A stretch of 64,000 nucleotides of DNA from Lacipirellulaceae bacterium (GTDB taxonomy: Bacteria > Planctomycetota > Planctomycetia > Pirellulales > Lacipirellulaceae), in the NCBI GenBank assembly GCA_040218535.1, contig JAVJRG010000009.1, positions 124,001-188,000 on the forward strand. Direction: 5' to 3'. The translations under genes were made by a program, and so were the position numbers. How positions within the stretch are numbered: the stretch's first letter is position 1; every line of letters starts with the position of its first letter. Below, in pieces: positions 1 to 64,000 of this stretch. The notes under the pieces were generated by a model. That model was not told where the DNA came from. It was given only the letters and a program-made list of their open reading frames with translations, and searched no databases.

Positions 1-751
1 TCTTCATTAAGTCAGCAAACGCGAAGAAGTCACGCCCTGTGTGATTGAAGACGCCATCGATGATGATTCGCATCTCACGAGCATGGACCTGCTGAACGAG
101 CTCAAGAAACAACTTGTCCGCCGCGGTCCACTGCCATGTATCCGGGTCGCTCGTTTCCTTGGCCATCAAAGCAAGGTCGCCCTCAGGGTCAGGACCGAAG
201 TACGGATCGATGTGGTGCATCGAAGCACCGTCGTACTTATGCAAGGAGCGGGCGTAAAAGACCGGATTCAAGTAGAGCGTATTGACGCCCAATGACTTCA
301 AATAGTCGAGTCGGTCGATGATCCCCTGAACGTCACCGCCATAGCGACGGTTGAAAACACCATTTTCGTAGAAGTCTTCACCACCGGCTTTCTCCCAGTC
401 GGCTCGCGCGTACCAGTCGCCGGTCCACGGAGAAATCTCCCAACTCTCAGGGACCGTCTCCGGAAACTCCAACGACTCACGTGTGGGGTCGTTCGTTGGG
501 TCACCATTGCGAAAACGCTCCGGAAAAATCTGATAGAAGACGGCATCAGCGGCCCACTCTGGAGCCGTTGGCAAAGATTCTGTTTCTGCCCAAGTGGCTG
601 AAGGCGTGGCAGCAATGTCCTTCTGAGGCTTTGCCGCTTCAGCTTCGACATCCTTCTTTTGGCCGTCGCTTGCCGCGTCGGAAGGAGCAGCCGAACAGCC
701 GGTGCTACTTAAGAGCACTGCGACTGCCGCCATCATGGCAAGGCGATTCAT
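1..751 (-). CDS. GH13 alpha-amylase family lipoprotein (partial, 3' end outside window)
   Basis: About 250 codons of a glycoside hydrolase family 13 protein; the gene runs off the left edge, so most of the catalytic barrel is missing. The start ATG follows an AGGAAG ribosome site. The N-terminus (MNRLAMMAAV...LLSSTGCSA) is a lipoprotein signal with Cys in a STGC lipobox, so the enzyme is probably membrane-tethered on the outer side. Visible family motifs are the VFYQIFPERFRNGD stretch typical of cyclomaltodextrinase/neopullulanase-like enzymes, the GVNTLYLNPVF segment, and conserved region I, DGVFNHTG. The catalytic Asp/Glu/Asp regions lie beyond the edge and cannot be checked. A second, larger GH13 enzyme at 2.4-5.8 kb on the same strand suggests joint alpha-glucan breakdown. 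The family call is secure; exact substrate is inference. Confidence 0.9.
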   Translation of the reverse strand, partial: MNRLAMMAAVAVLLSSTGCSAAPSDAASDGQKKDVEAEAAKPQKDIAATPSATWAETESLPTAPEWAADAVFYQIFPERFRNGDPTNDPTRESLEFPETVPESWEISPWTGDWYARADWEKAGGEDFYENGVFNRRYGGDVQGIIDRLDYLKSLGVNTLYLNPVFYARSLHKYDGASMHHIDPYFGPDPEGDLALMAKETSDPDTWQWTAADKLFLELVQQVHAREMRIIIDGVFNHTGRDFFAFADLMK

Positions 752-830
752 GAAACTTATTTGCTTCCTAGCCCACTCACTTAGCCCAGACAAAACAGAT
801 GCCCCTAATAACTCTTAACCAATACGGATA

Positions 831-883
831 GAAAAATGAGAGGCCGCGTCTGCCCCGATCCATGAAAGATGACGCGGCCTCTC
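831..883 (-). terminator. Rho-independent terminator of the 906-2384 gene
   Basis: A perfect 13-bp inverted repeat (838-850 with 871-883, GAGAGGCCGCGTC arm) encloses a 20-nt loop. On the minus strand it is followed by a short T run (832-836). It lies just after the stop of the PEP-CTERM gene and separates it from the GH13 lipoprotein gene. Confidence 0.8.
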
Positions 884-905
884 GACTCTTGATAAACAAA
901 TCTCT

Positions 906-2384
906 TTACGAACGGCGACGAATCATGCCAAATGCCGTTCCTACTAACATCAGGGCGAGCCCAGTTGGCTCAGGCACCGCACCAGCAGAGGGAGCGACTT
1001 GGGTTACGGTTACAAACTGGTCTCCGGCAAAGTCGCTGAGATCGACGCCTGAAAGGTCGCCGGTGAATCCACCGAAGCCGTTGCCGCCGAGGTTCGCATC
1101 CAGGACGCCGTCGCCGGTGAACTGATTCGACGCAAAGTCATGGCCACCACCATTGATGAAGGCCACAATCTTGATGTCACCGGTAGGATTGCCGATCTCC
1201 GAAAGCGGAATGGAGAACTCAACACCGGTCATCACGTTTTCTGGATCACCGGTAGTCGGCGTGGTAAACGGCCCGTCGCCACTGACCCCCTCGGTATTGC
1301 TGTTATCGATTGCAAGTTCGAGATCGACGATGTTGTCCATATCGCGATGGCTGAAGGTATTGCCGGTGTCCGCCGGATCAACTGGTAGCGCGAACTCTAG
1401 CTCTTCGGTAATTCGCCCTGCGCCAGAAGCGTCAGTTGCCCCGCCGGGACCTGGGGCAAGCACGTAATTCTTGTCGATCAGTTCACCTTGGCTCAAGCCT
1501 GGTAGCGCTGGGCCGAGCAATGAGTCGGAGTTGTCAATCGCACCATTCTGTGGCGCGAAAAGAAAACCATCGAAGCCTGCATTGGCAACGTCAAAGCCAT
1601 AAACGGTTTGATAAACACCGAGATCATCAGCATTAACCATGCCGTCACCGGTGGCATCGCCTTCGTTGCGTGTAGGGTTCAAGGCGCCCAAGTTACGCTG
1701 GAAGGTGAGAAACTCGCCGCCGTCCACGTTGCCATCGACATCGAAGTCGCCTGTGGTGCCTCGCAGAACATTAGGCAACCCACGGTGAGCAAGCTGCATA
1801 CCCAGTGCAGCACTGTCGCCGGAAGCTCCTTGCGTTAGATCTGCATAGTGTGCGCTAGCTGCATAGAAAGTGATCGAAGAATCAAGAGCCGTTTCGAAGC
1901 CATGGGTAATCGTAAGGTAATGATCGGCTTCAAATCCGGTGTCAAAGGTCAGGCCCTCCATACGCTGGAGCGCACCAGTATTATCAGTGTTGCCACCATT
2001 GGGCGGTTCAAAACCTCCGCAGCAGAACGGATCAACGCCGCCGGGGAGATTGGCTCCATCGATTGTGTTCACTCCGCCTGCGACGGAATCGATGAAGATT
2101 TCCAGCTTATTGAAGTTCGTTTCCAAGTTGCCGGTGATGGTCACATAGAGGCGACCATTATCCACGGTACCGAAAACTTGATTGATCTCCGATCCGCCAC
2201 CGCCATTGATCGGATCGCCATCGGTAGCGTTGCCGAACTGTGTGTTCGTGTCTTGAATCGACAGCGACGACCCATAACCGATATCGGCGGTCCCATCGAT
2301 CGTAATCTGACCAACGGCCTGACCAGCCCCAATGAGGCCAATCAGCCCCGTAGCGGCGAAGAGATAACTGCTCAATTTCTTCAT
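906..2384 (-). CDS. PEP-CTERM secreted protein with an internal dockerin-like pair
   Basis: 492 residues with a Sec signal (MKKLSSYLFAATGLIGLIGA...) and a C-terminal PEP-CTERM sorting tail (VPEPTG, hydrophobic stretch, RRRS). It should therefore be exported, processed by an exosortase and displayed at the surface. The body is a close paralogue of the 7602-8591 protein: both share ITIDGTADIGYG/VVDGTLDVADYG, QFGDN-type, IFIDSVAGG, LTFDTGFEADHY and SNLGG-GFGGF blocks. Unlike the paralogue it carries two calcium-binding dockerin-like repeats in the middle (about residues 212-263, GDFDVDGNVDGGEF and GDATGDGMVNADD). In this window such repeats otherwise sit next to the C-terminal tail. GGAG lies 8 nt before the ATG and a strong terminator follows. 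Function beyond surface display is not recognisable. Confidence 0.88.
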   Translation of the reverse strand: MKKLSSYLFAATGLIGLIGAGQAVGQITIDGTADIGYGSSLSIQDTNTQFGNATDGDPINGGGGSEINQVFGTVDNGRLYVTITGNLETNFNKLEIFIDSVAGGVNTIDGANLPGGVDPFCCGGFEPPNGGNTDNTGALQRMEGLTFDTGFEADHYLTITHGFETALDSSITFYAASAHYADLTQGASGDSAALGMQLAHRGLPNVLRGTTGDFDVDGNVDGGEFLTFQRNLGALNPTRNEGDATGDGMVNADDLGVYQTVYGFDVANAGFDGFLFAPQNGAIDNSDSLLGPALPGLSQGELIDKNYVLAPGPGGATDASGAGRITEELEFALPVDPADTGNTFSHRDMDNIVDLELAIDNSNTEGVSGDGPFTTPTTGDPENVMTGVEFSIPLSEIGNPTGDIKIVAFINGGGHDFASNQFTGDGVLDANLGGNGFGGFTGDLSGVDLSDFAGDQFVTVTQVAPSAGAVPEPTGLALMLVGTAFGMIRRRS

Positions 2385-2429
2385 GATACTTCTCCCTCAC
2401 TAAAACAAATAGAATAGTTGGTTTTCGAA

Positions 2430-5400
2430 TTACACTCTTACTCTCTGTTGATAACTCAAAAGTAGCAAACCCATTGCGACCAAACAGATCGCTGAAGGTT
2501 CCGGCACTCCAGCCGAAACGACGACCCCTGAACCAAACCCGCTGGCGACCGTGCCATAATCAGATCGCCAAAGCGAAAGGTCCGTTCCGTTCACGCTCCC
2601 ATCAAGGTCGGAATCACCCTGATCGAACCGATTCCCTGAGTTACTCGCTCCCAGTTGCCAAGCCAAAAGATCCCCACCCTCGACGGTCCGATCCAAATCG
2701 AAATCAGCACGGCTCGTACTCACTAGATCATCCACCAAGGTCTCGACATCGCTTATGTCGACCGTGCCATCAGCGTTCAGATCCTCCAGCCAGGTATCCC
2801 CACCAAAACCGTCGTGTAAAGCCTCGACGTCGGCTCCGTCGGTAGCTCCAGATTCATCCACGTCGCCACGACGAACCAGCACCCCGTCGAACGCCTGTTG
2901 GGCGAGCAGAATGAACTCTTCGTTTTCGAGCACTTCACCGAGAGCAAACAGGTCAAGGTTTGTCACACGACCATCACCGTCGACGTCTGCCGCGGGGTTG
3001 AACTTCGCATCCTGCGAATAAAGCACGTCTTCAAAGGAGTCGTTCCCGATTCCGGCAATGTCCGCCGTCTCGTAAGTACCGTCAGCGTCAAGATCGCCGA
3101 AGCCGGCGCCAATCTCTGAGTCAACGAAAAGCCCGACAAACCGCTGAACCCCAAAGTTGCCTGTTGTTTCGAAAGTCACAACGCTTGCGACATGATTGCC
3201 GAAAGGCAAATCCTGAAAGCCGAACACCCAAGAATCACGATCGTATTCTCCTGCATCGCCGTTATTAAATGGCTGCTGCGTCATCGCGAAGATTTGAACA
3301 TCCGTTAGAGCGGCCCCCTGGTTGAGAAACATGTGCATGTTATCTGCGGTGCCGTCGGGGTTACGCACAATCAGGTCGCGGTCCTCGGCGTTCTCGGGGT
3401 TGCTTTCAAAAGGCTCGAAACTTTGCACTTCGCTGTCGGGCGGCAGGCGATCGATGTAGACCGTTTTCTTGAAGTCAGAGAACACGGCAGGTCCGTTATC
3501 TCGATGCCTAAAGGCGCGTACTGTCAGGTAATTTCTGCCCTCAGGTAGTTGCGAAGCGTCGATGTCTTGTACATAAGTCCCCGAACCGCTGCCCGAGTTC
3601 CCACCATTCCCATCGTCGATGTAACCGGGTGTGCGTGTGTCGGTGAACTCTTCGAAACCGTAGGCGACCGAACCCGGTGTGGTGTTGTCGATCCCAGCAT
3701 TGGCGTTCAGATCATGTCCCTCGTTGAACTTGAACAGTGCGTTGTCACCGTCGGCGGAAAAGTCGCGGAAGGGATCCGTTTCACCCGCCGGCGCAGGTAA
3801 AGTGACGGGCGTCGTGTTGAGCTGAACTTGAAAACTATCCGCAGTGATAACATCAATGTCCGCCAATCGAGCAGTACCATTATTCGCAGCACTGGGAGTA
3901 GCGCCTTGAAACGTCGAGGTTACATTACTCACCGAGAGCGTGCCTTCGGGCGTTGGCAGTCCATAGATAACATACCCACGACCGTGCGTGTCGTTACTTG
4001 GGATGCTCACATCGACCACACCCGTACCGCTACCGTTGTCATAAACGCGGATGGTTTCGGGGATGGCATCTCCGGGATCAACCGTCGCATCGGCTGCGTT
4101 CCCTGTTAGCTCAACAAGGACTTGCCCTGGAGCAAAATCAGTCTGCACGCCATTACGAGTCTCAACGAACGCATCATTCCGGCTATTGAGCCCGACGATG
4201 GCAGAATTGGAGCGTTCATAAATGTAGACATTCGAGAAACCCTCTGGATCGAAGCCTTCGTCGATCCACCGTTCACGAAAATCTCCTCGCCCATGCGTGT
4301 TGCGAATTTGCACGAGCTTGGCGATGGTGTCGCCGTGGAATCCGCCCAAGGCATCGACTTTCCCATCGTTGGGAAAATCACGACCGGGTCCAAATTCCTC
4401 AGCATTAAAATAGACCAAAGCATTGCCGGGCCGCATCAGCGTGTAGGCGTAAGCAACGTTTTTCAAAAATGGGAACCCACCCGACAAGTTGTCATGGCTA
4501 TCGACAAATGAAACACCCTGACTGCCATTGTGCAGTCCATCGTCGTGCAAGTCTTGACTGGCGCTGCGGATTGCGTGCCAGTTGTTCCCCAACCCATTGC
4601 CTGTCAGGTTGCTGCGCAGTGCGAAGAATAGCGGGAAATCGAGTGCATCGCGATTTCCTTTCACTTCGAAATCATTCGCGTCAATGGCTGACGGGTTTGG
4701 CAGGTTGCTGTTGATAAAGGTCTGCACAAACGCCCGGTTGCCATCCAGGACTTCCCCAAATGAGTAAACCGGTTTATAGCTCCCGTCGTGTTGAAGTCGA
4801 TCATTCGTTTTGTAGACAGCCTGATCGAAGATGGTGAGCGTATTGGTTGGGAAATGCTTCACCGCATCCAGACGAAAACCATCGACTCCGACTTCCTGAA
4901 TCATCCACTGAGCATGCCGCATGAGCATCTGCTCAGCCGTCTCGATCGTCGCATCACCTGCGAGGGGATTCGCTCGATTAAAGTCGTAGCGTGTAATTAG
5001 GAATTCACCCGGCCCCGGATCCACGTCGAACTGCGTACCGCCGAGGTCCTGGTCGGGATAAAAGCGTGCATTGTTTGGATTCGGCACGTTGGCGATCCGT
5101 CCAAACGCTGCCGCGGTACCAGCCGGGATATTGTTTGGATCGCCCGCGTTGACGGGTGTACGGATAAACTGGTGGTTTTTCTCTTGAGCAATGTCAACGA
5201 GTCCGGAAAGGCGGAAGTTGAGATCACCCGTCTCAAACGCACCGTGAAAATCACCGTCGATATCGTTAGGCAAGGTAATCGCCAAACCTGGATAACCGCC
5301 CGCTTCAGCGAAGGTGACATCGTCAGCAGTGCTGGTGGTGCCGAAGTCGTCCACCGTCGTCAGATCGCTGAAACCGGCATGGTTAAGGATCAGATCTGCG

Positions 5401-5756
5401 TAGACATCCACACTTGCACCGTGGGCAGCACCTACCATGCGTTTTAGGGAAGTTTCGGTACCGTAGGCCGTTGGACGGCGCGCTTGCCCTAGATCGAACC
5501 GATCATAGACGTCGTAACCAACCGACTGGTCGCCCGAATCAGCACGACTCGTTGGCGGAATCCAAAGCCGGCCATAACCAAGCTCAAAGATGTCGGCCAT
5601 CCGATCTTCAACTGTTTCCCAGCGAGCCTCAAAAATCTGCAACATCGCAGGTGCTGAAGCGTCCTCGGCGCGCAACGAGCCCGTGGACGAAAGCTGCAGC
5701 ATCACTAGCGCACCTAATGCACAGGCAAATCGAATTGTCGGAGAAACGTTCTTCAT
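2430..5756 (-). CDS. Large secreted GH13 alpha-amylase-family enzyme with dockerin repeats and PEP-CTERM tail
   Basis: 1108 residues. A signal peptide is followed by an alpha-amylase barrel starting near residue 37 (MLQIFEARWETVEDRM). All four conserved GH13 regions are present: DLILNHAGF (about 121-129), GFRLDAVKHF with nucleophile Asp297, FGEVLDG with acid/base Glu335, and FVDSHDN with Asp422. After the barrel come beta-rich segments and then a series of dockerin-like calcium repeats (for example DLDADGTYETADI, DVDGDGRVTNLD, DVDESGATDGAD, DLNADGTVDISD, DSDLDGSVNGTD), ending in VPEPSAICL plus a basic end. It should hydrolyse alpha-1,4-glucan outside the cell while anchored at the surface. 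AGGAA precedes the ATG. Only 45 bp separate it from the downstream PEP-CTERM gene, so co-transcription is likely. Exact specificity (amylase versus related) is open. Confidence 0.92.
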   Translation of the reverse strand: MKNVSPTIRFACALGALVMLQLSSTGSLRAEDASAPAMLQIFEARWETVEDRMADIFELGYGRLWIPPTSRADSGDQSVGYDVYDRFDLGQARRPTAYGTETSLKRMVGAAHGASVDVYADLILNHAGFSDLTTVDDFGTTSTADDVTFAEAGGYPGLAITLPNDIDGDFHGAFETGDLNFRLSGLVDIAQEKNHQFIRTPVNAGDPNNIPAGTAAAFGRIANVPNPNNARFYPDQDLGGTQFDVDPGPGEFLITRYDFNRANPLAGDATIETAEQMLMRHAQWMIQEVGVDGFRLDAVKHFPTNTLTIFDQAVYKTNDRLQHDGSYKPVYSFGEVLDGNRAFVQTFINSNLPNPSAIDANDFEVKGNRDALDFPLFFALRSNLTGNGLGNNWHAIRSASQDLHDDGLHNGSQGVSFVDSHDNLSGGFPFLKNVAYAYTLMRPGNALVYFNAEEFGPGRDFPNDGKVDALGGFHGDTIAKLVQIRNTHGRGDFRERWIDEGFDPEGFSNVYIYERSNSAIVGLNSRNDAFVETRNGVQTDFAPGQVLVELTGNAADATVDPGDAIPETIRVYDNGSGTGVVDVSIPSNDTHGRGYVIYGLPTPEGTLSVSNVTSTFQGATPSAANNGTARLADIDVITADSFQVQLNTTPVTLPAPAGETDPFRDFSADGDNALFKFNEGHDLNANAGIDNTTPGSVAYGFEEFTDTRTPGYIDDGNGGNSGSGSGTYVQDIDASQLPEGRNYLTVRAFRHRDNGPAVFSDFKKTVYIDRLPPDSEVQSFEPFESNPENAEDRDLIVRNPDGTADNMHMFLNQGAALTDVQIFAMTQQPFNNGDAGEYDRDSWVFGFQDLPFGNHVASVVTFETTGNFGVQRFVGLFVDSEIGAGFGDLDADGTYETADIAGIGNDSFEDVLYSQDAKFNPAADVDGDGRVTNLDLFALGEVLENEEFILLAQQAFDGVLVRRGDVDESGATDGADVEALHDGFGGDTWLEDLNADGTVDISDVETLVDDLVSTSRADFDLDRTVEGGDLLAWQLGASNSGNRFDQGDSDLDGSVNGTDLSLWRSDYGTVASGFGSGVVVSAGVPEPSAICLVAMGLLLLSYQQRVRV

Positions 5757-5841
5757 CGTGTTCCTGAAACTTCAACACTGCGTCTAGCTTCGTTCTTCTG
5801 AGTGAAATGAAAGCCAATGTGCTGCGGTACTCGTTGCCCGC

Positions 5842-6318
5842 CTACCTGCGGCCTCTTTTTTTCGGTCCTACCCATCCTGCAGGCGGCTCAGACGTCAGTG
5901 CTAGTTCTACTTCATTTGCCCCTGGTTCAATGTTTTCTTTAAGCCCCGAGAATTGCTTGCTCTTGTACCACGCTGGAGTGATCAGCTTCCCTGCTGGTGG
6001 CGGACCGCCCCGCTCGCCTTGGCTCTTCTCCGGGGGCTCGTTGGCGACCACCGTGATCGCATACTCGCCCGAGGGAAGTCCAACCTCCAGACCGGTGCTT
6101 ACCTCATAACGACCTTGTTCGTTGATACTTCCAATGCACGGTGGTCCCGGCGACGTGGGATAAAAGGTCACACGCCCCCGACTCAACGGCTCACCGTCGA
6201 GCGTCACAACCCCTGTTACAGTGGAGTCGTAGGTGCCACCACACCCTGCGACAGCTAGAATGAAAAGCCACGTGATCCTCTGCAGAGTTTTGCTGGACGA
6301 ACTCATCGTTTTTTTCAT
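5842..6318 (-). CDS. Small lipoprotein with carboxypeptidase-regulatory-like fold
   Basis: 158 residues. The N-terminus has a lipoprotein signal ending in AVAGCGG, so Cys is the likely lipidated residue. The body reads VTGVVTLDGEPLSRGRVTFYP...GRYEV...GLPSGEYAITVVA, the pattern of the carboxypeptidase regulatory-like (transthyretin-type) beta-sandwich common in planctomycete lipoproteins. The C-terminus is basic (GPKKRGRR). AGGAAAGAG precedes the ATG. It follows the DUF1559 gene at 6394-7455 by 75 bp on the same strand, the usual planctomycete pairing. The role is unknown; it may be an envelope structural or carbohydrate-binding partner of the DUF1559 protein. Confidence 0.8.
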   Translation of the reverse strand: MKKTMSSSSKTLQRITWLFILAVAGCGGTYDSTVTGVVTLDGEPLSRGRVTFYPTSPGPPCIGSINEQGRYEVSTGLEVGLPSGEYAITVVANEPPEKSQGERGGPPPAGKLITPAWYKSKQFSGLKENIEPGANEVELALTSEPPAGWVGPKKRGRR

Positions 6319-6393
6319 CAGGCTCTTTCCTGGCTATCCCTCTTGCGTTTAGTTAAACGTCCCGAAATCGGGCAGTAAGGTGCCGACTCGGTA

Positions 6394-7455
6394 CTAATTC
6401 TCCAGTGATACGATCTCTCCTCCGTCGCGGGTCGCCAGACCGCGATAAATCAACGTATCAATGCTCTCGGAAACGTATTGGACCGAACCGTCTGCCATCA
6501 CGAACTGAGCACCACCCGGGTGAAGACTACGGAACCCACGCTGATCGAACCATTGATTCACCTTGATCTCTTCAACAGGTGCTCCCAGGACGAAGTAGTT
6601 CAAGGGAATTCCACAAGAGGCCCAGTCTCCATCAGAGAAAAAGGCTGCTGAGTGGAAATCCTGCTCGACAACCGACTCACCAACCAAGAAGGTGTTACTT
6701 GTACCATCGCTTACCATCCGCAACTTCACGGGATTCAAGTAGCTATTGCGAAATAGCAGACCATTGCACTCCTGCGTGTTGTGGCAGTCAGGAAGAGAGC
6801 CAAAAGCAGCGAAACTGCTGGACACACTTCCCGGGCTGGTCTGCCCTCTAGCACTACCATCTGTCACGACAGAGTCCCCAATCACACCTTTGTAGCTGGT
6901 CGTGCCAACGGTCACCCCATCCCAGTGCCATTGCTGCTCCGAGGGAATCGCCGAAGCATCCGAAGGGCAAGTTAGGAAGTCATACTGAGCACTCACAATG
7001 TCTCGTACATTGATGTGGCCCAAGCCAAGACCACGATTCGCCCGAGCTCCAAAGCTCTTATCTTCATCCATCTGCTGCTTGAGTCGATCGTAGGCCGCTT
7101 GCTGTTCCATCTGCGGTAAGGCATCAACAATCCAACCTTTGCCCAAGAAGCCGGGGCCGCCGGCATTCGGCGAGTAACGACTATCGCCATTTGCCAGCCA
7201 CTCACCCTCAAGCGAAAAGTCTTCTCCCCACTGGTGGATGCTCACTGGAAGCTTCTGTTGTGCGCTTTCATAGGTCAGGCAGGCCAGTCCGAGTTGCTTC
7301 AGATTGTTACTACAGCTCATACGCCGGGCTGCCTCACGGGCTGCCTGGACTGCTGGCAGCAGCAAGCCGACCAGCACGCCGATGATGGCGATTACCACCA
7401 ATAATTCGACGAGAGTAAAACCGCGTTTCTTACTTCTTGTTTGGGGAATGTTCAT
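6394..7455 (-). CDS. DUF1559 protein with pilin-like N-terminus
   Basis: 353 residues from the ATG at 7455, chosen because GGAAG lies 11 nt upstream; an in-frame ATG at 7473 has no ribosome site. The N-terminus [37 protein letters not shown] is a type IV prepilin signal, cleaved between Gly and Phe, followed by the long hydrophobic helix. The DUF1559 body ends in the family's H-X9-DG motif (HPGGAQFVMADG). These proteins form large paralogous families in planctomycetes and are thought to be secreted pseudopilin-like proteins of unknown function. The gene heads a two-gene unit with the small lipoprotein at 5842-6318. Two further DUF1559 genes lie at 26.5 and 54.7 kb. Confidence 0.93.
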   Translation of the reverse strand: MNIPQTRSKKRGFTLVELLVVIAIIGVLVGLLLPAVQAAREAARRMSCSNNLKQLGLACLTYESAQQKLPVSIHQWGEDFSLEGEWLANGDSRYSPNAGGPGFLGKGWIVDALPQMEQQAAYDRLKQQMDEDKSFGARANRGLGLGHINVRDIVSAQYDFLTCPSDASAIPSEQQWHWDGVTVGTTSYKGVIGDSVVTDGSARGQTSPGSVSSSFAAFGSLPDCHNTQECNGLLFRNSYLNPVKLRMVSDGTSNTFLVGESVVEQDFHSAAFFSDGDWASCGIPLNYFVLGAPVEEIKVNQWFDQRGFRSLHPGGAQFVMADGSVQYVSESIDTLIYRGLATRDGGEIVSLEN

Positions 7456-7505
7456 CTCTAAACTCGCTTCCATCCGTTGCGGAAAAGTTTGCCTGTCTGC
7501 TCGTT

Positions 7506-7551
7506 AAAAAGAGGACTCCCCGCCCGCTCCTCTCAAGCAGAGCGGGGCGGG
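7506..7551 (-). terminator. Probable terminator of the 7602-8591 gene
   Basis: A GC-rich inverted repeat (7518-7529 with 7540-7551, one bulge) is followed on the minus strand by five T residues (7506-7510) after a short gap. It separates the PEP-CTERM gene from the DUF1559 gene. Confidence 0.6.
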
Positions 7552-7601
7552 TTGTCCGTTCGTTACTCACTCTTCTTCACTTTCAATCAATCCTTCAACA
7601 C

Positions 7602-8591
7602 TTAGCTACGACGACGGCTGCAGCCGAGTCCCACCAGGCCAAGACCGAACAGCACCATCGAAGTCGGTTCAGGAATGGGAACAGCAATCGTAAAGAACTG
7701 GTCCCCCTGGAAGTTATTGAAGTCGATCCCTGAAAGGTTACCGATGAAGCCACCTGAACCATCACCACCAAGGTTACTGTTGGGGCCAATGCCACCCAGG
7801 AATTGGTTTGAGTGGAAGTTATTGTCACCGTTGCCGTAGGCAGCATGAATCTTGATGATGTCACCTGGGCTTGGGTTACCAAGGTCGGCTAGATCAACAG
7901 AGAATTCCAACCCGGTCAGCACGCTGGCTGGATCTTCGGGAGGATTCGTCGGTGCGGCAGTTCCACCAGCAACACCAGCAATATTGGTGTTGTTGAAACC
8001 GAAATCGACATCCTGGGTAAGGAAAGTACCAGCGTCAGCACCTGTCGTTGCAGTGCCACCTGCGGCGATGGTACCGGACTGAACCCCGGTCCCGACACCA
8101 ACAGTAGCTGCACCAAAGTTACCTAATTCTGCTCCTGCAGAGCTATTTGCGCGATCGACGATGTCGAGTTCAAACGCACCGCCGCCCCAACGACCAAACA
8201 AGTGATAGTCAGCTTCGAAGCCAGCATCAAAAGTTAGGCCGCCAAAGTTCGCGGCAAGGTCGGAAAAGTCGTAGGTCAGAGAACCATCAAGCACGTTCTC
8301 ACCACCGGCAACCGAGTCAATAAACACGCTCACCTTATTGAAGTTTGGCTCGACGTTTCCTGTCAGCATGACATACAAGCGACCACCACTGATCGTCGCA
8401 TAGCCAGCATCGAGTTCACCACCACCACCGAATCCAAGGGGATCAGTGTTGTCGCCAAACTGCGTCTGTACATTTTGCACGGCTAAAGCCGGACCGTAGT
8501 CGGCAACGTCCAGCGTGCCGTCAACAACAGGCTGCCCCATTGCCGGTACCGCCAGCAACGCAACCGCCAATAAACTTCCTAAATACTTCAT
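7602..8591 (-). CDS. PEP-CTERM secreted protein, paralogue of 906-2384
   Basis: 329 residues with a signal peptide (MKYLGSLLAVALLAVPAMGQ) and a PEP-CTERM tail (IPEPTS, hydrophobic helix, SRRRS). The body aligns along its length with the 906-2384 protein (VVDGTLDVADYGPALAVQNVQTQFGD; FIDSVAGGENVLDG; GLTFDAGFEADYH; LTGLEFSVDLADLGNP; SNLGGDGSGGFIGNLSG) but has no dockerin insert. It is probably a surface-displayed beta-sandwich protein. GGAGG precedes the ATG by 8 nt, indicating strong translation. It is followed by a terminator, so it is probably monocistronic. No enzymatic motif is visible. Confidence 0.88.
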   Translation of the reverse strand: MKYLGSLLAVALLAVPAMGQPVVDGTLDVADYGPALAVQNVQTQFGDNTDPLGFGGGGELDAGYATISGGRLYVMLTGNVEPNFNKVSVFIDSVAGGENVLDGSLTYDFSDLAANFGGLTFDAGFEADYHLFGRWGGGAFELDIVDRANSSAGAELGNFGAATVGVGTGVQSGTIAAGGTATTGADAGTFLTQDVDFGFNNTNIAGVAGGTAAPTNPPEDPASVLTGLEFSVDLADLGNPSPGDIIKIHAAYGNGDNNFHSNQFLGGIGPNSNLGGDGSGGFIGNLSGIDFNNFQGDQFFTIAVPIPEPTSMVLFGLGLVGLGCSRRRS

Positions 8592-8756
8592 GATGCTACC
8601 TCCGGGGATTTCACCCCCTCTAAAACAAAACTTCGAGTGCTGCTAATCGTCAGCGACTTTTAGCAACGCCCCTCCAAAAAACGATAAGTGCCTCAACTAC
8701 TGGATTAAAACACGGAACCCCCGCAGGCGTTCTCCTCAATCACTAAGATTCTGTCT

Positions 8757-10547
8757 CTAATACGCTGCCAACGCGAAAGGTGGCAGTTCGCTTGTCCAGC
8801 TTGACTTGGCAAGCTGTGATTTTTGCTTCATCAAAGGTTGAAAAGTGATGCTTCGCATCAGACGGCCACGATTTTGACCCCACCGCTGTGTTACAGCGGA
8901 TAAGTTACTGCCAACTCGCAGCTCATCGATCTCGTGAATTTTCTCACCATGAAAATTGGCTAGGCTTACGCGATCAAACGCAAAATTGCCTCGCAGCCTC
9001 GCTACTGGCTCTGACCGAGAAATCTCTTTCGGCGAGCGAGGATCACGGTAAATCTCCAGCGTGTCACGGTTGTCCGTCCCATACATTATTCTAATCACAA
9101 ATAAGCTGGTTGTCGTACTTTCTATGCCTAGCGAGGGGGCGTTTTCCTTGCGGTAAACGTTTACATTCGAGGTGGCACAATAACCCGCATCTTCATCCCC
9201 ACTGCCGATACATAGGACCCGATTCGCGTTGCCATCGCCGCGGTGGAGCTCAAATCCGTAGAAGTCATCACCCGTCTTGGATACCCTCTGCAGGAAGCTC
9301 AAATAAACGCGTTTTCCGTCACGCCCGATTAACCGGACTCCGTCTTGATTTTCAACTAAGCCCGCGGCGTCGAAAACGCCTCCCACTGAAGTGGCTAGAC
9401 TTCGACGGATCCGATTCTCATGACCGGTAATCGAGGCACGATTCCCCAGCGGCACCATCCCTTCGACGGCTAGACTACCTTTCGCGACACTGTTGGTGTC
9501 TCGGCCCTCGACTTCATCTGCTGCGATACTGAACCACGGACCAGCCCACCCAAAGCCACCATTTTGCGCGGTCAACGGCCCCGCTGGATACGTGAAGCCC
9601 TCGTAAGCCAGGAGCCCGTCGTGGGGGCCCGCTGAAGGAGCCAAGCTGCGGATGAACTTGGCATCGTCAGCTGGAAACTCGGTTACGGTTGTCGAGACGG
9701 GATTTACCCGAATGGCTTCCGCCGCGTTGAGTTGCAATCGTTCCCGGGGCCTGCCACTGCCATCTAGCACGTCGGCTCTGACGAATCCATTGAAGACGTG
9801 AACTTCCGAAGCACCTGAGGCGAGCGCGTGCAAGCCGAACTCGGTACCAACATCAAACAGATCGAGCGTCTGGGTCGCAACACGAAACGAACTGGCACGA
9901 TTCGGAACCACCGCGGCAAGGCGTCCTGAAGACAGCTCGGCGGCGGCTGGGCCGCTGACGACGAAAGAAGCGGGGCCTTCCAGTAGAATAGTCGCGCCAT
10001 CGTCGAAAGTGATTTCCGCCAGCCCTTCGGCAAGCTCAAGCCGCTGGCCAACTTCGAGTTGGTCACCATACCCAACCGCTTCAGCGGACTTCTGCCACAG
10101 GCAGTTGTGAGTTCCAGTAACCCTTGCGACTGCAGTACCAGCAGACTGATTAGCACTCTCTGCTTGGCTAGGACGTTCCAAATCACCGCCGCGTGACGCG
10201 AGCCAGACTCCTGCCGTCACAGCGATCAAAGCCAAGGAAGCTGCAATCGCGACCGTCCAAGCTTGAGGAGTAGGGATGAACTTACTAGCTGCAGGCGAGG
10301 ATAGCTCGACGTGCGGAAGAGTCTCTTGTTGACCGGACTGTCGCATCGCCAAAGAAGGCTCGCTGTAAAGCTCTGCGTGCATGGCCATATAGTTGGCGTA
10401 GGTCGTCCGCGCTTGCGGCTCCTCAAAAAGCCAGCGGTCGAGCAGTTCGCCATCGGCTTCGCTCAGGCAATCGTTGCACAAGTCGCCGAGCATCGTCAGC
10501 AGCTTGTCCTTCGAGTAACTTTGCCTAGTGTTCGGTCGCAGAGTCAT
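8757..10547 (-). CDS. FecR-domain membrane protein, likely anti-sigma partner
   Basis: About 596 residues. The start at 10547 overlaps the sigma-factor stop as ATGA and has AGGAGG 8 nt upstream; an upstream in-frame start would lie inside the sigma gene. The N-terminal 90 residues form a cytoplasmic region with DRWLFEEPQARTTYANYMAMHAEL. One transmembrane helix follows (AWTVAIAASLALIAVTAGVWLA), then a periplasmic FecR domain (GDQLEVGQRLELAEGLAEI...FDDGATILLEGPASF...FDVGTEFGLHA...VFNGFVRA), then a LamG-like beta-sandwich of about 250 residues. This architecture with a translationally coupled ECF sigma gene is common in planctomycetes and verrucomicrobia. It suggests a membrane sensor that holds or releases the sigma factor. 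Confidence 0.88.
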   Translation of the reverse strand: MTLRPNTRQSYSKDKLLTMLGDLCNDCLSEADGELLDRWLFEEPQARTTYANYMAMHAELYSEPSLAMRQSGQQETLPHVELSSPAASKFIPTPQAWTVAIAASLALIAVTAGVWLASRGGDLERPSQAESANQSAGTAVARVTGTHNCLWQKSAEAVGYGDQLEVGQRLELAEGLAEITFDDGATILLEGPASFVVSGPAAAELSSGRLAAVVPNRASSFRVATQTLDLFDVGTEFGLHALASGASEVHVFNGFVRADVLDGSGRPRERLQLNAAEAIRVNPVSTTVTEFPADDAKFIRSLAPSAGPHDGLLAYEGFTYPAGPLTAQNGGFGWAGPWFSIAADEVEGRDTNSVAKGSLAVEGMVPLGNRASITGHENRIRRSLATSVGGVFDAAGLVENQDGVRLIGRDGKRVYLSFLQRVSKTGDDFYGFELHRGDGNANRVLCIGSGDEDAGYCATSNVNVYRKENAPSLGIESTTTSLFVIRIMYGTDNRDTLEIYRDPRSPKEISRSEPVARLRGNFAFDRVSLANFHGEKIHEIDELRVGSNLSAVTQRWGQNRGRLMRSITFQPLMKQKSQLAKSSWTSELPPFALAAY

Positions 10548-11170
10548 AGCAGCCCCTCCTGAGCAATTTTGCGATCGATGCACTCATGAAGCACACGGCG
10601 GATTCGATTCAGTGCTTTATAAACAGTATTCACGGGTCGATCGATTTGCTCGGCTACTGACTTAAAGTTTGTCGTTTCTTCGCTGTAACAGAGTTTGACG
10701 AGTTGCTTGTCGTTCTCGGGAAGTTGCTCAATACAGTGCCGGAGTGCGTCGCGGCGGAACTCCAACAGGTCGGCTCGTCGTGTTGTCTCCTGAGCAACCA
10801 AATCCAAAGTTGCATCGCTTAGCTGAAAACCATGCCGTCGTCCCTGCCGGCGAAACTTCCGAACTTGGTTATGGGCAATCACGCTCGCCCACTTTACAAA
10901 ATCGGTACCTAACTCGAATTGCTCGTAGTTCCGCCAAATCACAACGCTAATCTCTTGGAATACCTCCTCAGCATCCGCTGGGCTCGAAAGCAGCGTCACC
11001 AAATAGGCGAATAACCAGCGATCGTGCTTAGCGAACAGTCTCGCAAAGGCATCCCGGTGCACATCCCCAGGAGAATCAGGCCCCGAAGAGTCGGCCTCCT
11101 GGAAGTATCGCTCTGATCCCGGCTCCGGGACCTCTTCTCTGCCTGCCCCATCCGTGAATTCTTCCGTCAT
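10544..11170 (-). CDS. ECF RNA polymerase sigma factor (planctomycete/verrucomicrobial type)
   Basis: 208 residues from the ATG at 11170, which has GGAG 7 nt upstream. Region 2 is FARLFAKHDRWLFAYLVTLLSSPADAEEVFQEISVVIWRN, with the usual DAEEVFQE core. After a linker, region 4 is LPENDKQLVKLCYSEETTNFKSVAEQIDRPVNTVYKALNRIRRVLHECI, a sigma-70 helix-turn-helix. The 30-residue acidic N-terminal extension (DGAGREEVPEPGSERY) is disordered-looking. It is translationally coupled to the FecR-like gene downstream (4-bp overlap), so the two form a cell-surface signalling pair. The target promoters are not known; surface proteins nearby are plausible candidates. Confidence 0.93.
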   Translation of the reverse strand: MTEEFTDGAGREEVPEPGSERYFQEADSSGPDSPGDVHRDAFARLFAKHDRWLFAYLVTLLSSPADAEEVFQEISVVIWRNYEQFELGTDFVKWASVIAHNQVRKFRRQGRRHGFQLSDATLDLVAQETTRRADLLEFRRDALRHCIEQLPENDKQLVKLCYSEETTNFKSVAEQIDRPVNTVYKALNRIRRVLHECIDRKIAQEGLL

Positions 11171-11467
11171 GTGAAGGCTCCAACTGTCCTTGCAAACGTT
11201 GTCACGAGAAACGCTGCCACCAGGAAAAAGAGCCCCATTCTTGAGGTGGAACCGTAGCCGTGGAGACAAGCCTGCGTATAAGTAAGGCGCTGAGCCATCG
11301 ATTTTGGTATGAAGAAATCTTCACAACCTGGGATTTTAAGCCTCCCACACACGCCGAAACAACGTAAGCGATTGCAACCAAATAGTTTGCAACAATTCAC
11401 ATCCGGCTGATTTTTATCTTGATTTCCCCCCGAAACGCTAGCCCCCCCAAATCTAGAGCCCCCCCAA
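11171..11467. other. Divergent intergenic region between the sigma gene and prpD
   Basis: 297 bp that must hold promoters for both directions. The part next to prpD contains three C runs: six Cs at about 11426-11431 and seven Cs at 11442-11448 and 11459-11465. The last two are in a near-tandem duplication (CTAG, optional AG, CCCCCCC, AAAT). No Shine-Dalgarno sequence is visible before the prpD ATG. I see no small gene or hairpin here. Confidence 0.6.
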
Positions 11468-12985
11468 ATGAAGACCCATCAAGTACGAGTGAGCCCCTCA
11501 GCAGAGCATCTGCCCCGCGAGCAGCAACTTGCCTGGAAACTGGCCGAATTGGCAAGTGAGGACGTTGCCGTTGACCCGGAAGCCGCGGAAATGGTGGCCA
11601 ATCGGGTGATCGACAATGCGGCGGTCGCCATTGCCGCGGTGAATCGCCCGCCGGTGGCCCATGCCCGTGCTCAAGCGCTTGCTCATCCCCGGAGCGATGG
11701 CCGAAGCGGTGCATGTCTGTTCGGGATCGACAACACCCAGCACTTTGACGCGGAGTGGGCCGCTTGGGCGAATGGCACTGCCGTGCGCGAACTCGACATG
11801 CACGACACTTTTCTGGCGGCTGACTATTCTCACCCTGGTGACAACATCCCTCCATTACTGGCGGTTGCTCAACAGTGCGGTTGCGATGGTGCCGCTTTGG
11901 TTCGCGGGCTAATCGCGGCGTACGAGATTCATGTCACGCTGGTGAAAGGCATCTGCCTCCACAAACACAAGAAAGATCACATTGCGCACCTCTGCCCGGC
12001 GCAAGCGGCAGGGATTGGGGCGATGCTCGGATTGCCCACCGAAACCATCTACCAAGCAATCCAACAGGCGGTGCATGTCTCGTTTTCAACCCGCCAATCA
12101 CGTAAGGGTGAAATCTCCAGTTGGAAAGCCTACGCCCCTGCCCACGCTGGCAAGCTCGCAATTGAAGCCGTGGACCGCGCCATGCGTGGCGAAGGCAGCC
12201 CTTCGCCCATCTACGAAGGTGAGGACAGCGTGCTTGCCTACATGCTCGACGGCAAGCAGTCCAATTATAAAGTGCCGCTACCAGAAAGAGGAGAACCGAG
12301 AACTGCGATCCTTGAAACCTACACCAAAGAGCACTCTGCGGAGTACCAAGCGCAGGCCCTCATCGACTTGGCTTTCAAATTACGCGAGAAGATCACCGAC
12401 TGGGAATCGATCAAGCGCGTCACGATTCACACAAGTCACCACACGCACTACGTGATTGGCACGGGAGCGGGTGATCCCCAAAAGTCCGATCCAAACGCTT
12501 CACGCGAAACGCTCGATCACAGCATCATGTACATCTTCACCGTTGCGCTGCAGGATGGCCGTTGGCACCATGTGGATAGCTACACACCAGAACGTGCGAG
12601 CAGGCCCGACACGGTAAGCCTTTGGCAAAAGATCGAAACGCGCGAAGACCCACACTGGACCGAGCGGTACCACGCGATTGATCCCAAAGAAAAAGCCTTT
12701 GGCGGGCGTGTCGAAATCGAATTCGAGAACGGCGAGAAACTCGTCGATGAGTTGGCCGTTGCGAACGCGCATTGCTACGGCGCGAAACCGTTCGGACGTG
12801 CGGACTACATCAACAAATTTGGTACACTAACCGAAGGCTCGATCGAATCCGCTGAGCAGACACGCTTCCTTCAGCTTTGCCAGCGATTGCCCGAGCTTAC
12901 CGCGGAAGAGATTCGACAACTCAACGTCCAACTCGATCCCGATTCGCTAACGCACGCTGAGCGTGACGCGAAAGGAATTTTTTGA
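11468..12985 (+). CDS. prpD: 2-methylcitrate dehydratase (MmgE/PrpD family)
   Basis: 505 residues, the usual PrpD length. It begins [26 protein letters not shown] and contains the family blocks [95 protein letters not shown] and [15 protein letters not shown]. It dehydrates 2-methylcitrate to 2-methylaconitate in propionyl-CoA breakdown. It is the first gene of prpD-prpB-prpC and overlaps prpB by one base (TGATG). The ATG directly follows a C7-AA run with no ribosome site, unlike its neighbours. No acnD, prpF or prpE gene is present nearby, so the hydration step and propionate activation must be encoded elsewhere. Confidence 0.93.
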
Positions 12986-13878
12986 TGTCTGCAGCGAAGA
13001 AGACCGCCGACGAAAAACGCAGAGGGTTCCGACAGAAGCTAGCGAGTGGCGAGCTGCTGCGATTTCCCGGTGCGTTTTCACCGTTGGTGGCCATGCTGAT
13101 CGAGGAGATCGGCTTCGAAGGCGTTTACATCTCGGGCGCCGCTCTCTCGGCGGACCTTGGGTTGCCCGACATCGGGCTAACAACGCTGACCGAAGTCACT
13201 GAGCGTTCGCAAGCAATCGCCCGCATGACTGCGCTTCCTGTGATCGTTGACATCGACACGGGGTTCGGCGAGCCGGCAAATGTCGTTCGCACCGTCGAGT
13301 CAATGGAAGCCGCCGGGTTATGCGGTTGCCATCTCGAAGACCAGCAATTTCCCAAACGGTGCGGTCATCTCGACAACAAACAATTGGTGCCCGCCGACGA
13401 GATGGTCCGCAAAGTGAAAGCGGCCTTTGAGGCCAAAACTGACGAGAACTTTTTGATCATCGCCCGCACCGACGCCCGCGGCGTGGAAGGACTCGACGCG
13501 GCAATCGAGCGAGCAAAGCAGTATATCGACGCAGGCGCGGAGATGATCTTCCCCGAAGCCCTCAAAGACGAGAAAGAATTCGCCGTATTCCGTGAAGCGG
13601 TTGATGTCCCTCTGATGGCTAATATGACGGAGTTTGGCAAGTCGGCATTACTTACGACTGAACAGCTTTCCAATCTCGGCTACAACTTGGTGATCTATCC
13701 CGTCACGGCATTACGGCTTGCCATGCAGGCAATTGAGTCGGGCTTTCGCAAGTTGGCCGAAGAAGGAACCCAGCAGTCAATCGTCGAAAACATGCAAACC
13801 CGTGCTCGGCTCTACGAGTTATTGAAGTACCAATCCTACGCTGAGATTGATCAGGAACTGTTCAACTTCAAGCTTTAG
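12985..13878 (+). CDS. prpB: Methylisocitrate lyase
   Basis: 297 residues from the ATG at 12985, which shares one base with the prpD stop and has AAGGAA upstream. It is a member of the isocitrate lyase/PEP mutase superfamily. Visible features are GAFSPLVAMLIEEIGFEGVYISGAALSADLG, the metal-binding VIVDIDTGFGE, HLEDQQFPKRCGH with the catalytic Cys at about 126, IIARTDARGVEGLDAAIERA and MANMTEFGKS. It cleaves 2-methylisocitrate to pyruvate and succinate, the carbon-yielding step of the methylcitrate cycle. Translation is coupled to prpD. A spacer of about 130 bp with a REP-like hairpin separates it from prpC. The KRCGH motif and gene context distinguish it from isocitrate lyase. Confidence 0.94.
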   Translation: MSAAKKTADEKRRGFRQKLASGELLRFPGAFSPLVAMLIEEIGFEGVYISGAALSADLGLPDIGLTTLTEVTERSQAIARMTALPVIVDIDTGFGEPANVVRTVESMEAAGLCGCHLEDQQFPKRCGHLDNKQLVPADEMVRKVKAAFEAKTDENFLIIARTDARGVEGLDAAIERAKQYIDAGAEMIFPEALKDEKEFAVFREAVDVPLMANMTEFGKSALLTTEQLSNLGYNLVIYPVTALRLAMQAIESGFRKLAEEGTQQSIVENMQTRARLYELLKYQSYAEIDQELFNFKL

Positions 13879-13925
13879 AATGTGTTTGAAATTCGGGAAC
13901 CGACCGCGAAGCGGTACCTTAAGTT

Positions 13926-13961
13926 CCCTCTCCCGCTTTCGGGAGAGGGTTAGGGTGAGGG
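13926..13961. repeat. REP-like palindrome between prpB and prpC
   Basis: A perfect 10-bp stem (CCCTCTCCCG at 13926-13935 pairing with 13940-13949) has a 4-nt loop and is followed by TTAGGGTGAGGG. This arrangement resembles dispersed REP elements found between genes in many bacteria. It could also attenuate transcription into prpC, but no T run follows. Confidence 0.7.
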
Positions 13962-14008
13962 CAATAAATCAATAACAGCCGAAATTAAGTTTCTCCAACG
14001 AGTTACCC

Positions 14009-15148
14009 ATGTCAGCACCTGACCGATTCGTCGCCAAGAAAGGCCTGGAGGGCGTCGTCTTCGACACGACCGCCGTCTCGCACGTTCTCCCTGAGCAAAA
14101 GTCGCTCTATTACCGCGGCTATCCCGTGCACGAGTTGGCTGAAAATTGCGAGTTCGAAGAAGTTGCCTACCTCTTGCTCTACGGTGAATTGCCGACGCAG
14201 TCGCAGCTTACTGACTTTAGCGAGCAGGAGCGAAGCTCGCGCAGTTTGAGCGAAGGGCTACAGAAAGTCATCGAACAGTTCCCAGCCGACGGCCACCCCA
14301 TGGATGCCGTGAGGACGGGAGTCAGCTACTTGGGGATGGAACCAGATTTCGCCGGCGCTGACACGCCTGAGTCCGCCATCCGAAAAGGGATTGGACTCAT
14401 CGCGAAGATTCCAAGTATCATCGCCACCGCTCAACGCGTGCGGCGCAACCAAGAACCGATCGCTCCGCGAGACGACCTTTCCATCGCAGCCAACTTCTTC
14501 CACATGTGCCAAGGCGAAGTTCCTGAGCCCGAGTTGGTGAAAGCGTTCGACGGAGCCATGACGCTCTACGCGGAACACGGCTTCAACGCATCGACCTTCA
14601 CCGCGCGGGTCATCGTTTCCACGCTTTCCGACTTGTGCGGAGCGGTCAGTGGCGCGATTGCCGCGCTCAAGGGTTCTTTGCACGGCGGCGCCAACGAAGC
14701 GGTGATGCATCTGCTCGAAGAGATCGTCTCCGAAGAGCGTGCCCTGCCCTGGCTCGAAGAAGCGCTCGCCAGCAAACGCAAAATCATGGGCTTCGGCCAC
14801 CGCGTTTATCGCAACGGCGACTCTCGCGTCCCCACGATGAGCAAGTACCGCGATCAGCTCGCTGAACTCAAGGGCGGCCAGAAGTGGCTAGAGATATCCC
14901 GCATCCTCGAAACGGAAATGGTCGCTCGCAAGAACATCCACCCCAACCTCGATTTCCCCGCCGGCCCGGCGTACTACCTCATGGGTTTCGAGATTGATCT
15001 GTTCACGCCCATCTTCGTCATGGCTCGCGTCGCCGGGTGGACGGCTCATGTGGCGGAGCAACTCACGGAGAATCGACTCGTTCGACCACTTGCAGATTAT
15101 GTGGGGGCGGAGCCGCGGTCGGTAGTGGAGATTGGTGCGCGAGGTTAG
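14009..15148 (+). CDS. prpC: 2-methylcitrate synthase / citrate synthase family
   Basis: 379 residues, the length of the short (type II-like) citrate synthases that include PrpC. The N-terminal GLEGVVFDTTAVSHV...LYYRGYPVHELAENCEFEEVAYLLLYGELP is typical. The catalytic triad is intact: His225 in SLHGGANE, His264 in GFGHRVYRNGDSR (the citrate synthase signature) and Asp315 in NLDFPAGP. It condenses propionyl-CoA (or acetyl-CoA) with oxaloacetate. Placement directly after prpD and prpB argues for methylcitrate synthase rather than the housekeeping citrate synthase. Sequence alone cannot exclude dual activity. Confidence 0.92.
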   Translation: MSAPDRFVAKKGLEGVVFDTTAVSHVLPEQKSLYYRGYPVHELAENCEFEEVAYLLLYGELPTQSQLTDFSEQERSSRSLSEGLQKVIEQFPADGHPMDAVRTGVSYLGMEPDFAGADTPESAIRKGIGLIAKIPSIIATAQRVRRNQEPIAPRDDLSIAANFFHMCQGEVPEPELVKAFDGAMTLYAEHGFNASTFTARVIVSTLSDLCGAVSGAIAALKGSLHGGANEAVMHLLEEIVSEERALPWLEEALASKRKIMGFGHRVYRNGDSRVPTMSKYRDQLAELKGGQKWLEISRILETEMVARKNIHPNLDFPAGPAYYLMGFEIDLFTPIFVMARVAGWTAHVAEQLTENRLVRPLADYVGAEPRSVVEIGARG

Positions 15149-15274
15149 TTGACGAAATAGCTCAAGGTCAATCGATCTCCGGGACACCACTGCTGTGGGA
15201 GTTGCTAGTCCGCAGAGAAGTTAAGCCAGAGAAGCTGTGGAAGAAATCTCTAAGTGGTTGTATTGGAGGTGAGC

Positions 15275-15679
15275 ATGGGAATTCATGAAGCAGAGGCCGC
15301 GATGCTGAAGCTTGAATCGGCGAAATGCTCGTTTGATTATGGCAGGACCGCGTACTATCGCGAGAAAGTCCGAGACTTTGTCGAAAGCAAGAATGCGTCT
15401 TTTCCTGGTACGCCAGTATTTTACGATTTGTCTCAGGGAAGAACTGAGTTGCCAAAACATCTTGGTGACCGGATCGAACAATGGATGGCGAACCATCCCA
15501 ATTACTCACCATACATGAGAACGTTTGCAAGAAACTACCTGATTAGCCTACTGGATGACGAGTGCGATGCGACTGTGTATGGTCACCTTACTGAATGCGC
15601 CTGCGAAGGAGGCGATTTTTATTTGGAGACTGGTGTGATCTACTTGCGCGATGTAACAGCAGTTTCGACGATTGGCTGA
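15275..15679 (+). CDS. Hypothetical protein
   Basis: 134 residues from the ATG at 15275, which has GGAGG 5 nt upstream; an in-frame start 21 nt earlier lacks a ribosome site. I do not recognise the family. It has no signal peptide or transmembrane helix and looks like a small soluble cytoplasmic protein. The N-terminal half contains FDYGRTAYYREKVRDFVESK, and the C-terminal half is acidic and has several cysteines (DDECDATVYGHLTECACEGGDF). It stands alone between prpC and a convergent amidohydrolase gene, 126 bp after prpC. Its ribosome site supports it being a real gene; its function is unknown. Confidence 0.65.
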   Translation: MGIHEAEAAMLKLESAKCSFDYGRTAYYREKVRDFVESKNASFPGTPVFYDLSQGRTELPKHLGDRIEQWMANHPNYSPYMRTFARNYLISLLDDECDATVYGHLTECACEGGDFYLETGVIYLRDVTAVSTIG

Positions 15680-15729
15680 AGCTTTTAGGTCTGTGATTGA
15701 AATCGTCGGCTGCCACCTCTAAGGCCTCC

Positions 15730-17373
15730 TCACTCACCACCCTTCCGAAGCGCCCGGCCCGCAGTAACTCTAGTCAGCTTGCCGTCATCAATTGCTAACT
15801 GGCCGTTGACCAAGACGAACTTCACCCCCGTGGAGACTTCAAAGGGCGACTGATACGTTGCCCGATCGCGAAACTCGTCGGGAGCGAATACGACGACGTC
15901 GGCGTAAGTGCCCGGCTTGAGTGTGCCGCGATCACTGAGGCCGAGGATCTCGGCGGGCAAACTGGTCGAGCTGCGGATCGCCTGTTCCATCGTGACGACT
16001 TGCTCTTCTAAGGCGAACCGCCCAATTTTTCTTGGGAAGGTACCAAAGCTGCGCGGGTGAGGGTTGGTGCCGTCGGCGATCTTCACGCTTCCATCCGAGG
16101 CCGTCGCGACCCAGGGCAACGTCATGGCGTAGTAAAGGTCGCGATCGTCCATGCTGAAACTCACGCCTTGTTGGTCACTCGATCGTAGAATGTCGATCGC
16201 CACCTCTACGGGCTCGCGTTTCTCTTCCTTGGCAATTTCGCTGATCAACTTACCAACCCACTCGGGATGTTCCGGGCAACTGGCGACCATGATGGGGCCA
16301 CGGCCTTCGAGGGCATCGCTGATGAGCTGGCGGAGGCGTTGGTTTTCTGCGGGATCATCCAGCTTTTTTCTGATCGCAGCGTTTCCGCCTTCCCGCTCTT
16401 TATCGGGGAGCAACATCGCACTAATCGAAGTACTGCTGGCGTTGTAGGGATATTGATCGGCAGTAACGCGAAGACCCTCGTCACGTGCTTCATTGATAAG
16501 TGCCGCCGCCGCGCGCAACTTGCCCCAGTTTCGTTTCTGGCTCGCCTTGAGGTGCGAAATGTGAACGGGGAGATCAGCGCCTCGTCCTATGTCGAGCGCC
16601 TCCTGAATGGCTTCAAGCAGTTGGTCCCCTTCGTTACGCATGTGGCTGGCGTAGATGCCACCTTCCTCGCCAACCGCTTTGGCGATGGCGATCAGCTCGT
16701 CGGTGGTGGCGAAGCTGCCCGGCACGTATTGCAGCCCCGTCGACATGCCCCACGCGCCGGCTTGCATGCCTTGCCGTGCTAGTTCCTGCATCTTGGCAAG
16801 CTCTTTGTCGGTGGGAGCCCGTCGTGACTGACCAATCACTTTATCACGCAACGAGCCTTGGGGAATGAGATGGGCCACATTGACGCCGGCCGGTTTTTGC
16901 TGGATCGCTTGATAATACTCCTCAACATCAACCGCTCCACCTCCGCAATTGCCAGTGACAATGGTGGTGCAGCCTTGCGTCAGGTAGCAGGCGGCCTCGC
17001 GCAGACCGTCAGCCACGATACGCCTTGACTTCTTGTCAGCGCCCTTGCTGCCCTGGGAGTCGTCGCCAATCATCGCATCGCTGTGATTGTGTAAATCGAT
17101 AAACCCAGGCGCGACGACCAGCCCCTGGCAGTCGATCGTGCGATCGATGTCCCCACGCTCAAACTGACCAACGGCAACGATCCTGTCACCGGCAATCGCC
17201 ACATCGCCCCGCTTACCGTCACTTCCCGTCCCGTCGACGATCAGGCCATTTTCGAGCAAAACATCCGCGTCAACTTTCGCATGAGCTTGCCCGAGGATGC
17301 TAAGAGAGAAGACAACTTGTAACGCGAAGACGACAAGCTTCGCTTTAGACGATTGAAGGACGTAAGAAAGCAT
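15730..17373 (-). CDS. D-aminoacylase / N-acyl-D-amino-acid deacylase family amidohydrolase, exported
   Basis: About 547 residues from the ATG at 17373 (AGGGA upstream). A signal peptide (VVFALQVVFSLSILGQAHA) places it in the periplasm. The amidohydrolase fold starts with VLLENGLIVDGTGSDGKRGDVAIAGDRI and has the metal-binding GFIDLHNHSD motif. Next come CTTIVTGNCGGG, YASHMRNEGDQLLEAI, VHISHLKAS and ADQYPYNASSTSISAMLLP, the pattern of D-aminoacylases/dihydroorotase-like enzymes, and it ends with the conserved GTLKPGTYADVVVFAPDEF. It probably releases D-amino acids from N-acyl derivatives, for example from peptidoglycan or protein debris. It is the last gene of the minus-strand run starting at 24.3 kb; a 144-bp gap precedes it. 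Substrate is inferred from family only. Confidence 0.88.
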   Translation of the reverse strand: MLSYVLQSSKAKLVVFALQVVFSLSILGQAHAKVDADVLLENGLIVDGTGSDGKRGDVAIAGDRIVAVGQFERGDIDRTIDCQGLVVAPGFIDLHNHSDAMIGDDSQGSKGADKKSRRIVADGLREAACYLTQGCTTIVTGNCGGGAVDVEEYYQAIQQKPAGVNVAHLIPQGSLRDKVIGQSRRAPTDKELAKMQELARQGMQAGAWGMSTGLQYVPGSFATTDELIAIAKAVGEEGGIYASHMRNEGDQLLEAIQEALDIGRGADLPVHISHLKASQKRNWGKLRAAAALINEARDEGLRVTADQYPYNASSTSISAMLLPDKEREGGNAAIRKKLDDPAENQRLRQLISDALEGRGPIMVASCPEHPEWVGKLISEIAKEEKREPVEVAIDILRSSDQQGVSFSMDDRDLYYAMTLPWVATASDGSVKIADGTNPHPRSFGTFPRKIGRFALEEQVVTMEQAIRSSTSLPAEILGLSDRGTLKPGTYADVVVFAPDEFRDRATYQSPFEVSTGVKFVLVNGQLAIDDGKLTRVTAGRALRKGGE

Positions 17374-17517
17374 CACTGATTCCCTGCAAAGTGAGAAAGT
17401 TGACTTCCACACCAACATTCTAAACTTCTGTGAAAAGCAGAAGAACTACGCGTTGCGCATTTCTCTCTCGGAAGCACGATCAAAAGCGGCGTCAGTAAAT
17501 CTCTGATCTGCTAGGTT

Positions 17518-18288
17518 CTAGGATATCGTCCTCCCACCGTTCACACTGATAGTCGCCCCGGTGACGAACCGCGCCTCTTCGCTCGCCAAATAGGCAACCG
17601 CGGTTGCCACATCTTGCGGCTCGCCAAAGCGTTTCATGGGGGCTGATTGAAGGTACTCCTGCTTGTCTTGCTCAGTGGCTTCTTCATGTCGTTCGACGGG
17701 GATCCAGCCGGGGGCGACCATGTTTACCGTAATGCCGTCACCTGCAAGCTCCGCGGCATTGCTCTTGGCGAGACCAATCTGCCCGCCTTTCGCCGAGACA
17801 TACGGGCAGAACTCGGGCCACGCTCCCGCGAATACTTCGCTGGTGATGTGGATGATACGGCCCCATTGTTGCTCGCGCATGTGCGGCAAGCACGCTTTGG
17901 TCAGCAGGAACGGACTCTTCATAAAAAAGTCCACCATGCTCTGGAAGAAATCCCAGTCGTAGTCTTCGATTTTCTTCAGAGGCTGATCGCAAGTTGCGTT
18001 GGGGACCAGGATATCGACGGGACCGATCCTTTTCCCAATTTGCTCAATCAACTGCATGACGGATGCCTCATCAGTCACGTCGGCTTGCACCAGACAATGC
18101 TCGCCGCCGATAGCTTCTAGCTCCGCAAACGCGGCTCTGGCGGTTTCCTCGCTGTGCGAAAAATTCATGGCGACTCGCGCTCCTTGCCTCGCGAGGTGCA
18201 AAGCGATCTGCTTGCCGAGTCCACGTGTACTACCAGTTACTAATGCCGTCCGATCAGCAAGTTGTAAAGACTGCGTGCTTCCTGACAT
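17518..18288 (-). CDS. Short-chain dehydrogenase/reductase (SDR)
   Basis: 256 residues, the classical SDR length. The NAD(P)-binding motif is TGSTRGLG (about 18-25). The NNAG-equivalent is VPNATC, slightly unusual. The catalytic residues are Ser150 (ITSEV), Tyr163 and Lys167 (YVSAK). The C-terminal VAYLASEEARFVTGATISVNGG is the usual FabG-like end. GAGG stands before the ATG. The protein is cytoplasmic and probably oxidises or reduces a hydroxyl group of a sugar, acid or acyl substrate. It lies 27 bp after the DUF1501 gene on the same strand, so it is probably co-transcribed with the DUF1549-DUF1501 pair and the amidohydrolase. Specificity cannot be read from sequence. Confidence 0.92.
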   Translation of the reverse strand: MSGSTQSLQLADRTALVTGSTRGLGKQIALHLARQGARVAMNFSHSEETARAAFAELEAIGGEHCLVQADVTDEASVMQLIEQIGKRIGPVDILVPNATCDQPLKKIEDYDWDFFQSMVDFFMKSPFLLTKACLPHMREQQWGRIIHITSEVFAGAWPEFCPYVSAKGGQIGLAKSNAAELAGDGITVNMVAPGWIPVERHEEATEQDKQEYLQSAPMKRFGEPQDVATAVAYLASEEARFVTGATISVNGGRTIS

Positions 18289-18315
18289 CTGGATTAGGTC
18301 CTCCTCGCAGGGAAA

Positions 18316-19758
18316 CTAAGAGATCAACTCATGGATCGGCTCGACGTCTTCGACCCCAACCAGTTTCTGATCCAACCCGTTGTAGAAGTACGTGAGATTA
18401 TTCGGGTCGAGCCCCAGTTGCTCCAGGACCGTTGCGTGTAGCTCCTTCACGGTGGTCGGTCGCTCAACCGCACGGCTGCCGAGTTCGTCGGTGGTTCCCA
18501 GCGACACGCCCCCTTTGATGCCGCCGCCTGCCATCCACATCGTGAAGCCGTAACTGTTGTGATCGCGACCGGTTCCTTTCGAGTACTCCGCCGTTGGTTG
18601 GCGACCGAATTCTCCTCCCCAGAGGACCAGAGTTTCTTCCAACATGCCGCGCTGCTTCAGATCGCGAAGTAATGCTGCGATTGGCCGGTCAGTCTCGCCC
18701 GCATGGAGCTCGTGATTATGCACCAAGTCACCGTGGGCGTCCCAGTTGTAGTCGATGTGGTTGCCTCCGGAGTAGAGCTGGATAAATCGCACGCCACGTT
18801 CGACTAACCGCCGGGCAAGCAAACACTGCGAGCCAAAATGATGCGTCCGCTCTCCTCCGATCCCATACATATCGAGCGTCGCTTGAGTTTCTTGAGTTAG
18901 ATCAACGGCTTCTGGAGCCGACATTTGCATCTTAAAGGCCAGCTCGTAGCTGGCGATCCGGGCAGCCAGGCCGTCGTTGCTCGCTCGACTGGCGGCGTGT
19001 CGCTCGTTGATCGTGGCCAACGTGTCGAGCATGTCACGCTGCATCTCGCGCGTGGTCCCCGGCGGACGGGCCAGATCGAGCACCGGGGAACCTTCGTGAC
19101 GGAAGGTCGCCCCCTGGTAGGTCGCGGGCATGTAGCCGCTGGACCAATTCTTTGCCCCCGAGATCGGCCCGCCGGAGGGGTCGAGCATGACAACAAACCC
19201 GGGCAAGTTTTCATTAGCGCTTCCCAGTCCGTAGTTGACCCAAGACCCCATCGCAGGGCTGCCGGAGATGAGCTTGCCGGAGTTCATCATCAGCATCGCC
19301 GAACCGTGGATTGGTGAGTCAGCCGTCATGGAATGGATGAAGGCAATATCATCAACGCACTTCCCGACGTTGGGGAACAGATCGCTAACCCACTTGCCAC
19401 ACTCACCGTACTGGTGGAACTTCCAACGCGGTTCGACGATCCGGCCTTGGTTTTTCTTCCCGCCGCGTCCGAAAGTCTTCACGTCGACGGTTTTATTGTC
19501 CATTCCCTGCATGTCTGGCTTGTAATCGAACGTGTCGATGTGGCTCGGCCCGCCATACATAAACAGAAAGATAACACTCTTGGCTTTCGCGATCCGCGGA
19601 GCAGGCTTGGGAGCGAGCGGATTGATGAACCGTTCGGCTCCCTTGGCTTGGTTGAAGAGGTGATCCCCGGCCAGCATCCCCGTCAGTGCCGTGGCACCAA
19701 AGCCCGCGCCGGTCTGCCAGAGAAACTCGCGACGGGTTCGATTGCAAAAGTTTTTCAT
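18316..19758 (-). CDS. DUF1501 protein, Tat-exported
   Basis: 480 residues. The N-terminus has a twin-arginine signal (NRTRREFLWQTGAGFGATALTGMLAG), so it should be exported folded. Family blocks include SVIFLFMYGGPSHIDTFDYKP, DIAFIHSMTADSPIHGSAMLMMNSG, CLLARRLVERGVRFIQLYSGG, LVLWGGEFGRQP and GRDHNSYGFTMWMAGGGIKGG. DUF1501 is related to the alkaline phosphatase/sulfatase superfamily and almost always pairs with DUF1549/DUF1553 proteins in planctomycetes. The biochemical role is unproven. It follows its partner (19771-21921) by 12 bp. This is one of three complete pairs in the window. Confidence 0.93.
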   Translation of the reverse strand: MKNFCNRTRREFLWQTGAGFGATALTGMLAGDHLFNQAKGAERFINPLAPKPAPRIAKAKSVIFLFMYGGPSHIDTFDYKPDMQGMDNKTVDVKTFGRGGKKNQGRIVEPRWKFHQYGECGKWVSDLFPNVGKCVDDIAFIHSMTADSPIHGSAMLMMNSGKLISGSPAMGSWVNYGLGSANENLPGFVVMLDPSGGPISGAKNWSSGYMPATYQGATFRHEGSPVLDLARPPGTTREMQRDMLDTLATINERHAASRASNDGLAARIASYELAFKMQMSAPEAVDLTQETQATLDMYGIGGERTHHFGSQCLLARRLVERGVRFIQLYSGGNHIDYNWDAHGDLVHNHELHAGETDRPIAALLRDLKQRGMLEETLVLWGGEFGRQPTAEYSKGTGRDHNSYGFTMWMAGGGIKGGVSLGTTDELGSRAVERPTTVKELHATVLEQLGLDPNNLTYFYNGLDQKLVGVEDVEPIHELIS

Positions 19759-19770
19759 TGTGGTGCTTGG

Positions 19771-21921
19771 TTAGTCGAGAAATACGAACTCATTCAAGTT
19801 CAAAACCATCAGGCAGAACTGCTGAAGTGCTGCTTGTTCGCTCAAACCGTGCTGACTCTGGTAGCGTGCCATCAGCGACAAGCCATCTTGAATCGTCTGC
19901 TCGTCGGGCTCGCGTTGCAATGCAAGCCGAAAAGCGTAAGCCACTTGTTCGGCCTGATCCTTACCGGCGTCACTAGTCACTCGCTTCGCGAAATGAGCAG
20001 ACTGAGCCTGCAAGAATTCGCTATGTAGCAGATTGAGCGCCTGAGCCGCCTGCGTAGTGTTAAAACGCGTCTCACAGCTTGTGTCGGTTTCCGGGAAATC
20101 AAACGCGGCCAATTCGGGTGGGATAAGGCTGCGTTTGATGTGGATGTAGATACTTCGCCGTGCCTGCTCGCGCGGGGAGGATTCGCCCCAGTCCGCGCCG
20201 GGGCGGCTTTGTGTGGCACGGACTTCCGCTGAAAGTTTCGGGTAAATGCTCGGCCCGTACATTTTCAGATTCAATTGCCCGGAAACAGCGAGCACCGAAT
20301 CGCGAATTTCCTCAGCAGTCAGCCGTCGCATGTCGAATCGCCAGAAGAGATCGTTCTCAGGATCGGCTGCCGCGGCGGTCGGGTTTTCGACGTAGGCCAT
20401 CCGGTAGGTGTTGGAGGTGAGAATCAAGCGGTGCAGCTTTTTTAAGCTCCAACGGTTGTCGACTAACCAGCAGGCCAGCCAATCCAACAGCTCCGGGTGA
20501 GTTGGTTCCGTTCCGAAATAACCATAGTTGTTGGAGCTGCGCACGATGCCCCGACCAAAGTGATGCTGCCAGACACGATTGACGATCACTCGACTCGCCA
20601 ACATGTTGTCGGGGTGAGTTATCCATTCCGCAAGAATCCGCCGTCGTGGGGCTGCGGGCACTTCCAAGGCCGTGACAAGCCCCGACGGAGCTTCGCCGAA
20701 CACGTCTGGATAGTGAGGCTCGACCTGCTCGCCCAGCGCATGTGGATTGCCACGCAGCATGACGTGGGTGGGCGGGGGATCGGAGATCGTTTCCGCGAGC
20801 GAGAGCACCCATTCCGGCTTGGGTAGCTTGCTAATCTGCTTATTGAGTCGCTGCAATTCGCTGACCATCGTTTGGTACTGGGCAAGTTCGTTGGCAGACA
20901 GCACTTGCGGAAGCTTTTCCTTCAGAACTTTCGCCCTGCCCTTCCCTTCCGTGCGAACCTGATCGGCCGACGTCAACTTCTTGATGGCCGTTTGCTCAAA
21001 CTGTCGCTTCGCCTTTCTGACGACGTTTCGCTTCAGCTCAAAAGCCTGGCGCGAAATCCCGACCGAGTCGGTCGCCAAATTCCTTAGACTGTAGAGTTTG
21101 GGATCGCGGTTGTCGGGCAAAGCGTACGGAGTAACATCCGCAAAAAACGCCAGCATGCCGTAGTAGTCCGTTTGAGGGATCGGATCGATCTTATGATCAT
21201 GGCAGCGAGCGCATCCGATGGTGAGCCCCAAGAAAGCCTGGCTCGTAGTCGAGAGAATATTGTCGAGATCGTCGTACTTCGCCTGCAACGGGTCAGCCGG
21301 TTCGTCGTCCCAAGTCCCTAGACGATAGAAACCGGTTGCCGTGATGCTTTCGGTCGTCGGGGGGGCAAGCTGATCACCGGCAAGCTGCTCAAGGACGAAT
21401 TGATCGTAAGGTCTGTCTTCGTTGAAAGCACGAATCACGTAGTCTCGATACTTCCAGACATACGGCTTGGGCGCATCGCGCTCGAAGCTGTTACTCTCGC
21501 CGTAGCGGACGACATCCAACCAATGCCGAGCCCATTTCTCTCCGTAGTGAGGCGAGGCGAGAAGGTCATTGACAAGACGCTCATACGCGTCAGGGCGATC
21601 ATCGTTCGAAAAGGTGCGCAACTGCTCGGGCGTCGGAGGGAGGCCGATCACATCGTAATAGAGTCGCCGAGCGAGCACTTGCTTTTTCGCTCGATAAGCG
21701 GGAGTTAGTCCTTGGCTTTCGAGCTTCGCCAGAATGAAGTCATCAATTGGATTGGCGACCCAAGTTTCATTCTGAACTGCAGGGACCTCATGCTTCTTGG
21801 GCGGTACGAAGGCCCAATGCTCAGCGGCGAAACTCGCTCGCGATTCCAGGAGAATGAAAGTGACTAGTACAACGCAAAAAAGCGGCGAATTTCTGCAGCG
21901 ATGTCGAGCCCCCCTGAGCAT
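19771..21921 (-). CDS. DUF1549/DUF1553 protein without the N-terminal cytochrome-like domain
   Basis: 716 residues with a signal peptide (VVLVTFILLESRASFAAE) followed at once by HWAFVPPKKHEVP and the DUF1549 domain (NPIDDFILAKLESQGLTP...LARRLYYDVIGLPPTPEQL...WARHWLDVVRYGES). DUF1549 contains CARCHDHKIDPIPQTDYYG, a CXXCH-type motif. DUF1553 follows (RRRILAEWITHPDNMLASRVIVNRVWQHHFGRGIV...RRLTAEEIRDSVLAVSGQLN). The PSCyt1 cytochrome-like domain present in the other two copies here is absent. The length fits a natural short version rather than a truncation. It is followed by DUF1501 12 bp downstream and preceded by the GH1 gene 40 bp upstream. Function unknown. Confidence 0.92.
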   Translation of the reverse strand: MLRGARHRCRNSPLFCVVLVTFILLESRASFAAEHWAFVPPKKHEVPAVQNETWVANPIDDFILAKLESQGLTPAYRAKKQVLARRLYYDVIGLPPTPEQLRTFSNDDRPDAYERLVNDLLASPHYGEKWARHWLDVVRYGESNSFERDAPKPYVWKYRDYVIRAFNEDRPYDQFVLEQLAGDQLAPPTTESITATGFYRLGTWDDEPADPLQAKYDDLDNILSTTSQAFLGLTIGCARCHDHKIDPIPQTDYYGMLAFFADVTPYALPDNRDPKLYSLRNLATDSVGISRQAFELKRNVVRKAKRQFEQTAIKKLTSADQVRTEGKGRAKVLKEKLPQVLSANELAQYQTMVSELQRLNKQISKLPKPEWVLSLAETISDPPPTHVMLRGNPHALGEQVEPHYPDVFGEAPSGLVTALEVPAAPRRRILAEWITHPDNMLASRVIVNRVWQHHFGRGIVRSSNNYGYFGTEPTHPELLDWLACWLVDNRWSLKKLHRLILTSNTYRMAYVENPTAAAADPENDLFWRFDMRRLTAEEIRDSVLAVSGQLNLKMYGPSIYPKLSAEVRATQSRPGADWGESSPREQARRSIYIHIKRSLIPPELAAFDFPETDTSCETRFNTTQAAQALNLLHSEFLQAQSAHFAKRVTSDAGKDQAEQVAYAFRLALQREPDEQTIQDGLSLMARYQSQHGLSEQAALQQFCLMVLNLNEFVFLD

Positions 21922-21961
21922 CCTTCCATGATAAACGATTGCCGACCAAACGAAAAACAGT

Positions 21962-23335
21962 TCAGAAGCCGTTCGAGCGAATCACGTTTCGGTACCAATA
22001 AGCAGAGTTCTTCAGAGTCCGCTTCTGCGAGTGGAAATCAACGTGCACCAGCCCAAACCGCTTGCCGTAGCCTTCCGCCCATTCAAAGTTGTCTAATAGT
22101 GACCAGTGAAAATAGCCTCGCACGTCGACGCCCTCTTCGATTGCACGACTCAAGTGCCGCAGGTGCCGGCGGGTGTAGTCGATGCGTTGTGGGTCGTGAA
22201 CTTTGCCATCCTCGGCGACCCAATCGATATTCGCCATGCCGTTTTCGGTAATAATGATGGGCGTCTGGTAACGCTCAGCATGGAATCTCACGCCCCAGTA
22301 CAACGAGTCTTCCACAACAGGCCAGTCGAAAGCAGATCGTGGCGTTCCGACCGCAAATGGTCTCTCACGTGCCGCACCTGAGTCATCGACCTCCACCGGT
22401 TGTGCCGTGTAGATATTGAGCCCGAGAAAATCGACCGGCTGAGCGATCGCCTCCATTTCGCTCGGCGTAAATTTGGGCACGTCTTTGCCGTACCGTTGCA
22501 GTCCGGCGTCGGGATACTGCCCGAAAAAGACCGGATCGTTGAACCAAGTGTTGTTCCAAAGCGTGCGATCAGGAACATCCATCGTCGCACGCTTGGCAGC
22601 CTCGATCGTGGCAGCCTTCACGTCTGCAGGGAATTTCGCAATGCCGACCGGTGCCCAGCCCACTATCGGAGTGGACTTCGCTCTTTCGCGTATCACTTCG
22701 ACGGCTCGCCCATGCGCTAGCAAGGAGTGATGGGCGGCCAGCAATTGATCCGCTAGTGGCAATTCGTTACCAGGTGCGTTGGTCCCGTTGCCGTGGCCAA
22801 AGTGCAAGAAGCATTGCGGCTCGTTCAGGGTGATCCAATGTCGAACGCGATCCGAGAGCCGTTCAACAACCAATCGCGTATAGCCTGCGAACCAGTCAAC
22901 AGTCTTGGGATTGAGCCAACCTCCCTGCTCGTACAGCGTCTGAGGGTAGTCCCAGTGGAAAAGCGTGATCCACGGCTGAATATTTGCTTCCAGCAATGCG
23001 TCGACTAGCCTGTCGTAGAACGCAAGACCCGCTTCATTCACTTCACCAACACCCGTGGGCAACACTCGCGACCAGCTCACCGAGAAACGATAAGCCTGCA
23101 GACCGATTCTCTTCATCAGGGCAACATCTTCGCGAAAGCGCTTCACGTGATCGCAAGCCACGTCGCCAGTCTCTCCATAGCGAATCTTGCCTTCAGTTTG
23201 GCAGAACGTATCCCAGACACTCGCTGCCCTACCCTCCTCTTTGGCCGAACCTTCGATCTGATAGGCACTGGTCCCAGCTCCCCAGAGAAAGTCGCTCGGA
23301 AAGTTCACTTTGGATGGCGACTGCTCAATGATCAT
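21962..23335 (-). CDS. GH1 beta-glucosidase
   Basis: 457 residues from the ATG at 23335 (AAGG upstream), the standard GH1 length. It begins FPSDFLWGAGTSAYQIEG, the family N-terminal signature. The acid/base Glu172 is in WITLNEPQC and the nucleophile Glu364 in IIITENGM; the sugar-binding FHWSLLDNFEWAEGYGKRFGLVHVDF is intact. There is no signal peptide, so it acts in the cytoplasm on imported beta-linked disaccharides or oligosaccharides. It starts 17 bp after the EEP-family gene and leads into the DUF1549-DUF1501 genes. A candidate beta-1,2-glucan locus lies 6 kb away, so sophorose is one possible substrate, but that link is inference. Confidence 0.96.
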   Translation of the reverse strand: MIIEQSPSKVNFPSDFLWGAGTSAYQIEGSAKEEGRAASVWDTFCQTEGKIRYGETGDVACDHVKRFREDVALMKRIGLQAYRFSVSWSRVLPTGVGEVNEAGLAFYDRLVDALLEANIQPWITLFHWDYPQTLYEQGGWLNPKTVDWFAGYTRLVVERLSDRVRHWITLNEPQCFLHFGHGNGTNAPGNELPLADQLLAAHHSLLAHGRAVEVIRERAKSTPIVGWAPVGIAKFPADVKAATIEAAKRATMDVPDRTLWNNTWFNDPVFFGQYPDAGLQRYGKDVPKFTPSEMEAIAQPVDFLGLNIYTAQPVEVDDSGAARERPFAVGTPRSAFDWPVVEDSLYWGVRFHAERYQTPIIITENGMANIDWVAEDGKVHDPQRIDYTRRHLRHLSRAIEEGVDVRGYFHWSLLDNFEWAEGYGKRFGLVHVDFHSQKRTLKNSAYWYRNVIRSNGF

Positions 23336-23352
23336 AAAGTGAACCTTGAGAA

Positions 23353-24288
23353 TCAATCTGTGAGAAGTTGTAAGGTTGCCGTCACTGGAAAATGATCAGA
23401 AGGGTAACGCCCCTCTTTGTTGAAACGCACGATGCCTGCTTCGAGGGTGCGGAAGTGCTTCGAGTGAAGTATGAAGTCGATTCGATTTCCGTAAGTCCAG
23501 CCTTTGAAGTTATTGAAAGTTCCTTCTTCGGCCCGTAGGCGAAACTGGTCCCGTACCTCATCAATCGGCTCAGGCAAAGGGTAAACAGACCGGTAACTGT
23601 CGATCAATCGCAAAGGGTTCTCTTGAGTGGGAGTAACGAGTTGCGTGAACGCCGGATTCTCTGGCGGGACATTCAAATCGCCCATGACCAGAATGGGTCG
23701 ATCTCCAGCCAGTTCAGGCAGACGCTTACGAATCAGCACTGCCGAGAAGAGGCGCGAGTCTTGAATCTGATGATCCCAATGCGTGTTCAGTACGACAAGT
23801 TCGCGCCCTTCGGCAAGAAGGTCATTGAGAATGATCCAAGAGGCGATTCTAGCGCAGCAAGTCTTTGGGTAACGGGAACCAGGTTGATCCGCTTGTTCAT
23901 TCAGCCAGAACGTCCCCTGATCGACCGGCTCGAAACGCGAGCGACGAAACAGAATCGCGCAGTACTCGCCCGTTTGCTTGCCATCGTCCCTACCCACGCC
24001 GTAGAAACCGTGCTTCGTCAGCATCCTCCGAATGTCTTGAACTTGATTCATGAGCGGTTCTTGAAGGCAGAGGATGTCGGGGTCGAAGTCTGAAACCATC
24101 TGCAAGACCAAATCACGACGGTGCTTGCCTGACAGGGAGATCCAAGAGTTCTCCTTGGGACTCAAGTAACCCTCCGCCTCGTCGAAGCGGATGTTGAACG
24201 ACATCACTCGACTTGCATGGGGCTGGTCCTGGGCTTGCACAGAAGCCGCAACCGCCCACAGAACAACGGCTAACAAAGAGAGACACAT
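23353..24288 (-). CDS. Secreted endonuclease/exonuclease/phosphatase (EEP) family protein
   Basis: 311 residues with a signal peptide (MCLSLLAVVLWAVAASVQAQ). The EEP fold is clear: VMSFNIRFDEAEG at the start, DILCLQEPLMNQ with the metal-binding Glu, VVLNTHWDH, LVMGDLNVPPENPAF, RIDFILHSKHF, and the final SDHFPVTATL with catalytic Asp-His. Family members act on phosphodiesters, including nucleic acids, inositol phosphates or sphingomyelin. An exported copy beside polysaccharide-degrading enzymes may help scavenge phosphate or nucleic acid. It heads the minus-strand run ending at 15.7 kb and is 17 bp from the GH1 gene. It is one of three EEP proteins in the window. Confidence 0.9.
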   Translation of the reverse strand: MCLSLLAVVLWAVAASVQAQDQPHASRVMSFNIRFDEAEGYLSPKENSWISLSGKHRRDLVLQMVSDFDPDILCLQEPLMNQVQDIRRMLTKHGFYGVGRDDGKQTGEYCAILFRRSRFEPVDQGTFWLNEQADQPGSRYPKTCCARIASWIILNDLLAEGRELVVLNTHWDHQIQDSRLFSAVLIRKRLPELAGDRPILVMGDLNVPPENPAFTQLVTPTQENPLRLIDSYRSVYPLPEPIDEVRDQFRLRAEEGTFNNFKGWTYGNRIDFILHSKHFRTLEAGIVRFNKEGRYPSDHFPVTATLQLLTD

Positions 24289-24326
24289 AGACTGATCTTG
24301 GCTTCTTGCGCAAGGTGCCGCAAGTC

Positions 24327-24362
24327 AAAAAAGGGCCTTCGCCTAACCAGCGAAAGCCCCTT
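24327..24362 (-). terminator. Rho-independent terminator of the 24389-25108 gene
   Basis: On the minus strand, AAGGGGCTTTCGC pairs with GCGAAGGCCCTT across a 7-nt loop and runs into TTTTTT. It lies 26 bp after the PEP-CTERM stop codon and isolates that gene from the EEP-GH1 operon. Confidence 0.85.
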
Positions 24363-24388
24363 ACGAGAAAGCAAATTGCAAAGGTCAG

Positions 24389-25108
24389 TTAAGCCTTACG
24401 ACGACGACCCAGGAAACCTACGAAACCAAGGCTAAGCAGCATCGCGCTCGTTGGCTCAGGGACTTGAAGAACGAAGTTGTCGAGGAACGCAGACTGCCCG
24501 CCTGGGATCACCGTGTCCTCACCATCGACCATGAAACCAGAAACGGTTAACACGTCACCAGCGGTCACACCCGAAAGAGAAATGGAGAACGGCGTGCCCA
24601 TGGGATTTCCTGAAGCAGCGCCGCCAAGGTTACCATCGGGGATGACTGCGGCGTTCAGATCGATCATGGCTGATCCGCCCGTACCGCTTGAGGTCAACGA
24701 AACACCAAACTCTCTGGAGAGGTGGTTCACTTCCCGACCTGCACGAAAGGAGAGCGTGTAATCGCCATCCGCCGGTGCGATCACGCTCTGTGTGATGTCA
24801 GCTTGGGCGAGTGGCTCGCCACTGTTTCCTTGATCACCCTCAAATGAACGGAACCAAATGCCGGTACCAGTCCCAGGTGCTTGAGTTCCTCCCACACCGG
24901 TATTGTTCGCATTTGCAAAACCGGTTTGAAACTGTGCGGCGCGATCGACGCCGTCCGGCATGTTGATCGTTAGCACCCAGTCGCTGTTGCTTGTGGTCGA
25001 GCCACTCATCGCGTCGTCGAAGGAACCATCGTCGAGCAAGTTGGCCTGTGCCGAACTTGCTAATACTGCCACCAAAGCAATGGCGGCAAACAGACTGAAT
25101 CGCTTCAT
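24389..25108 (-). CDS. PEP-CTERM secreted protein, carbohydrate-binding-like
   Basis: 239 residues with a signal peptide (FAAIALVAVLASSAQA) and a PEP-CTERM tail (VPEPTSAMLLSLGFVGFLGRRRKA). The body starts NLLDDGSFDDAM...DWVLT and continues with YTLSFRAGREVNHLSREFGVSLTSSGTG...SAFLDNFVLQ. This is the jelly-roll layout of CBM4/DUF642-type sandwich domains, in which the N-terminal NLLDDGSFD and the terminal FLDNFVL strands pair. It probably binds a ligand at the surface; no enzyme motif is seen. GGAGGG precedes the ATG. Its upstream region holds both a LacI-type operator (25241-25254) and a 20-bp palindrome (25183-25202), suggesting specific regulation with the beta-glucan locus. Confidence 0.87.
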   Translation of the reverse strand: MKRFSLFAAIALVAVLASSAQANLLDDGSFDDAMSGSTTSNSDWVLTINMPDGVDRAAQFQTGFANANNTGVGGTQAPGTGTGIWFRSFEGDQGNSGEPLAQADITQSVIAPADGDYTLSFRAGREVNHLSREFGVSLTSSGTGGSAMIDLNAAVIPDGNLGGAASGNPMGTPFSISLSGVTAGDVLTVSGFMVDGEDTVIPGGQSAFLDNFVLQVPEPTSAMLLSLGFVGFLGRRRKA

Positions 25109-25182
25109 GAGTCATACCCTCCTACTTAAAAAGACATCAAAAAGTTGTGCCGCAGCAATAAAAACCAATCTGCAGCCATCTG

Positions 25183-25202
25183 GCAAACTGACGTCAGTTT
25201 GC
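25183..25202. promoter_or_regulatory. Perfect 20-bp palindrome in the promoter region of 24389-25108
   Basis: GCAAACTGAC is followed directly by its exact reverse complement, with no loop. That favours a dimeric protein-binding site over a hairpin terminator. It lies about 75 bp upstream of the PEP-CTERM start codon and 38 bp from the LacI-type operator. Confidence 0.6.
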
Positions 25203-25240
25203 AAATCAAACACATCGTTACTCGCCACTAGGACGATCCT

Positions 25241-25254
25241 TGCAAGCGCTTTCA
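25241..25254. promoter_or_regulatory. LacI-type operator (site A)
   Basis: TGCAAGCGCTTTCA, a near-palindrome with the central CG typical of LacI-family sites; one base differs from perfect symmetry. The identical 14-mer occurs at 28322 and 39685, and a one-base variant at 34730 in front of the LacI gene. This copy lies about 135 bp upstream of the PEP-CTERM gene at 24389-25108. Confidence 0.7.
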
Positions 25255-25337
25255 AAAATTGCGTCAAATAAGTTCAGGAGTATCTTCAGGGTTATTCTTG
25301 GGAGGTTTGAAGTCGGACCAAGAAACTGCGTGAGGAG

Positions 25338-26489
25338 CTAAGAACCTTTGCCCAACCAGGGCGTTCGTGATCGTTGAACCAGTCCGGAAAGCGCCAATCC
25401 AACGCCCAAGATGACCAAAGTGTTTGGCTCGGGAACAGCACCGGTCGCCGCGACTGAAAGTCCCGACATCCCATAGTCTGTTTGAAACTGTGGAATCAGG
25501 CCCGGATCGGCTCGCTGAATCATCAAAAAGTCAGTGCCGTCGACATCACCGTCGTCGTCCACATCCGCGGTGGCTACAGCCGTTGGGTCGGTAATCGAAA
25601 AATTTGAAAACGTAGCGGTGTAATCATCGAGCCCAATGTTGTCGGCAACCACCTGCATGCGAAAGCCAATGTGGGTTCCGTCGCGAAGACCACCGTCGAT
25701 TGCTACGCCATTGACTGTCTGAGTTTGGATTTCCAAAGGGCCAGAAGTGAATTCCCCGCCTGGACTGCTGGGATCTGTATCGATCATGTATTCGAGCGTT
25801 CCCCGAGAAATAAATCCACCACCGTCTCGCTCTGGTGGAATGTAAAGCATCGTCAATCGTAAGGTGTCGCCAGCGGTGTAAAAGACTAGCTCGTTGTTGG
25901 TAAAACTATAATTGGGGATCAGCGTCGAACTCGAGACGCTAATCTGCCCTGGTTCAGTGCCGCCAAAAAGGTTGTTTGTCGTTTGAGCGGTGAATTGCGT
26001 TTTGACATTGTTTCCACCCGGATCGGAGTCGATGTAGAAACCGATTCCCTTACGATTGAGCGGATTAGTCGTTGCTAGATTCACATCGAAGCTAATCTCG
26101 AAAGGGTTTTCTTCTTGGAAGTCGTAGGGAGTGGCCCCCCCATCATCGGAAAAGACGAAAAAGTGTCCGTTGGACTCAAACAATGAGCCCCCATCCGAGG
26201 CACAAACGCCTGGATTAGTCTGACAGATCGAAGGGTGATCGATTCCGGTTTCAGTGAGAATCACTTCATTGTCATTGACATAAGACAGTGTCGGGGCGGC
26301 GTGGGGATTCCCCGCGTTAGGGTCAGGCGTGACGGTCGTACCCGCGAGATTCGCGAAAATGGCAAACGGATTGTAGTTGACGCCGTTGATACCCAGATGA
26401 TTGTTGGCTTGCGTCTGCGCGTTTAGCGTCGAACCTGGCGCGATTGCAAGTACGAGCAGTGTGCCAATTAATGCGAATCGATAACTCAT
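25338..26489 (-). CDS. PEP-CTERM secreted protein with a single dockerin-like repeat
   Basis: 383 residues with a signal peptide (FALIGTLLVLAIAPGSTLNAQ) and a tail VPEPNTLVILGVGLALSGLVQRSRTPWLGKGS. The basic end is longer than usual. The central part (LFESNGHFFVFSDDGG...FEISFDVNLATTNPLNRKGIGFYIDSDPGG...LRLTMLYIPPERDGG...GTHIGFRMQVVADNIGLDDYTATFSNFSI) reads as a beta-sandwich of the LamG/concanavalin type. Just before the tail is TADVDDDGDVDGTDFLMIQR, a dockerin-like calcium loop followed by the DYG end seen in several other proteins here. GGGGGAG stands before the ATG. Role unknown, presumably surface binding. Confidence 0.85.
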   Translation of the reverse strand: MSYRFALIGTLLVLAIAPGSTLNAQTQANNHLGINGVNYNPFAIFANLAGTTVTPDPNAGNPHAAPTLSYVNDNEVILTETGIDHPSICQTNPGVCASDGGSLFESNGHFFVFSDDGGATPYDFQEENPFEISFDVNLATTNPLNRKGIGFYIDSDPGGNNVKTQFTAQTTNNLFGGTEPGQISVSSSTLIPNYSFTNNELVFYTAGDTLRLTMLYIPPERDGGGFISRGTLEYMIDTDPSSPGGEFTSGPLEIQTQTVNGVAIDGGLRDGTHIGFRMQVVADNIGLDDYTATFSNFSITDPTAVATADVDDDGDVDGTDFLMIQRADPGLIPQFQTDYGMSGLSVAATGAVPEPNTLVILGVGLALSGLVQRSRTPWLGKGS

Positions 26490-26547
26490 GACTCCCCCTT
26501 AATACTCTCTATCGTACTCAGCCCCGAAATCCGCACAGTAACAAAAA

Positions 26548-27708
26548 CTAATCAATTTGAGTCACCTCACCGTCAGCCCGGTTACCCAGCAGATTAAAGA
26601 TCTCGCGGTCGATCTCGTAGTTCAAGAAATGTACGGATCCGTCGCCGTAGACCCCATTCATTCCACCCGCATGAGCTGAACCGAAACTCCGACCTCCTCC
26701 GATCACCGGAGATGACGGGTTAGCTTGATCGTTGAAGGCGGGCTCCTCTGCATCCGGCCCCATTGACCAAAAAGTCGAGCGAATCACGTCCCAGTCCCAG
26801 CCGTCCGACCAACCTCGATCGTCCCACCCTGCCCCAGTGGCATACTCACTAGGAATGAGCCGCTTTTCGCCAATCCACAGGGTATTGCTACTACCATCGG
26901 GAATTTTCTCGAACGAGACTTTTCGAGTAAATCCCAGCGAATACGCATTCGGATCATCGGGAGCAAACTGCGACCAATCGCAACGTTGAGTAATGCCCCT
27001 GAAGATCGCATTGCCCCAGGTGTTTAGCGCTGACGCGTTGTTAACAAAAGGATAATCTCCCCCACACCCTTGGCAGCCATCCCAAAGGGCCGGTTTGTCG
27101 GCACCAGGATTAGCCAAGAGTTGATCGTAGTTACCCGCGGAATAATCGCCAGCGACAAACTCGTTTCGCGAAGGCCCTGCGGTGGCGGCCGCGTAGTCCA
27201 TTAGATAGAAAGTCCACCCGCCCCACTCAGCCCCCGCCATCGGTTGGCTTAGCGTTGGGCCACGTCTTGAAGGACAGTTGTACATCTCAACAGGCGTCTC
27301 CGAGAGAACACGCATAGCATTCTTGACAGCCGACCCGTCATGCAAACTTGCAGCCGTTTGCGCAACATTATCTTGCTCGAGATGCGGCAGGATCTGATAG
27401 GCCCAACCGAGCCCCTGCTTGAACGGACCGTTCGGCTTACCGCCTGTAAAATAAGCGTCGAAGCTGGGGAAGTTTTTGGTTCCCCCCAAGGGAAAATGCC
27501 CCCTTGCTGACTCGAAGTTGAGGCCTGCCAGACCGATTTGCTTCAGATTATTCTGACACTGACTACGTCGAGCAGCCTCTCGTGCAGCCTGGACTGCCGG
27601 CAACAACAATCCGACAAGCACTCCGATAATGGCAATAACAACAAGAAGTTCGACTAGCGTGAACCCATGATAATTATGCGTTCTTGTCTTTAGAGATGTT
27701 GTATTCAT
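26548..27708 (-). CDS. DUF1559 protein with pilin-like N-terminus
   Basis: 386 residues. The prepilin signal is [28 protein letters not shown] with cleavage before Phe; [32 protein letters not shown] is the family's conserved continuation. The C-terminal H-X9-DG motif is HAGGMNGVYGDG. The middle contains a CQGCGGDYPF segment. It is preceded 63 bp upstream by the small lipoprotein gene at 27772-28212, here in the order lipoprotein then DUF1559, the reverse of the 6-kb cassette. It is probably secreted through a pilus-type system; molecular role unknown. Confidence 0.93.
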   Translation of the reverse strand: MNTTSLKTRTHNYHGFTLVELLVVIAIIGVLVGLLLPAVQAAREAARRSQCQNNLKQIGLAGLNFESARGHFPLGGTKNFPSFDAYFTGGKPNGPFKQGLGWAYQILPHLEQDNVAQTAASLHDGSAVKNAMRVLSETPVEMYNCPSRRGPTLSQPMAGAEWGGWTFYLMDYAAATAGPSRNEFVAGDYSAGNYDQLLANPGADKPALWDGCQGCGGDYPFVNNASALNTWGNAIFRGITQRCDWSQFAPDDPNAYSLGFTRKVSFEKIPDGSSNTLWIGEKRLIPSEYATGAGWDDRGWSDGWDWDVIRSTFWSMGPDAEEPAFNDQANPSSPVIGGGRSFGSAHAGGMNGVYGDGSVHFLNYEIDREIFNLLGNRADGEVTQID

Positions 27709-27771
27709 GGCAATGCTCTTCTCACGTCAACTGAGGAGGAACTAAGTCGTTGAATTGCTAAGACTTACGGT

Positions 27772-28212
27772 TTAACGTTCAACAAGCCAACCAAACCTTT
27801 CGTCATCGACTTCTCTAACTGCTCCGGTGTTATCCGCGACATAGCGCCGACCATCCACGCCCTGCTGTTCGTAACCAACAATACCTTGACTGCTTCGAAC
27901 CTTATTCCCTTCCGTCGAAAAGATGTAAGGCTGATTATCTCGCGGTGAAACAAAGAAATTATCGATGGTCAGATTCTTATCACTCATATACTGAGCACCA
28001 TGCTTCTCGACATAGCGTTTAAAGTCTTCTAGCTGCTTTGGAATTTTACCGCGGTTGTCACGGGTATAGTCCATGTAGGCCATCGCCAGCCAACGAAAGT
28101 GCGAGTTTTCTCTCTCCAGAGCCGCGGGCGATGCCTTAGGGCTACAACCTAAGCTCGCAAGCATAAGCGATGCTACCAAGTAGGTAGCGAACAAGTTCCG
28201 AACGAAAAGCAT
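27772..28212 (-). CDS. Small lipoprotein paired with DUF1559
   Basis: 146 residues from the ATG at 28212 (AAGGTG just upstream; a GTG two codons earlier is also possible). The signal ends in SLMLASLGCSPKAS, a clear lipobox. The mature part is alpha-helical then mixed: ERENSHFRWLAMAYMDYTRDNRGKIPKQLEDFKRYVEKHGAQYM...NFFVSPRDNQPYIF...VGYEQQGVDGRRYVAD. This recalls the globular part of pseudopilin-like proteins, in which a short residue range is checked before a display region, but I cannot assign a family. Its position before the DUF1559 gene suggests a shared transcript and a joint envelope role. Confidence 0.78.
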   Translation of the reverse strand: MLFVRNLFATYLVASLMLASLGCSPKASPAALERENSHFRWLAMAYMDYTRDNRGKIPKQLEDFKRYVEKHGAQYMSDKNLTIDNFFVSPRDNQPYIFSTEGNKVRSSQGIVGYEQQGVDGRRYVADNTGAVREVDDERFGWLVER

Positions 28213-28321
28213 TGGCACCTTACCCGCCTACAAGGTAGGGGAGCCCTAACTAACAACCCAATAATCTTGGGGCAACAAACATCATCTTACTCCCCATTAT
28301 CATACATGAAGCACCAATTAC

Positions 28322-28335
28322 TGCAAGCGCTTTCA
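28322..28335. promoter_or_regulatory. LacI-type operator (site B)
   Basis: TGCAAGCGCTTTCA, identical to site A, lies 155 bp upstream of the PEP-CTERM GH144-like gene at 28491. The region is AT-rich around it. It is non-coding, so coding constraint does not explain the match. Confidence 0.75.
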
Positions 28336-28490
28336 TATTGGTTTTTCAAGTATTTTTCTTCCCGTGAAAAGGCCCTACACGAGTCAATTTACCGTGTTCC
28401 TCCGTCCACGCTAGGTATGATACGGGAGAGCCCTATCTTAGTGGAAATCTGGTGTTTTCTGACGCTCGATCCCGAAACAGCAAGAACGTG

Positions 28491-29951
28491 ATGAAACCGC
28501 CCTTTAAACTACTGCTCATTGCCCCATTCCTGATTGGACACTTTTGCGCCCTGGACGCAGCTATTGCTCAGCAATTCGAAGCCGCCCGGAATGATCAAAT
28601 AGCAAAACTCCAGACATACATCCTCGATGCCATCCAACCCTCCGGCTTGGTACGCGATTCCTTAGTTCTCAGCGGCAACAGCTTTCATCCGGCGACACCG
28701 GACGCTGCCGGCTTTGCGCTGCTCGGTCTGAGCTCTCTCGACCATCTCGGAACTCTGCAGAACGCCGATCAGCATGTCATCGACATTCTCTCCGCCCACA
28801 CTGGCAACACCCCGGGCGTGACGCCTGAACGGTCGGCCGATGGCCACTTTATTCACTTCATGGACATCGCCGACGGAACCGACCCGCCTGGATGGGACGA
28901 TTCCTACAGCCCCATCAGTTCAGCGCTCATTGTCGCTGGGGCGCAGTTCGCCAAGAATCACTTCTCCGAAAACCAAACAATTGCAGACCTTGCCGACGAA
29001 CTGACCAACAGCATCGACTTCGACGCAGCTATCCATCCCAGCCTTGACGGGCGCATTTTCTTGGATATGACCAAGAGCGGTGGAGGCAGCGGCGGTGCGG
29101 TGAGACCATGGAATGAATTCATGCTTGTGCATAGCCTAGCACTCAAGCAACCCAACAACAATCGTGCCCTGGCTGTCGCGGGCGACTGGCTCGACGTGAA
29201 TCAGATCACGAAACGCACCTATGATGGAACGCCCACACTGAGCGATTCGCAAAACAACTTTGCTCCGGCGTTTTGGGTGCAACAAATGCACTTCTTCAAT
29301 GGCGACTTCCGTCACAACGCTGATTTCGAGACTTATTTCGAAAATGCACGCATCGCTGATGAGGCTTATTCTACGGACGTCCTTGGCGAAACTTTTCGTT
29401 ATGGACTCACGGCGGGAGTCAGCCCCCAGGGGTACAACGCGGATCGAATCCTGAATCACCCAAACAATGTTTTTTCTCCCGAAGCTGTCGCTGCTTGGGG
29501 CGACATGGACACCTTCTTGGATTTCTATAACAGCCAGTACCCAACAACCGACTCACGGTATCGTTACGGTCTAGTACGAGAATCTGCGACTCAGCCAACG
29601 TGGGTCCCCAACGATACGGCACTCGTCGATCACCTGTTCTTGCTTTTTGGTCTCGTCGAAAGTATCCACCCCAACTTCTACGCGGATCGAGTCTTCGCCC
29701 CCTACATCGCGGGTGATTTTGATGATGATGGGATGGTTGCGGGAGCAGATTTTCTCGAATGGCAACAAGAAATACCAGCGGCCTACGACTCGATCGACCT
29801 GTCGAACTGGCTCGCCAACTACGGAAGTGGTGCCTATGCTTCAGGGGCTTTCGTGAGTGTCCCGGAGCCGCAAACCGTCTGGCTCTTAGCCGTTCTCTTG
29901 GGATTGACGCTCAAAAAGAGGCGGAGAATCGAAGCGGCGGCACGACGCTAG
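28491..29951 (+). CDS. PEP-CTERM-anchored glycoamylase-like (GH144-related) protein with a dockerin-like loop
   Basis: 486 residues with a signal peptide (FKLLLIAPFLIGHFCALDAAIAQ). The body aligns with the GH144-type protein at 34907-36364: SGLVRDS / PLVKDRY, GHFIHFMDIADG / GIYLHYVDLNTG, SALIVAGAQFA / HALLQAGAMTV, VRPWNEFMLVHSLAL / FRPWTWYKASAEEHL, AFWVQQMHFF / AFTYFFAHCW, and YGLTAGVSPQGY...VFSPEAVAAW / WGMSPAADL...MFMPEESVAAL. The conserved STVD segment reads SPISS here, so an acidic residue is missing and activity may be altered. A dockerin-like loop (GDFDDDGMVAGADFLEW) and VPEPQTVW plus a basic end anchor it at the surface. A LacI-type operator precedes it. Its stop overlaps the convergent GH94 stop (CTAG). 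Confidence 0.75.
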   Translation: MKPPFKLLLIAPFLIGHFCALDAAIAQQFEAARNDQIAKLQTYILDAIQPSGLVRDSLVLSGNSFHPATPDAAGFALLGLSSLDHLGTLQNADQHVIDILSAHTGNTPGVTPERSADGHFIHFMDIADGTDPPGWDDSYSPISSALIVAGAQFAKNHFSENQTIADLADELTNSIDFDAAIHPSLDGRIFLDMTKSGGGSGGAVRPWNEFMLVHSLALKQPNNNRALAVAGDWLDVNQITKRTYDGTPTLSDSQNNFAPAFWVQQMHFFNGDFRHNADFETYFENARIADEAYSTDVLGETFRYGLTAGVSPQGYNADRILNHPNNVFSPEAVAAWGDMDTFLDFYNSQYPTTDSRYRYGLVRESATQPTWVPNDTALVDHLFLLFGLVESIHPNFYADRVFAPYIAGDFDDDGMVAGADFLEWQQEIPAAYDSIDLSNWLANYGSGAYASGAFVSVPEPQTVWLLAVLLGLTLKKRRRIEAAARR

Positions 29952-32900
29952 AGTCGCACTACCACTTGGTGGGTTTTGCCATCATCAGCGAGTGGAACCG
30001 TTGCCGCTCCGTCGGTGATCACAAGAGCTTGCTGGTTGAGCGCCGCAAAACGGACTCCATTCTCTCGACCTTCTGGATTCTCAATCGAGATTTCATAGGT
30101 TGTCGCACTCCCCGGCAACCGATACGTCACGCGGCACTCTGGCCATTCGGCACTAATGCGTGGATCAATTACCAAGCGGTCGCCCCCTTTAATGGTGATC
30201 CCCAAGAGTGACTCAACAGCCACACGGAACATCCAACCCGCGGAGCCCGTGTACCACGACCATCCAGCTCGTCCGGCGTGAGGGGGCTGACTATAAACGT
30301 CCGCGGCGATCACATACGGCTCGGCCTTGTAGGTGTCCACACCAGACGGGTCTTTGGTATGGCTCACAGGCGAGATCATTTCCAACAGTCTCGTTGCTTC
30401 GGTCCCCTTGCCCATCTCCGCCATCGCGCGAATAAACCAGAGAATACCATGCGTGTACTGCCCGCCGTTCTCACGGATGCCAGGCAAGTAGCCTTTGATG
30501 TAGCCGGGGTCGTTTGGCATCTTGTCAAAGGGCGGATCAAGTAACTGGATCAAACCGGCTTCACGGTCGACCAATCGATCGGTTGCCGCCTGCATCGCCT
30601 TCTCTGCCCTTTCATGAGGAGCCGCACCTGACATGACCGACCAGGCTTGAACGAGCGCATCAATCTGACACTCTTCGCCCTCGGCAGTGCCGAGCGGCGT
30701 GCCATCATCGAAGAACGCGCGCCGATACCACTGGCCGTCCCAGCCTGCATCGTTGAGCGCGATCCGCAACTGCTGACGGTAAGCACGATACTTTTGTAGA
30801 CGAACGAGATCGTCAAACTGTTCGCAGACTGGCAACATGCGTTCAAGGATGTAATCGATAAAGAACCCGAGCCAAACACTTTCTCCCTGACCGCTCGCTC
30901 CTTTGGCACCCTGCCCGACTCGATTCATGCCGTCATTCCAGTCACCGCACCCCATCAAGGGCAAGCCATGTGGCCCTATTGTCAGTCCCTTATCCAGAGC
31001 ACGGCAGCAGTGTTCGTAAACGGTACCGACTTCGCCTGAGTCCTCTGGCGTGAGCAAGACCTCCGCTTCGCGAGCGGGGACCTTTTCGCCTGCGAGAAAG
31101 CGGACTTCCTCTTGCCAAAGCGATTCATCGCCGGTCGCCTGCACATACTCAGCGGCGAACAGCGGCATCCAGAGCAGGTCGTCGGAGAAGATTGTGCGGA
31201 TGCCTAAGCTCTGCGGCGGGTGCCACCAGTGCAACACGTCTCCTTCGACAAATTGATGAGCCGCGTTGCGAAGGATCTGCTCGCGAGTCAACTCCGGCCA
31301 CTGGAGCATCCACGCTGCGGCGTCCTGAAGCTGATCGCGGAAACCGTAAGCACCTCCCGATTGGTAGCTGCTCGATCGACCCCATAAACGGCAGCTTAGG
31401 TTCTGATACCCCAACCAACCGTTGACCATCAAATCGAGGGCTGGTGAAGGTGTCTGGATCTGCACGGCGGAAAGCTTCTCACGCCAAAATTCTTGAACTT
31501 CTGCCAACTCCTGCTGGCAAGCCTCTGGTGTTCGGTATTGCTCAAGGATTCTTTCTGCCCCACGTTGATCCTCCGCCTCACCAAGGAGAACCACGTACTC
31601 AGTCGTCTCACCAGGAGCGAGTTCAATCATCACTTGGCTAGCGGCACACGGGTCCAAGCCTTCCCCAACTGTCCCCGAGAACGACTGTTCCGTTTGCAAC
31701 GCTGCAGGATCGGAGAGATGGCCATGCCGCCCGAGAAATTCTTTCCGATTACCTGTGAGAGTCTGTTCGCCAACCGGTTTCGGCGTGAGCATCGCAGCGA
31801 AAGCCACTCGGTCAGAAAAGACGCCACGCGCCTCATTGGTTGCGAAAACTGCTTGATAAGGTTCTGAAATAGACGTCTTTATCGGCTGCGGCTCACCCAG
31901 ACTCCCGTCATCAAGAGCCCACTGGTGGTAGGAGAAGAGGCGAAGCCGTCTTGGTCGATCTTCTAGGTTTCGCAACCGAACAATCGTCACCTTCACGGCC
32001 CCGACACGCGGTACAAATTGCACCACTTCTTGGCTTAATCCTTGACTCGAGTGCAGGAACTTCGTGTAGCCGAAACCATGCCTCACCTCAAAATCGCACC
32101 CTTGCTCAACCGGCCCTGGGGTCGTCGACCAAAAGACGCCTTGCTCTTCGTCTCGCAGGTAGAGCGCTTCGCTGTGCGGATCACGTACCAAATCATTCTG
32201 CCAGGGTGTCAGCCGATTCAATCGGCTATTCGCTGCCCACGTGTATCCGGCCCCCGACTCAGAAACGATAAAACCACCGTCGGGATTTGCGATGATGTTG
32301 GCCCACGGCATCGGAGGTCGAGTAAGCTGGCCTGCGCCGTTCGCACGCAGCCGAATCACGTACTCGGTCCCGTCTTCCGAAAACCCGCCCTTGCCGTTGT
32401 CAAACTGTAACTTCTCTGGATATGTCCGTTCTTGAGTTTCCGTCGCCCCGCCCGTCGCAGGCCAAAACTTTCTCTCGTATGCTTGCCGACTAATCGTCTC
32501 ATTATCTGCGTTTTGGGTATCTGCAGGCTGGGCAAAACCGTTTCGTCCTGATGAAGGCGAAATGCCTGCCGGAAAGTCGACTCGAAACTGCTTTCCTTGG
32601 AACTCAAACCGATCAACGGCCCTGTCGTCTTTGACGACGGACTGATAGGACTGCTCAACAGTTTCATCTTTGGAGTAACGCTCGACGATTTCCGAGAGTT
32701 CTCCGAACTCAAAGCCTGCCGCAAGGGCGAAAGTTACGCAAACGCTTTCACCAGGAGGTAAAAAAAACTCTTTTCGCAGGCTAAAGATCGGATCAAGCAC
32801 ACTGCCCAAAGATCCAACAAGTCCGCTCTTCTCCTGCATGGCAAGGGGATGACAAGTATCGCGACCCCGCCCCAAGAAACGGGAGCGATCTGTCTCGTAC

Positions 32901-33535
32901 GCAGGAGGCTCGCCATGATTCGAACCCGCCAAGAAGTGCACTGCCTTCAGTGTCTGCTCGCCCCCACTCCTAGGGCGACGACTTGCCATGAGAGTGCCAT
33001 GTTCGCTGAGACTTGTCTCGACGAACAGTTTGGAAAAAGCAAGATGAGCCGCATCGGCTGCTGCCTCTTGTAGAACCAGCTCGGCGTAACTAGTTAGTTC
33101 AATCCGTCGCGGCTCGAATCCTAGGTTTGTGATCGTACAGCTTCGCAATTCGAGAGGGGCATTCGGCGCGACCCAAACCCGCATGACCGAATCGATTCCC
33201 AGCTGAGAGTTGCGGAACTCGATCACGCTTCCGTTGACGGCAACTGACTGCTCACTAGCTTCCTTGAGCGTCGGCTGATACGAGGTCGACCAGTATTCGC
33301 CCGAGTCTAAGTCGCGGACATAAACGAAATAACCCTCTGCGTCAGAAGTTGCATCACCTCGCCAGCGCGTTACCGCCACTTCACCATGAAAAAGGCCACC
33401 CGCACCGGTTGTACTCAAGACCGAAGCTAGCTCCGCATTGGCCAACTGAAAGTAGCTTGGGGTACGCTCATCGGTTCGCAGCGCACCCTCCGGCGACTTT
33501 TCTCCTAGAGTCGATGTGGTAGGCTGAGTTTGCAT
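29948..33535 (-). CDS. GH94 glycoside phosphorylase, likely 1,2-beta-oligoglucan phosphorylase
   Basis: About 1195 residues from the ATG at 33535 (AAGGG upstream); a TTG at 33574 is the alternative. There is no signal peptide, so the protein is cytoplasmic. Two related N-terminal beta-sandwich units (each with a Y/W-S-T-S/T-x-P motif and a FLGRGR/FLGRHG segment) precede an alpha-barrel with YQSGGAYGFRDQLQDAAAW, HWWHPPQSLGIRTIFSDDLLWMPL and GLPLMGCGDWNDGMNRVG (about 860-870), where the DWND motif holds the general acid. The end is GSAGWMFRVAVESLLGI. This matches the C-terminal region of cyclic beta-1,2-glucan synthases and stand-alone sophorooligosaccharide phosphorylases of about 1100 residues. 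It should phosphorolyse beta-1,2-glucooligosaccharides to glucose 1-phosphate. It lies 79 bp after lacI. Cellobiose-type specificity is the alternative. Confidence 0.85.
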   Translation of the reverse strand: MQTQPTTSTLGEKSPEGALRTDERTPSYFQLANAELASVLSTTGAGGLFHGEVAVTRWRGDATSDAEGYFVYVRDLDSGEYWSTSYQPTLKEASEQSVAVNGSVIEFRNSQLGIDSVMRVWVAPNAPLELRSCTITNLGFEPRRIELTSYAELVLQEAAADAAHLAFSKLFVETSLSEHGTLMASRRPRSGGEQTLKAVHFLAGSNHGEPPAYETDRSRFLGRGRDTCHPLAMQEKSGLVGSLGSVLDPIFSLRKEFFLPPGESVCVTFALAAGFEFGELSEIVERYSKDETVEQSYQSVVKDDRAVDRFEFQGKQFRVDFPAGISPSSGRNGFAQPADTQNADNETISRQAYERKFWPATGGATETQERTYPEKLQFDNGKGGFSEDGTEYVIRLRANGAGQLTRPPMPWANIIANPDGGFIVSESGAGYTWAANSRLNRLTPWQNDLVRDPHSEALYLRDEEQGVFWSTTPGPVEQGCDFEVRHGFGYTKFLHSSQGLSQEVVQFVPRVGAVKVTIVRLRNLEDRPRRLRLFSYHQWALDDGSLGEPQPIKTSISEPYQAVFATNEARGVFSDRVAFAAMLTPKPVGEQTLTGNRKEFLGRHGHLSDPAALQTEQSFSGTVGEGLDPCAASQVMIELAPGETTEYVVLLGEAEDQRGAERILEQYRTPEACQQELAEVQEFWREKLSAVQIQTPSPALDLMVNGWLGYQNLSCRLWGRSSSYQSGGAYGFRDQLQDAAAWMLQWPELTREQILRNAAHQFVEGDVLHWWHPPQSLGIRTIFSDDLLWMPLFAAEYVQATGDESLWQEEVRFLAGEKVPAREAEVLLTPEDSGEVGTVYEHCCRALDKGLTIGPHGLPLMGCGDWNDGMNRVGQGAKGASGQGESVWLGFFIDYILERMLPVCEQFDDLVRLQKYRAYRQQLRIALNDAGWDGQWYRRAFFDDGTPLGTAEGEECQIDALVQAWSVMSGAAPHERAEKAMQAATDRLVDREAGLIQLLDPPFDKMPNDPGYIKGYLPGIRENGGQYTHGILWFIRAMAEMGKGTEATRLLEMISPVSHTKDPSGVDTYKAEPYVIAADVYSQPPHAGRAGWSWYTGSAGWMFRVAVESLLGITIKGGDRLVIDPRISAEWPECRVTYRLPGSATTYEISIENPEGRENGVRFAALNQQALVITDGAATVPLADDGKTHQVVVRL

Positions 33536-33614
33536 CGAAACAACTGCCCTTGATTCTTTCCTGAACGGCTTCAATCACGAACTTCGAAGACAACTGTCAG
33601 AAGCGTTCACTGTA

Positions 33615-34640
33615 CTAGCCGATTGGCTTCTCTTGGAGTGAGGAGCCGCTTGCCCCGCAGGAATCGCGAACGACTAACTCCGACTGCAACGTTAATTTTG
33701 TATGGGGACGATCCCCCTCGATGAGCCTTTGGCAAAGCAATTCAATCGCCGACGCCCCCATGCTCGACATTGGCACATGCACGGTCGTCAGCCGAGGCCG
33801 CGTCATCTGCGCGATGCGCGTATCATCGAAGCCGACAACGCGTAGTCCCCCTGGGACCGAAACGCCATTCTCAATCGCCGCATCAATGATGCCGGCTGCC
33901 ATCTCATCGTTGGCAGCAAAAACAGAGGCTTCTGTACGTGCCCACTCTCGCACGTGCTTGAGGCCCAGTTCGTAGGCGGTTTCGTAGCGATAGTCGAGAT
34001 GAAAAATGTCTTTCTCCCCAACTTCCAATCCCGACTCTTCCATGACTGTCTTGTAGGCAGAAAGGCGGTCAATCGTATCGATATTTGTCACTAAACCGCC
34101 CAGAAAGATGATGCGTTTCGCGTGGCATTTCGCTACTAGGTGCTGCACCATTGCTGAGGCACCCTGCACTTGGTCAATCGAAACGCAGTCGTGCTTCAAT
34201 CCTTCGACAGTCCCGTCAAGGACAACGTAGGGAATCTTGATGCCAGAAAGCGTTTTCCGTGTCTGGTCATCCACCTCAGAAACCATGAAGGCCAAGCCAT
34301 CCGCCAAGCCGTGCTCCAAGACCGCTGATAGTGCTGAACTGTCTTCTTCACTTTGCGTGATCGAGGAGACCATCAGTTGGTAGCCCATCTGCCGAGCACG
34401 CGAATTCGCGCCGCGGATGATTTCCGAATAGAACTCGCCGTGCAGGTCAGGCAGGACGAGCGCCAAGATATGGCTCTTCCGCAACATTAACCCACGGGCG
34501 AAAACGTTGGGCTTGTAGCCAAGCTCCTCGATGGCAGACTCTACCCGTTTCCGCGTCGCCGCGTTGACAATGTTCTGACGATTCAACACGCGCGAGACCG
34601 TGCTAATCGAAACGTTGGCCTTTTTGGCCACATCTTCCAT
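33615..34640 (-). CDS. LacI-family transcriptional regulator
   Basis: 341 residues if started at the ATG at 34640. A TTG at 34652 with GGAG 6 nt upstream is an attractive alternative; the open frame extends further, but that part would cover the operator and lacks homology. The helix-turn-helix is MEDVAKKANVSISTVSRVLNRQNIVNAATRKRVESAIEELGYKPN, followed by the periplasmic-binding-like sensor domain (ILALVLPDLHGEFYSEIIRGANSRARQMGYQL...VVGFDDTRIAQMTRPRLTTVHVPMSSMGASAIELL). It is probably a sugar-responsive repressor of the flanking glucanase, transporter and phosphorylase genes. An operator-like site lies 90 bp upstream, consistent with autoregulation of the divergent promoters. Confidence 0.93.
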   Translation of the reverse strand: MEDVAKKANVSISTVSRVLNRQNIVNAATRKRVESAIEELGYKPNVFARGLMLRKSHILALVLPDLHGEFYSEIIRGANSRARQMGYQLMVSSITQSEEDSSALSAVLEHGLADGLAFMVSEVDDQTRKTLSGIKIPYVVLDGTVEGLKHDCVSIDQVQGASAMVQHLVAKCHAKRIIFLGGLVTNIDTIDRLSAYKTVMEESGLEVGEKDIFHLDYRYETAYELGLKHVREWARTEASVFAANDEMAAGIIDAAIENGVSVPGGLRVVGFDDTRIAQMTRPRLTTVHVPMSSMGASAIELLCQRLIEGDRPHTKLTLQSELVVRDSCGASGSSLQEKPIG

Positions 34641-34728
34641 CGAAGCGGGCAACGCAGACTCCAAGCTGTAAGCCGATCGGGAAAGACCAGAGTGAACGAG
34701 TTCGGGCACGGCAGAATAGCCGCACCGA

Positions 34729-34757
34729 TTGACAGCGCTTTCATTCAAGAATAGTCT
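34729..34757 (+). promoter_or_regulatory. LacI-type operator (site C) overlapping a TTGACA box
   Basis: TGACAGCGCTTTCA (34730-34743) differs from sites A, B and D by one base and from a perfect palindrome by one base. A consensus -35 box TTGACA (34729-34734) overlaps it. TAGTCT follows after 17 bp as a weak -10, pointing towards the glucanase gene at 34907. The site sits between the divergent lacI and glucanase genes, so one bound repressor could block both. Confidence 0.65.
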
Positions 34758-34906
34758 GGCATACATGCGTTTGTCAATGATTACCTGAGCCGCCACCTCG
34801 CTCACTTTCAATCTTTTTCAGCGCGCCCTAGACCTGTTTCTCTTCTCCACTGCGAAGGCCTCGCTCACCCGTGTTCGTTTATCCCGACATCAACGAGCTG
34901 AGAGCT

Positions 34907-36364
34907 ATGCTTCGCACGACGTTAACGGTCGGTTGTTTTTTTCTGCTTTCTCACGCTTGCCTTCATGCAAACGAGGTTTCCAAGCCTGCGATTCTTCGTA
35001 GCCCCGCAACGGAAAAAGTGCTCGATCACGAGTTTAGCACTGAAGACCAAGAGCTTCTCACGGAGATTCAGCGGGGCTGTTTCGAGTTCCTGTGGAAAGA
35101 AGTCGGCGATCCGGTCCCGCTCGTCAAAGATCGTTACACCAACGACATCGCATCGAGCTTAGCAGGCGTTGGTTTTCAACTGTCCGCGATTCCAATCGGT
35201 GTCGAACGTGGTTGGATCACTCGAGACCAAGGCGAAGAGCGAGCCAAGAAAATCCTGTCAGGCATCGTTTCCCGCGAAGATAATAAGAAGCACGGCATCT
35301 ACTTGCATTACGTTGATTTGAACACGGGGGGCATGCACAGCGATCCGCATCTGCAGGTACAGGCGAGCACAGTCGACCATGCGTTACTCCAAGCAGGTGC
35401 GATGACCGTGAGCGTCTACTTTGGCGGTGAGGTTCAAGCACTCGCCGACAAGTTAGTCGCCGACGCTAACTGGCAGATTTATCAACTTGAAAAGGACGGC
35501 CCGATCTCCTTTGGTTGGCGACCGGATGAGAAGAATAAACATGACCTCACCGGCCCCGGCGACTTCCGCCCCTGGACATGGTATAAGGCCAGTGCCGAGG
35601 AACATCTCGTGACTTTTCTCGCGGTCGGCGCTCCCAAACCGGAGCATGCCGTCGATCCAAAGGTTTACTACGGGTTGGAACGCGTGATCAAGCGACACAA
35701 GGACATGCCACCGTTTGCCGTCTCGTGGGGCAGTCAGGCGTTCACCTATTTCTTTGCCCATTGCTGGATCGACTACGATAAGTTCGCGGCAGACGACCCG
35801 CAAGCCTTCGGCGTCGACTACCCACCGATTGATTGGTTCGAGAACTCTCGCCGTGCGTTGCTAACTCATCGCCAACGGTGCCTTGAAGCCGCCAGCGAGT
35901 ACAAGTCTTTCGGCCCCAACCGCTGGGGCATGAGCCCGGCAGCCGATCTCAACGAAAAGGGCGAAATGAGCTACATCGTCCAGTCGATCAGGCCGAGCAT
36001 GGAAGGGACCGACAACTTCTGCGGCGGAACGGTCACCCCATACGCTGCCGGATCAGCGATCATGTTCATGCCTGAGGAATCGGTCGCTGCGTTGCGGGAG
36101 TTCCGTAATCTCAAGAACAAGGACGGCGAGCACATCGTCTGGCGACCTCTCGAAGAAGGCGGCTACGGGCTGCTCGACAGTTTCAATCTTGACCGTGAAG
36201 AACAACAGGGAACGCCTGACTACTTGAGCATCGACGACGGTCCAATGATTCTCGCCATCGAGAACGCACGCACCGGTTTGATCTGGGACTTATTCATGAG
36301 GCACCCAGCTGCGCAACGTGCCGTCGAGCGGCTCAAATGGAAGCGCGAGGACGCGATTGACTGA
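34907..36364 (+). CDS. Glycoamylase-like (PF10091/GH144-type) exported glucanase
   Basis: 485 residues from the ATG at 34907, which begins the signal peptide (MLRTTLTVGCFFLLSHACLHA); GAGAG is just upstream. The all-alpha barrel of the glycoamylase-like family is evident: DQELLTEIQRGCFEFLWKEVGD, VKDRYTNDIASSLAGVGFQLSAIPIGVERGWI, KHGIYLHYVDLNTG, QASTVDHALLQAGA (STVD at 154-157), FRPWTWYKASAEEHLV, FAHCWIDYDKF, WGMSPAADL, GTVTPYAAGSAIMFMPEESVAALREF. Characterised members of GH144 are endo-beta-1,2-glucanases. It probably cuts beta-1,2-glucan to sophorooligosaccharides in the periplasm. It overlaps the sugar symporter gene by 8 bp and is divergent from lacI and GH94, which supports this substrate; other beta-glucans remain possible. 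Confidence 0.8.
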   Translation: MLRTTLTVGCFFLLSHACLHANEVSKPAILRSPATEKVLDHEFSTEDQELLTEIQRGCFEFLWKEVGDPVPLVKDRYTNDIASSLAGVGFQLSAIPIGVERGWITRDQGEERAKKILSGIVSREDNKKHGIYLHYVDLNTGGMHSDPHLQVQASTVDHALLQAGAMTVSVYFGGEVQALADKLVADANWQIYQLEKDGPISFGWRPDEKNKHDLTGPGDFRPWTWYKASAEEHLVTFLAVGAPKPEHAVDPKVYYGLERVIKRHKDMPPFAVSWGSQAFTYFFAHCWIDYDKFAADDPQAFGVDYPPIDWFENSRRALLTHRQRCLEAASEYKSFGPNRWGMSPAADLNEKGEMSYIVQSIRPSMEGTDNFCGGTVTPYAAGSAIMFMPEESVAALREFRNLKNKDGEHIVWRPLEEGGYGLLDSFNLDREEQQGTPDYLSIDDGPMILAIENARTGLIWDLFMRHPAAQRAVERLKWKREDAID

Positions 36365-38165
36365 GCCCGCCCAAATTGAAAACAGCCCTTCGAGCGCTGC
36401 GGAAATAAGGCCACAAGGGCGAGTCTCGTGGACGCAACTTGTCGCCTACGGCAGTGGCGGAATTATCCCGATTGCTTTGTTCTACATTGCAGGCCAGATC
36501 ACCGCCCTGCTCGGAAATATCTCCTTAGGACTGAGCGCATTTTGGCTGGGTGCCATCCTCATGGTGCCACGACTGTGGGACGCGATCTCCGATCCGCTCA
36601 TGGGGCACATTACCGACAACACTCGTTCTCGGTGGGGACGACGGAAGCCGTACATTTTGATCGGCGGCATTGCGGTCGCCCTGAGCTTCGTTGCCATCTG
36701 GTGGGTTCCGCGAGGCGAATCAGTGCAAGCCTACTTTGGTAGCGAGTCTGCCTACAACTGGTTTCAACTGACATTCCTGCTCGGTGGTGTCCTCGTTTTC
36801 TTCACAGCATGTACCGTCTTTGAAATTCCTCACGGCGCGCTCGGGATGGAGATGACCGACGACTATCACGAACGGACACGGCTATTCAGTGCAAAAAGTT
36901 TCCTAGGAAACCTGTTCGCCATGGGCACGCCATGGTTGATCGCTTTGGCAAGCATGGAGTTCTTCTGCGGCCCAGGCGGCGATCCCATTGATGGAATGCG
37001 GTACGTTTCCATCGCCATTGCGGCGATCTTGATTCCGCTTTCGTTCTGGTGGTTCGCTACCCTCACTGAACCCGGGTTTCGAGTCGCACGCGATCAAGAG
37101 AAAACAGAACTCTGGAAAGATCTGAAATCAACTAGCAGCAACAAGAATTTCCTCAGACTTGTAGCGATTATTTTTACGCTCGCCCTGGGGTTCAATCTGG
37201 TCGGTAACTTTGCGAATTACATCAAGATTTTTTACCTCTACGGAGGGGACATCTCGTTAGCTTCCACGCTGCTAGGGATCGATGGTACTGTCTGGGCCGT
37301 CACCGCTCTGGTTGCCGTATTCCCGCTGAACTGGATCAGCGAGCGAATCGGCAAAAACCGGACGCTTATCGTTGCAATCCTGCTAATGTGCCTCGCCCAA
37401 TTTCTGAAAGTGTTCTGCTACAATCCCGACCTGCCCTACCTGGTACTCTTGCCGACGATGCTGCTCTCGGCAGGGATGCTCATGTTTTTTACGCTCGGCG
37501 CTTCAATGGTCGCAGACATCTGCGATGAGGATGAACTCAACACAGGCACCCGATCGGAAGGCAGTTACTACTCCGTTTTTTGGTGGTTCATCAAGATGGG
37601 GAGTGCGCTGGCCAGCTTGCTTACCGGCGCACTGTTGCTGTTTACCAACTTCGACGAGAAACAAAACGTCGCTGTCGATGAGTTGCGCGGGAGTATGCAG
37701 ACAATCGAGAGTGTTTTCAAGGAAGAGGAGGAGTCAGAGCCTGAGAAGAAACGGCAAGAGACGCTAGTAGAGCAAATGAAAGAAGCTCTCAAGGCACTCG
37801 ACAAGATCGAGAAACATTTTCAGCAGCGGCAAACAGTGCAGCAAGGCGACAATCAGCACTTGGAGAACATCCGGGCAGAACTAAAAGAGCTCCGCCCTTT
37901 GGTGCTAGAATTCGACGCGAGAAAGGACGAGTTTCTCGCGTCGTCAGAAGATCTCTTGAAGACGATCGAGCTTATTCTTGCAAAAACAGTTGCTGTGAAG
38001 CAGCAGTCCCCGACAACCCTTCTGCGATTGCGGGTCGTTGAAATCTGCTTGCCTTTGATACTGAGCGTTTTTTCTATATGGCTTACTCTTAAGTATCCGT
38101 TGACCGAGAAGCGTTGCTACGAGATCAAAGCGATCCTCGAACACCGCCGGGGCGATCCGTCCTAA
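36357..38165 (+). CDS. GPH-family sugar:cation symporter with a large coiled-coil insert
   Basis: 602 residues from a TTG at 36357 that has GAGG 6 nt upstream; it overlaps the glucanase stop by 8 bp, giving translational coupling. The MFS/GPH signature is clear: WTQLVAYGSGGIIPIALFYIAG, RLWDAISDPLMGHITDNTRSRWGRRKPYILIGG, TVFEIPHGALGMEMTDDYHERTRLFSAKSFLGN, SMVADICDEDELNTGTRSEGSYYSVFWWFIKMGSALA. It should import the oligosaccharides released by the glucanase. Odd point: about 124 mostly charged residues (about 432-555), predicted coiled coil (KEEEESEPEKKRQETLVEQMKEALKALDKIEKHF...NIRAELKELRP), are inserted before the last transmembrane helix. Normal GPH members have about 450-500 residues. Confidence 0.88.
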   Translation: MTEPAQIENSPSSAAEIRPQGRVSWTQLVAYGSGGIIPIALFYIAGQITALLGNISLGLSAFWLGAILMVPRLWDAISDPLMGHITDNTRSRWGRRKPYILIGGIAVALSFVAIWWVPRGESVQAYFGSESAYNWFQLTFLLGGVLVFFTACTVFEIPHGALGMEMTDDYHERTRLFSAKSFLGNLFAMGTPWLIALASMEFFCGPGGDPIDGMRYVSIAIAAILIPLSFWWFATLTEPGFRVARDQEKTELWKDLKSTSSNKNFLRLVAIIFTLALGFNLVGNFANYIKIFYLYGGDISLASTLLGIDGTVWAVTALVAVFPLNWISERIGKNRTLIVAILLMCLAQFLKVFCYNPDLPYLVLLPTMLLSAGMLMFFTLGASMVADICDEDELNTGTRSEGSYYSVFWWFIKMGSALASLLTGALLLFTNFDEKQNVAVDELRGSMQTIESVFKEEEESEPEKKRQETLVEQMKEALKALDKIEKHFQQRQTVQQGDNQHLENIRAELKELRPLVLEFDARKDEFLASSEDLLKTIELILAKTVAVKQQSPTTLLRLRVVEICLPLILSVFSIWLTLKYPLTEKRCYEIKAILEHRRGDPS

Positions 38166-38175
38166 GATAAATGCG

Positions 38176-39732
38176 CTAGGTTGGATCGTTGGTTGTCACT
38201 TCCAACTCGGTCCGCAAACGTTGCAACTCCTTTTCCATCGTCGACTGCTGATCGGCATACTCGGCTTTCCCGTAGACGCTATTCATTTCATCGGGGTCGG
38301 CTTCTAAGTCGAACAATTCCCACTCGTCGAGCTTGTAATAGTGGATGAGTTTCAGTCGACCGTTGGTTACACCGTAATGTTCGGCGACATTGTGGCCTCT
38401 GCCCTCGTAATAGTGGTAGTAGAACGACTTCCGCCAATCCTGCGGCGTCTGACCCTCAAGGATTGGCACCAAGCTGCGGCCTTGCATCTGTGCCGGAACC
38501 TCAACGTCGGCGATGTCGAGGAATGTCTCCGCAAAATCCAGATTCGACACAATCGATTTGCTGACCGTCCCCGGCTTGGTCTTTCCTGGCCAACGCACGA
38601 TCAAAGGGGTTCGCAACGATTGCTCATACATCCATCGTTTGTCGTACCAACCGTGTTCTCCCAAATAGAATCCTTGGTCGGAGGAGTAAATGACGATCGT
38701 ATTTTCAGCGAGTCCTTCCTTGTCGAGATAGTCAAGAAGCGTGCCCACACTATCGTCGACACCTGCCGCACAAGCTAAGTAATCTTGCATGTAGCGTTGG
38801 TACTTCCAGCGGACCAATTCCTTACCTTCGAGTTTCCCCTCGTAAAGCAGCCTATTCTTTCGATCGATTGCAGGCTCGAACTTGGCCTTCTGCCTCGTTG
38901 TCATTTTGCCGTAGAACCAGTTTCGATCGTTGGTCCCATTAGGAGGGTTTTTTTCGTCTTGCTTCCAAGCCTTTAAGTCAGCGGCACGCGTGTTCATATG
39001 GTCGGAGATACGCATTGTTGCGTTGCGAGCAGCTGAAGCGCGATTCTCATAATCATCAAACAGTGTCTTTGGTTCGGGAAACTCGTGGTCGGCAAAGTCG
39101 TTGATATGATCCAGTCCTGGGTCCCAAGGACGATGCGGTGCTTTATGCTGCATCATGATCATAAAGGGCTTGTTGGGATCGCGACCTTCATTCAGCCACT
39201 GCAGCGTGTAGCGTGTCACCAAGTCGGTCGTGTAGCCGACATGCTGCGTTTCACCTAAAGGCCCCATGAACTTTGATTGGTAGTAGTAGCCCTGCCCCTT
39301 GATCAGATTCCAATGATCGAAACCCTGTGGGTGGGTCTTGTGCCCCAGGTGCCACTTGCCAACGATCGCCGTTTGGTAGCCGGCCTGTTGAAGTAGTTTC
39401 GGGAACGTCAGTTGGCTGTTGTCGAACTCTTCACCATTGCCGTAAAAGCCGTTCTTGTGACTGTATTTCCCCGTGAGAATGCACGCACGACTTGGCCCGC
39501 AGATCGAGTTCGTCACATAGCAGCGATCAAACCGCATTCCCTCGCTAGCAATTCGATCGATATGGGGCGTAGTGGTCAGTTCCGACCCATAGGCACTGAT
39601 CGCCTGATAGGCATGGTCGTCAGAGAAAATGAAGACGATATTGGGCCGCTCAACTGCAAGAGCATGGTTCAGGAAGAGCAGGCATGAAAGCGCTTGCAAC
39701 AATCGTGCGGGAAAGACTGAAATAGGCTTCAT
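38176..39732 (-). CDS. Formylglycine-dependent sulfatase, exported
   Basis: 518 residues with a signal peptide ([16 protein letters not shown]). The alkaline-phosphatase-like sulfatase fold has the metal ligands in [15 protein letters not shown] (Asp38, Asp39) and the Cys-type signature [21 protein letters not shown], with Cys78 as the residue converted to formylglycine. Other family blocks are [73 protein letters not shown], and the C-terminal [17 protein letters not shown]. It removes sulfate from a sulfated glycan outside the cytoplasm. It is convergent with the symporter (10-bp gap). A LacI-type operator match lies inside its signal-peptide codons (39685-39698), so it may belong to the same regulon. 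Confidence 0.93.
39685..39698. promoter_or_regulatory. LacI-type operator match inside the sulfatase start (site D)
   Basis: The reverse complement reads TGCAAGCGCTTTCA, identical to sites A and B. It lies 35-48 bp downstream of the sulfatase start codon, within the signal-peptide codons. Roadblock operators at such positions are known for LacI-type repressors. Coincidence is less likely given the exact match, but coding position lowers confidence. Confidence 0.5.
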
Positions 39733-39932
39733 GGGTGACTCGGGGAGAGAGAAGGAAGGTCGCTAGAAAACGCCGATTTTTGGAATTCCATCATGCCCTA
39801 GGATAGCGGTCCCGAACGCCGCAAACAAGCAATTCAGCCAAACCGAGAAACTACGGAACTTGCTGTCATTGCCAGTGTTTCACCTCTTAGAACGCCACTC
39901 CAGGCAACGAACTCTCCGACCCTCGCAGCCCT

Positions 39933-42542
39933 ATGAACGCTCGATCTCATTACGCCGCTGTCCTAATAGTCCTCGCTCTAGCGGTGGGCAGAAGCGATGC
40001 GGCAGAAGCCCCGGGGGAGGAACTCACCACGGAGCAGATCAACTTCTTCGAGTCGAAAATCCGGCCGGTTCTCGTGCGGGAATGTTATTCCTGCCACTCG
40101 AACAAAACGGGCAGCATCCGCGGCGGGCTACGGCTGGATACACGTGATGTCATGCGGGAAGGGGGTGACAGTGGGCCCGCGATCGTTCCGGGTAGTCTTG
40201 ATGAAAGCTTGATCTACGGGGCGATCACTCATCAAGATTTCGTGATGCCACCCAAGCGAAAGCTACCTCAGAAAGTGATTGACGACTTTCGCACGTGGAT
40301 TGAAATGGGGGCACCTGATCCGCGCGTGACGACCATCGCTGAGATCAAGTCGTCGATCTCTGAAGAAGACATCCAGCAAGCGAAGAAGACTTTTTGGGCT
40401 TACCAACCTCCCCAAGCTTCAACGCCACCCAATGTCGAAGATACAACTTGGCCCAAGACTGAGATCGACCAATTCATCCTCGCCAAGCTCGAACAGGCGA
40501 ACATAGAGCCCACCGAAGACACCGAGGTTACCAAGTTGCTGCGTCGATTGCACTTCGACCTCGTCGGCCTGCCACCTTCGCCACCGCAGATCGCGCAATT
40601 CACGAAAGCGTGGAACAAGGATTCTGAGCAAGCGGTTGCCGACGTGGTTGATGAGTTGCTCGCCAGCGGACAATACGGCGAACGGTGGGGACGCCATTGG
40701 TTGGATGTCGTTCGCTTTGCCGAGTCAACAGGCAATGCCGTCAACATGACCTTCCCTCATGCCTGGCGGTATCGCGACTACGTCATCGATTCATTTAACG
40801 CGGATAAGCCGTTCGACAGATTCATCCAGGAGCAGCTCGCCGGCGACTTGCTTCCCGCCGAAACCGACGAAACCTGGGCGAAGAACTTGATCGCCACGGG
40901 TTTCCTGGCAGTCGGCACCAAAAACATTAACGAGCAAGCTCGTGCTCAATTCACAGCAGACGTTGTCGACGAACAGATCGACGCCACCACACGGGTTTTC
41001 CTAGGAACTTCCGTTGCCTGTGCTCGCTGTCATGATCACAAGTTCGATGCCATCCCTCAGAGCGACTACTACGCGATGGCGGGCATCTTCGGCAGCACGG
41101 ACACCTACTTTGGAAACCCGTCGTCGAACCTCATCCGCAGACCGCAAGCCCGCCAGGCAAGCAGTTTGATCTTGCTGCCTGTCGAAGATCCCAATCCCTA
41201 CGATAAACGCTACACTCCAGAAGAGTTGGATGATCTCCGCGGGGAAGTTGCCAACAAGCAGCGACAGCTCTTTGAACTGCGTCAGCAAGGGGCGAACAAC
41301 GCTCAACTCAGGCGGCTGATTAACGTCATTCAGATGTCGCAGCTTGTCGATAAGCTGGCCGTTGTCGATGAGAAAGGCAACCCCCTGAGCTACTGCATGG
41401 GCGTCCAAGATACCCAGGCACCGCGTGATGCTCGCATTCTCGTCCGAGGCGAAATCGACGAGCCTGGCCAAACGGTTGAGCGAGGATTCCCTCAGGTCTT
41501 GTCCAACAGTCAGACCTCGCTGCCAAGCGACGCCAGTGGCCGTCTGCAAATGGCCCAATGGATCGCCAGCGACAAGAATCCGCTCACGGCCCGGGTGATG
41601 GTCAACCGCATTTGGCAACACTTGCTTGGTCACGGTTTGGTGCGATCACCAGATAACTTTGGCGTGACGGGCCAACCTCCGACACACCCTGAGCTGCTAG
41701 ATCATCTGGCCACTGAGTTCGTCAACTCCGGCTGGTCCGTGAAACACATGGTGCGGGCGATTATGACTTCGCGAGTCTATCGCTTGGCGTCAACCTATGA
41801 TGAACACTCTCACAACCTCGATCCTGAGAACACTCTGCTCTGGCGGGCCAATCCGCGCCGCCTCGATGCCGAGGCGATTCGCGACACCATGCTGGCCATC
41901 AGTGGTGAACTCGATCTCCAGCGGCCGCGTGGTTCGGAAGTCGCCAAAGCGGGATACGTTCGCGTGCAGAATGGCGTACTCGGGAACGTTCGGGACGCAG
42001 TCCAGCGAATCGGAGGGCGCGAGTTAATCGCTACGGCTATGAACGCGCGGAACGCCCAAACTCGTGGGAATCGAAACATGAGCCGCGCCGAGCGACGGGC
42101 TCTCGGTCGAGAGGCAGTCATCAACAAAGTCACCAGTTTGTTAGACATGGAGGAAGCCGTCTATCGCAGCGTCTACTTGCCGATCGTCCGTGATGCGACG
42201 CCTCGCTCGTTACACGTGTTCGACTTTGCGGATTCCAACGCAGTCGTCGGTGCGAGAGATGCTTCCAACACGGCGGATCAGGCTCTCTACCTCATGAACA
42301 ATCCCTTTGTGATCCAGCAAAGTGAGGCGTTGGCAGAACGCATCGAGAAGATGAGCTCACGCCCCAACCGTCAAATCGAAATCGCGTTTCTGTTCGCCTA
42401 CGGACGCCGTCCCACGGCCGGCGAGCAGGTGGCGGCAAATTCCTTTATTGATGATTTCTCCAAATCGAAAACTCGCCAGGAAACCCTAGCGGCCTTGTGC
42501 CAGAGTTTGTTTGCTTCGGCTGAGTTCCGATACGTGTACTAG
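39933..42542 (+). CDS. PSCyt1-DUF1549-DUF1553 protein
   Basis: 869 residues. A signal peptide (HYAAVLIVLALAVGRSDA) precedes a planctomycete cytochrome-C-like domain with CYSCH (residues 51-55), RGGLRLDTRDVMREGGDSGPAIVPG and VMPPKRKLPQKVIDDFRTWIEMGAPDPR. DUF1549 (TEIDQFILAKLEQANIEPTEDTEVTKLLRRLHFDLVGLPP...CARCHDHKFDAIPQSDYYAMAGIFGST) and DUF1553 (RVMVNRIWQHLLGHGLVRSPDNFGVTGQPPTHPELLDHLA...RRLDAEAIRDTMLAISGELD) follow. It is probably periplasmic or surface-located. The haem-binding-like CXXCH suggests redox or metal use, but no biochemical function is established. It is followed by its DUF1501 partner after 20 bp. The start lacks a clear ribosome site. Confidence 0.93.
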   Translation: MNARSHYAAVLIVLALAVGRSDAAEAPGEELTTEQINFFESKIRPVLVRECYSCHSNKTGSIRGGLRLDTRDVMREGGDSGPAIVPGSLDESLIYGAITHQDFVMPPKRKLPQKVIDDFRTWIEMGAPDPRVTTIAEIKSSISEEDIQQAKKTFWAYQPPQASTPPNVEDTTWPKTEIDQFILAKLEQANIEPTEDTEVTKLLRRLHFDLVGLPPSPPQIAQFTKAWNKDSEQAVADVVDELLASGQYGERWGRHWLDVVRFAESTGNAVNMTFPHAWRYRDYVIDSFNADKPFDRFIQEQLAGDLLPAETDETWAKNLIATGFLAVGTKNINEQARAQFTADVVDEQIDATTRVFLGTSVACARCHDHKFDAIPQSDYYAMAGIFGSTDTYFGNPSSNLIRRPQARQASSLILLPVEDPNPYDKRYTPEELDDLRGEVANKQRQLFELRQQGANNAQLRRLINVIQMSQLVDKLAVVDEKGNPLSYCMGVQDTQAPRDARILVRGEIDEPGQTVERGFPQVLSNSQTSLPSDASGRLQMAQWIASDKNPLTARVMVNRIWQHLLGHGLVRSPDNFGVTGQPPTHPELLDHLATEFVNSGWSVKHMVRAIMTSRVYRLASTYDEHSHNLDPENTLLWRANPRRLDAEAIRDTMLAISGELDLQRPRGSEVAKAGYVRVQNGVLGNVRDAVQRIGGRELIATAMNARNAQTRGNRNMSRAERRALGREAVINKVTSLLDMEEAVYRSVYLPIVRDATPRSLHVFDFADSNAVVGARDASNTADQALYLMNNPFVIQQSEALAERIEKMSSRPNRQIEIAFLFAYGRRPTAGEQVAANSFIDDFSKSKTRQETLAALCQSLFASAEFRYVY

Positions 42543-42562
42543 CCAACCGACGGACGATAATC

Positions 42563-43927
42563 ATGTTCTCACGACGTCAAATCCTTCAAGCCGCTTCTTC
42601 GGGATTCGGCTACTTGGCATTTGCTGGTCTCAGCAGCGCGCTGGCTGCGAAAGAGGCGAAGAGTCTCAATCCCTTATCACCAAAAGCTCCGCACTTCCCT
42701 GCGACGGCTAAGCGGGTGATCTTTCTCTTCATGCAGGGCGGTCCTTCGCACGTTGATACGTTCGACTACAAGCCGCAGCTCTCAAAGGATCACGGTAAAC
42801 AAGGCAAGTACGGAGGCTCGTTGCTGGGATCGCCTTTCGAGTTCCATCAACGTGGTGACAGCGGTCTATGGATCTCTGAACTCTTCAAGAATGTTGGCAA
42901 TCATGCGGACGATCTCACCCTCATCCGCGGGATGCAGTGCGATCAACCGGTGCATCCGAACGCAACGATCCAGATGCACACAGGCACTGCCCAGTTTATT
43001 CGCCCCTCGCTCGGCTCGTGGACCGTCTACGGGCTTGGCACCGAGAATGAAAGTATGCCGGGATTCATCTCAATGAGCCCCGCCAATGGTGCGGGCACCT
43101 ATGCCAGCGCGTTCCTGCCATCCGTATATAGCGGCGCTCGCATCGGTCGCGGGGGTCGTCGCGGAATGCCGGCTGCAGGTGGCGAGACGGTTCCCGATAT
43201 CAAGAGCCCTCATCTCGACGAGCGGCTCCAACGTCGGCAGCTCGACTTCGTTCAAGCACTCAATCGAGAGAAACTTGCACGCGAACAGGTTCACCCGGAG
43301 GTTGAAGGAGCGATTGAATCGTTCGAGCTCGCCTTCCGCATGCAGGGCGAAATGCCCGAACTCATGGATCTCTCGGGCGAGACGAAAGAGACCCTCGCAA
43401 TGTATGGCGTCAACGAAGGACCAACCGATAATTTCGGTAAGCAGTGTCTGCTCGCCCGCCGTTTCGCAGAAGCGGGAGTGCGTTTTATCGAAGTGACCTT
43501 CGGAGGCTGGGATCAGCATGCCAATCTGACCACCACCTTGCGAACCCGTGCCGAAGCCGTCGACAAACCGATTGCCGGTTTGCTTCAAGACCTCAAGCAA
43601 CGCGATCTGCTCAAAGACACGCTCGTGATCTGGGGCGGCGAGTTCGGCCGAACGCCTGCGTCACAGGGCCCCGATGGACGCAACCATAACAACAAGGGTT
43701 TCACCACTTGGATGGCCGGCGGCGGCGTGAAGGGCGGTTTCAGCTATGGGGCAACCGACGAACACGGCTACGAAGCGGTCGACCGACCCTGCCATGTCCA
43801 CGACTGGCACGCCACGATCTTGCATCTGCTAGGCCTCGACCACGAACAGCTCACGTACCGTTACGGTGGACGCGACTATCGGCTGACCGATGTCCATGGG
43901 AATGTGGCGAAAGAGATTATCGCCTAA
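42563..43927 (+). CDS. DUF1501 protein, Tat-exported
   Basis: 454 residues. The twin-arginine signal is FSRRQILQAASSGFGYLAFAGLSSALA. Family motifs are [111 protein letters not shown] and LTDVHGNVAKEIIA. A Gly/Arg-rich patch (RIGRGGRRGMPAAGG) is present near residue 195. It pairs with the PSCyt1-DUF1549-DUF1553 gene upstream. Its stop codon overlaps that of the convergent DUF1501 gene (CTAA), so the two operons end on the same four bases. Confidence 0.94.
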   Translation: MFSRRQILQAASSGFGYLAFAGLSSALAAKEAKSLNPLSPKAPHFPATAKRVIFLFMQGGPSHVDTFDYKPQLSKDHGKQGKYGGSLLGSPFEFHQRGDSGLWISELFKNVGNHADDLTLIRGMQCDQPVHPNATIQMHTGTAQFIRPSLGSWTVYGLGTENESMPGFISMSPANGAGTYASAFLPSVYSGARIGRGGRRGMPAAGGETVPDIKSPHLDERLQRRQLDFVQALNREKLAREQVHPEVEGAIESFELAFRMQGEMPELMDLSGETKETLAMYGVNEGPTDNFGKQCLLARRFAEAGVRFIEVTFGGWDQHANLTTTLRTRAEAVDKPIAGLLQDLKQRDLLKDTLVIWGGEFGRTPASQGPDGRNHNNKGFTTWMAGGGVKGGFSYGATDEHGYEAVDRPCHVHDWHATILHLLGLDHEQLTYRYGGRDYRLTDVHGNVAKEIIA

Positions 43928-45390
43928 GCGACAATGTCTTCAACAACGTGACCATGCACGTCCGTTAGCCGGAAATGCCTTCCTTGAAACTTGTATGTCA
44001 AACGCTCATGGTCAATCCCCAGTTGGGCTAGCACTGTCGCTTGCAAGTCGTGAACGTGGACCTGATCTTTCACGACGTTAAAGCCGAACTCGTCAGTCGC
44101 ACCGTAGGTGAGCCCCGGTTTCATCCCGCCACCTGCCATCCAGATCGTAAAGCTATTGGGATGGTGGTCGCGGCCATGAACCTTCTTGTTGTTGATATTT
44201 CCTTGGCCGTAAGGAGTCCGGCCGAACTCGCCGCCCCAGATGACTAGGGTTTCGTCCAACATTCCACGCTGCTTTAAGTCTTTCACCAACGCCGCGGAAG
44301 GCTGGTCGGTATCGCGACATTGGTTGATGAGTTGCGTCGGCAGATTGGTATGCTGATCCCAGCCCGAGTGCATCAACTGAATAAATCGGACATCCTGCTC
44401 AGCTAGCCGACGGGCCATCAAGCAGTTGAACGCATACGTTCCCGGTCGCGTCACGTCGGGCCCATACATGTCGAGAATGTGCTGCGGCTCCGTGGAAAGA
44501 TCCGTCAACGCCGGGACCGAAGTCTGCATACGGTAGGCCATCTCGTACTGTGCGATTCGGGTGAGCGTCTCCTGGTCACGGGTTCGCTCATATTGCATCT
44601 GGTTGAGTTCGGCAACGCTGTCGAGTACCTGACGGCGGACTTTTGGAGACATGCCCTTCGGATTGGAAAGGTAAAGCACCGGGTCACCGCCACCGCGGAA
44701 CTTCACGCCCTGGTGCTTAGTGGGCAGGAATCCACTACCCCAATAGTAGTCATAGAACAACTGGCCGCAGCTTCCTTCTTTGTCCCGTGAAGTCATCGCA
44801 CAGAAAGTCGGAAGGTCATCGTTCGCACTACCCAATCCATAGGAAAGCCACGCCCCCATGCTGGGTCGGCCCGGCTGTTCACCGCCTGTGAGCAGGAAGG
44901 TCATCGCCGGGGCGTGATTGACCGACTCGGTCTTCATCGATTTCACAAAGCACAAGTCGTCGACAACACTTGCCGTATGCGGCAGCCAGTCTGAAACCAA
45001 CGCCCCACACTGGCCGTGCTTGCGAATCGGAGCAATTGCGCCCAAACAAGGCTGCCCCTTGCCGGCAGTCATCGTCGAGCTTTGCATCCCCTTGCTGATT
45101 GAATCAGGAATTTGCTGCCCACGCATCTCGGCAAGCATCGGCTTTTCGTCGAAAAGATCGACGTGCGATGGTGCACCCGATTGCATGAGGTAAATCACAC
45201 GCTTCACTCGCGCTGGGAAGTGTGGCAGATCTCCAATCCCGCTAGCTTGACGAACCGCTTTTCCAGCAGAGCCGAGTGCAGGCAGTGTTCCCGTAAGACT
45301 TGCGAGCGCTGCCGCACCGAGCCCTAAGCCCGAGCGACCAAGAAAATCTCGCCGTGATTCGATATGCATTCTTTCAAGGTGAGGATTCAT
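43924..45390 (-). CDS. DUF1501 protein, Tat-exported
   Basis: 488 residues (a second possible start lies 7 codons in). The Tat signal is IESRRDFLGRSGLGLGAAALASLTGTLPALG. Motifs are [112 protein letters not shown] and [15 protein letters not shown]. It is more similar in these motifs to the partial DUF1501 at the right edge ([24 protein letters not shown]) than to the convergent neighbour. It is preceded 9 bp upstream by its large DUF1549/1553 partner on the same strand. Confidence 0.94.
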   Translation of the reverse strand: MNPHLERMHIESRRDFLGRSGLGLGAAALASLTGTLPALGSAGKAVRQASGIGDLPHFPARVKRVIYLMQSGAPSHVDLFDEKPMLAEMRGQQIPDSISKGMQSSTMTAGKGQPCLGAIAPIRKHGQCGALVSDWLPHTASVVDDLCFVKSMKTESVNHAPAMTFLLTGGEQPGRPSMGAWLSYGLGSANDDLPTFCAMTSRDKEGSCGQLFYDYYWGSGFLPTKHQGVKFRGGGDPVLYLSNPKGMSPKVRRQVLDSVAELNQMQYERTRDQETLTRIAQYEMAYRMQTSVPALTDLSTEPQHILDMYGPDVTRPGTYAFNCLMARRLAEQDVRFIQLMHSGWDQHTNLPTQLINQCRDTDQPSAALVKDLKQRGMLDETLVIWGGEFGRTPYGQGNINNKKVHGRDHHPNSFTIWMAGGGMKPGLTYGATDEFGFNVVKDQVHVHDLQATVLAQLGIDHERLTYKFQGRHFRLTDVHGHVVEDIVA

Positions 45391-45399
45391 GCCAGCTGA

Positions 45400-48300
45400 T
45401 TATCCTTTGGTGACGACTTCATCGAGATTCAGAATAATATTCATCAGGCTCGTGTAAGCCGCCAAATCAATTTTGTCGAGACTCTCATCCGCTGTCGAAG
45501 CACCCGTGGCGATCAATTCCGTGGCCGCCTCGGGGTTTGCTTGGAACTCGTCCTGGAGCTTTTTAAGAGCGCTCTCAAGCGCCTTGATCTCCTGTTTGGA
45601 GGGAAAACGTGAGGTTGCGATGCGGAACGCTCTTTCGATACGTGCCGGCGCTGTTTCCGCGGGGCTTTTGAGCATCCTTTCGGCCAACACACGGGCCGCT
45701 TCGACATAGGTGACGTCATTAAGCAACGTCAGAGCATGTAGCGGTGTATTAGTCAATGAAGGCCTCACCGTGCAAACTTGTCTGCCCGGATTGTCGAAGA
45801 ACATCGTCGGCCCTACGGGTCGTCGCCAGAAGGTGTAGATGCTGCGACGATACAGGTCGTCCCCTTCACCTTGTTTGTATTTGATTTTGCCTAAGCTGAA
45901 GTCCGACCAGACCTTGTCAGGTTGATAGGGCATGACGCCTGGGCCTCCCATCTTTTCAACGAGCAGCCCGCTAATTGCCAACGCCTGATCTCGCAGAGCT
46001 TGAGAAGAGAGTCGAAATCTCGGGCCACGGCTAATCAAGCGATTATAGGGATCTAACTCAACCGCTTCTGCTGTCGCCACTGAATCTTGCTGATAGGCCG
46101 CGCTCATCACGATGAGCTTATGAATGTGCTTCACATCCCAGCCTGATTCAACGAACTCAATCGCCAGCCAGTCCAGAAGTGCGGGATGACTCGGACGTTC
46201 ACCCTGCACCCCGAAGTCTTCGCTCGTTTTCACCAAACCAGTTCCAAAAAACTGCTGCCAATAGCGATTGACCGTCACTCGAGCTGTCAGTGGATGATCG
46301 GGACGCACCAACCACTCCGCCAAGGCGATGCGATTCGAGGGGGCATCCTCAGGCAAAGGCGGCAATGCAGCCATGACCCCCGGTTGCAACTTTTCACTCT
46401 TGTCCGGCTGATTCCAGAGGCCCCGCTTCAAAAGATAAGTGTCGCGAGGAGTCTGGCGATCACACATCACCATGACCTTCGTCGTCTTCCACTTTAGCCA
46501 GTCGAGATGCTCCTGTAGCTCATTGATCTTCTTGCGCGAGGGTGCTTGAGCGAACTTGCGCGCTTCGTCCGCAAGCTGCTTGCGATGCTGTTCGGTCCGC
46601 TTACCCTCTGGGGTATCTAACGCCACTACCACCGGACCAGAAAGGCCCAGGTCTTTCTTTAACGTGGGTAGCGGATAAGAAGTCACTGAAAAGCGGAACC
46701 GACCGATGGGAGCATCCCCTGTGCGAGCCTGGTGCTTCAAGCGAATCGTCAAAGTCCGCGGCTTGTCGAGCTTGAGCGGCTGTTGGAATTTCGCCATCCA
46801 AGTGGGTACTTCTGGGGCATGCGTTGGTTTTTCAACTTTCCACTCCTTGTACTTGTTGATGTCTGTCAAACCTTTTGGCTCGCCGGTATTCGCCTTCGGT
46901 TCCTGGAAGGAAAGGGGCTTACCGTCCAGCTTGACGATCATCCCCGTAACGCTGAAGCCTCCGTTGATGCCTAAACTGAACTGTCCGCCGACGAGTTTTT
47001 CATGCTTCAGTGCTTCGAGTTGAAGGGCCTCGTGATTGCCAGCGGGCAATTCAACCGTAATGACATAGTCATCGCTCGTACTGCTCATCTTCGAGACGAG
47101 CACGGAATGATCAGAAAGCTCTTCCCAGGTGGCGCCGTTTTCACATTCCAAGGCGACTCCGCTAAGAGGTTTCCAGAGCTTGTCTTGGCGAAGGAGTGAA
47201 AGCCAGTGTTGGGTCTCTTTCTCCCAAGCGATCTGCTTCTCGGCAGATGGGGTTTCCAGCTTCTTCAGTTCACGTTTGATCTCTTCAATCTGCTGCTTGG
47301 TTCGCTCAATCTCTGACTCTTCTGTTTCGGTAGGCAAGGCATAAATCGGCTTCGCGTTGCCTCCCGCATCCACACCGCCCCGTTCATCAATGCTGTTGAA
47401 GTAAGCGGTCAGCTCGTAAAACTCTTTCTGCGAAATATCATCGTACTTATGATCATGGCAACGAGCGCAGCCGGTGGTCAGACCTAGCCAAACACTTCCG
47501 GTTGTACTCGCACGGTCAATCACGTACTCAACCCGCGACTCCTCAGGATTACGCCCCCCCTCGCCATTCAAACCATGATTGCGATGGAATCCGCTAGCGA
47601 TCATCTGGTCGCGTGTTGGACCATCACCTTGAGGCCCTTCAAGCAAGTCGCCTGCGATCTGCTCGACGGTAAACTGATCGAACGGCATGTTGTCGTTTAT
47701 CGCGCGGATTACCCAATCGCGCCAAGGCCACATCGTGCGTGTTGCGTCGTTTTGGTAACCGTTGGTGTCCGCGTAGCGTGCGGCTGCTAGCCAAGGCAAC
47801 GCCATGTGTTCGCCGTATCGTGGGGAAGCTAGCAGACGGTCGACGACTTTCTCATAGGCCTCGGGGGACTCGTCCCGAAGAAAAGCATCGATCTCATCGA
47901 GCGTTGGAGGCAACCCCGTGAGGTCAAACGTCACTCGTCGCAAAAGCATTTCTTTACTCGCCCGACCATTTGGCTTGAGCCCTAACGCTTCAAGCTTGGT
48001 CAAGACGAAAGGGTCAATTCCATTTTGTGGCCAGTCCTTTTGCTGAAGCTCGGGGGGCGACTCCTTCTTCGGGGGAATGTAGGCCCAATGCTTTGACCAG
48101 GGAGCCCCCTGAGCGATCCACTTCTTGAGCAGTTCGATCTCCTCGGGACTCGGCCGCTGCGCCTGCTCAGGCGGAGGCATCACAACGTCGGGATCATCGC
48201 TAAGAATCCTCGCAATGATCTCACTGCTCTCGGGGTCGCCCTCGACGATGGCATACTCCTTGGCGGACTCTTCCTTGTCGAGTCGCAGATCGGCTGCTCG

Positions 48301-48498
48301 CCGTGCATTATCGGGGCCGTGACATGTGAAGCAGGCGTTGGAGAGAATCGGGCGAATCGTCCGGCCGAAGTCAATCGGCGTCTCTTCAGCGAAAGCGTTA
48401 GAAGACGACATGACGAGAACCGCAACCAAGGTAACAATGCCCGCGCACCGTCCCCAATAGAAGCGAATAAGAATCAGCAGTTTTTCAAGCGAAACTTC
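45400..48498 (-). CDS. PSCyt1-DUF1549-DUF1553 protein with a central insert
   Basis: 1032 residues from the ATG at 48498. A signal peptide (IVTLVAVLVMSSSNAFA) is followed by the cytochrome-like domain (SNACFTCHGPDNARRAADLRLD, CXXCH at about 57-61; VMPPPEQAQRPSPEEIELLKKWIAQGAPW), then HWAYIPPKKE and DUF1549 (CARCHDHKYDDISQKEFYELTAYFNSI). A coiled-coil segment (EESEIERTKQQIEEIKRELKKLETP) and a beta-rich region of about 200 residues (VALECENGATWEELSDHSVLVS...LRLKHQARTGDAPIGRFRFSV) resembling a carbohydrate-binding sandwich are inserted before DUF1553. The other two copies in this window lack this insert. DUF1501 follows after 9 bp. Role unknown; the insert hints at a polymer ligand. Confidence 0.92.
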   Translation of the reverse strand, partial: EVSLEKLLILIRFYWGRCAGIVTLVAVLVMSSSNAFAEETPIDFGRTIRPILSNACFTCHGPDNARRAADLRLDKEESAKEYAIVEGDPESSEIIARILSDDPDVVMPPPEQAQRPSPEEIELLKKWIAQGAPWSKHWAYIPPKKESPPELQQKDWPQNGIDPFVLTKLEALGLKPNGRASKEMLLRRVTFDLTGLPPTLDEIDAFLRDESPEAYEKVVDRLLASPRYGEHMALPWLAAARYADTNGYQNDATRTMWPWRDWVIRAINDNMPFDQFTVEQIAGDLLEGPQGDGPTRDQMIASGFHRNHGLNGEGGRNPEESRVEYVIDRASTTGSVWLGLTTGCARCHDHKYDDISQKEFYELTAYFNSIDERGGVDAGGNAKPIYALPTETEESEIERTKQQIEEIKRELKKLETPSAEKQIAWEKETQHWLSLLRQDKLWKPLSGVALECENGATWEELSDHSVLVSKMSSTSDDYVITVELPAGNHEALQLEALKHEKLVGGQFSLGINGGFSVTGMIVKLDGKPLSFQEPKANTGEPKGLTDINKYKEWKVEKPTHAPEVPTWMAKFQQPLKLDKPRTLTIRLKHQARTGDAPIGRFRFSVTSYPLPTLKKDLGLSGPVVVALDTPEGKRTEQHRKQLADEARKFAQAPSRKKINELQEHLDWLKWKTTKVMVMCDRQTPRDTYLLKRGLWNQPDKSEKLQPGVMAALPPLPEDAPSNRIALAEWLVRPDHPLTARVTVNRYWQQFFGTGLVKTSEDFGVQGERPSHPALLDWLAIEFVESGWDVKHIHKLIVMSAAYQQDSVATAEAVELDPYNRLISRGPRFRLSSQALRDQALAISGLLVEKMGGPGVMPYQPDKVWSDFSLGKIKYKQGEGDDLYRRSIYTFWRRPVGPTMFFDNPGRQVCTVRPSLTNTPLHALTLLNDVTYVEAARVLAERMLKSPAETAPARIERAFRIATSRFPSKQEIKALESALKKLQDEFQANPEAATELIATGASTADESLDKIDLAAYTSLMNIILNLDEVVTKG

Positions 48499-48720
48499 CA
48501 TAACCAAAAGGCGATTACCTAAAAACCGCACAAGCGGTCGTAAATGGGCCCCATAGAATGGGCAGGGAGGTCTAAACAGTATAGTTGCTAGCCCAAGTGG
48601 TCGGACAGCAGTCGCTCTATGTGAGATACGTACAGAATGGCTGTTTTTTACTAGAATAGTCGCTTTTCACCCCCCAAATTGCCCTAACAAGTAAGCTATC
48701 GCCATCGAAACGCAGCGCAC

Positions 48721-48758
48721 AAAAAAACGGCTGGAAGCGCGATTGCGTTACCAGCCGT
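48721..48758 (-). terminator. Second terminator after the 48803-49525 gene
   Basis: On the minus strand ACGGCTGG pairs with CCAGCCGT across a 15- to 16-nt loop and is followed by seven T residues (48721-48727): a textbook intrinsic terminator. Confidence 0.88.
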
Positions 48759-48771
48759 CGGTCGTTTCTAA

Positions 48772-48798
48772 AAACCGCTAAGTACTACTTAACGGTTT
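48772..48798 (-). terminator. First hairpin after the 48803-49525 gene
   Basis: AAACCG and TAAGT pair with ACTTA and CGGTTT with one mismatch and a 3-nt loop. On the minus strand it is followed by TTTTT. It begins 5 bp after the stop codon and forms a tandem pair with the terminator at 48721-48758. Confidence 0.65.
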
Positions 48799-48802
48799 CG
48801 TC

Positions 48803-49525
48803 CTAGCCACGCTTGCGGCTTGTAACTAGGCCAAATGCTCCAAGAGCGAACAGCACAAGGCTGGTTGGCTCAGGAATCGCAGTAATAACAAGATTATCTA
48901 CGATAACCGTTTCGTTATTGCTCGAATCTGACTGACGTAGACCGAAAGCATCTAGTGACTGGCCAGTTGCACCTGGGTCACCTGTGATTGTGCTTCCGCC
49001 AGCAGTCAAGGAAGCGGTGCCCGTTGCAAAATCAAAAGTGATCTCAACAGGCACGGTGTCACCAAAGTCGAAATCAACTAACAGAGTAGCATCGGCTGTG
49101 CTACCGCTTGACGAAATACCAAGCGTGTAATCTCCTCCACCACTTGGCGCGACTACATCGACGCGAGAGCGGAAGTTAAAGCTGCCCTGTGTAAAGAAGT
49201 GTGCAAAGTACTCAAAATCCGACCCAGTAAGTTGGTCGTCGCTATCTTCGACAGTGATGTCAAACGTAGCAGTTAGAATACCGCTATCCTGGGTGGCGAA
49301 CTGGATATTGGCATCTTCCGAGGGAGTGCCATGCTGAACGACTGCTTGCCCACTAGATACGAGCAGGTCGCCGGCAGTACCACTATGATTGGCCCAGCCA
49401 CCGTTCGGCACGAGACTGCCGTCTGCGTACGAAAAATCCTCATCGACCAAGGTCGCCGCGTTTGCTTGGCCAACGGCCAGCACGGCGACGCCGCATAAAG
49501 CGGCAAACAAATTTCTCAAACTCAT
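48803..49525 (-). CDS. PEP-CTERM secreted protein, LamG-like
   Basis: 240 residues with a signal peptide (LFAALCGVAVLAVGQANA) and a PEP-CTERM tail (IPEPTSLVLFALGAFGLVTSRKRG). The body (LVDEDFSYADGSLVPNGGWANHSGTAGDLLVSSGQAVVQHG...ILTATFDITVEDSDDQLTGSDFEYFAHFFTQGSF...FRSRVDVVAPSGGGDYTLGISS) is a single concanavalin/LamG-type sandwich. The opening EDFSYADGSL also recalls the FecR-linked sandwich at 8.8-9.7 kb (YEGFTYPAGPL). GGAGGAG precedes the ATG, and two tandem terminators follow, pointing to a well expressed monocistronic gene. It is probably a surface binding protein; no catalytic motif. Confidence 0.87.
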   Translation of the reverse strand: MSLRNLFAALCGVAVLAVGQANAATLVDEDFSYADGSLVPNGGWANHSGTAGDLLVSSGQAVVQHGTPSEDANIQFATQDSGILTATFDITVEDSDDQLTGSDFEYFAHFFTQGSFNFRSRVDVVAPSGGGDYTLGISSSGSTADATLLVDFDFGDTVPVEITFDFATGTASLTAGGSTITGDPGATGQSLDAFGLRQSDSSNNETVIVDNLVITAIPEPTSLVLFALGAFGLVTSRKRG

Positions 49526-49741
49526 TAGACTCCTCCTCTAAATCAAAAACACAATAAATCCGTCGGGCGGCACACGCGGCTCACCCTCCCTTAAGTTCTC
49601 CTGTTGCCGCCCATCCCTGTTCGCCCTCCCCCAGGATTCACCAAAGAGGGTTCAGTTTCGTCTCAATTCCGTGTGGTATCAATTCCGTGCAGGCACCAAC
49701 GCTTGGCTTGCGTCGATGGCCATGATCATACTTTTGACTTG

Positions 49742-52138
49742 TTAGCTTCGAGTGAAGAAGCCTCTAGTATCACTGGTTTGGCTTATTTTTTCCACCTTCT
49801 GGCACCCAAGAACCCACGGAATACCTGGAGACCCTGGTTTTCGCCGAAAAAAGCAGCATATCGGCCCCAAAAACAGGCAAATCGCGCTCGGCTCAGGAAC
49901 CGCCGTCAAACTGCTTTGCTGCGCTTGACCATACTGCTGCCGCCAAATGGCGAGGTCCAGATCGTCCACGCTACCGTCTCCGTTAGCATCTCCCTCAGCT
50001 AAAACCGTGCCAGAACCGAAACCGGTCTGCCAGGTCAATAGGTCCGTTCCATCGACGAGGGTGTCGCCGTTGAAGTCCGCATCGTCGGCACCCACGATAA
50101 TCGTGATGCCATTGACTTCTAAGTTGTCGAAGGCAAATTCTTCTTGGCTGCCATCGGCTCTCGCAAGAAGATTGATGGTCAGCACATCACCATCGACACC
50201 AAGTGCCGAGGTTAGCGTCTGGAACACATTCGACAACTCAATCACCTGCCCAGCGTTGTTCTCCATCGAGAGCGGATCGTTTAGCGTGAACATGTCGCCG
50301 TCAGCAAGGGTGTAGATGGCAGAGCCATCTTCATCAACTGAGGAAGTAAACAGGGCTTGCTCGGGACTACCGTCAATTGAGTAAGTGAAATTAAAGAAAT
50401 CGCCGGTCGATTCGGAGGCTTCAAAGTCGCCCATTGCTGCCACATCAATGGAAACGGAAAGCCCCGTGGCTCCAGCAATGTCGAATTCCCACGTTGCTGA
50501 GACCAGCCCATCCGGATTAACCGTCGGGTTGTCGTCGTTCACTGTGTCGGTGATTCCAAACCAGCCATCGGTTTTTGTAGCTGTATCGACGATGCCGCGT
50601 GTGTCGAGCGGATTCCCATTGTTCGAGTCGTCGACCAACTGGAACGGGATCGAAGCGCTGACACCAACTTGATACTTTTCAAACCCATCGCCTGGGCTCG
50701 TGAATGCCCCGGGCGCTGGATCCTGACTAAAGCTAATCAGCCCCATCGGGTTGTCAAAGTCATCCTTCGCCAAGAAAGGGACCGAATTCACCTGACCGAC
50801 GGTAAATGAAACGGGAATGTTGATCAGCGCATTGCCTGCCGCTTGGCTGGAGGAACTGACAGTGATCACACCGCTCTTGTTGCCGGTGGTCGCGGTGTCG
50901 AGTCCGATCGGATGTGAATTGGCCCCTGCCAGGGCGAAGCTCGTACCGCTTCCTGCACCGGAAAGATCACCCGAGACGCTAATCGTGTAGTCGAGCTCGT
51001 CGGCACCCGCGGCAGCCACGACATTCGCAATATTCTCAACAAGCACATCAATGTTGACTGTCGCTCCTTGCGGCACGTTACCAGGCATCGAAGCCAACTG
51101 GGCATTCATGAAAGCAGGCAGCTGATAGTCGGCAACAACAGGCAAATGATCGCTAAAGTCGTGCAACGCATCCAATACACTGGCAGGCTGCGACCTACCT
51201 GCGTAGACGTTGTTGATGGCTTGATTGTAAGAAACGCCATCGTTGCCGAAGGCCTGGTAGGAATGCGTGAGCGACCCCAGCCCTGTCGACGTAGGCCCCA
51301 AGTAGCTCAAGCCTTCGCCATCGAGCAGATTGTCCGAAACAAGTTGCAGGTCGAAGCGGTCATCGTTTCCACCTGTGGCACCACCGTCGAAAAGATTCGT
51401 GGTACGTGTGGACTGCGTGAGGTGCTCCGCGACGGAAGAATTCGGCCAGCTTGGCAGCCCCAACGGATCGTTACTCGTGGCCAGCAGATTTCCGAACCCA
51501 GCTTCGTTATCGCTTCCGAAATTAAAATCCCCTGCGTATACGAAATTGGACCCGGCACCTAATGCAGCCGCATTGTTGCTAACCGTCGTGGCTTCCGAAG
51601 CTCGGACTGAACTGCCCCCGCCAGACGAAAAATGCGATGAGTAAACGTAAAATTCCGCCCCAGGATCCGTGTAACCAACAGGCCGGAACTGACCACGATA
51701 AGTATCACGCGGCCCAGCCGTCGAAATGAACTGCTCGCCAAGGAACTCGACCGTCGAACTGTCGTAGACCACGCCAACCCAATCCTGATTGACGTTGTCG
51801 ATCAGCCGCGCTTCGTAAGTCGTCACGCCATACAGGTCGTTGAGAATCTCGACAATTGTGTCCGCCGTCTGGGTGCTGGCTGAGTTGGACTGCTCTTGCA
51901 GCGCGAAGACATCGACACGCTTGGCGATGCCATTTCGCGCCGTCGATTCGATGGCCGAAACAATCGTTTCAAACTGCATATCGCTGGCCGTATCGCGTGG
52001 CTTGTTCAGTGTATTGTACGCGACAATCCGCAGTTGAGCTTGGGCCGTGCTGACAAACGACACCACGAAGGCGGCCATGCTTACGACCAAGAGCAGGCGC
52101 AAGTTAGCCTTACACGTTGTCTTTCGGAAACCACTCAA
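49742..52138 (-). CDS. Large secreted EEP-family nuclease-like protein with dockerin pair and PEP-CTERM
   Basis: 798 residues from a TTG at 52138 that has GGAG 8 nt upstream and puts the signal peptide (LRLLLVVSMAAFVVSFVSTAQA) at the N-terminus. An ATG at 52213 is possible but has no ribosome site. The EEP fold (RIVAYNTLNKPRD, VFALQEQSNS, FYVYSSHFSSG, FVYAGDFNFGSDNEAGF, DRFDLQLVSDNL, FSDHLPVVADYQLPAF) covers about 35-340. A beta-sandwich of cell-surface type and a choice-of-anchor-like segment follow, then two dockerin-like loops (DFNGDTLVDGTDLL, DANGDGSVDDLDL) and VPEPSAICLFLGPICCFFRRK. Some 31 extra residues follow the Arg cluster, unlike all other tails here. It is probably an extracellular nuclease or phosphodiesterase held at the surface. 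Confidence 0.85.
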   Translation of the reverse strand: MSGFRKTTCKANLRLLLVVSMAAFVVSFVSTAQAQLRIVAYNTLNKPRDTASDMQFETIVSAIESTARNGIAKRVDVFALQEQSNSASTQTADTIVEILNDLYGVTTYEARLIDNVNQDWVGVVYDSSTVEFLGEQFISTAGPRDTYRGQFRPVGYTDPGAEFYVYSSHFSSGGGSSVRASEATTVSNNAAALGAGSNFVYAGDFNFGSDNEAGFGNLLATSNDPLGLPSWPNSSVAEHLTQSTRTTNLFDGGATGGNDDRFDLQLVSDNLLDGEGLSYLGPTSTGLGSLTHSYQAFGNDGVSYNQAINNVYAGRSQPASVLDALHDFSDHLPVVADYQLPAFMNAQLASMPGNVPQGATVNIDVLVENIANVVAAAGADELDYTISVSGDLSGAGSGTSFALAGANSHPIGLDTATTGNKSGVITVSSSSQAAGNALINIPVSFTVGQVNSVPFLAKDDFDNPMGLISFSQDPAPGAFTSPGDGFEKYQVGVSASIPFQLVDDSNNGNPLDTRGIVDTATKTDGWFGITDTVNDDNPTVNPDGLVSATWEFDIAGATGLSVSIDVAAMGDFEASESTGDFFNFTYSIDGSPEQALFTSSVDEDGSAIYTLADGDMFTLNDPLSMENNAGQVIELSNVFQTLTSALGVDGDVLTINLLARADGSQEEFAFDNLEVNGITIIVGADDADFNGDTLVDGTDLLTWQTGFGSGTVLAEGDANGDGSVDDLDLAIWRQQYGQAQQSSLTAVPEPSAICLFLGPICCFFRRKPGSPGIPWVLGCQKVEKISQTSDTRGFFTRS

Positions 52139-52263
52139 GGGGCGAACTCCGTAGGTGCGGCAGCCATTGAAGAAGTCCCCGATCCTACGGGAACGCTCAA
52201 CAGATTCCGACATAACGCGAAACAGCTTCGCCAGCCTTGCGAAACAGAAAAGAAAACAAACCA

Positions 52264-52298
52264 AGAAAAGCCGCCCATGAGCAAGACTCACGGGCGGC
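52264..52298 (-). terminator. Rho-independent terminator of the 52319-53971 gene
   Basis: On the minus strand GCCGCCCGTGAG pairs with CTCATGGGCGGC (two central mismatches) over a 5-nt loop, followed by TTTTCTT. It lies 21 bp after the stop and means the downstream nuclease gene needs its own promoter, which disfavours a nuclease start upstream of 52264. Confidence 0.85.
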
Positions 52299-52318
52299 TT
52301 AGTACTAGACAAAATCAA

Positions 52319-53971
52319 CTAGGCTTTGCGACGAACGCAACCAGCGAGCGTTAAAGCCATACCAACGAGCAACAACGAAGTTGGCTCAGGCACAGCCCCT
52401 GCGGAGGCAACCGCGGCACCGGCAGTGCCGTACTGAGCTTGCCAGTCAGCGATCGTTACCCCTGGGAAGTCGCCACGTTGAATGGCCAGGAAGTCCGCTC
52501 CGTCAACCAGCCCACTGTTGTCCACATCGGCACTAACAGCAGTCACGACGTTGAAGGTTCCAGGGCTACCGATATCTCCACCTGGGTGGAACGGAATCAT
52601 CCCGCTGGGATCTTCCACTTCTGCAGCGAAGAACGACCCTGGAAAGTCGCCATCGGCCGATAGCTGCCATTCCGCACCATCATTCTGGCTCGATTGTCCA
52701 GTGGTCCCATCGATGTCGACGTTCGAGAGGTCGAGAATGTAAATCGAACCGGCGTTGTTGTCGAGAGGAAACGGTGGATCGTCCGTATAAGTTACTGCAG
52801 CGACTGCGAGGTCCGTTGTCCCAGCTGCGTCATCCGTGTTGTAGTCCGTCACATTGCTCCAGAGTCCGATTGAGTCTCCGCCATTGGAAAGCCCAGAGCC
52901 CAAGTTATCCACACCAATGAAAGTGATTCCGCGAGCTCCGGTTGGGTCCCAAGCATCGGCGACTTGATCCGCGGTGATTTCGCTGCTGTCGTAGAACAGA
53001 GCCGCTTCACCCTGGGCAATGGTGCCCGAAGCAATGTTGCCCGTGACAAGTTGGCCACCATCGTCATCACTCAGGACGTAGCCACTGAGGTCGACCGCAG
53101 CACCAGTGTTATTGTAGATCTCAATCCATTCCCAGTCGGGCTCATTAGAGGCCGCGTTGTACATGATCTCGGAAATAATCAGGGCACTGGGAATGGCTCC
53201 TGAAGCGGTAACAATCCCCGGATTCCCGATATCCGCTGTGCTGTTGAGCGTGCCCACCAATTGTGCTTCGACACTGGTAGTAGCACCGTTGACGCCTGTC
53301 TGGCTGACTGCCCAATTGCCACCTACTTGATTATCACCGTTGCCAGTCCAAGTCATCGAAGATCCGTTAACCGGTCCTGGAAACGCTGCATCAGAATAAT
53401 TGATGCTGAACTGGGCGTTGTTGAAGCTACCTACCTCATTGGTACCGTTCCCCGAACCATCGTCGACTAGGTCTGCCTGATAATCGGCCAAACTTGCCCA
53501 AAAGCCAATGGATTGGAAGTTTGAGCCCTCAGTGTTAGAAAGGCCGGGCCAGAAGCTACCTGCCATCAACGGTACCGAAGGGTCTAGTCCCCACGCTGCG
53601 CGAAAAGGCGCGTCGTTGAAGGTTCCCGGAGAAGAGCCACCATGAAAACCATCATAGATCACGGCAACGCCGCCAGCAGGTACAATGGTATTCGGTGAGT
53701 TCGTATTGGAGACGATCGTCGGATTCGGGTTAGTTATTTCGCCATCACCCAAATTGAAAGCTAGCCACCCAGCCATGTCGATGTCGGTGCCACCCGTGTT
53801 ACGGACCTCGATCCACTCCCAAACATCTTCATCAAGTGGGTTGTACATGATTTCGGTGACTTCAAGCTGAGCTTGAGCGAACTGACCGCCAAGGGCCAAC
53901 ACGCCGACGGCGGTGAGTACCGCAGATGTCGACCGGATGTAAATCCAAACCTTCCTCAAATCGCACTTCAT
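52319..53971 (-). CDS. Lamin-tail-domain PEP-CTERM protein
   Basis: 550 residues from the ATG at 53971 (GAGGGGAAG upstream). The signal peptide is STSAVLTAVGVLALGGQFAQA. Two lamin-tail-type (LTD) domains are recognisable by LEVTEIMYNPLDEDVWEWIEVRNTGGTDIDMAGW and LIISEIMYNAASNEPDWEWIEIYNNTGAAVDLSGYVLSDD. The first runs to about residue 200 and the second to about 450. A dockerin-like loop (ADVDNSGLVDGADFLAIQR) and VPEPTSLLLVGMALTLAGCVRRKA end the protein. LTD proteins are often secreted and linked to nucleases or matrix structures; an EEP nuclease-like gene follows on the same strand. A strong terminator separates the two genes. Confidence 0.9.
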   Translation of the reverse strand: MKCDLRKVWIYIRSTSAVLTAVGVLALGGQFAQAQLEVTEIMYNPLDEDVWEWIEVRNTGGTDIDMAGWLAFNLGDGEITNPNPTIVSNTNSPNTIVPAGGVAVIYDGFHGGSSPGTFNDAPFRAAWGLDPSVPLMAGSFWPGLSNTEGSNFQSIGFWASLADYQADLVDDGSGNGTNEVGSFNNAQFSINYSDAAFPGPVNGSSMTWTGNGDNQVGGNWAVSQTGVNGATTSVEAQLVGTLNSTADIGNPGIVTASGAIPSALIISEIMYNAASNEPDWEWIEIYNNTGAAVDLSGYVLSDDDGGQLVTGNIASGTIAQGEAALFYDSSEITADQVADAWDPTGARGITFIGVDNLGSGLSNGGDSIGLWSNVTDYNTDDAAGTTDLAVAAVTYTDDPPFPLDNNAGSIYILDLSNVDIDGTTGQSSQNDGAEWQLSADGDFPGSFFAAEVEDPSGMIPFHPGGDIGSPGTFNVVTAVSADVDNSGLVDGADFLAIQRGDFPGVTIADWQAQYGTAGAAVASAGAVPEPTSLLLVGMALTLAGCVRRKA

Positions 53972-54737
53972 TGAATCTTCCCCTCTGTTACATAATTGAT
54001 CAACAAGGATAGTTGTAAATTCAAAACGGGTGGTTGTTGCGTCGTCGTTATCTGAACGATGAATCAATAGGCCAAATTGCTTACCAGAGAGTATTGGGCT
54101 GCCTCATTACCCAGCAGCTCTGTTCCGGCGTGCACAAATGTAAAGCACTTAAATTACGCTTCAAGATAGAAGACCAAGACTCGTCAGCGACATGACCGGC
54201 GGACTCAAACACTATCTCGCTTAAAACACTTGGCATCCAATGCATAAAGCGACGCCAATTTGTCATTCTAACAGCAATTATCAATCCAATCCAGAAACTG
54301 ACCCTAATCGCTTAGCGTCAATCTAACGAAACGTTGTTAGGATTCCATGAGTAAGCCTTAGATTGCTGAGAACCGCAAATAGCTCGGATATATCGGGCTA
54401 CTTAGGCCCGAGATAATCTATTAGGGCCGTTGCCTCAATCTAAATGCTTACACACAGGGGATTTCCGCTTTTTCGCTCCTATGCGCAGGAGATTATCTCC
54501 GGCCGATGATTTCTATCGACCCGAGTGACTGAAATTGAATCCCGGCCACATGGGAATGCAATTAGCTGGAATATTTCCCGCAGTTTCGAGCAACATCGGG
54601 CAATTCTTCACAGAATCAGGCTATATTGAGTTTTGAATTTATACACGGTCTATTAACGATCTTACTTAGATGAGTAGGATCAGCGTGACACTGCGTCTCT
54701 CGCTGATGTTGCTACTTGATGAACCCGGAGATGGCAA
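53972..54737. other. 766-bp divergent intergenic region
   Basis: No convincing gene is present: open frames here lack ribosome sites and homology. The sequence is AT-richer than its surroundings. Two copies of GAGATAATCT occur: 54410-54419, and on the other strand within a GGAGAT-T-ATCTCC dyad at 54488-54500. GGCCC/GGGCC also flank the first copy. GGAG lies 8 nt before the DUF1559 ATG at 54738. The region must carry promoters for the lamin-tail gene and the DUF1559 gene; the dyads are candidate regulator sites. Confidence 0.5.
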
Positions 54738-55856
54738 ATGAACAGGAAGAAATCAAGCGCCTTCACTCTCGTCGAACTGTTAGTCGTGATCGCAATCATC
54801 GGCGTACTCGTGGGGCTATTGCTGCCCGCCGTCCAAGCGGCTCGCGAAGCGGCCCGTCGCAGCCAGTGCATCAATAACGTTCGGCAAATGGCACTCGCTG
54901 CAGCTAACTACGAAAGCGCTAACGGGGTCTTTCCACCTGGTCGGCTGACTCCCGATCGAGCGAATGCTGACGGAAGCGAAATCTCAGGCTACTCGAACTA
55001 CCAAGACGTCTCTGTTGATGAGAAAACAGGTTTTTACTCAGTACACATTTGGCTGCTCCCCTACATGGAGCAGCAGAATGTGTACAACCTCATCAATTTT
55101 GACATCGCCCAAGTCAAGAAAATGCTCAATCCGACGAATCCGCACTTCGATGCCTATTCAACAGCACAGGGTTTATTCCTCTGCCCGAGCGACGGAAACG
55201 TAGGAAGAATCATTTCAGAAAACAACTATCGAGCGAACTTCGGCGGTTCAACGCCGGCAGCCGGCGGGGACGGTAGTGCCGAGATTGGTTTTGGAAGGTT
55301 CTGGGCTGTTGGAGGCAACGGAGCCTTCACGATTGGCGAGAAAGGCTTGAAAGCCTCGAGATTTGAAGATGGACTTTCTAATACAGCCTTCTTTTCTGAA
55401 CGCATCAAAGGAACTGGCGGGTCTTCTACGGACTTGCCCTCACAAGGAGAAATGCGACGGCTCGACAGTGGCATTACGACAACTGTAAGAATCGATAATC
55501 TGTTGCAGAACTGCCGTAACCAAGCCCCTGAAGTGAGCAACTTCAATTTCGCAGGAGCAGGCCGTTGGCTTGATGGATCTGACTGGTCAAACGGCTGGCC
55601 TTTCGCAGGCTATGATTCAACGCAGTACAACCACGTTTCACCTCCAAACTGGGAGGGAGTCGACTGCGGCGTTAGCTTCATTCCAGATACTCCTTTTGAA
55701 CATGCTATTGTCGGTGCACGAAGCGACCACAACGGAATTGTCGTCGTCGGTTTCGGCGATGGACATACCGCAAACATCAGTGACTCGATCAACATTGATG
55801 TCTGGCGCGCACTTGGTTCTCGTAACGGCGGCGAGGTCGTACCCGAGACCTTCTAA
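54738..55856 (+). CDS. DUF1559 protein with pilin-like N-terminus
   Basis: 372 residues. The prepilin signal is [31 protein letters not shown], with Ala rather than Gly before the Phe of the cleavage site, a small variation. [36 protein letters not shown] continues the family pattern. The H-X9-DG motif is [12 protein letters not shown] near the end. GGAG precedes the ATG by 8 nt. It is followed 3 bp later by a small lipoprotein gene, forming the third DUF1559/lipoprotein cassette in the window. It is probably exported by a pseudopilus-type route; function unknown. Confidence 0.93.
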
Positions 55857-55859
55857 GTA

Positions 55860-56294
55860 ATGCCCTCAGCTGCAGTTAAATTTTTGTTTCTTCAGGCACT
55901 CCTCCTCTCCAGTGGCTGCGGTGGCTCGTCAACCGAGGCCGTCGAAGAACGGAAGAGTTCGCAAGAAGCTTTCAACGAAGCCGAGACAGCCTTCGGCAGC
56001 AATGACTACACAACCGCGGCAGCGAAGTATGCCGAGGCAATCGAAGCTGCAGGACTCTACCCTGAGCTGTACGACATAGCGCGGGCTAAACTCATTGTAT
56101 GCCTTGCCGCGCAAAAGAAGTTTAGCGAAGCAGAACAAGAGCTTGACACGCTCAAGAGTCAACACCTTGATAAGGCGGTAGTCCTCGCAGCGGAGAGCTA
56201 CCTACTCTCAGCCCAAGGCAAGAAGTCAGCAGCCAAGAAGGCCTTTGCTCAGGCACGCAAGATTCGTCGCGGAATCAAACCGTTCGGTAAATAG
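55860..56294 (+). CDS. TPR-like lipoprotein paired with DUF1559
   Basis: 144 residues with a lipoprotein signal ending in LLLSSGCGGSS. The mature protein is wholly alpha-helical with a tetratricopeptide pattern: AFNEAETAFGSNDYTTAAAKYAEAIEAAGLYPELYDIARAKLIVCLAAQKKFSEAEQELDTL...AVVLAAESYLLSAQGKKSAAKKAFAQARKI. This is two to three TPR units, which usually mediate protein contacts. It starts 3 bp after the DUF1559 stop, so the two are almost certainly co-translated. It probably acts as an envelope-anchored partner of the DUF1559 protein. The next gene starts 19 bp after its stop. Confidence 0.82.
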   Translation: MPSAAVKFLFLQALLLSSGCGGSSTEAVEERKSSQEAFNEAETAFGSNDYTTAAAKYAEAIEAAGLYPELYDIARAKLIVCLAAQKKFSEAEQELDTLKSQHLDKAVVLAAESYLLSAQGKKSAAKKAFAQARKIRRGIKPFGK

Positions 56295-56313
56295 CACGTC
56301 GCGAGGTTTCTCC

Positions 56314-57579
56314 ATGCATCAGAGCTTCCGTCGGTCGTTTTGCTGGCTTGTTTTCTTTATGGCTAGCTGCCTACAGCCGCTTGTTGTCTCAGGGGCCGAA
56401 GAACGGCCTTCACAGAAAGTTCGCTTCGCCACGTTCAACGTCTCTCTCTACGGAGAACGCTCCGGCGAAGTCGCCAACCGCATCGCCGACGGCAACGACC
56501 CGCAAGCTCGCGCGCTCGCGGAGATCATCCAACGCGTGCGCCCAGACGTTCTTCTACTCAACGAAGTCGACTACACACCCGACGGGCTATTGCAGCGGAC
56601 CTTTCACGATCGATATCTCGCGGTCAGTCAGAATGTGACCAAGTCGCCCGATGGCCTCACAAAGCCCATCGAGTATCCGCATCGCTACTCGGCTCCTTCC
56701 AATACCGGCGTACATTCGGGACGCGATCTCGACCATAACGGAGTGATCGATTCACGCCCCGGCAGCAACGATTATGGCGCGGACTCGTGGGGCTACGGTC
56801 GGTACGAGGGCCAATATGCAATGGTCGTGATGTCGCGGTTCCCGATTGACAAGGAGAACATTCGCACGTTTCAGAAATTCCTCTGGCAAGACATGCCCAG
56901 TGCTAAAGTCCCAAATGAGGTCGAGTCGCCTGCCAGTTGGTACACGCCGAAGACGCTCGATCACTTTCGGCTAAGCAGTAAGAATCACCTCGATGTGCCC
57001 CTCTTGATCAACGGCAAACGCGTCCACCTGCTTGCTTCACACCCCACACCCCCGGGTTTCGATGGTCCGGAAGATCGCAATGGGCTACGCAACGAAGCGG
57101 AGATCCAATTCTGGGTCGACTACATTAACCCAGAGCGAAATTATCACTACGACGACCGCGGGAAGACTGGCGGACTCCCCGGCGATGCTCTCTTCGTTGT
57201 TGCTGGCGATTTGAACGCTGACCCCATCGACGGCAGCGACAGTCCCGCGATCAATCGGCTGCTTCGATCGTCGCGAGTCTCCCAAGCCGAGGCTCCCGCT
57301 AGTCGGGGTGGAGAGGAGCAAGCGAAAAAGCAAGCGGGGGCGAACCAAAGTCACAAAGGCCCCGACAAGCACGACACGCTCGACGCACCTGATCGAGAGG
57401 ACAAAGGCGATCCGGGCAATTTGCGTGTCGACTACGTCGTTCCATCAAAGGGGTTCCGCGTGATCGAAAGCGGCATCTTCTGGCCCTCGTCGGACGACCC
57501 ACTCTCAGAACTTACCGGCGAGCACCCGTTCCCAAGTTCTGATCATCGCCTCGTGTGGGTCGATGTTGAGTTCGAGTAG
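56314..57579 (+). CDS. Secreted EEP-family phosphatase/nuclease-like protein
   Basis: 421 residues from the ATG at 56314 (GAGG 7 nt upstream); a longer in-frame start at 56245 would overlap the lipoprotein gene. The signal peptide is CWLVFFMASCLQPLVVSG. EEP motifs: VRFATFNVSLYGER, DVLLLNEVDY with the metal Glu, VHLLASHPTPPG, FVVAGDLNADPIDG, and SSDHRLVWVDVEF at the end. Between GDLN and the SDH motif there is a charged low-complexity stretch (GGEEQAKKQAGANQSHKGPDKHD...). A region with RDLDHNGVIDSRPGSNDYGADSWGYGRYEGQYAMVVMSRFP is typical of a planctomycete subgroup. It probably hydrolyses phosphodiesters outside the cytoplasm; substrate unknown. Confidence 0.88.
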   Translation: MHQSFRRSFCWLVFFMASCLQPLVVSGAEERPSQKVRFATFNVSLYGERSGEVANRIADGNDPQARALAEIIQRVRPDVLLLNEVDYTPDGLLQRTFHDRYLAVSQNVTKSPDGLTKPIEYPHRYSAPSNTGVHSGRDLDHNGVIDSRPGSNDYGADSWGYGRYEGQYAMVVMSRFPIDKENIRTFQKFLWQDMPSAKVPNEVESPASWYTPKTLDHFRLSSKNHLDVPLLINGKRVHLLASHPTPPGFDGPEDRNGLRNEAEIQFWVDYINPERNYHYDDRGKTGGLPGDALFVVAGDLNADPIDGSDSPAINRLLRSSRVSQAEAPASRGGEEQAKKQAGANQSHKGPDKHDTLDAPDREDKGDPGNLRVDYVVPSKGFRVIESGIFWPSSDDPLSELTGEHPFPSSDHRLVWVDVEFE

Positions 57580-57612
57580 CCAAACTCATGAGCCGATTTG
57601 CCAAGCCTTCTT

Positions 57613-57682
57613 GAGCCGAGGAGCGTAAGCTCTCGGGTTTCACGCCAGCCAGTTCAACCCGCGGGCTGACCCCTCGCGGCTC
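57613..57682. repeat. REP-like element with nested hairpins
   Basis: Outer arms GAGCCG (57613-57618) and CGGCTC (57677-57682) enclose two hairpins: CCGA-GAGC...GCTC-TCGG with a GTAA loop, and CCGCG...CGCGG. It sits between convergent genes and abuts the DUF1080 stop. The nested layout resembles dispersed REP elements; it may also serve as a bidirectional terminator. Confidence 0.6.
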
Positions 57683-57683
57683 A

Positions 57684-58433
57684 TTACTTGCTCTCTCCAA
57701 GATCGACGATTCTTATCTTGCGAAACTTCACCTCGTCGCCGTGGCCTAAGAACCCGAGGTGACCCTTGGTTCGTTTGAGTCCTGGATGCTCACGGCCATC
57801 GATTGTCTTTCCCTCGGGGGCAACCTTCTTCAGATTGACGTCGAGAATCTTCCGCTTGTTCAGCGTCACGATCAGCCGATCACCAACCAGCATGACCTCT
57901 TGTTGATTCCACTCACCCACAGGCTTGAGCGCCCCACGCTTTGCAGCCGCAATCCCGTAGGCACTGCCGTGATACTGATACGGTTGCAACCCGGCAAACT
58001 TCTCAGCCGCGTTGTCGAGGATCTGCAACTCGATCCCTACGTAAGCCGGGTCGCCTTTCAGTGGCGAGCGAATTCCTAAGCCGTTGTTCGCACCAGGCGA
58101 GAGTTGAAACTCAAACCGCAAGACAAAGTTGCTGTACTCCTTCTCTGTAAACAGATTGCCAGCGGTCCCCTTCTGGCAAACAATTGCCCCGTGTTCCACA
58201 CGATATGCCTTTTTCGCCCCCACCCAGCCACTTAGTGCTTTCCCATCAAACAACGGCGTGAAGTCTGACTCCTTCAAAGAGGGTGACTTGAACACTTCGA
58301 GCTTCGCTGCCCAAGGCTCCGGCGTAACCGTGTCTTTCGCTTGGCACAAAGAATGTTTCATTCCAAACATGAAGAGAACGGAAAGGACAATCCCTCGAAC
58401 GAACAGGCGCAAAGCGGGGCTCAAGAGTAGCAT
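57684..58433 (-). CDS. DUF1080 (3-keto-disaccharide hydrolase-type) secreted protein
   Basis: 249 residues with a signal peptide (RGIVLSVLFMFGMKHSLCQA). The DUF1080 concanavalin-like fold shows DFTPLFDGKALSGWVGAKKAYRVEHGAIVCQKGTAGNLFTEKEYSNFVLRFEFQLSPGANNGLGIRSP, YVGIELQILDN, EWNQQEVMLVGDRLIVTLNKRKILDVNL, and GHLGFLGHGDEVKFRKIRI. Some members hydrolyse 3-keto-glucosides; many are uncharacterised. GGAAG lies 13 nt before the ATG. It is divergent from the TIM-barrel sugar isomerase and MFS genes, in line with the keto-sugar role of the family. Substrate is inferred. Confidence 0.9.
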   Translation of the reverse strand: MLLLSPALRLFVRGIVLSVLFMFGMKHSLCQAKDTVTPEPWAAKLEVFKSPSLKESDFTPLFDGKALSGWVGAKKAYRVEHGAIVCQKGTAGNLFTEKEYSNFVLRFEFQLSPGANNGLGIRSPLKGDPAYVGIELQILDNAAEKFAGLQPYQYHGSAYGIAAAKRGALKPVGEWNQQEVMLVGDRLIVTLNKRKILDVNLKKVAPEGKTIDGREHPGLKRTKGHLGFLGHGDEVKFRKIRIVDLGESK

Positions 58434-58493
58434 AGGGTCTCTGCTTCCTCATCTAGGATGGCTGTGTCGTCGACAAACCTACTGATAATTTAC

Positions 58494-58585
58494 GAACCAC
58501 GAATCTTACGAATAGCACGAATAATAGTAGCTATGTTATAAGTTACCAACAAACTGATCTGTGTTATTCGTTTGATTCGTGGTTC
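58494..58585. repeat. 92-bp inverted repeat of CACGAAT type
   Basis: Arms GAACCACGAATC..ACGAATA (from 58494) and TATTCGT..GATTCGTGGTTC (to 58585) pair over about 27 bp with a few mismatches around a central AT-rich part. It lies between divergent genes. It is similar in plan and length to the element at 63409-63497 and looks like a dispersed planctomycete intergenic repeat. Confidence 0.7.
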
Positions 58586-58588
58586 TCT

Positions 58589-59452
58589 ATGAATTCTGAA
58601 ACGATGAAGTCTGAAACATGGCCTCTTGGGGTGTTCACCAGCGTCGATGCCGGCTTTGGCGTGAAGCTGGAGGTCGCCGCCGAGCTTGGCGTGCCGACAA
58701 TGCACTTGCATGCGCCTAGTAATCTGAGCGATCCCGTCCAAGCCGCCCAAGACTTTCGAGCAAAGTCTGCCGATTTCGAAATCGAGCCGACGGTCATCTT
58801 CACTGAGTTCGGCGACGAAAGCTACGAGAGCATTCCCATCGTCAAAGAGACGGTCGGATTGGTGCCTGAGTCAACCCGAGAGAAACGATTCGAAATCCTC
58901 AAGAGAACGGTTGTTTTCGCTGAGGAACTGGAAGTCGACGCCGTGGGACTCCACCTAGGATTCGTGCCGCACGACTCAAGCGACCCCGCCTACGGAGCCA
59001 TCCTCGAGACGCTGCAAGACGCGTGCACTTTTGCAAAGACCCACCAGAGAAATATCCACCTAGAGACCGGCCAAGAACCCGCCGACGTTTTGCTGCAATT
59101 CCTGAAAGCAACCGACCGCGCGAACCTCTTCATCAACTTCGACCCCGCCAACATGATCCTCTACGGTTGTGGCGAACCTTTGCCGGCACTCGAACAACTT
59201 GCCCCCTTCGTCCGGAGCGTCCACTGCAAAGACGCGATCAGCAGCGGCCAACCCGGCGTGACTTGGGGTGAAGAGAAAACACTAGGCGAAGGCGACGTCG
59301 GGATGCTTGAGTACTTGCAGGTTTTGAAGAAAATTGGCTACGAAGGTCCACTCACAATCGAGCGAGAGATCTCTCAAGAACCCGAACGACAAAAAGCAGA
59401 GATCGGAAACGCTGTTAAGTTACTTGAGAGACTCAAGCAACAGCTACTGTAG
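58589..59452 (+). CDS. Sugar phosphate isomerase/epimerase (AP endonuclease family 2 TIM barrel)
   Basis: 287 residues, no signal peptide. The TIM-barrel family pattern is clear: VFTSVDAGFGVKLEVAAELGVPTMHLHAPS, ADFEIEPTVIFTEFG, AEELEVDAVGLHLGFVP, NIHLETGQEPADVLLQFL with a metal Glu, NLFINFDPANMILYGCGEPLPALEQLAPFVRSVHCKDAI with metal Asp and His, and GYEGPLTIEREISQEPERQ with the last Glu. It probably isomerises or epimerises an imported sugar or keto-sugar in the cytoplasm. The MFS gene follows after 48 bp. The start lies next to the repeat at 58494-58585 and has no clear ribosome site; an ATG five codons in is an alternative. Confidence 0.88.
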   Translation: MNSETMKSETWPLGVFTSVDAGFGVKLEVAAELGVPTMHLHAPSNLSDPVQAAQDFRAKSADFEIEPTVIFTEFGDESYESIPIVKETVGLVPESTREKRFEILKRTVVFAEELEVDAVGLHLGFVPHDSSDPAYGAILETLQDACTFAKTHQRNIHLETGQEPADVLLQFLKATDRANLFINFDPANMILYGCGEPLPALEQLAPFVRSVHCKDAISSGQPGVTWGEEKTLGEGDVGMLEYLQVLKKIGYEGPLTIEREISQEPERQKAEIGNAVKLLERLKQQLL

Positions 59453-59473
59453 GCTAACACCATCTCATCCAGT

Positions 59474-59492
59474 CAATCCTGTTAATCCTGTC
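59474..59492. repeat. Short dispersed repeat (AATCCTGTTAATCCTGTC)
   Basis: Two direct copies of AATCCTGT in an 18-bp block fill much of the 48-bp gap between the isomerase and the MFS gene. The motif is of a kind often seen in intergenic repeats. There is no coding role. Confidence 0.5.
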
Positions 59493-59500
59493 CAACAAAT

Positions 59501-60868
59501 ATGGCTGTTAAAACTCGCCTCTCGATAATGATGTTCCTCCAGTTTTTCACCTGGGGAGCATGGTTCGTCACGCTTTTCTTGTGTCTTGATACGGCAAAGC
59601 TTTCCGACTTCACGGGAAGGGCCTATCAGAGCGCACCGATCGCAGCAATTATCGCTCCGCTGTTCTTGGGGCTGATTGCCGACCGGCTGTTTTCCTCACA
59701 AGTTGTCCAAGGCGTGTTGATGCTAGTCGGTGCCGGGCTGATGGCCGCGGCGGCTCAAGCGGTGACGGACGGCAATGGCGGTCTCGCCGTGTGGCTGTTC
59801 ATTGCCTACATGCTCTGCTACATGCCGACGCTTGGGCTGGGCAACTCGATCGCTTTCGCGAATGTCGAAGACCAAAACGAATTCCCCGCGATTCGCGTTT
59901 GGGGAACCATCGGCTGGATTGTCGCCGGACTGACCGTTGGTGGACTGGGTTGGTCGGATAGCATCAAAATGCTGTGGCTGGCGGCTGGCGCATCGGCGCT
60001 CTTCGGCATCTACAGTTTCACTCTACCGAATACACCACCACCGGCGAAGGGCAAGCCGCTGAACATGGATAGCCTGCTGATGGTCGATGCATTCAGGCTG
60101 ATGAAAAGCGTACCGTTTGCTGTGTTCATCATCTGCTCAACGCTGATTTGTATTCCGCTGGCTTACTACTATTCGTATGCCTCTGGAGTACTCGCTGATA
60201 TCGGTTTCAAACAACCTGCCTCAACGATGACGATCGGCCAGATGAGTGAGATTGTCTTCATGCTGCTGGTCCCGTTCTTTTTCCGACGGCTCGGTGTGAA
60301 GTGGATGATCCTCGTCGGTATGGCCGCTTGGGTGATTCGCTACGTCCTGTTCGCCTACGGCGCACCAAACCAAGCGGTCTGGATGATCCTGCTAGCCGTC
60401 GCGTTGCATGGCGTCTGCTACGATTTCTTCTTCGTCACCGGCTTCATGTACACCGATCAAAAAGCTCCTCCTGAAGTCCGCGTGCAGGCACAAAGCATGT
60501 TGGTCTTCTTCACTCAAGGCGTTGGGATGTATATCGGCTATGCGGTAGCCGGCTGGCGGCTTGGTGAAACCATGACCAGTCGCAAGGAACTCACCGATCA
60601 GTTTGCAGAGAATGCCTCGGGGGAGAAAGTCGATTTCTTCGAGTCTTTCACACAAATGTTTAGCGTTTCGATCCCCGAGGGCGTCGACTCCGCACTGCTG
60701 GACAAGACACTCAACCAATGGAAAGAATTCTGGCTGCTGCCCGCCGGGATGGCAGCAGTAATCTTCGTGATCTTTCTGCTAAGCTTCTGGGAGAAACCCT
60801 CGATCGACGAAAAAATCGCCGCCGACCAAAATGCCGATGATGCTCTGCCTGCTGAGGTGCCCGCATGA
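59501..60868 (+). CDS. MFS transporter (nucleoside:H+ symporter-like)
   Basis: 455 residues with about 12 transmembrane helices. It starts MAVKTRLSIMMFLQFFTWGAWFVTLFLCL and has the GLIADRLFSSQ loop, YMPTLGLGNSIAFANVED, RVWGTIGWIVAGLTVGG, and GVCYDFFFVTGFMYTDQKAPPEVRVQAQSMLVFFTQGVGMYIGY, the layout of the NupG-like nucleoside/sugar symporter family widespread in planctomycetes. It is probably an inner-membrane importer. It is co-directional with the isomerase, and with the divergent DUF1080 gene forms a small catabolic module. The substrate is more likely a sugar or keto-sugar than a nucleoside here, by context only. The end is convergent with the GH95 gene (39-bp gap). Confidence 0.86.
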   Translation: MAVKTRLSIMMFLQFFTWGAWFVTLFLCLDTAKLSDFTGRAYQSAPIAAIIAPLFLGLIADRLFSSQVVQGVLMLVGAGLMAAAAQAVTDGNGGLAVWLFIAYMLCYMPTLGLGNSIAFANVEDQNEFPAIRVWGTIGWIVAGLTVGGLGWSDSIKMLWLAAGASALFGIYSFTLPNTPPPAKGKPLNMDSLLMVDAFRLMKSVPFAVFIICSTLICIPLAYYYSYASGVLADIGFKQPASTMTIGQMSEIVFMLLVPFFFRRLGVKWMILVGMAAWVIRYVLFAYGAPNQAVWMILLAVALHGVCYDFFFVTGFMYTDQKAPPEVRVQAQSMLVFFTQGVGMYIGYAVAGWRLGETMTSRKELTDQFAENASGEKVDFFESFTQMFSVSIPEGVDSALLDKTLNQWKEFWLLPAGMAAVIFVIFLLSFWEKPSIDEKIAADQNADDALPAEVPA

Positions 60869-60907
60869 TCTACGCAGTAGTCTTCGGAAAGGGATTCACT
60901 TAGCAAG

Positions 60908-63364
60908 CTAACCGCCTAGCTTTACTAGGAGTCGCACCTGTTTCCCTGCAGGCAAATTCACCCTCCACTTGCCATTGGCTTCCCCGTGGACGCCTTCACC
61001 TTCAATTCCCGAAATCTTTAGGCGACTGCCGAGGGATACGGCTTGCTCAAGGCGACTGGTCAGTTCAAGGTCGATTCGGCCTGCTGGCAGATCCCAAGCC
61101 AGCCGATCAACCACGATGCCGGTCCTGGCCAAGATGCCCTTCAGTTCTCCCCGCGGTAAATGTTCCTCAGAAATCCCAGGCAGTAAATCCAACTCACCCG
61201 GACGAGAGATGAGGCACATCTCCGTAAGAATGGCCGGCAGCGAAAGGATCGAATCAAGATTGTAGATCCTCCGATTCGGATTGTGTGAACTGATGTAGCT
61301 GCTGTAGAGGAAACCACTCCTGGCATAATCGTTGAGCATCGACCACACGATGGACGGTTCGTGCAGACGCGAACCGAAGAAGCCAAGTTCCATGAAACCA
61401 TGCGCGCTCTTATTGCCCTGCCCTGCTCCGATCCGCATTTCAATCGCACGCTTCGCAGCTTCGTAGAGCTGGGGCGTATTCGGCGTAATGTCGATCCCCG
61501 GATAGACCGCGTGCAGGTGCGAGTTGTGGCGATGGTCATAGTTGTCAGCAACGCCCGGATAGCTCCACTCGGCAATGGCACCATCCTCATTGATGCGATA
61601 CTCCGGTAGTTTCTCAAGCACCGCTTGCAGCTCGGGAATCCGTTCCTCCTTGATCCCCAGCACCCGGTAAGCCTCGATCAACGCGGAAAAACTCTCGCGA
61701 ATGATGGCAATTTCCGAGGTTGCATTCGGAGCACCGGGCGTATTCGGCGAGCTGTTCTCCGGCGAGATACTTGGGTAGATGAGATACTTCCCGTCGGGTC
61801 CTTCCATGCCGTCGAGAAAATCTTCGTAGAACAGTGCGACGTTCTCCAGTAGCGGCACAACACGGTTCGCAAGAAACTCTTCATCCCCCGTAAACAGATA
61901 ATGTTGCCAGAAGTAAGCACCCAACCATCCAGCGGCACCCGTCCAGCCTTGCCAACCAGCAATAGCTAAGCCATGCCGCCAGCCGTGGGCAATGGCTCCC
62001 ATGTAGCCGCGTGCCCCGTACAATTGCGAGGCGTTTCGTTCCCAATCCGGATAGAGCGTTTCGATCCAGCCGAAGTAGCTGTCCATCGCCTCGGGCAGAT
62101 TTCCAACGCTGCCGTAGGAAATCGCCAGGTTCAAGTTCGAGTCATTGGTGTAATGCCCCCACCACATCGGCTTCCAAGTATCGCCCCAAAGCCCCATGAG
62201 CGTCGGGGGCAGTTCACCACTACTAGAGATCAGGCAGTAGCGACCGACCGCATAGATTAACTCTAGAAACGCTGGTGTTGGGCCACTCTGAGCCGCCTCG
62301 GCAATAATCTCTTCGGTCGTTCTTCCTACTCCATAGTGTTTCTTGTTGTTGGGGCCACCAATTCGATAGCTCACGCGGCGGAACATCTCGCCGTGAACCT
62401 TCGCATGGCTTGCGAGAAGTTCGTCGTAATCTGTACTAGACGCGTCTAACTCAGCACGCAATTTGTCTCGGTTCGCTTGGCTTGCGACCGGTAGAAACTC
62501 AACACGTGCGAGAATGAGTACTTCATCAGCATCCTTGATTCGGATGCGATCCTTGCCAGCGGATGTCGTTCCGCCTGTCGTGATAACCCGAGCGAGAACC
62601 TGGTAGCCTTCCGCTTCGGCGAGCCCATGCAGGTGCTTGTACTGAGTTTGCAGGTACATTTCATCATCGCGATGCTCAATGGTTGGAGCTTCAATATCTT
62701 TCTCGTCCCACCCTTTTCGTGCCGCGAACATCACGTCCAAGTTCAGCGGAGCGCCTGTCGGACGTTTCAACCGAGTCACGATCACGTTATCAGGCCGCGA
62801 AACGAAACAACTCCGCTGCCAATCGCCGCGATCATCCCGCCACCGCACATTGATTTCGCCCGTGTCGAGTGTGAGCGTCCGACGGTAATCAGTGATTTCT
62901 CCCAGCTTCGGGATGGAGAACTTCAAATGAAGCGCCGGATGCACATAGTTCAATCCGAACCGCGGTCCGGGACGAATCAGTGCTTCCTTGGGAAACATTT
63001 TTGCATTCCCGTTGCCAAATTCATTAAACACCGTCGAAGCTGCCGGGCTCCACTTTTCTTGTTTCGCTAGCTCACGAGCCCGGGCCATCGCCTCTACCAT
63101 GTTCGGCACATCGGGCTTCACCGGTTGGGCGGGCACCCAGAGCTTTTCATGATTGAGGACGATCGTCTCCTCCAGAGGATTGCCGTGCACCATCACCCCT
63201 TGGCGACCATTTCCGCTGATGAGCGCATCTTCCCAACGCTTCGCGGGCTGGTTACTGGTAAGGACGATCGGCTCGGCATCCTCAGCAATCACTGATTCTT
63301 GCAGAAACAATGCTGACGCAATGAGAGTTACCAAAGCGGCTCGAGCCGTAGAACCTAATCTCAT
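60908..63364 (-). CDS. GH95 alpha-L-fucosidase-type glycoside hydrolase, exported
   Basis: 818 residues from the ATG at 63364 (GAGG upstream), the usual GH95 length. The signal peptide is AALVTLIASALFLQESVIA. The N-terminal domain (LTSNQPAKRWEDALISGNGRQGVMVHGNPLEETIVLNHEKLWV) matches the GH95/GH65 N-terminal fold. The barrel contains LISSSGELPPTLMGLWGD...WWGHYTNDSNLNLAISYG, where TNDSN corresponds to the catalytic Asn pair region; IYPSISPENSSPNTPG with the presumed acid Glu; and DNYDHRHNSHLHAVYPG. It removes terminal fucose (or galactose in related members) from glycans outside the cytoplasm. A sulfatase is also encoded in the window, compatible with sulfated fucose-rich algal glycans, though they are not adjacent. 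Confidence 0.87.
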   Translation of the reverse strand: MRLGSTARAALVTLIASALFLQESVIAEDAEPIVLTSNQPAKRWEDALISGNGRQGVMVHGNPLEETIVLNHEKLWVPAQPVKPDVPNMVEAMARARELAKQEKWSPAASTVFNEFGNGNAKMFPKEALIRPGPRFGLNYVHPALHLKFSIPKLGEITDYRRTLTLDTGEINVRWRDDRGDWQRSCFVSRPDNVIVTRLKRPTGAPLNLDVMFAARKGWDEKDIEAPTIEHRDDEMYLQTQYKHLHGLAEAEGYQVLARVITTGGTTSAGKDRIRIKDADEVLILARVEFLPVASQANRDKLRAELDASSTDYDELLASHAKVHGEMFRRVSYRIGGPNNKKHYGVGRTTEEIIAEAAQSGPTPAFLELIYAVGRYCLISSSGELPPTLMGLWGDTWKPMWWGHYTNDSNLNLAISYGSVGNLPEAMDSYFGWIETLYPDWERNASQLYGARGYMGAIAHGWRHGLAIAGWQGWTGAAGWLGAYFWQHYLFTGDEEFLANRVVPLLENVALFYEDFLDGMEGPDGKYLIYPSISPENSSPNTPGAPNATSEIAIIRESFSALIEAYRVLGIKEERIPELQAVLEKLPEYRINEDGAIAEWSYPGVADNYDHRHNSHLHAVYPGIDITPNTPQLYEAAKRAIEMRIGAGQGNKSAHGFMELGFFGSRLHEPSIVWSMLNDYARSGFLYSSYISSHNPNRRIYNLDSILSLPAILTEMCLISRPGELDLLPGISEEHLPRGELKGILARTGIVVDRLAWDLPAGRIDLELTSRLEQAVSLGSRLKISGIEGEGVHGEANGKWRVNLPAGKQVRLLVKLGG

Positions 63365-63408
63365 CTCAACAGATCCTCGCAATATCAAATCACTTAGAGA
63401 TAGAATGA

Positions 63409-63497
63409 ACCACGAAGAGCGCAAAGGACACCAAGAAATCGTTGGAGCAGTCCACAGCCTCCAACAATCCCTTCGTGTCCTTTGTGCTCTTTGTGGT
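63409..63497. repeat. 89-bp imperfect inverted repeat of CACGAAGAGC type
   Basis: Left arm ACCACGAAGAGCGCAAAGG and right arm CCTTTGTGCTCTTTGTGGT pair with few mismatches, and pairing continues inwards (GTTGGAG...CTCCAAC). It fills the gap between two minus-strand genes (DUF1501 upstream of nothing visible, GH95 downstream). The plan matches the 58494-58585 element. Confidence 0.7.
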
Positions 63498-63510
63498 AAT
63501 CAGAATTCCG

Positions 63511-64000
63511 TCACGCCAAAATTTTCTTGATCACATGCCCATGCACGTCGGTCAACCGAAAGTTGCGGCCCTTGTACTTGAAGGTCAGCCGCTTATGCTC
63601 GATGCCCAGCAGATGCATCACGGTGGCGTGAAAGTCGTGGACGTGGAAGGGATCTTCCGCAGCGGTGAAGCCCAGCGGGTCGGTCTTGCCGTAGGTGATG
63701 CCCGGCCTCACGCCGCCGCCGGCCATCCACATCGCACCGCTCTTGATATGATGATCGCGACCTGAGCCCTGCGACATTGGCGTGCGGCCAAACTCGCCGC
63801 CCCAGATCACCAGAGTATCTTCGAGCAGCCCACGCTGCTTGAGATCTTTCAGCAAGGCCGCGCACCCTAGATCGACCTGTTTGGTGAGCTTCTTCATGCC
63901 GCTGGTCACCGCACCGTGATGATCCCAACCGGTGTGGTAGAGCTGCACGAAGCGAACTCCGCGTTCCACCATCCGCCTCGCCATCAGGCAGTTGGAACCA
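63511..64000 (-). CDS. DUF1501 protein (partial, 5' end outside window)
   Basis: The C-terminal 162 or so residues of a DUF1501 protein; the start, including any Tat signal, is beyond the right edge. Visible motifs are [133 protein letters not shown]. It is the fourth DUF1501 gene in the window. Its DUF1549/1553 partner presumably lies upstream, outside the window. The 89-bp inverted repeat follows its stop. Confidence 0.93.

What the first reader, a model, noticed from the sequence alone, without database searches (positions are those of the whole stretch)
28322..39732. Candidate beta-1,2-glucan (sophorooligosaccharide) utilisation locus in a planctomycete
Seen: a LacI gene and a GH94 gene (minus) are divergent from a glycoamylase-like GH144-type gene and a GPH symporter gene (plus, 8-bp overlap). 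A second GH144-like surface protein is tail to tail with GH94. Known: GH144 members characterised so far are endo-beta-1,2-glucanases, and GH94 enzymes of about 1100 residues with this layout include 1,2-beta-oligoglucan phosphorylases and the C-terminal region of cyclic beta-1,2-glucan synthases. Inference: periplasmic cleavage, symport and phosphorolysis form one pathway for a glucan made by many bacteria. The surface-anchored accessory protein and the symporter in place of an ABC importer differ from what I know of such loci.
Basis: partly seen in the sequence, partly recalled or inferred. Interest (0 to 1): 0.78.

Follow-up and report, generated by a model that had tools for sequence, protein, structure and literature searches.

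The report
Planctomycete beta-1,2-glucan utilisation regulon
A planctomycete carries a gene cluster, apparently switched by one repressor whose binding sites in that genome all lie inside the cluster, that looks built to capture, cut, import and phosphorolyse beta-1,2-glucan, a sugar polymer made by other bacteria; one of its surface proteins looks like a glucanase that has lost a residue needed for catalysis.

Summary
All described genes are present. The locus is larger than reported: about window 21962-39732, including a GH1 beta-glucosidase, a secreted EEP-family esterase, a sulfatase, a DUF1559 pseudopilin and PEP-CTERM proteins. A LacI-type operator, TGNNAGCGCTTTCA, occurs exactly four times in the 5.36-Mb genome, and all four sites lie in this locus (25241, 28322, 34730, 39685). 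The same motif recurs in the loci of relatives, where the GPH symporter is sometimes replaced by, or accompanied by, an ABC importer.

Two assignments change. The GH94 is not of the characterised 1,2-beta-oligoglucan phosphorylase group. [quoted passage not shown] The second "GH144-like" surface protein is GH194-like, and it lacks the essential general base (D148 of PgSGL3 is Ser here and Ser or Gly in its relatives). It may be a glucan binder rather than a hydrolase. The first GH144-type protein keeps its catalytic acids but forms a deep clade of its own.

The best explanation is a LacI-controlled catabolic locus for exogenous, possibly decorated, beta-1,2-glucan. It is a new variant of a known kind. 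No activity was measured.

The parts
25241..25254 (+). LacI-type operator TGCAAGCGCTTTCA upstream of the minus-strand operon PEP-CTERM / EEP / GH1
   Evidence: one of only 4 exact sites of TGNNAGCGCTTTCA in the whole genome
28322..28335 (+). LacI-type operator TGCAAGCGCTTTCA upstream of the GH194-like gene
34730..34743 (+). LacI-type operator TGACAGCGCTTTCA in the divergent region between LacI-GH94 and GH144-type-GPH
39685..39698 (-). LacI-type operator TGCAAGCGCTTTCA inside the signal-peptide codons of the sulfatase gene
   Evidence: read from sequence
21962..23356 (-). GH1 beta-glucosidase, no signal peptide seen; probably splits sophorose in the cytoplasm (inferred)
   Evidence: (GH1 E=4.5e-151); homologues of 43-64% identity inside relatives' loci
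23353..24288 (-). secreted endonuclease/exonuclease/phosphatase-family protein (EEP), 4-bp overlap with GH1
   Evidence: PF03372 E=4.6e-23; homologues in the G010, G011 and G019 loci
24389..25108 (-). small PEP-CTERM surface protein, first gene of the operon behind operator 25241
   Evidence: homologues in G010 and G019
25338..26489 (-). PEP-CTERM / dockerin-like surface protein
   Evidence: weak domain matches
26548..27708 (-). DUF1559 (SBP_bac_10) pseudopilin with prepilin N-methylation motif
   Evidence: a DUF1559 gene is found in nearly all relatives' loci although there are only 65 in 5.36 Mb
28452..29951 (+). GH194-like protein (likely start ATG 28491), secreted, PEP-CTERM anchored; general acid Glu kept (E222 from 28452), general base D148 replaced by Ser
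   Evidence: (8xuk E=1.8e-35); TIGR02595 PEP_CTERM
29948..33574 (-). stand-alone GH94 phosphorylase of the cyclic-glucan-synthase type (GP1-GP2-catalytic, short linker instead of the Rossmann-like subdomain); catalytic acid D881; likely start ATG 33535
33615..34640 (-). LacI-family repressor (ORF runs on to 34811)
   Evidence: orthologues of 59-72% identity in relatives' loci
34871..36364 (+). PF10091 / GH144-type beta-1,2-glucanase, secreted (signal near M at 34907), D169 and E243 kept; deep clade of its own
36318..38165 (+). GPH (MelB-like) sugar:cation symporter
   Evidence: PF13347 E=8.6e-66; GPH or an ABC importer in relatives' loci
38176..39732 (-). secreted sulfatase with C-G-P-S-R formylglycine motif
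   Evidence: adjacent to the GH144-type gene in G010, G011 and G024 too

Best explanation
This is a LacI-controlled catabolic regulon for exogenous beta-1,2-glucan (linear or cyclic, perhaps carrying acidic substituents). Without substrate, LacI sits on four operators and silences the transcription units. With substrate, PEP-CTERM surface proteins, including the GH194-like one, hold the glucan at the cell surface. The secreted GH144-type enzyme cuts it into sophoro-oligosaccharides, while the secreted sulfatase and EEP-family esterase strip substituents. The GPH symporter imports the oligosaccharides. The cytoplasmic GH94 phosphorolyses them from the non-reducing end to alpha-glucose-1-phosphate and a short remnant, and the cytoplasmic GH1 splits the remaining sophorose. 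Shown here: gene content, family placement, conserved catalytic residues, operator distribution and conservation of the locus. Inferred: substrate, cell location from signal peptides, roles of the sulfatase, EEP and GH1, the effector of LacI, and that the GH194-like protein binds rather than cuts.
For: [quoted passage not shown]). Residues R746, D747, W879, D881, E1035, Y1040, H1042 and S1111 match the sites described for LpSOGP and AtCgs (motif positions; residues in PMC5309861 and PMC10901819). In the tree 46 stand-alone GH94 proteins form one clade (SH-aLRT 99). GH144-type protein: E about 1e-36 to solved GH144 proteins; base D169, acid E243 and F291 conserved. Surface protein: its only significant PDB match is GH194 PgSGL3. 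Regulation: the operator occurs 4 times in the genome, all in the locus, and the same motif lies beside the same genes in relatives. Conservation: the G010 locus holds GH94, GH144-type, GH194-like, GPH, LacI, GH1, EEP, sulfatase, PEP-CTERM proteins and DUF1559. ABC-type relatives carry a solute-binding protein related to the sophoro-oligosaccharide binder Lin1841 (5ysb E=3.9e-59). The genome has no other GH94, hence no cyclic glucan synthase, and no MdoG/OpgG, so the substrate is probably foreign. Secreted GH144 plus CGS-type GH94 in one degradation cluster has a precedent in Ignavibacterium album (PMC8861115).
Against: No biochemical data for any stand-alone GH94 of this clade were found in the papers read. 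The GH144-type clade is deep (stem about 1.6 changes per site), so its specificity could have drifted. The best PDB match of the relatives' solute-binding protein is another sugar-binding protein (3uor), not Lin1841. One operator lies inside the sulfatase coding region. A looser motif finds one further site outside the locus (C10:424392). No outer-membrane uptake gene was identified.
Confidence: 0.82

Rival explanations
1. The GH194-like surface protein is still an active beta-1,2-glucanase that uses another acidic residue as base, so the locus has two hydrolases.
For: The general acid Glu and the surrounding motif are conserved. Fungal GH162 uses a base at a different position (PMC12102758).
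Against: The D148 equivalent is Ser or Gly in all four members; D148N in PgSGL3 left under 0.1% activity (PMC12102758). A distant GH194-like protein in another planctomycete keeps the Asp (L134), so the loss is probably derived. The only other clan group without an acid there, apart from GH162, has no known activity.
Confidence: 0.25
2. The true substrate is a substituted (sulfated or phospho-esterified) beta-1,2-glucan, such as an osmoregulated periplasmic glucan, and the sulfatase and EEP proteins are essential first steps.
For: A sulfatase is adjacent to the GH144-type gene in the G010, G011 and G024 loci and near it in the window; EEP is present in G000, G010, G011 and G019. The window sulfatase has an operator.
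Against: Both genes are missing from several relatives' loci, and planctomycete genomes hold many sulfatases. Which ester they cut is unknown.
Confidence: 0.4
3. The locus remodels the cell's own glucan rather than feeding on a foreign one.
For: The GH94 clade shares an ancestor with the chain-length domain of a biosynthetic enzyme.
Against: No cyclic glucan synthase (only one GH94 in the genome) and no MdoG. LacI, an importer and a beta-glucosidase are catabolic features.
Confidence: 0.06
4. The locus acts on another beta-glucan (cellulose, laminarin or a mixed-linkage glucan).
For: GH1 and GPH are not linkage-specific families.
Against: GH94 is far from cellobiose, laminaribiose and cellodextrin phosphorylases; the tested enzymes of the glucanase families present are specific for beta-1,2-glucan (PMC12102758).
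Confidence: 0.07

Closest known systems
Ignavibacterium album beta-1,2-glucan cluster around IALB_1177-1187 (PMC8861115)
   Different: I. album has an ABC importer, a TonB-dependent transporter and a GH35 glucosyltransferase. The window has a GPH symporter, GH1, a GH194-like surface protein, sulfatase, EEP, PEP-CTERM proteins and LacI operators.
Listeria innocua lin1839-1841 cluster (1,2-beta-oligoglucan phosphorylase, PMC3960220)
   Same: Import and phosphorolysis of sophoro-oligosaccharides; beta-glucosidase for the remnant; some relatives of the window locus carry a Lin1841-like binding protein.
   Different: Listeria uses a different GH94 group, a GH3 glucosidase and an ABC importer.
Streptomyces griseus SGR_2422-2427 cluster (PMC12369401)
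   Same: Glucanase of the same clan plus a GH1 beta-glucosidase without signal peptide and an importer.
   Different: GH193 glucanase and ABC importer; no GH94 mentioned in the passages read.
[quoted passage not shown]
   Same: The phosphorylase domain is the closest solved relative of the window GH94; the cyclase domain shares the fold of GH144.
   Different: AtCgs is one membrane protein of about 2800 residues for synthesis. The window protein is a soluble enzyme without the glycosyltransferase, the cyclase or the Rossmann-like subdomain.
PgSGL3, characterised GH194 enzyme (PMC12102758)
   Same: The only significant PDB match of the surface protein; general acid conserved.
   Different: General base Asp replaced by Ser; dockerin-like and PEP-CTERM tail added.

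Membership tests
beta-1,2-glucan utilisation locus | gene for a beta-1,2-glucanase-clan enzyme with conserved catalytic acids | tested here: met
   GH144-type protein keeps D169, E243 and F291
beta-1,2-glucan utilisation locus | oligosaccharide phosphorylase or glucosidase plus importer, apparently co-regulated | tested here: met
   GH94, GH1 and GPH with a shared LacI-type operator found only in this locus
beta-1,2-glucan utilisation locus | activity on, or growth with, beta-1,2-glucan | not testable with these tools
   no biochemistry available
characterised 1,2-beta-oligoglucan phosphorylase group (LiSOGP/LpSOGP) | sequence grouping with LiSOGP/LpSOGP | tested here: not met
   5h3z only E=0.0039 and 18 bits against 799 bits for AtCgs
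GH94, cyclic-glucan-synthase phosphorylase type | GP1-GP2-catalytic layout and conserved catalytic acid and phosphate-binding residues | tested here: met
[quoted passage not shown]
   1208-residue protein with GH94 domains only
GH144 | PF10091 match and full-length alignment to GH144 structures | tested here: met
   PF10091 E=3.3e-36, 4gl3 and 8xul E about 1e-36 to 1e-35
GH144 | falls inside the clade of characterised GH144 enzymes | tested here: inconclusive
   separate deep clade of 8 planctomycete proteins, SH-aLRT 98, beside the two characterised GH144 branches
GH194 | similarity to PgSGL3 over the (alpha/alpha)6 domain | tested here: met
   8xuk E=1.8e-35 over 348 profile positions
GH194 | general base equivalent to D148 | tested here: not met
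   Ser in the window, Ser or Gly in its relatives
GPH symporter family | PF13347 / TIGR00792 domain | tested here: met
   PF13347 E=8.6e-66, above its cut-off; TIGR00792 174.7 bits, below its curated cut-off of 231

The most novel reading that the evidence does not exclude
Planctomycetes of this family use a self-contained regulon for beta-1,2-glucan in which a catalytically dead glucanase has become a surface glucan-binding protein, working with a dedicated pseudopilin and PEP-CTERM proteins as a capture device. The accompanying enzymes, namely the deep GH144-type clade and, in relatives, the CBM-plus-(alpha/alpha)6 protein next to GH94, would be new families of the beta-1,2-glucanase clan.
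Probability: 0.35. Interest if true: 0.75.

Novelty: new variant of a known kind. Interest (0 to 1): 0.58.

Why it matters
Beta-1,2-glucans are made by many bacteria and act in symbiosis, pathogenesis and osmoregulation, but little is known about who eats them in the environment. In the papers searched here, no such locus was described for planctomycetes. The locus gives a precise candidate regulon (four operators) that can be tested by induction, and it points to an apparently uncharacterised multi-phylum clade of stand-alone GH94 phosphorylases. It also offers a natural case of a glucanase-like surface protein that has lost its catalytic base.

Tried and rejected
The structure model of the GH194-like protein was poor (mean pLDDT 42.8), so its fold match to PgSGL3 (Z 13.3) is not used as evidence. 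I first read the GH144-type protein as lacking the base (Gln at one position); lining up E142 of CpSGL with the motif TVDHA showed that the base is Asp and conserved. Xanthomonas "NdvB" XCC4077 was considered as a characterised stand-alone relative of the GH94, but it is listed as a cellobionic acid phosphorylase (PMC8950772). A sequence profile of the protein next to GH94 in relatives (cl2) found only dockerin-like and EF-hand matches in the PDB; its fold was recognised only from a structure model. Two literature searches failed because of punctuation. Paper searches for planctomycete beta-1,2-glucan use found only the GH192-194 paper and unrelated hits.

Full report
OBSERVATION. On the minus strand lie GH94 (29948-33574, 1208 aa) and LacI (ORF 33615-34811; the helix-turn-helix begins at residue 57, so the start is probably ATG 34640). 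Divergent from them are a PF10091 protein (34871-36364) and a GPH symporter (36318 or 36357-38165). A secreted protein with a PEP-CTERM tail (28452-29951) meets GH94 tail to tail with a 4-bp overlap. A secreted sulfatase with the C-x-P-S-R motif closes the interval at 39732.

GH94. [quoted passage not shown] Cellobiose phosphorylase follows at 296 bits, and the characterised 1,2-beta-oligoglucan phosphorylase LpSOGP is barely detectable (E = 0.0039). The stretch between the two aligned blocks is about 80 residues in the window protein against about 217 in AtCgs, where the Rossmann-like subdomain lies, so that subdomain is missing. The catalytic acid is D881 (equivalent to D2528 of AtCgs). R746/D747, W879, E1035, Y1040, H1042 and S1111 fit the sugar- and phosphate-contacting residues listed for LpSOGP in PMC5309861 by motif and spacing. 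A tree of 87 sequences puts 46 stand-alone GH94 proteins from Planctomycetota, Pseudomonadota, Gemmatimonadota, Myxococcota, Verrucomicrobiota and others in one clade (SH-aLRT 99). The 12 planctomycete proteins form a subclade (99). The stand-alone clade groups with Bacteroidota, Balneolota and Rhodothermota cyclic glucan synthases (96). This is a quick tree with a long outgroup branch, and two Verrucomicrobiota stand-alone ORFs fall among the synthases. At least ten stand-alone loci outside the planctomycetes have a GH144-type gene nearby, and no full-length synthase locus in the sample has a separate one. Ignavibacterium album offers a published precedent for this pairing (PMC8861115). In the passages read of the review of characterised phosphorylases (PMC8950772) I found no stand-alone member of this clade.

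GH144-TYPE PROTEIN. It aligns over its full length with solved GH144 proteins (4gl3 E 4e-36, XcSGL 8xul E 1e-35). The base position (D169), acid (E243) and clan-defining Phe (F291) are conserved. With 7 relatives it forms its own deep clade (SH-aLRT 98), apart from the XcSGL branch and from the Bacteroides/exo branch, to which a second planctomycete GH144 type belongs. GH144 membership by profile is met; by tree it is open.

SURFACE PROTEIN. It has no PF10091 match. Its only significant PDB match is 8xuk = PgSGL3, a characterised enzyme of GH194 (E 2e-25 alone, 2e-35 as a profile; PMC12102758). Residue counting fixes E214 of PgSGL3 as the Glu of NEYMLV and D148 as the Asp of SPVDSA. The window protein reads NEFMLV and SPISSA, so the acid is kept and the base is Ser. 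Three relatives have Ser or Gly, while a distant GH194-like protein in another planctomycete keeps the Asp. D148N reduced PgSGL3 to below 0.1% (PMC12102758). I therefore think it more likely a glucan-binding protein than a hydrolase, but this is inference.

REGULON. The two intergenic regions contain near-palindromes of the LacI type. TGNNAGCGCTTTCA has 4 exact matches in the 5,355,217-bp genome, all in this locus: 25241, 28322, 34730 and 39685. By uniform placement, the chance that three further sites fall in the same 14.5 kb is about 2e-8 (my estimate). Site 25241 precedes the minus-strand operon PEP-CTERM / EEP / GH1, which ties GH1 into the regulon. In relatives the same motif sits beside LacI, GH94, the PEP-CTERM and DUF1559 genes and the GH144-type gene, often with no or few sites elsewhere in the genome: G010 3 of 3, G011 3 of 3, G033 4 of 4 and G036 4 of 4 in the locus. 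Some genomes without a strong GH94 match also hold one to three sites. That the LacI of this locus binds these sites is inferred from position and conservation.

CONSERVATION. Of 43 genomes of the family searched, 16 have GH94 matches, about 14 of them strong. In the eleven loci examined, LacI, GPH or an ABC importer, GH1, GH144-type, GH194-like, PEP-CTERM and DUF1559 genes recur in shuffled order. The G010 locus has a counterpart of nearly every window component. GPH is found in G010, G011, G019, G021 and G026; ABC genes in G024, G025, G033, G036 and G037; both in G028. The ABC solute-binding protein is related to Lin1841, the sophoro-oligosaccharide binder (E 4e-59), though another sugar-binding protein (3uor) scores higher. 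The sulfatase lies next to the GH144-type gene in G010, G011 and G024 and next to GPH in the window. The genome has no other GH94, no other PF10091 gene and no MdoG, so the substrate is probably foreign.

MECHANISM. Capture at the surface, cleavage outside or in the periplasm, import by GPH, phosphorolysis by GH94 and hydrolysis of sophorose by GH1, all under LacI. Removal of substituents by the sulfatase and EEP is a plausible first step. None of these activities was measured.

VERDICT. New variant of a known kind: a beta-1,2-glucan utilisation locus with an unusually sharp candidate regulon, a CGS-type phosphorylase, a glucanase relative lacking its base, and surface and pseudopilin genes not mentioned for the published clusters I read.

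Noticed in passing
L028:11469-13751, L029:11070-13274, L031:11791-16226 and others (absent from the window): A secreted protein of about 740 aa next to GH94 in nearly all relatives' loci: carbohydrate-binding-module-like sandwich plus a domain whose AlphaFold model (mean pLDDT 66) is closest to beta-1,2-glucanases (XcSGL Z 19.0, rmsd 4.0 over 325 residues), then dockerin-like and PEP-CTERM tails. No sequence match to solved glucanases, so possibly a new family of that clan.
   Followed up: partly
window 26548-27708 and e.g. L033:15896-17068, L035:3337-4461: A DUF1559 pseudopilin gene accompanies nearly every one of these loci, in some cases directly behind a LacI-type operator, although there are only 65 such genes in 5.36 Mb. 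A role in glycan capture is conceivable.
   Followed up: partly
window 36318-38165, residues about 455-565 of the protein: The GPH symporter has an insert of roughly 110 charged, coiled-coil-like residues before its last hydrophobic segment.
   Followed up: no
L028:8802, L034:9073, L027:8864: Operator-like sites TGAAAGCGCTTCCA lie inside the GH94 coding region in three relatives; they may be auxiliary operators or codon chance.
   Followed up: no
L127 (G034:C1:4702000-4721999): A smaller locus without GH94: LacI, the cl2 glucanase-like protein, a PEP-CTERM protein and DUF1559 with two operators 3.4 kb apart.
   Followed up: no
L031:4389-7700: A 1104-aa protein with F5/8 type C and six-hairpin glycosidase-like domains sits between GPH and GH94 in G019 only.
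   Followed up: no
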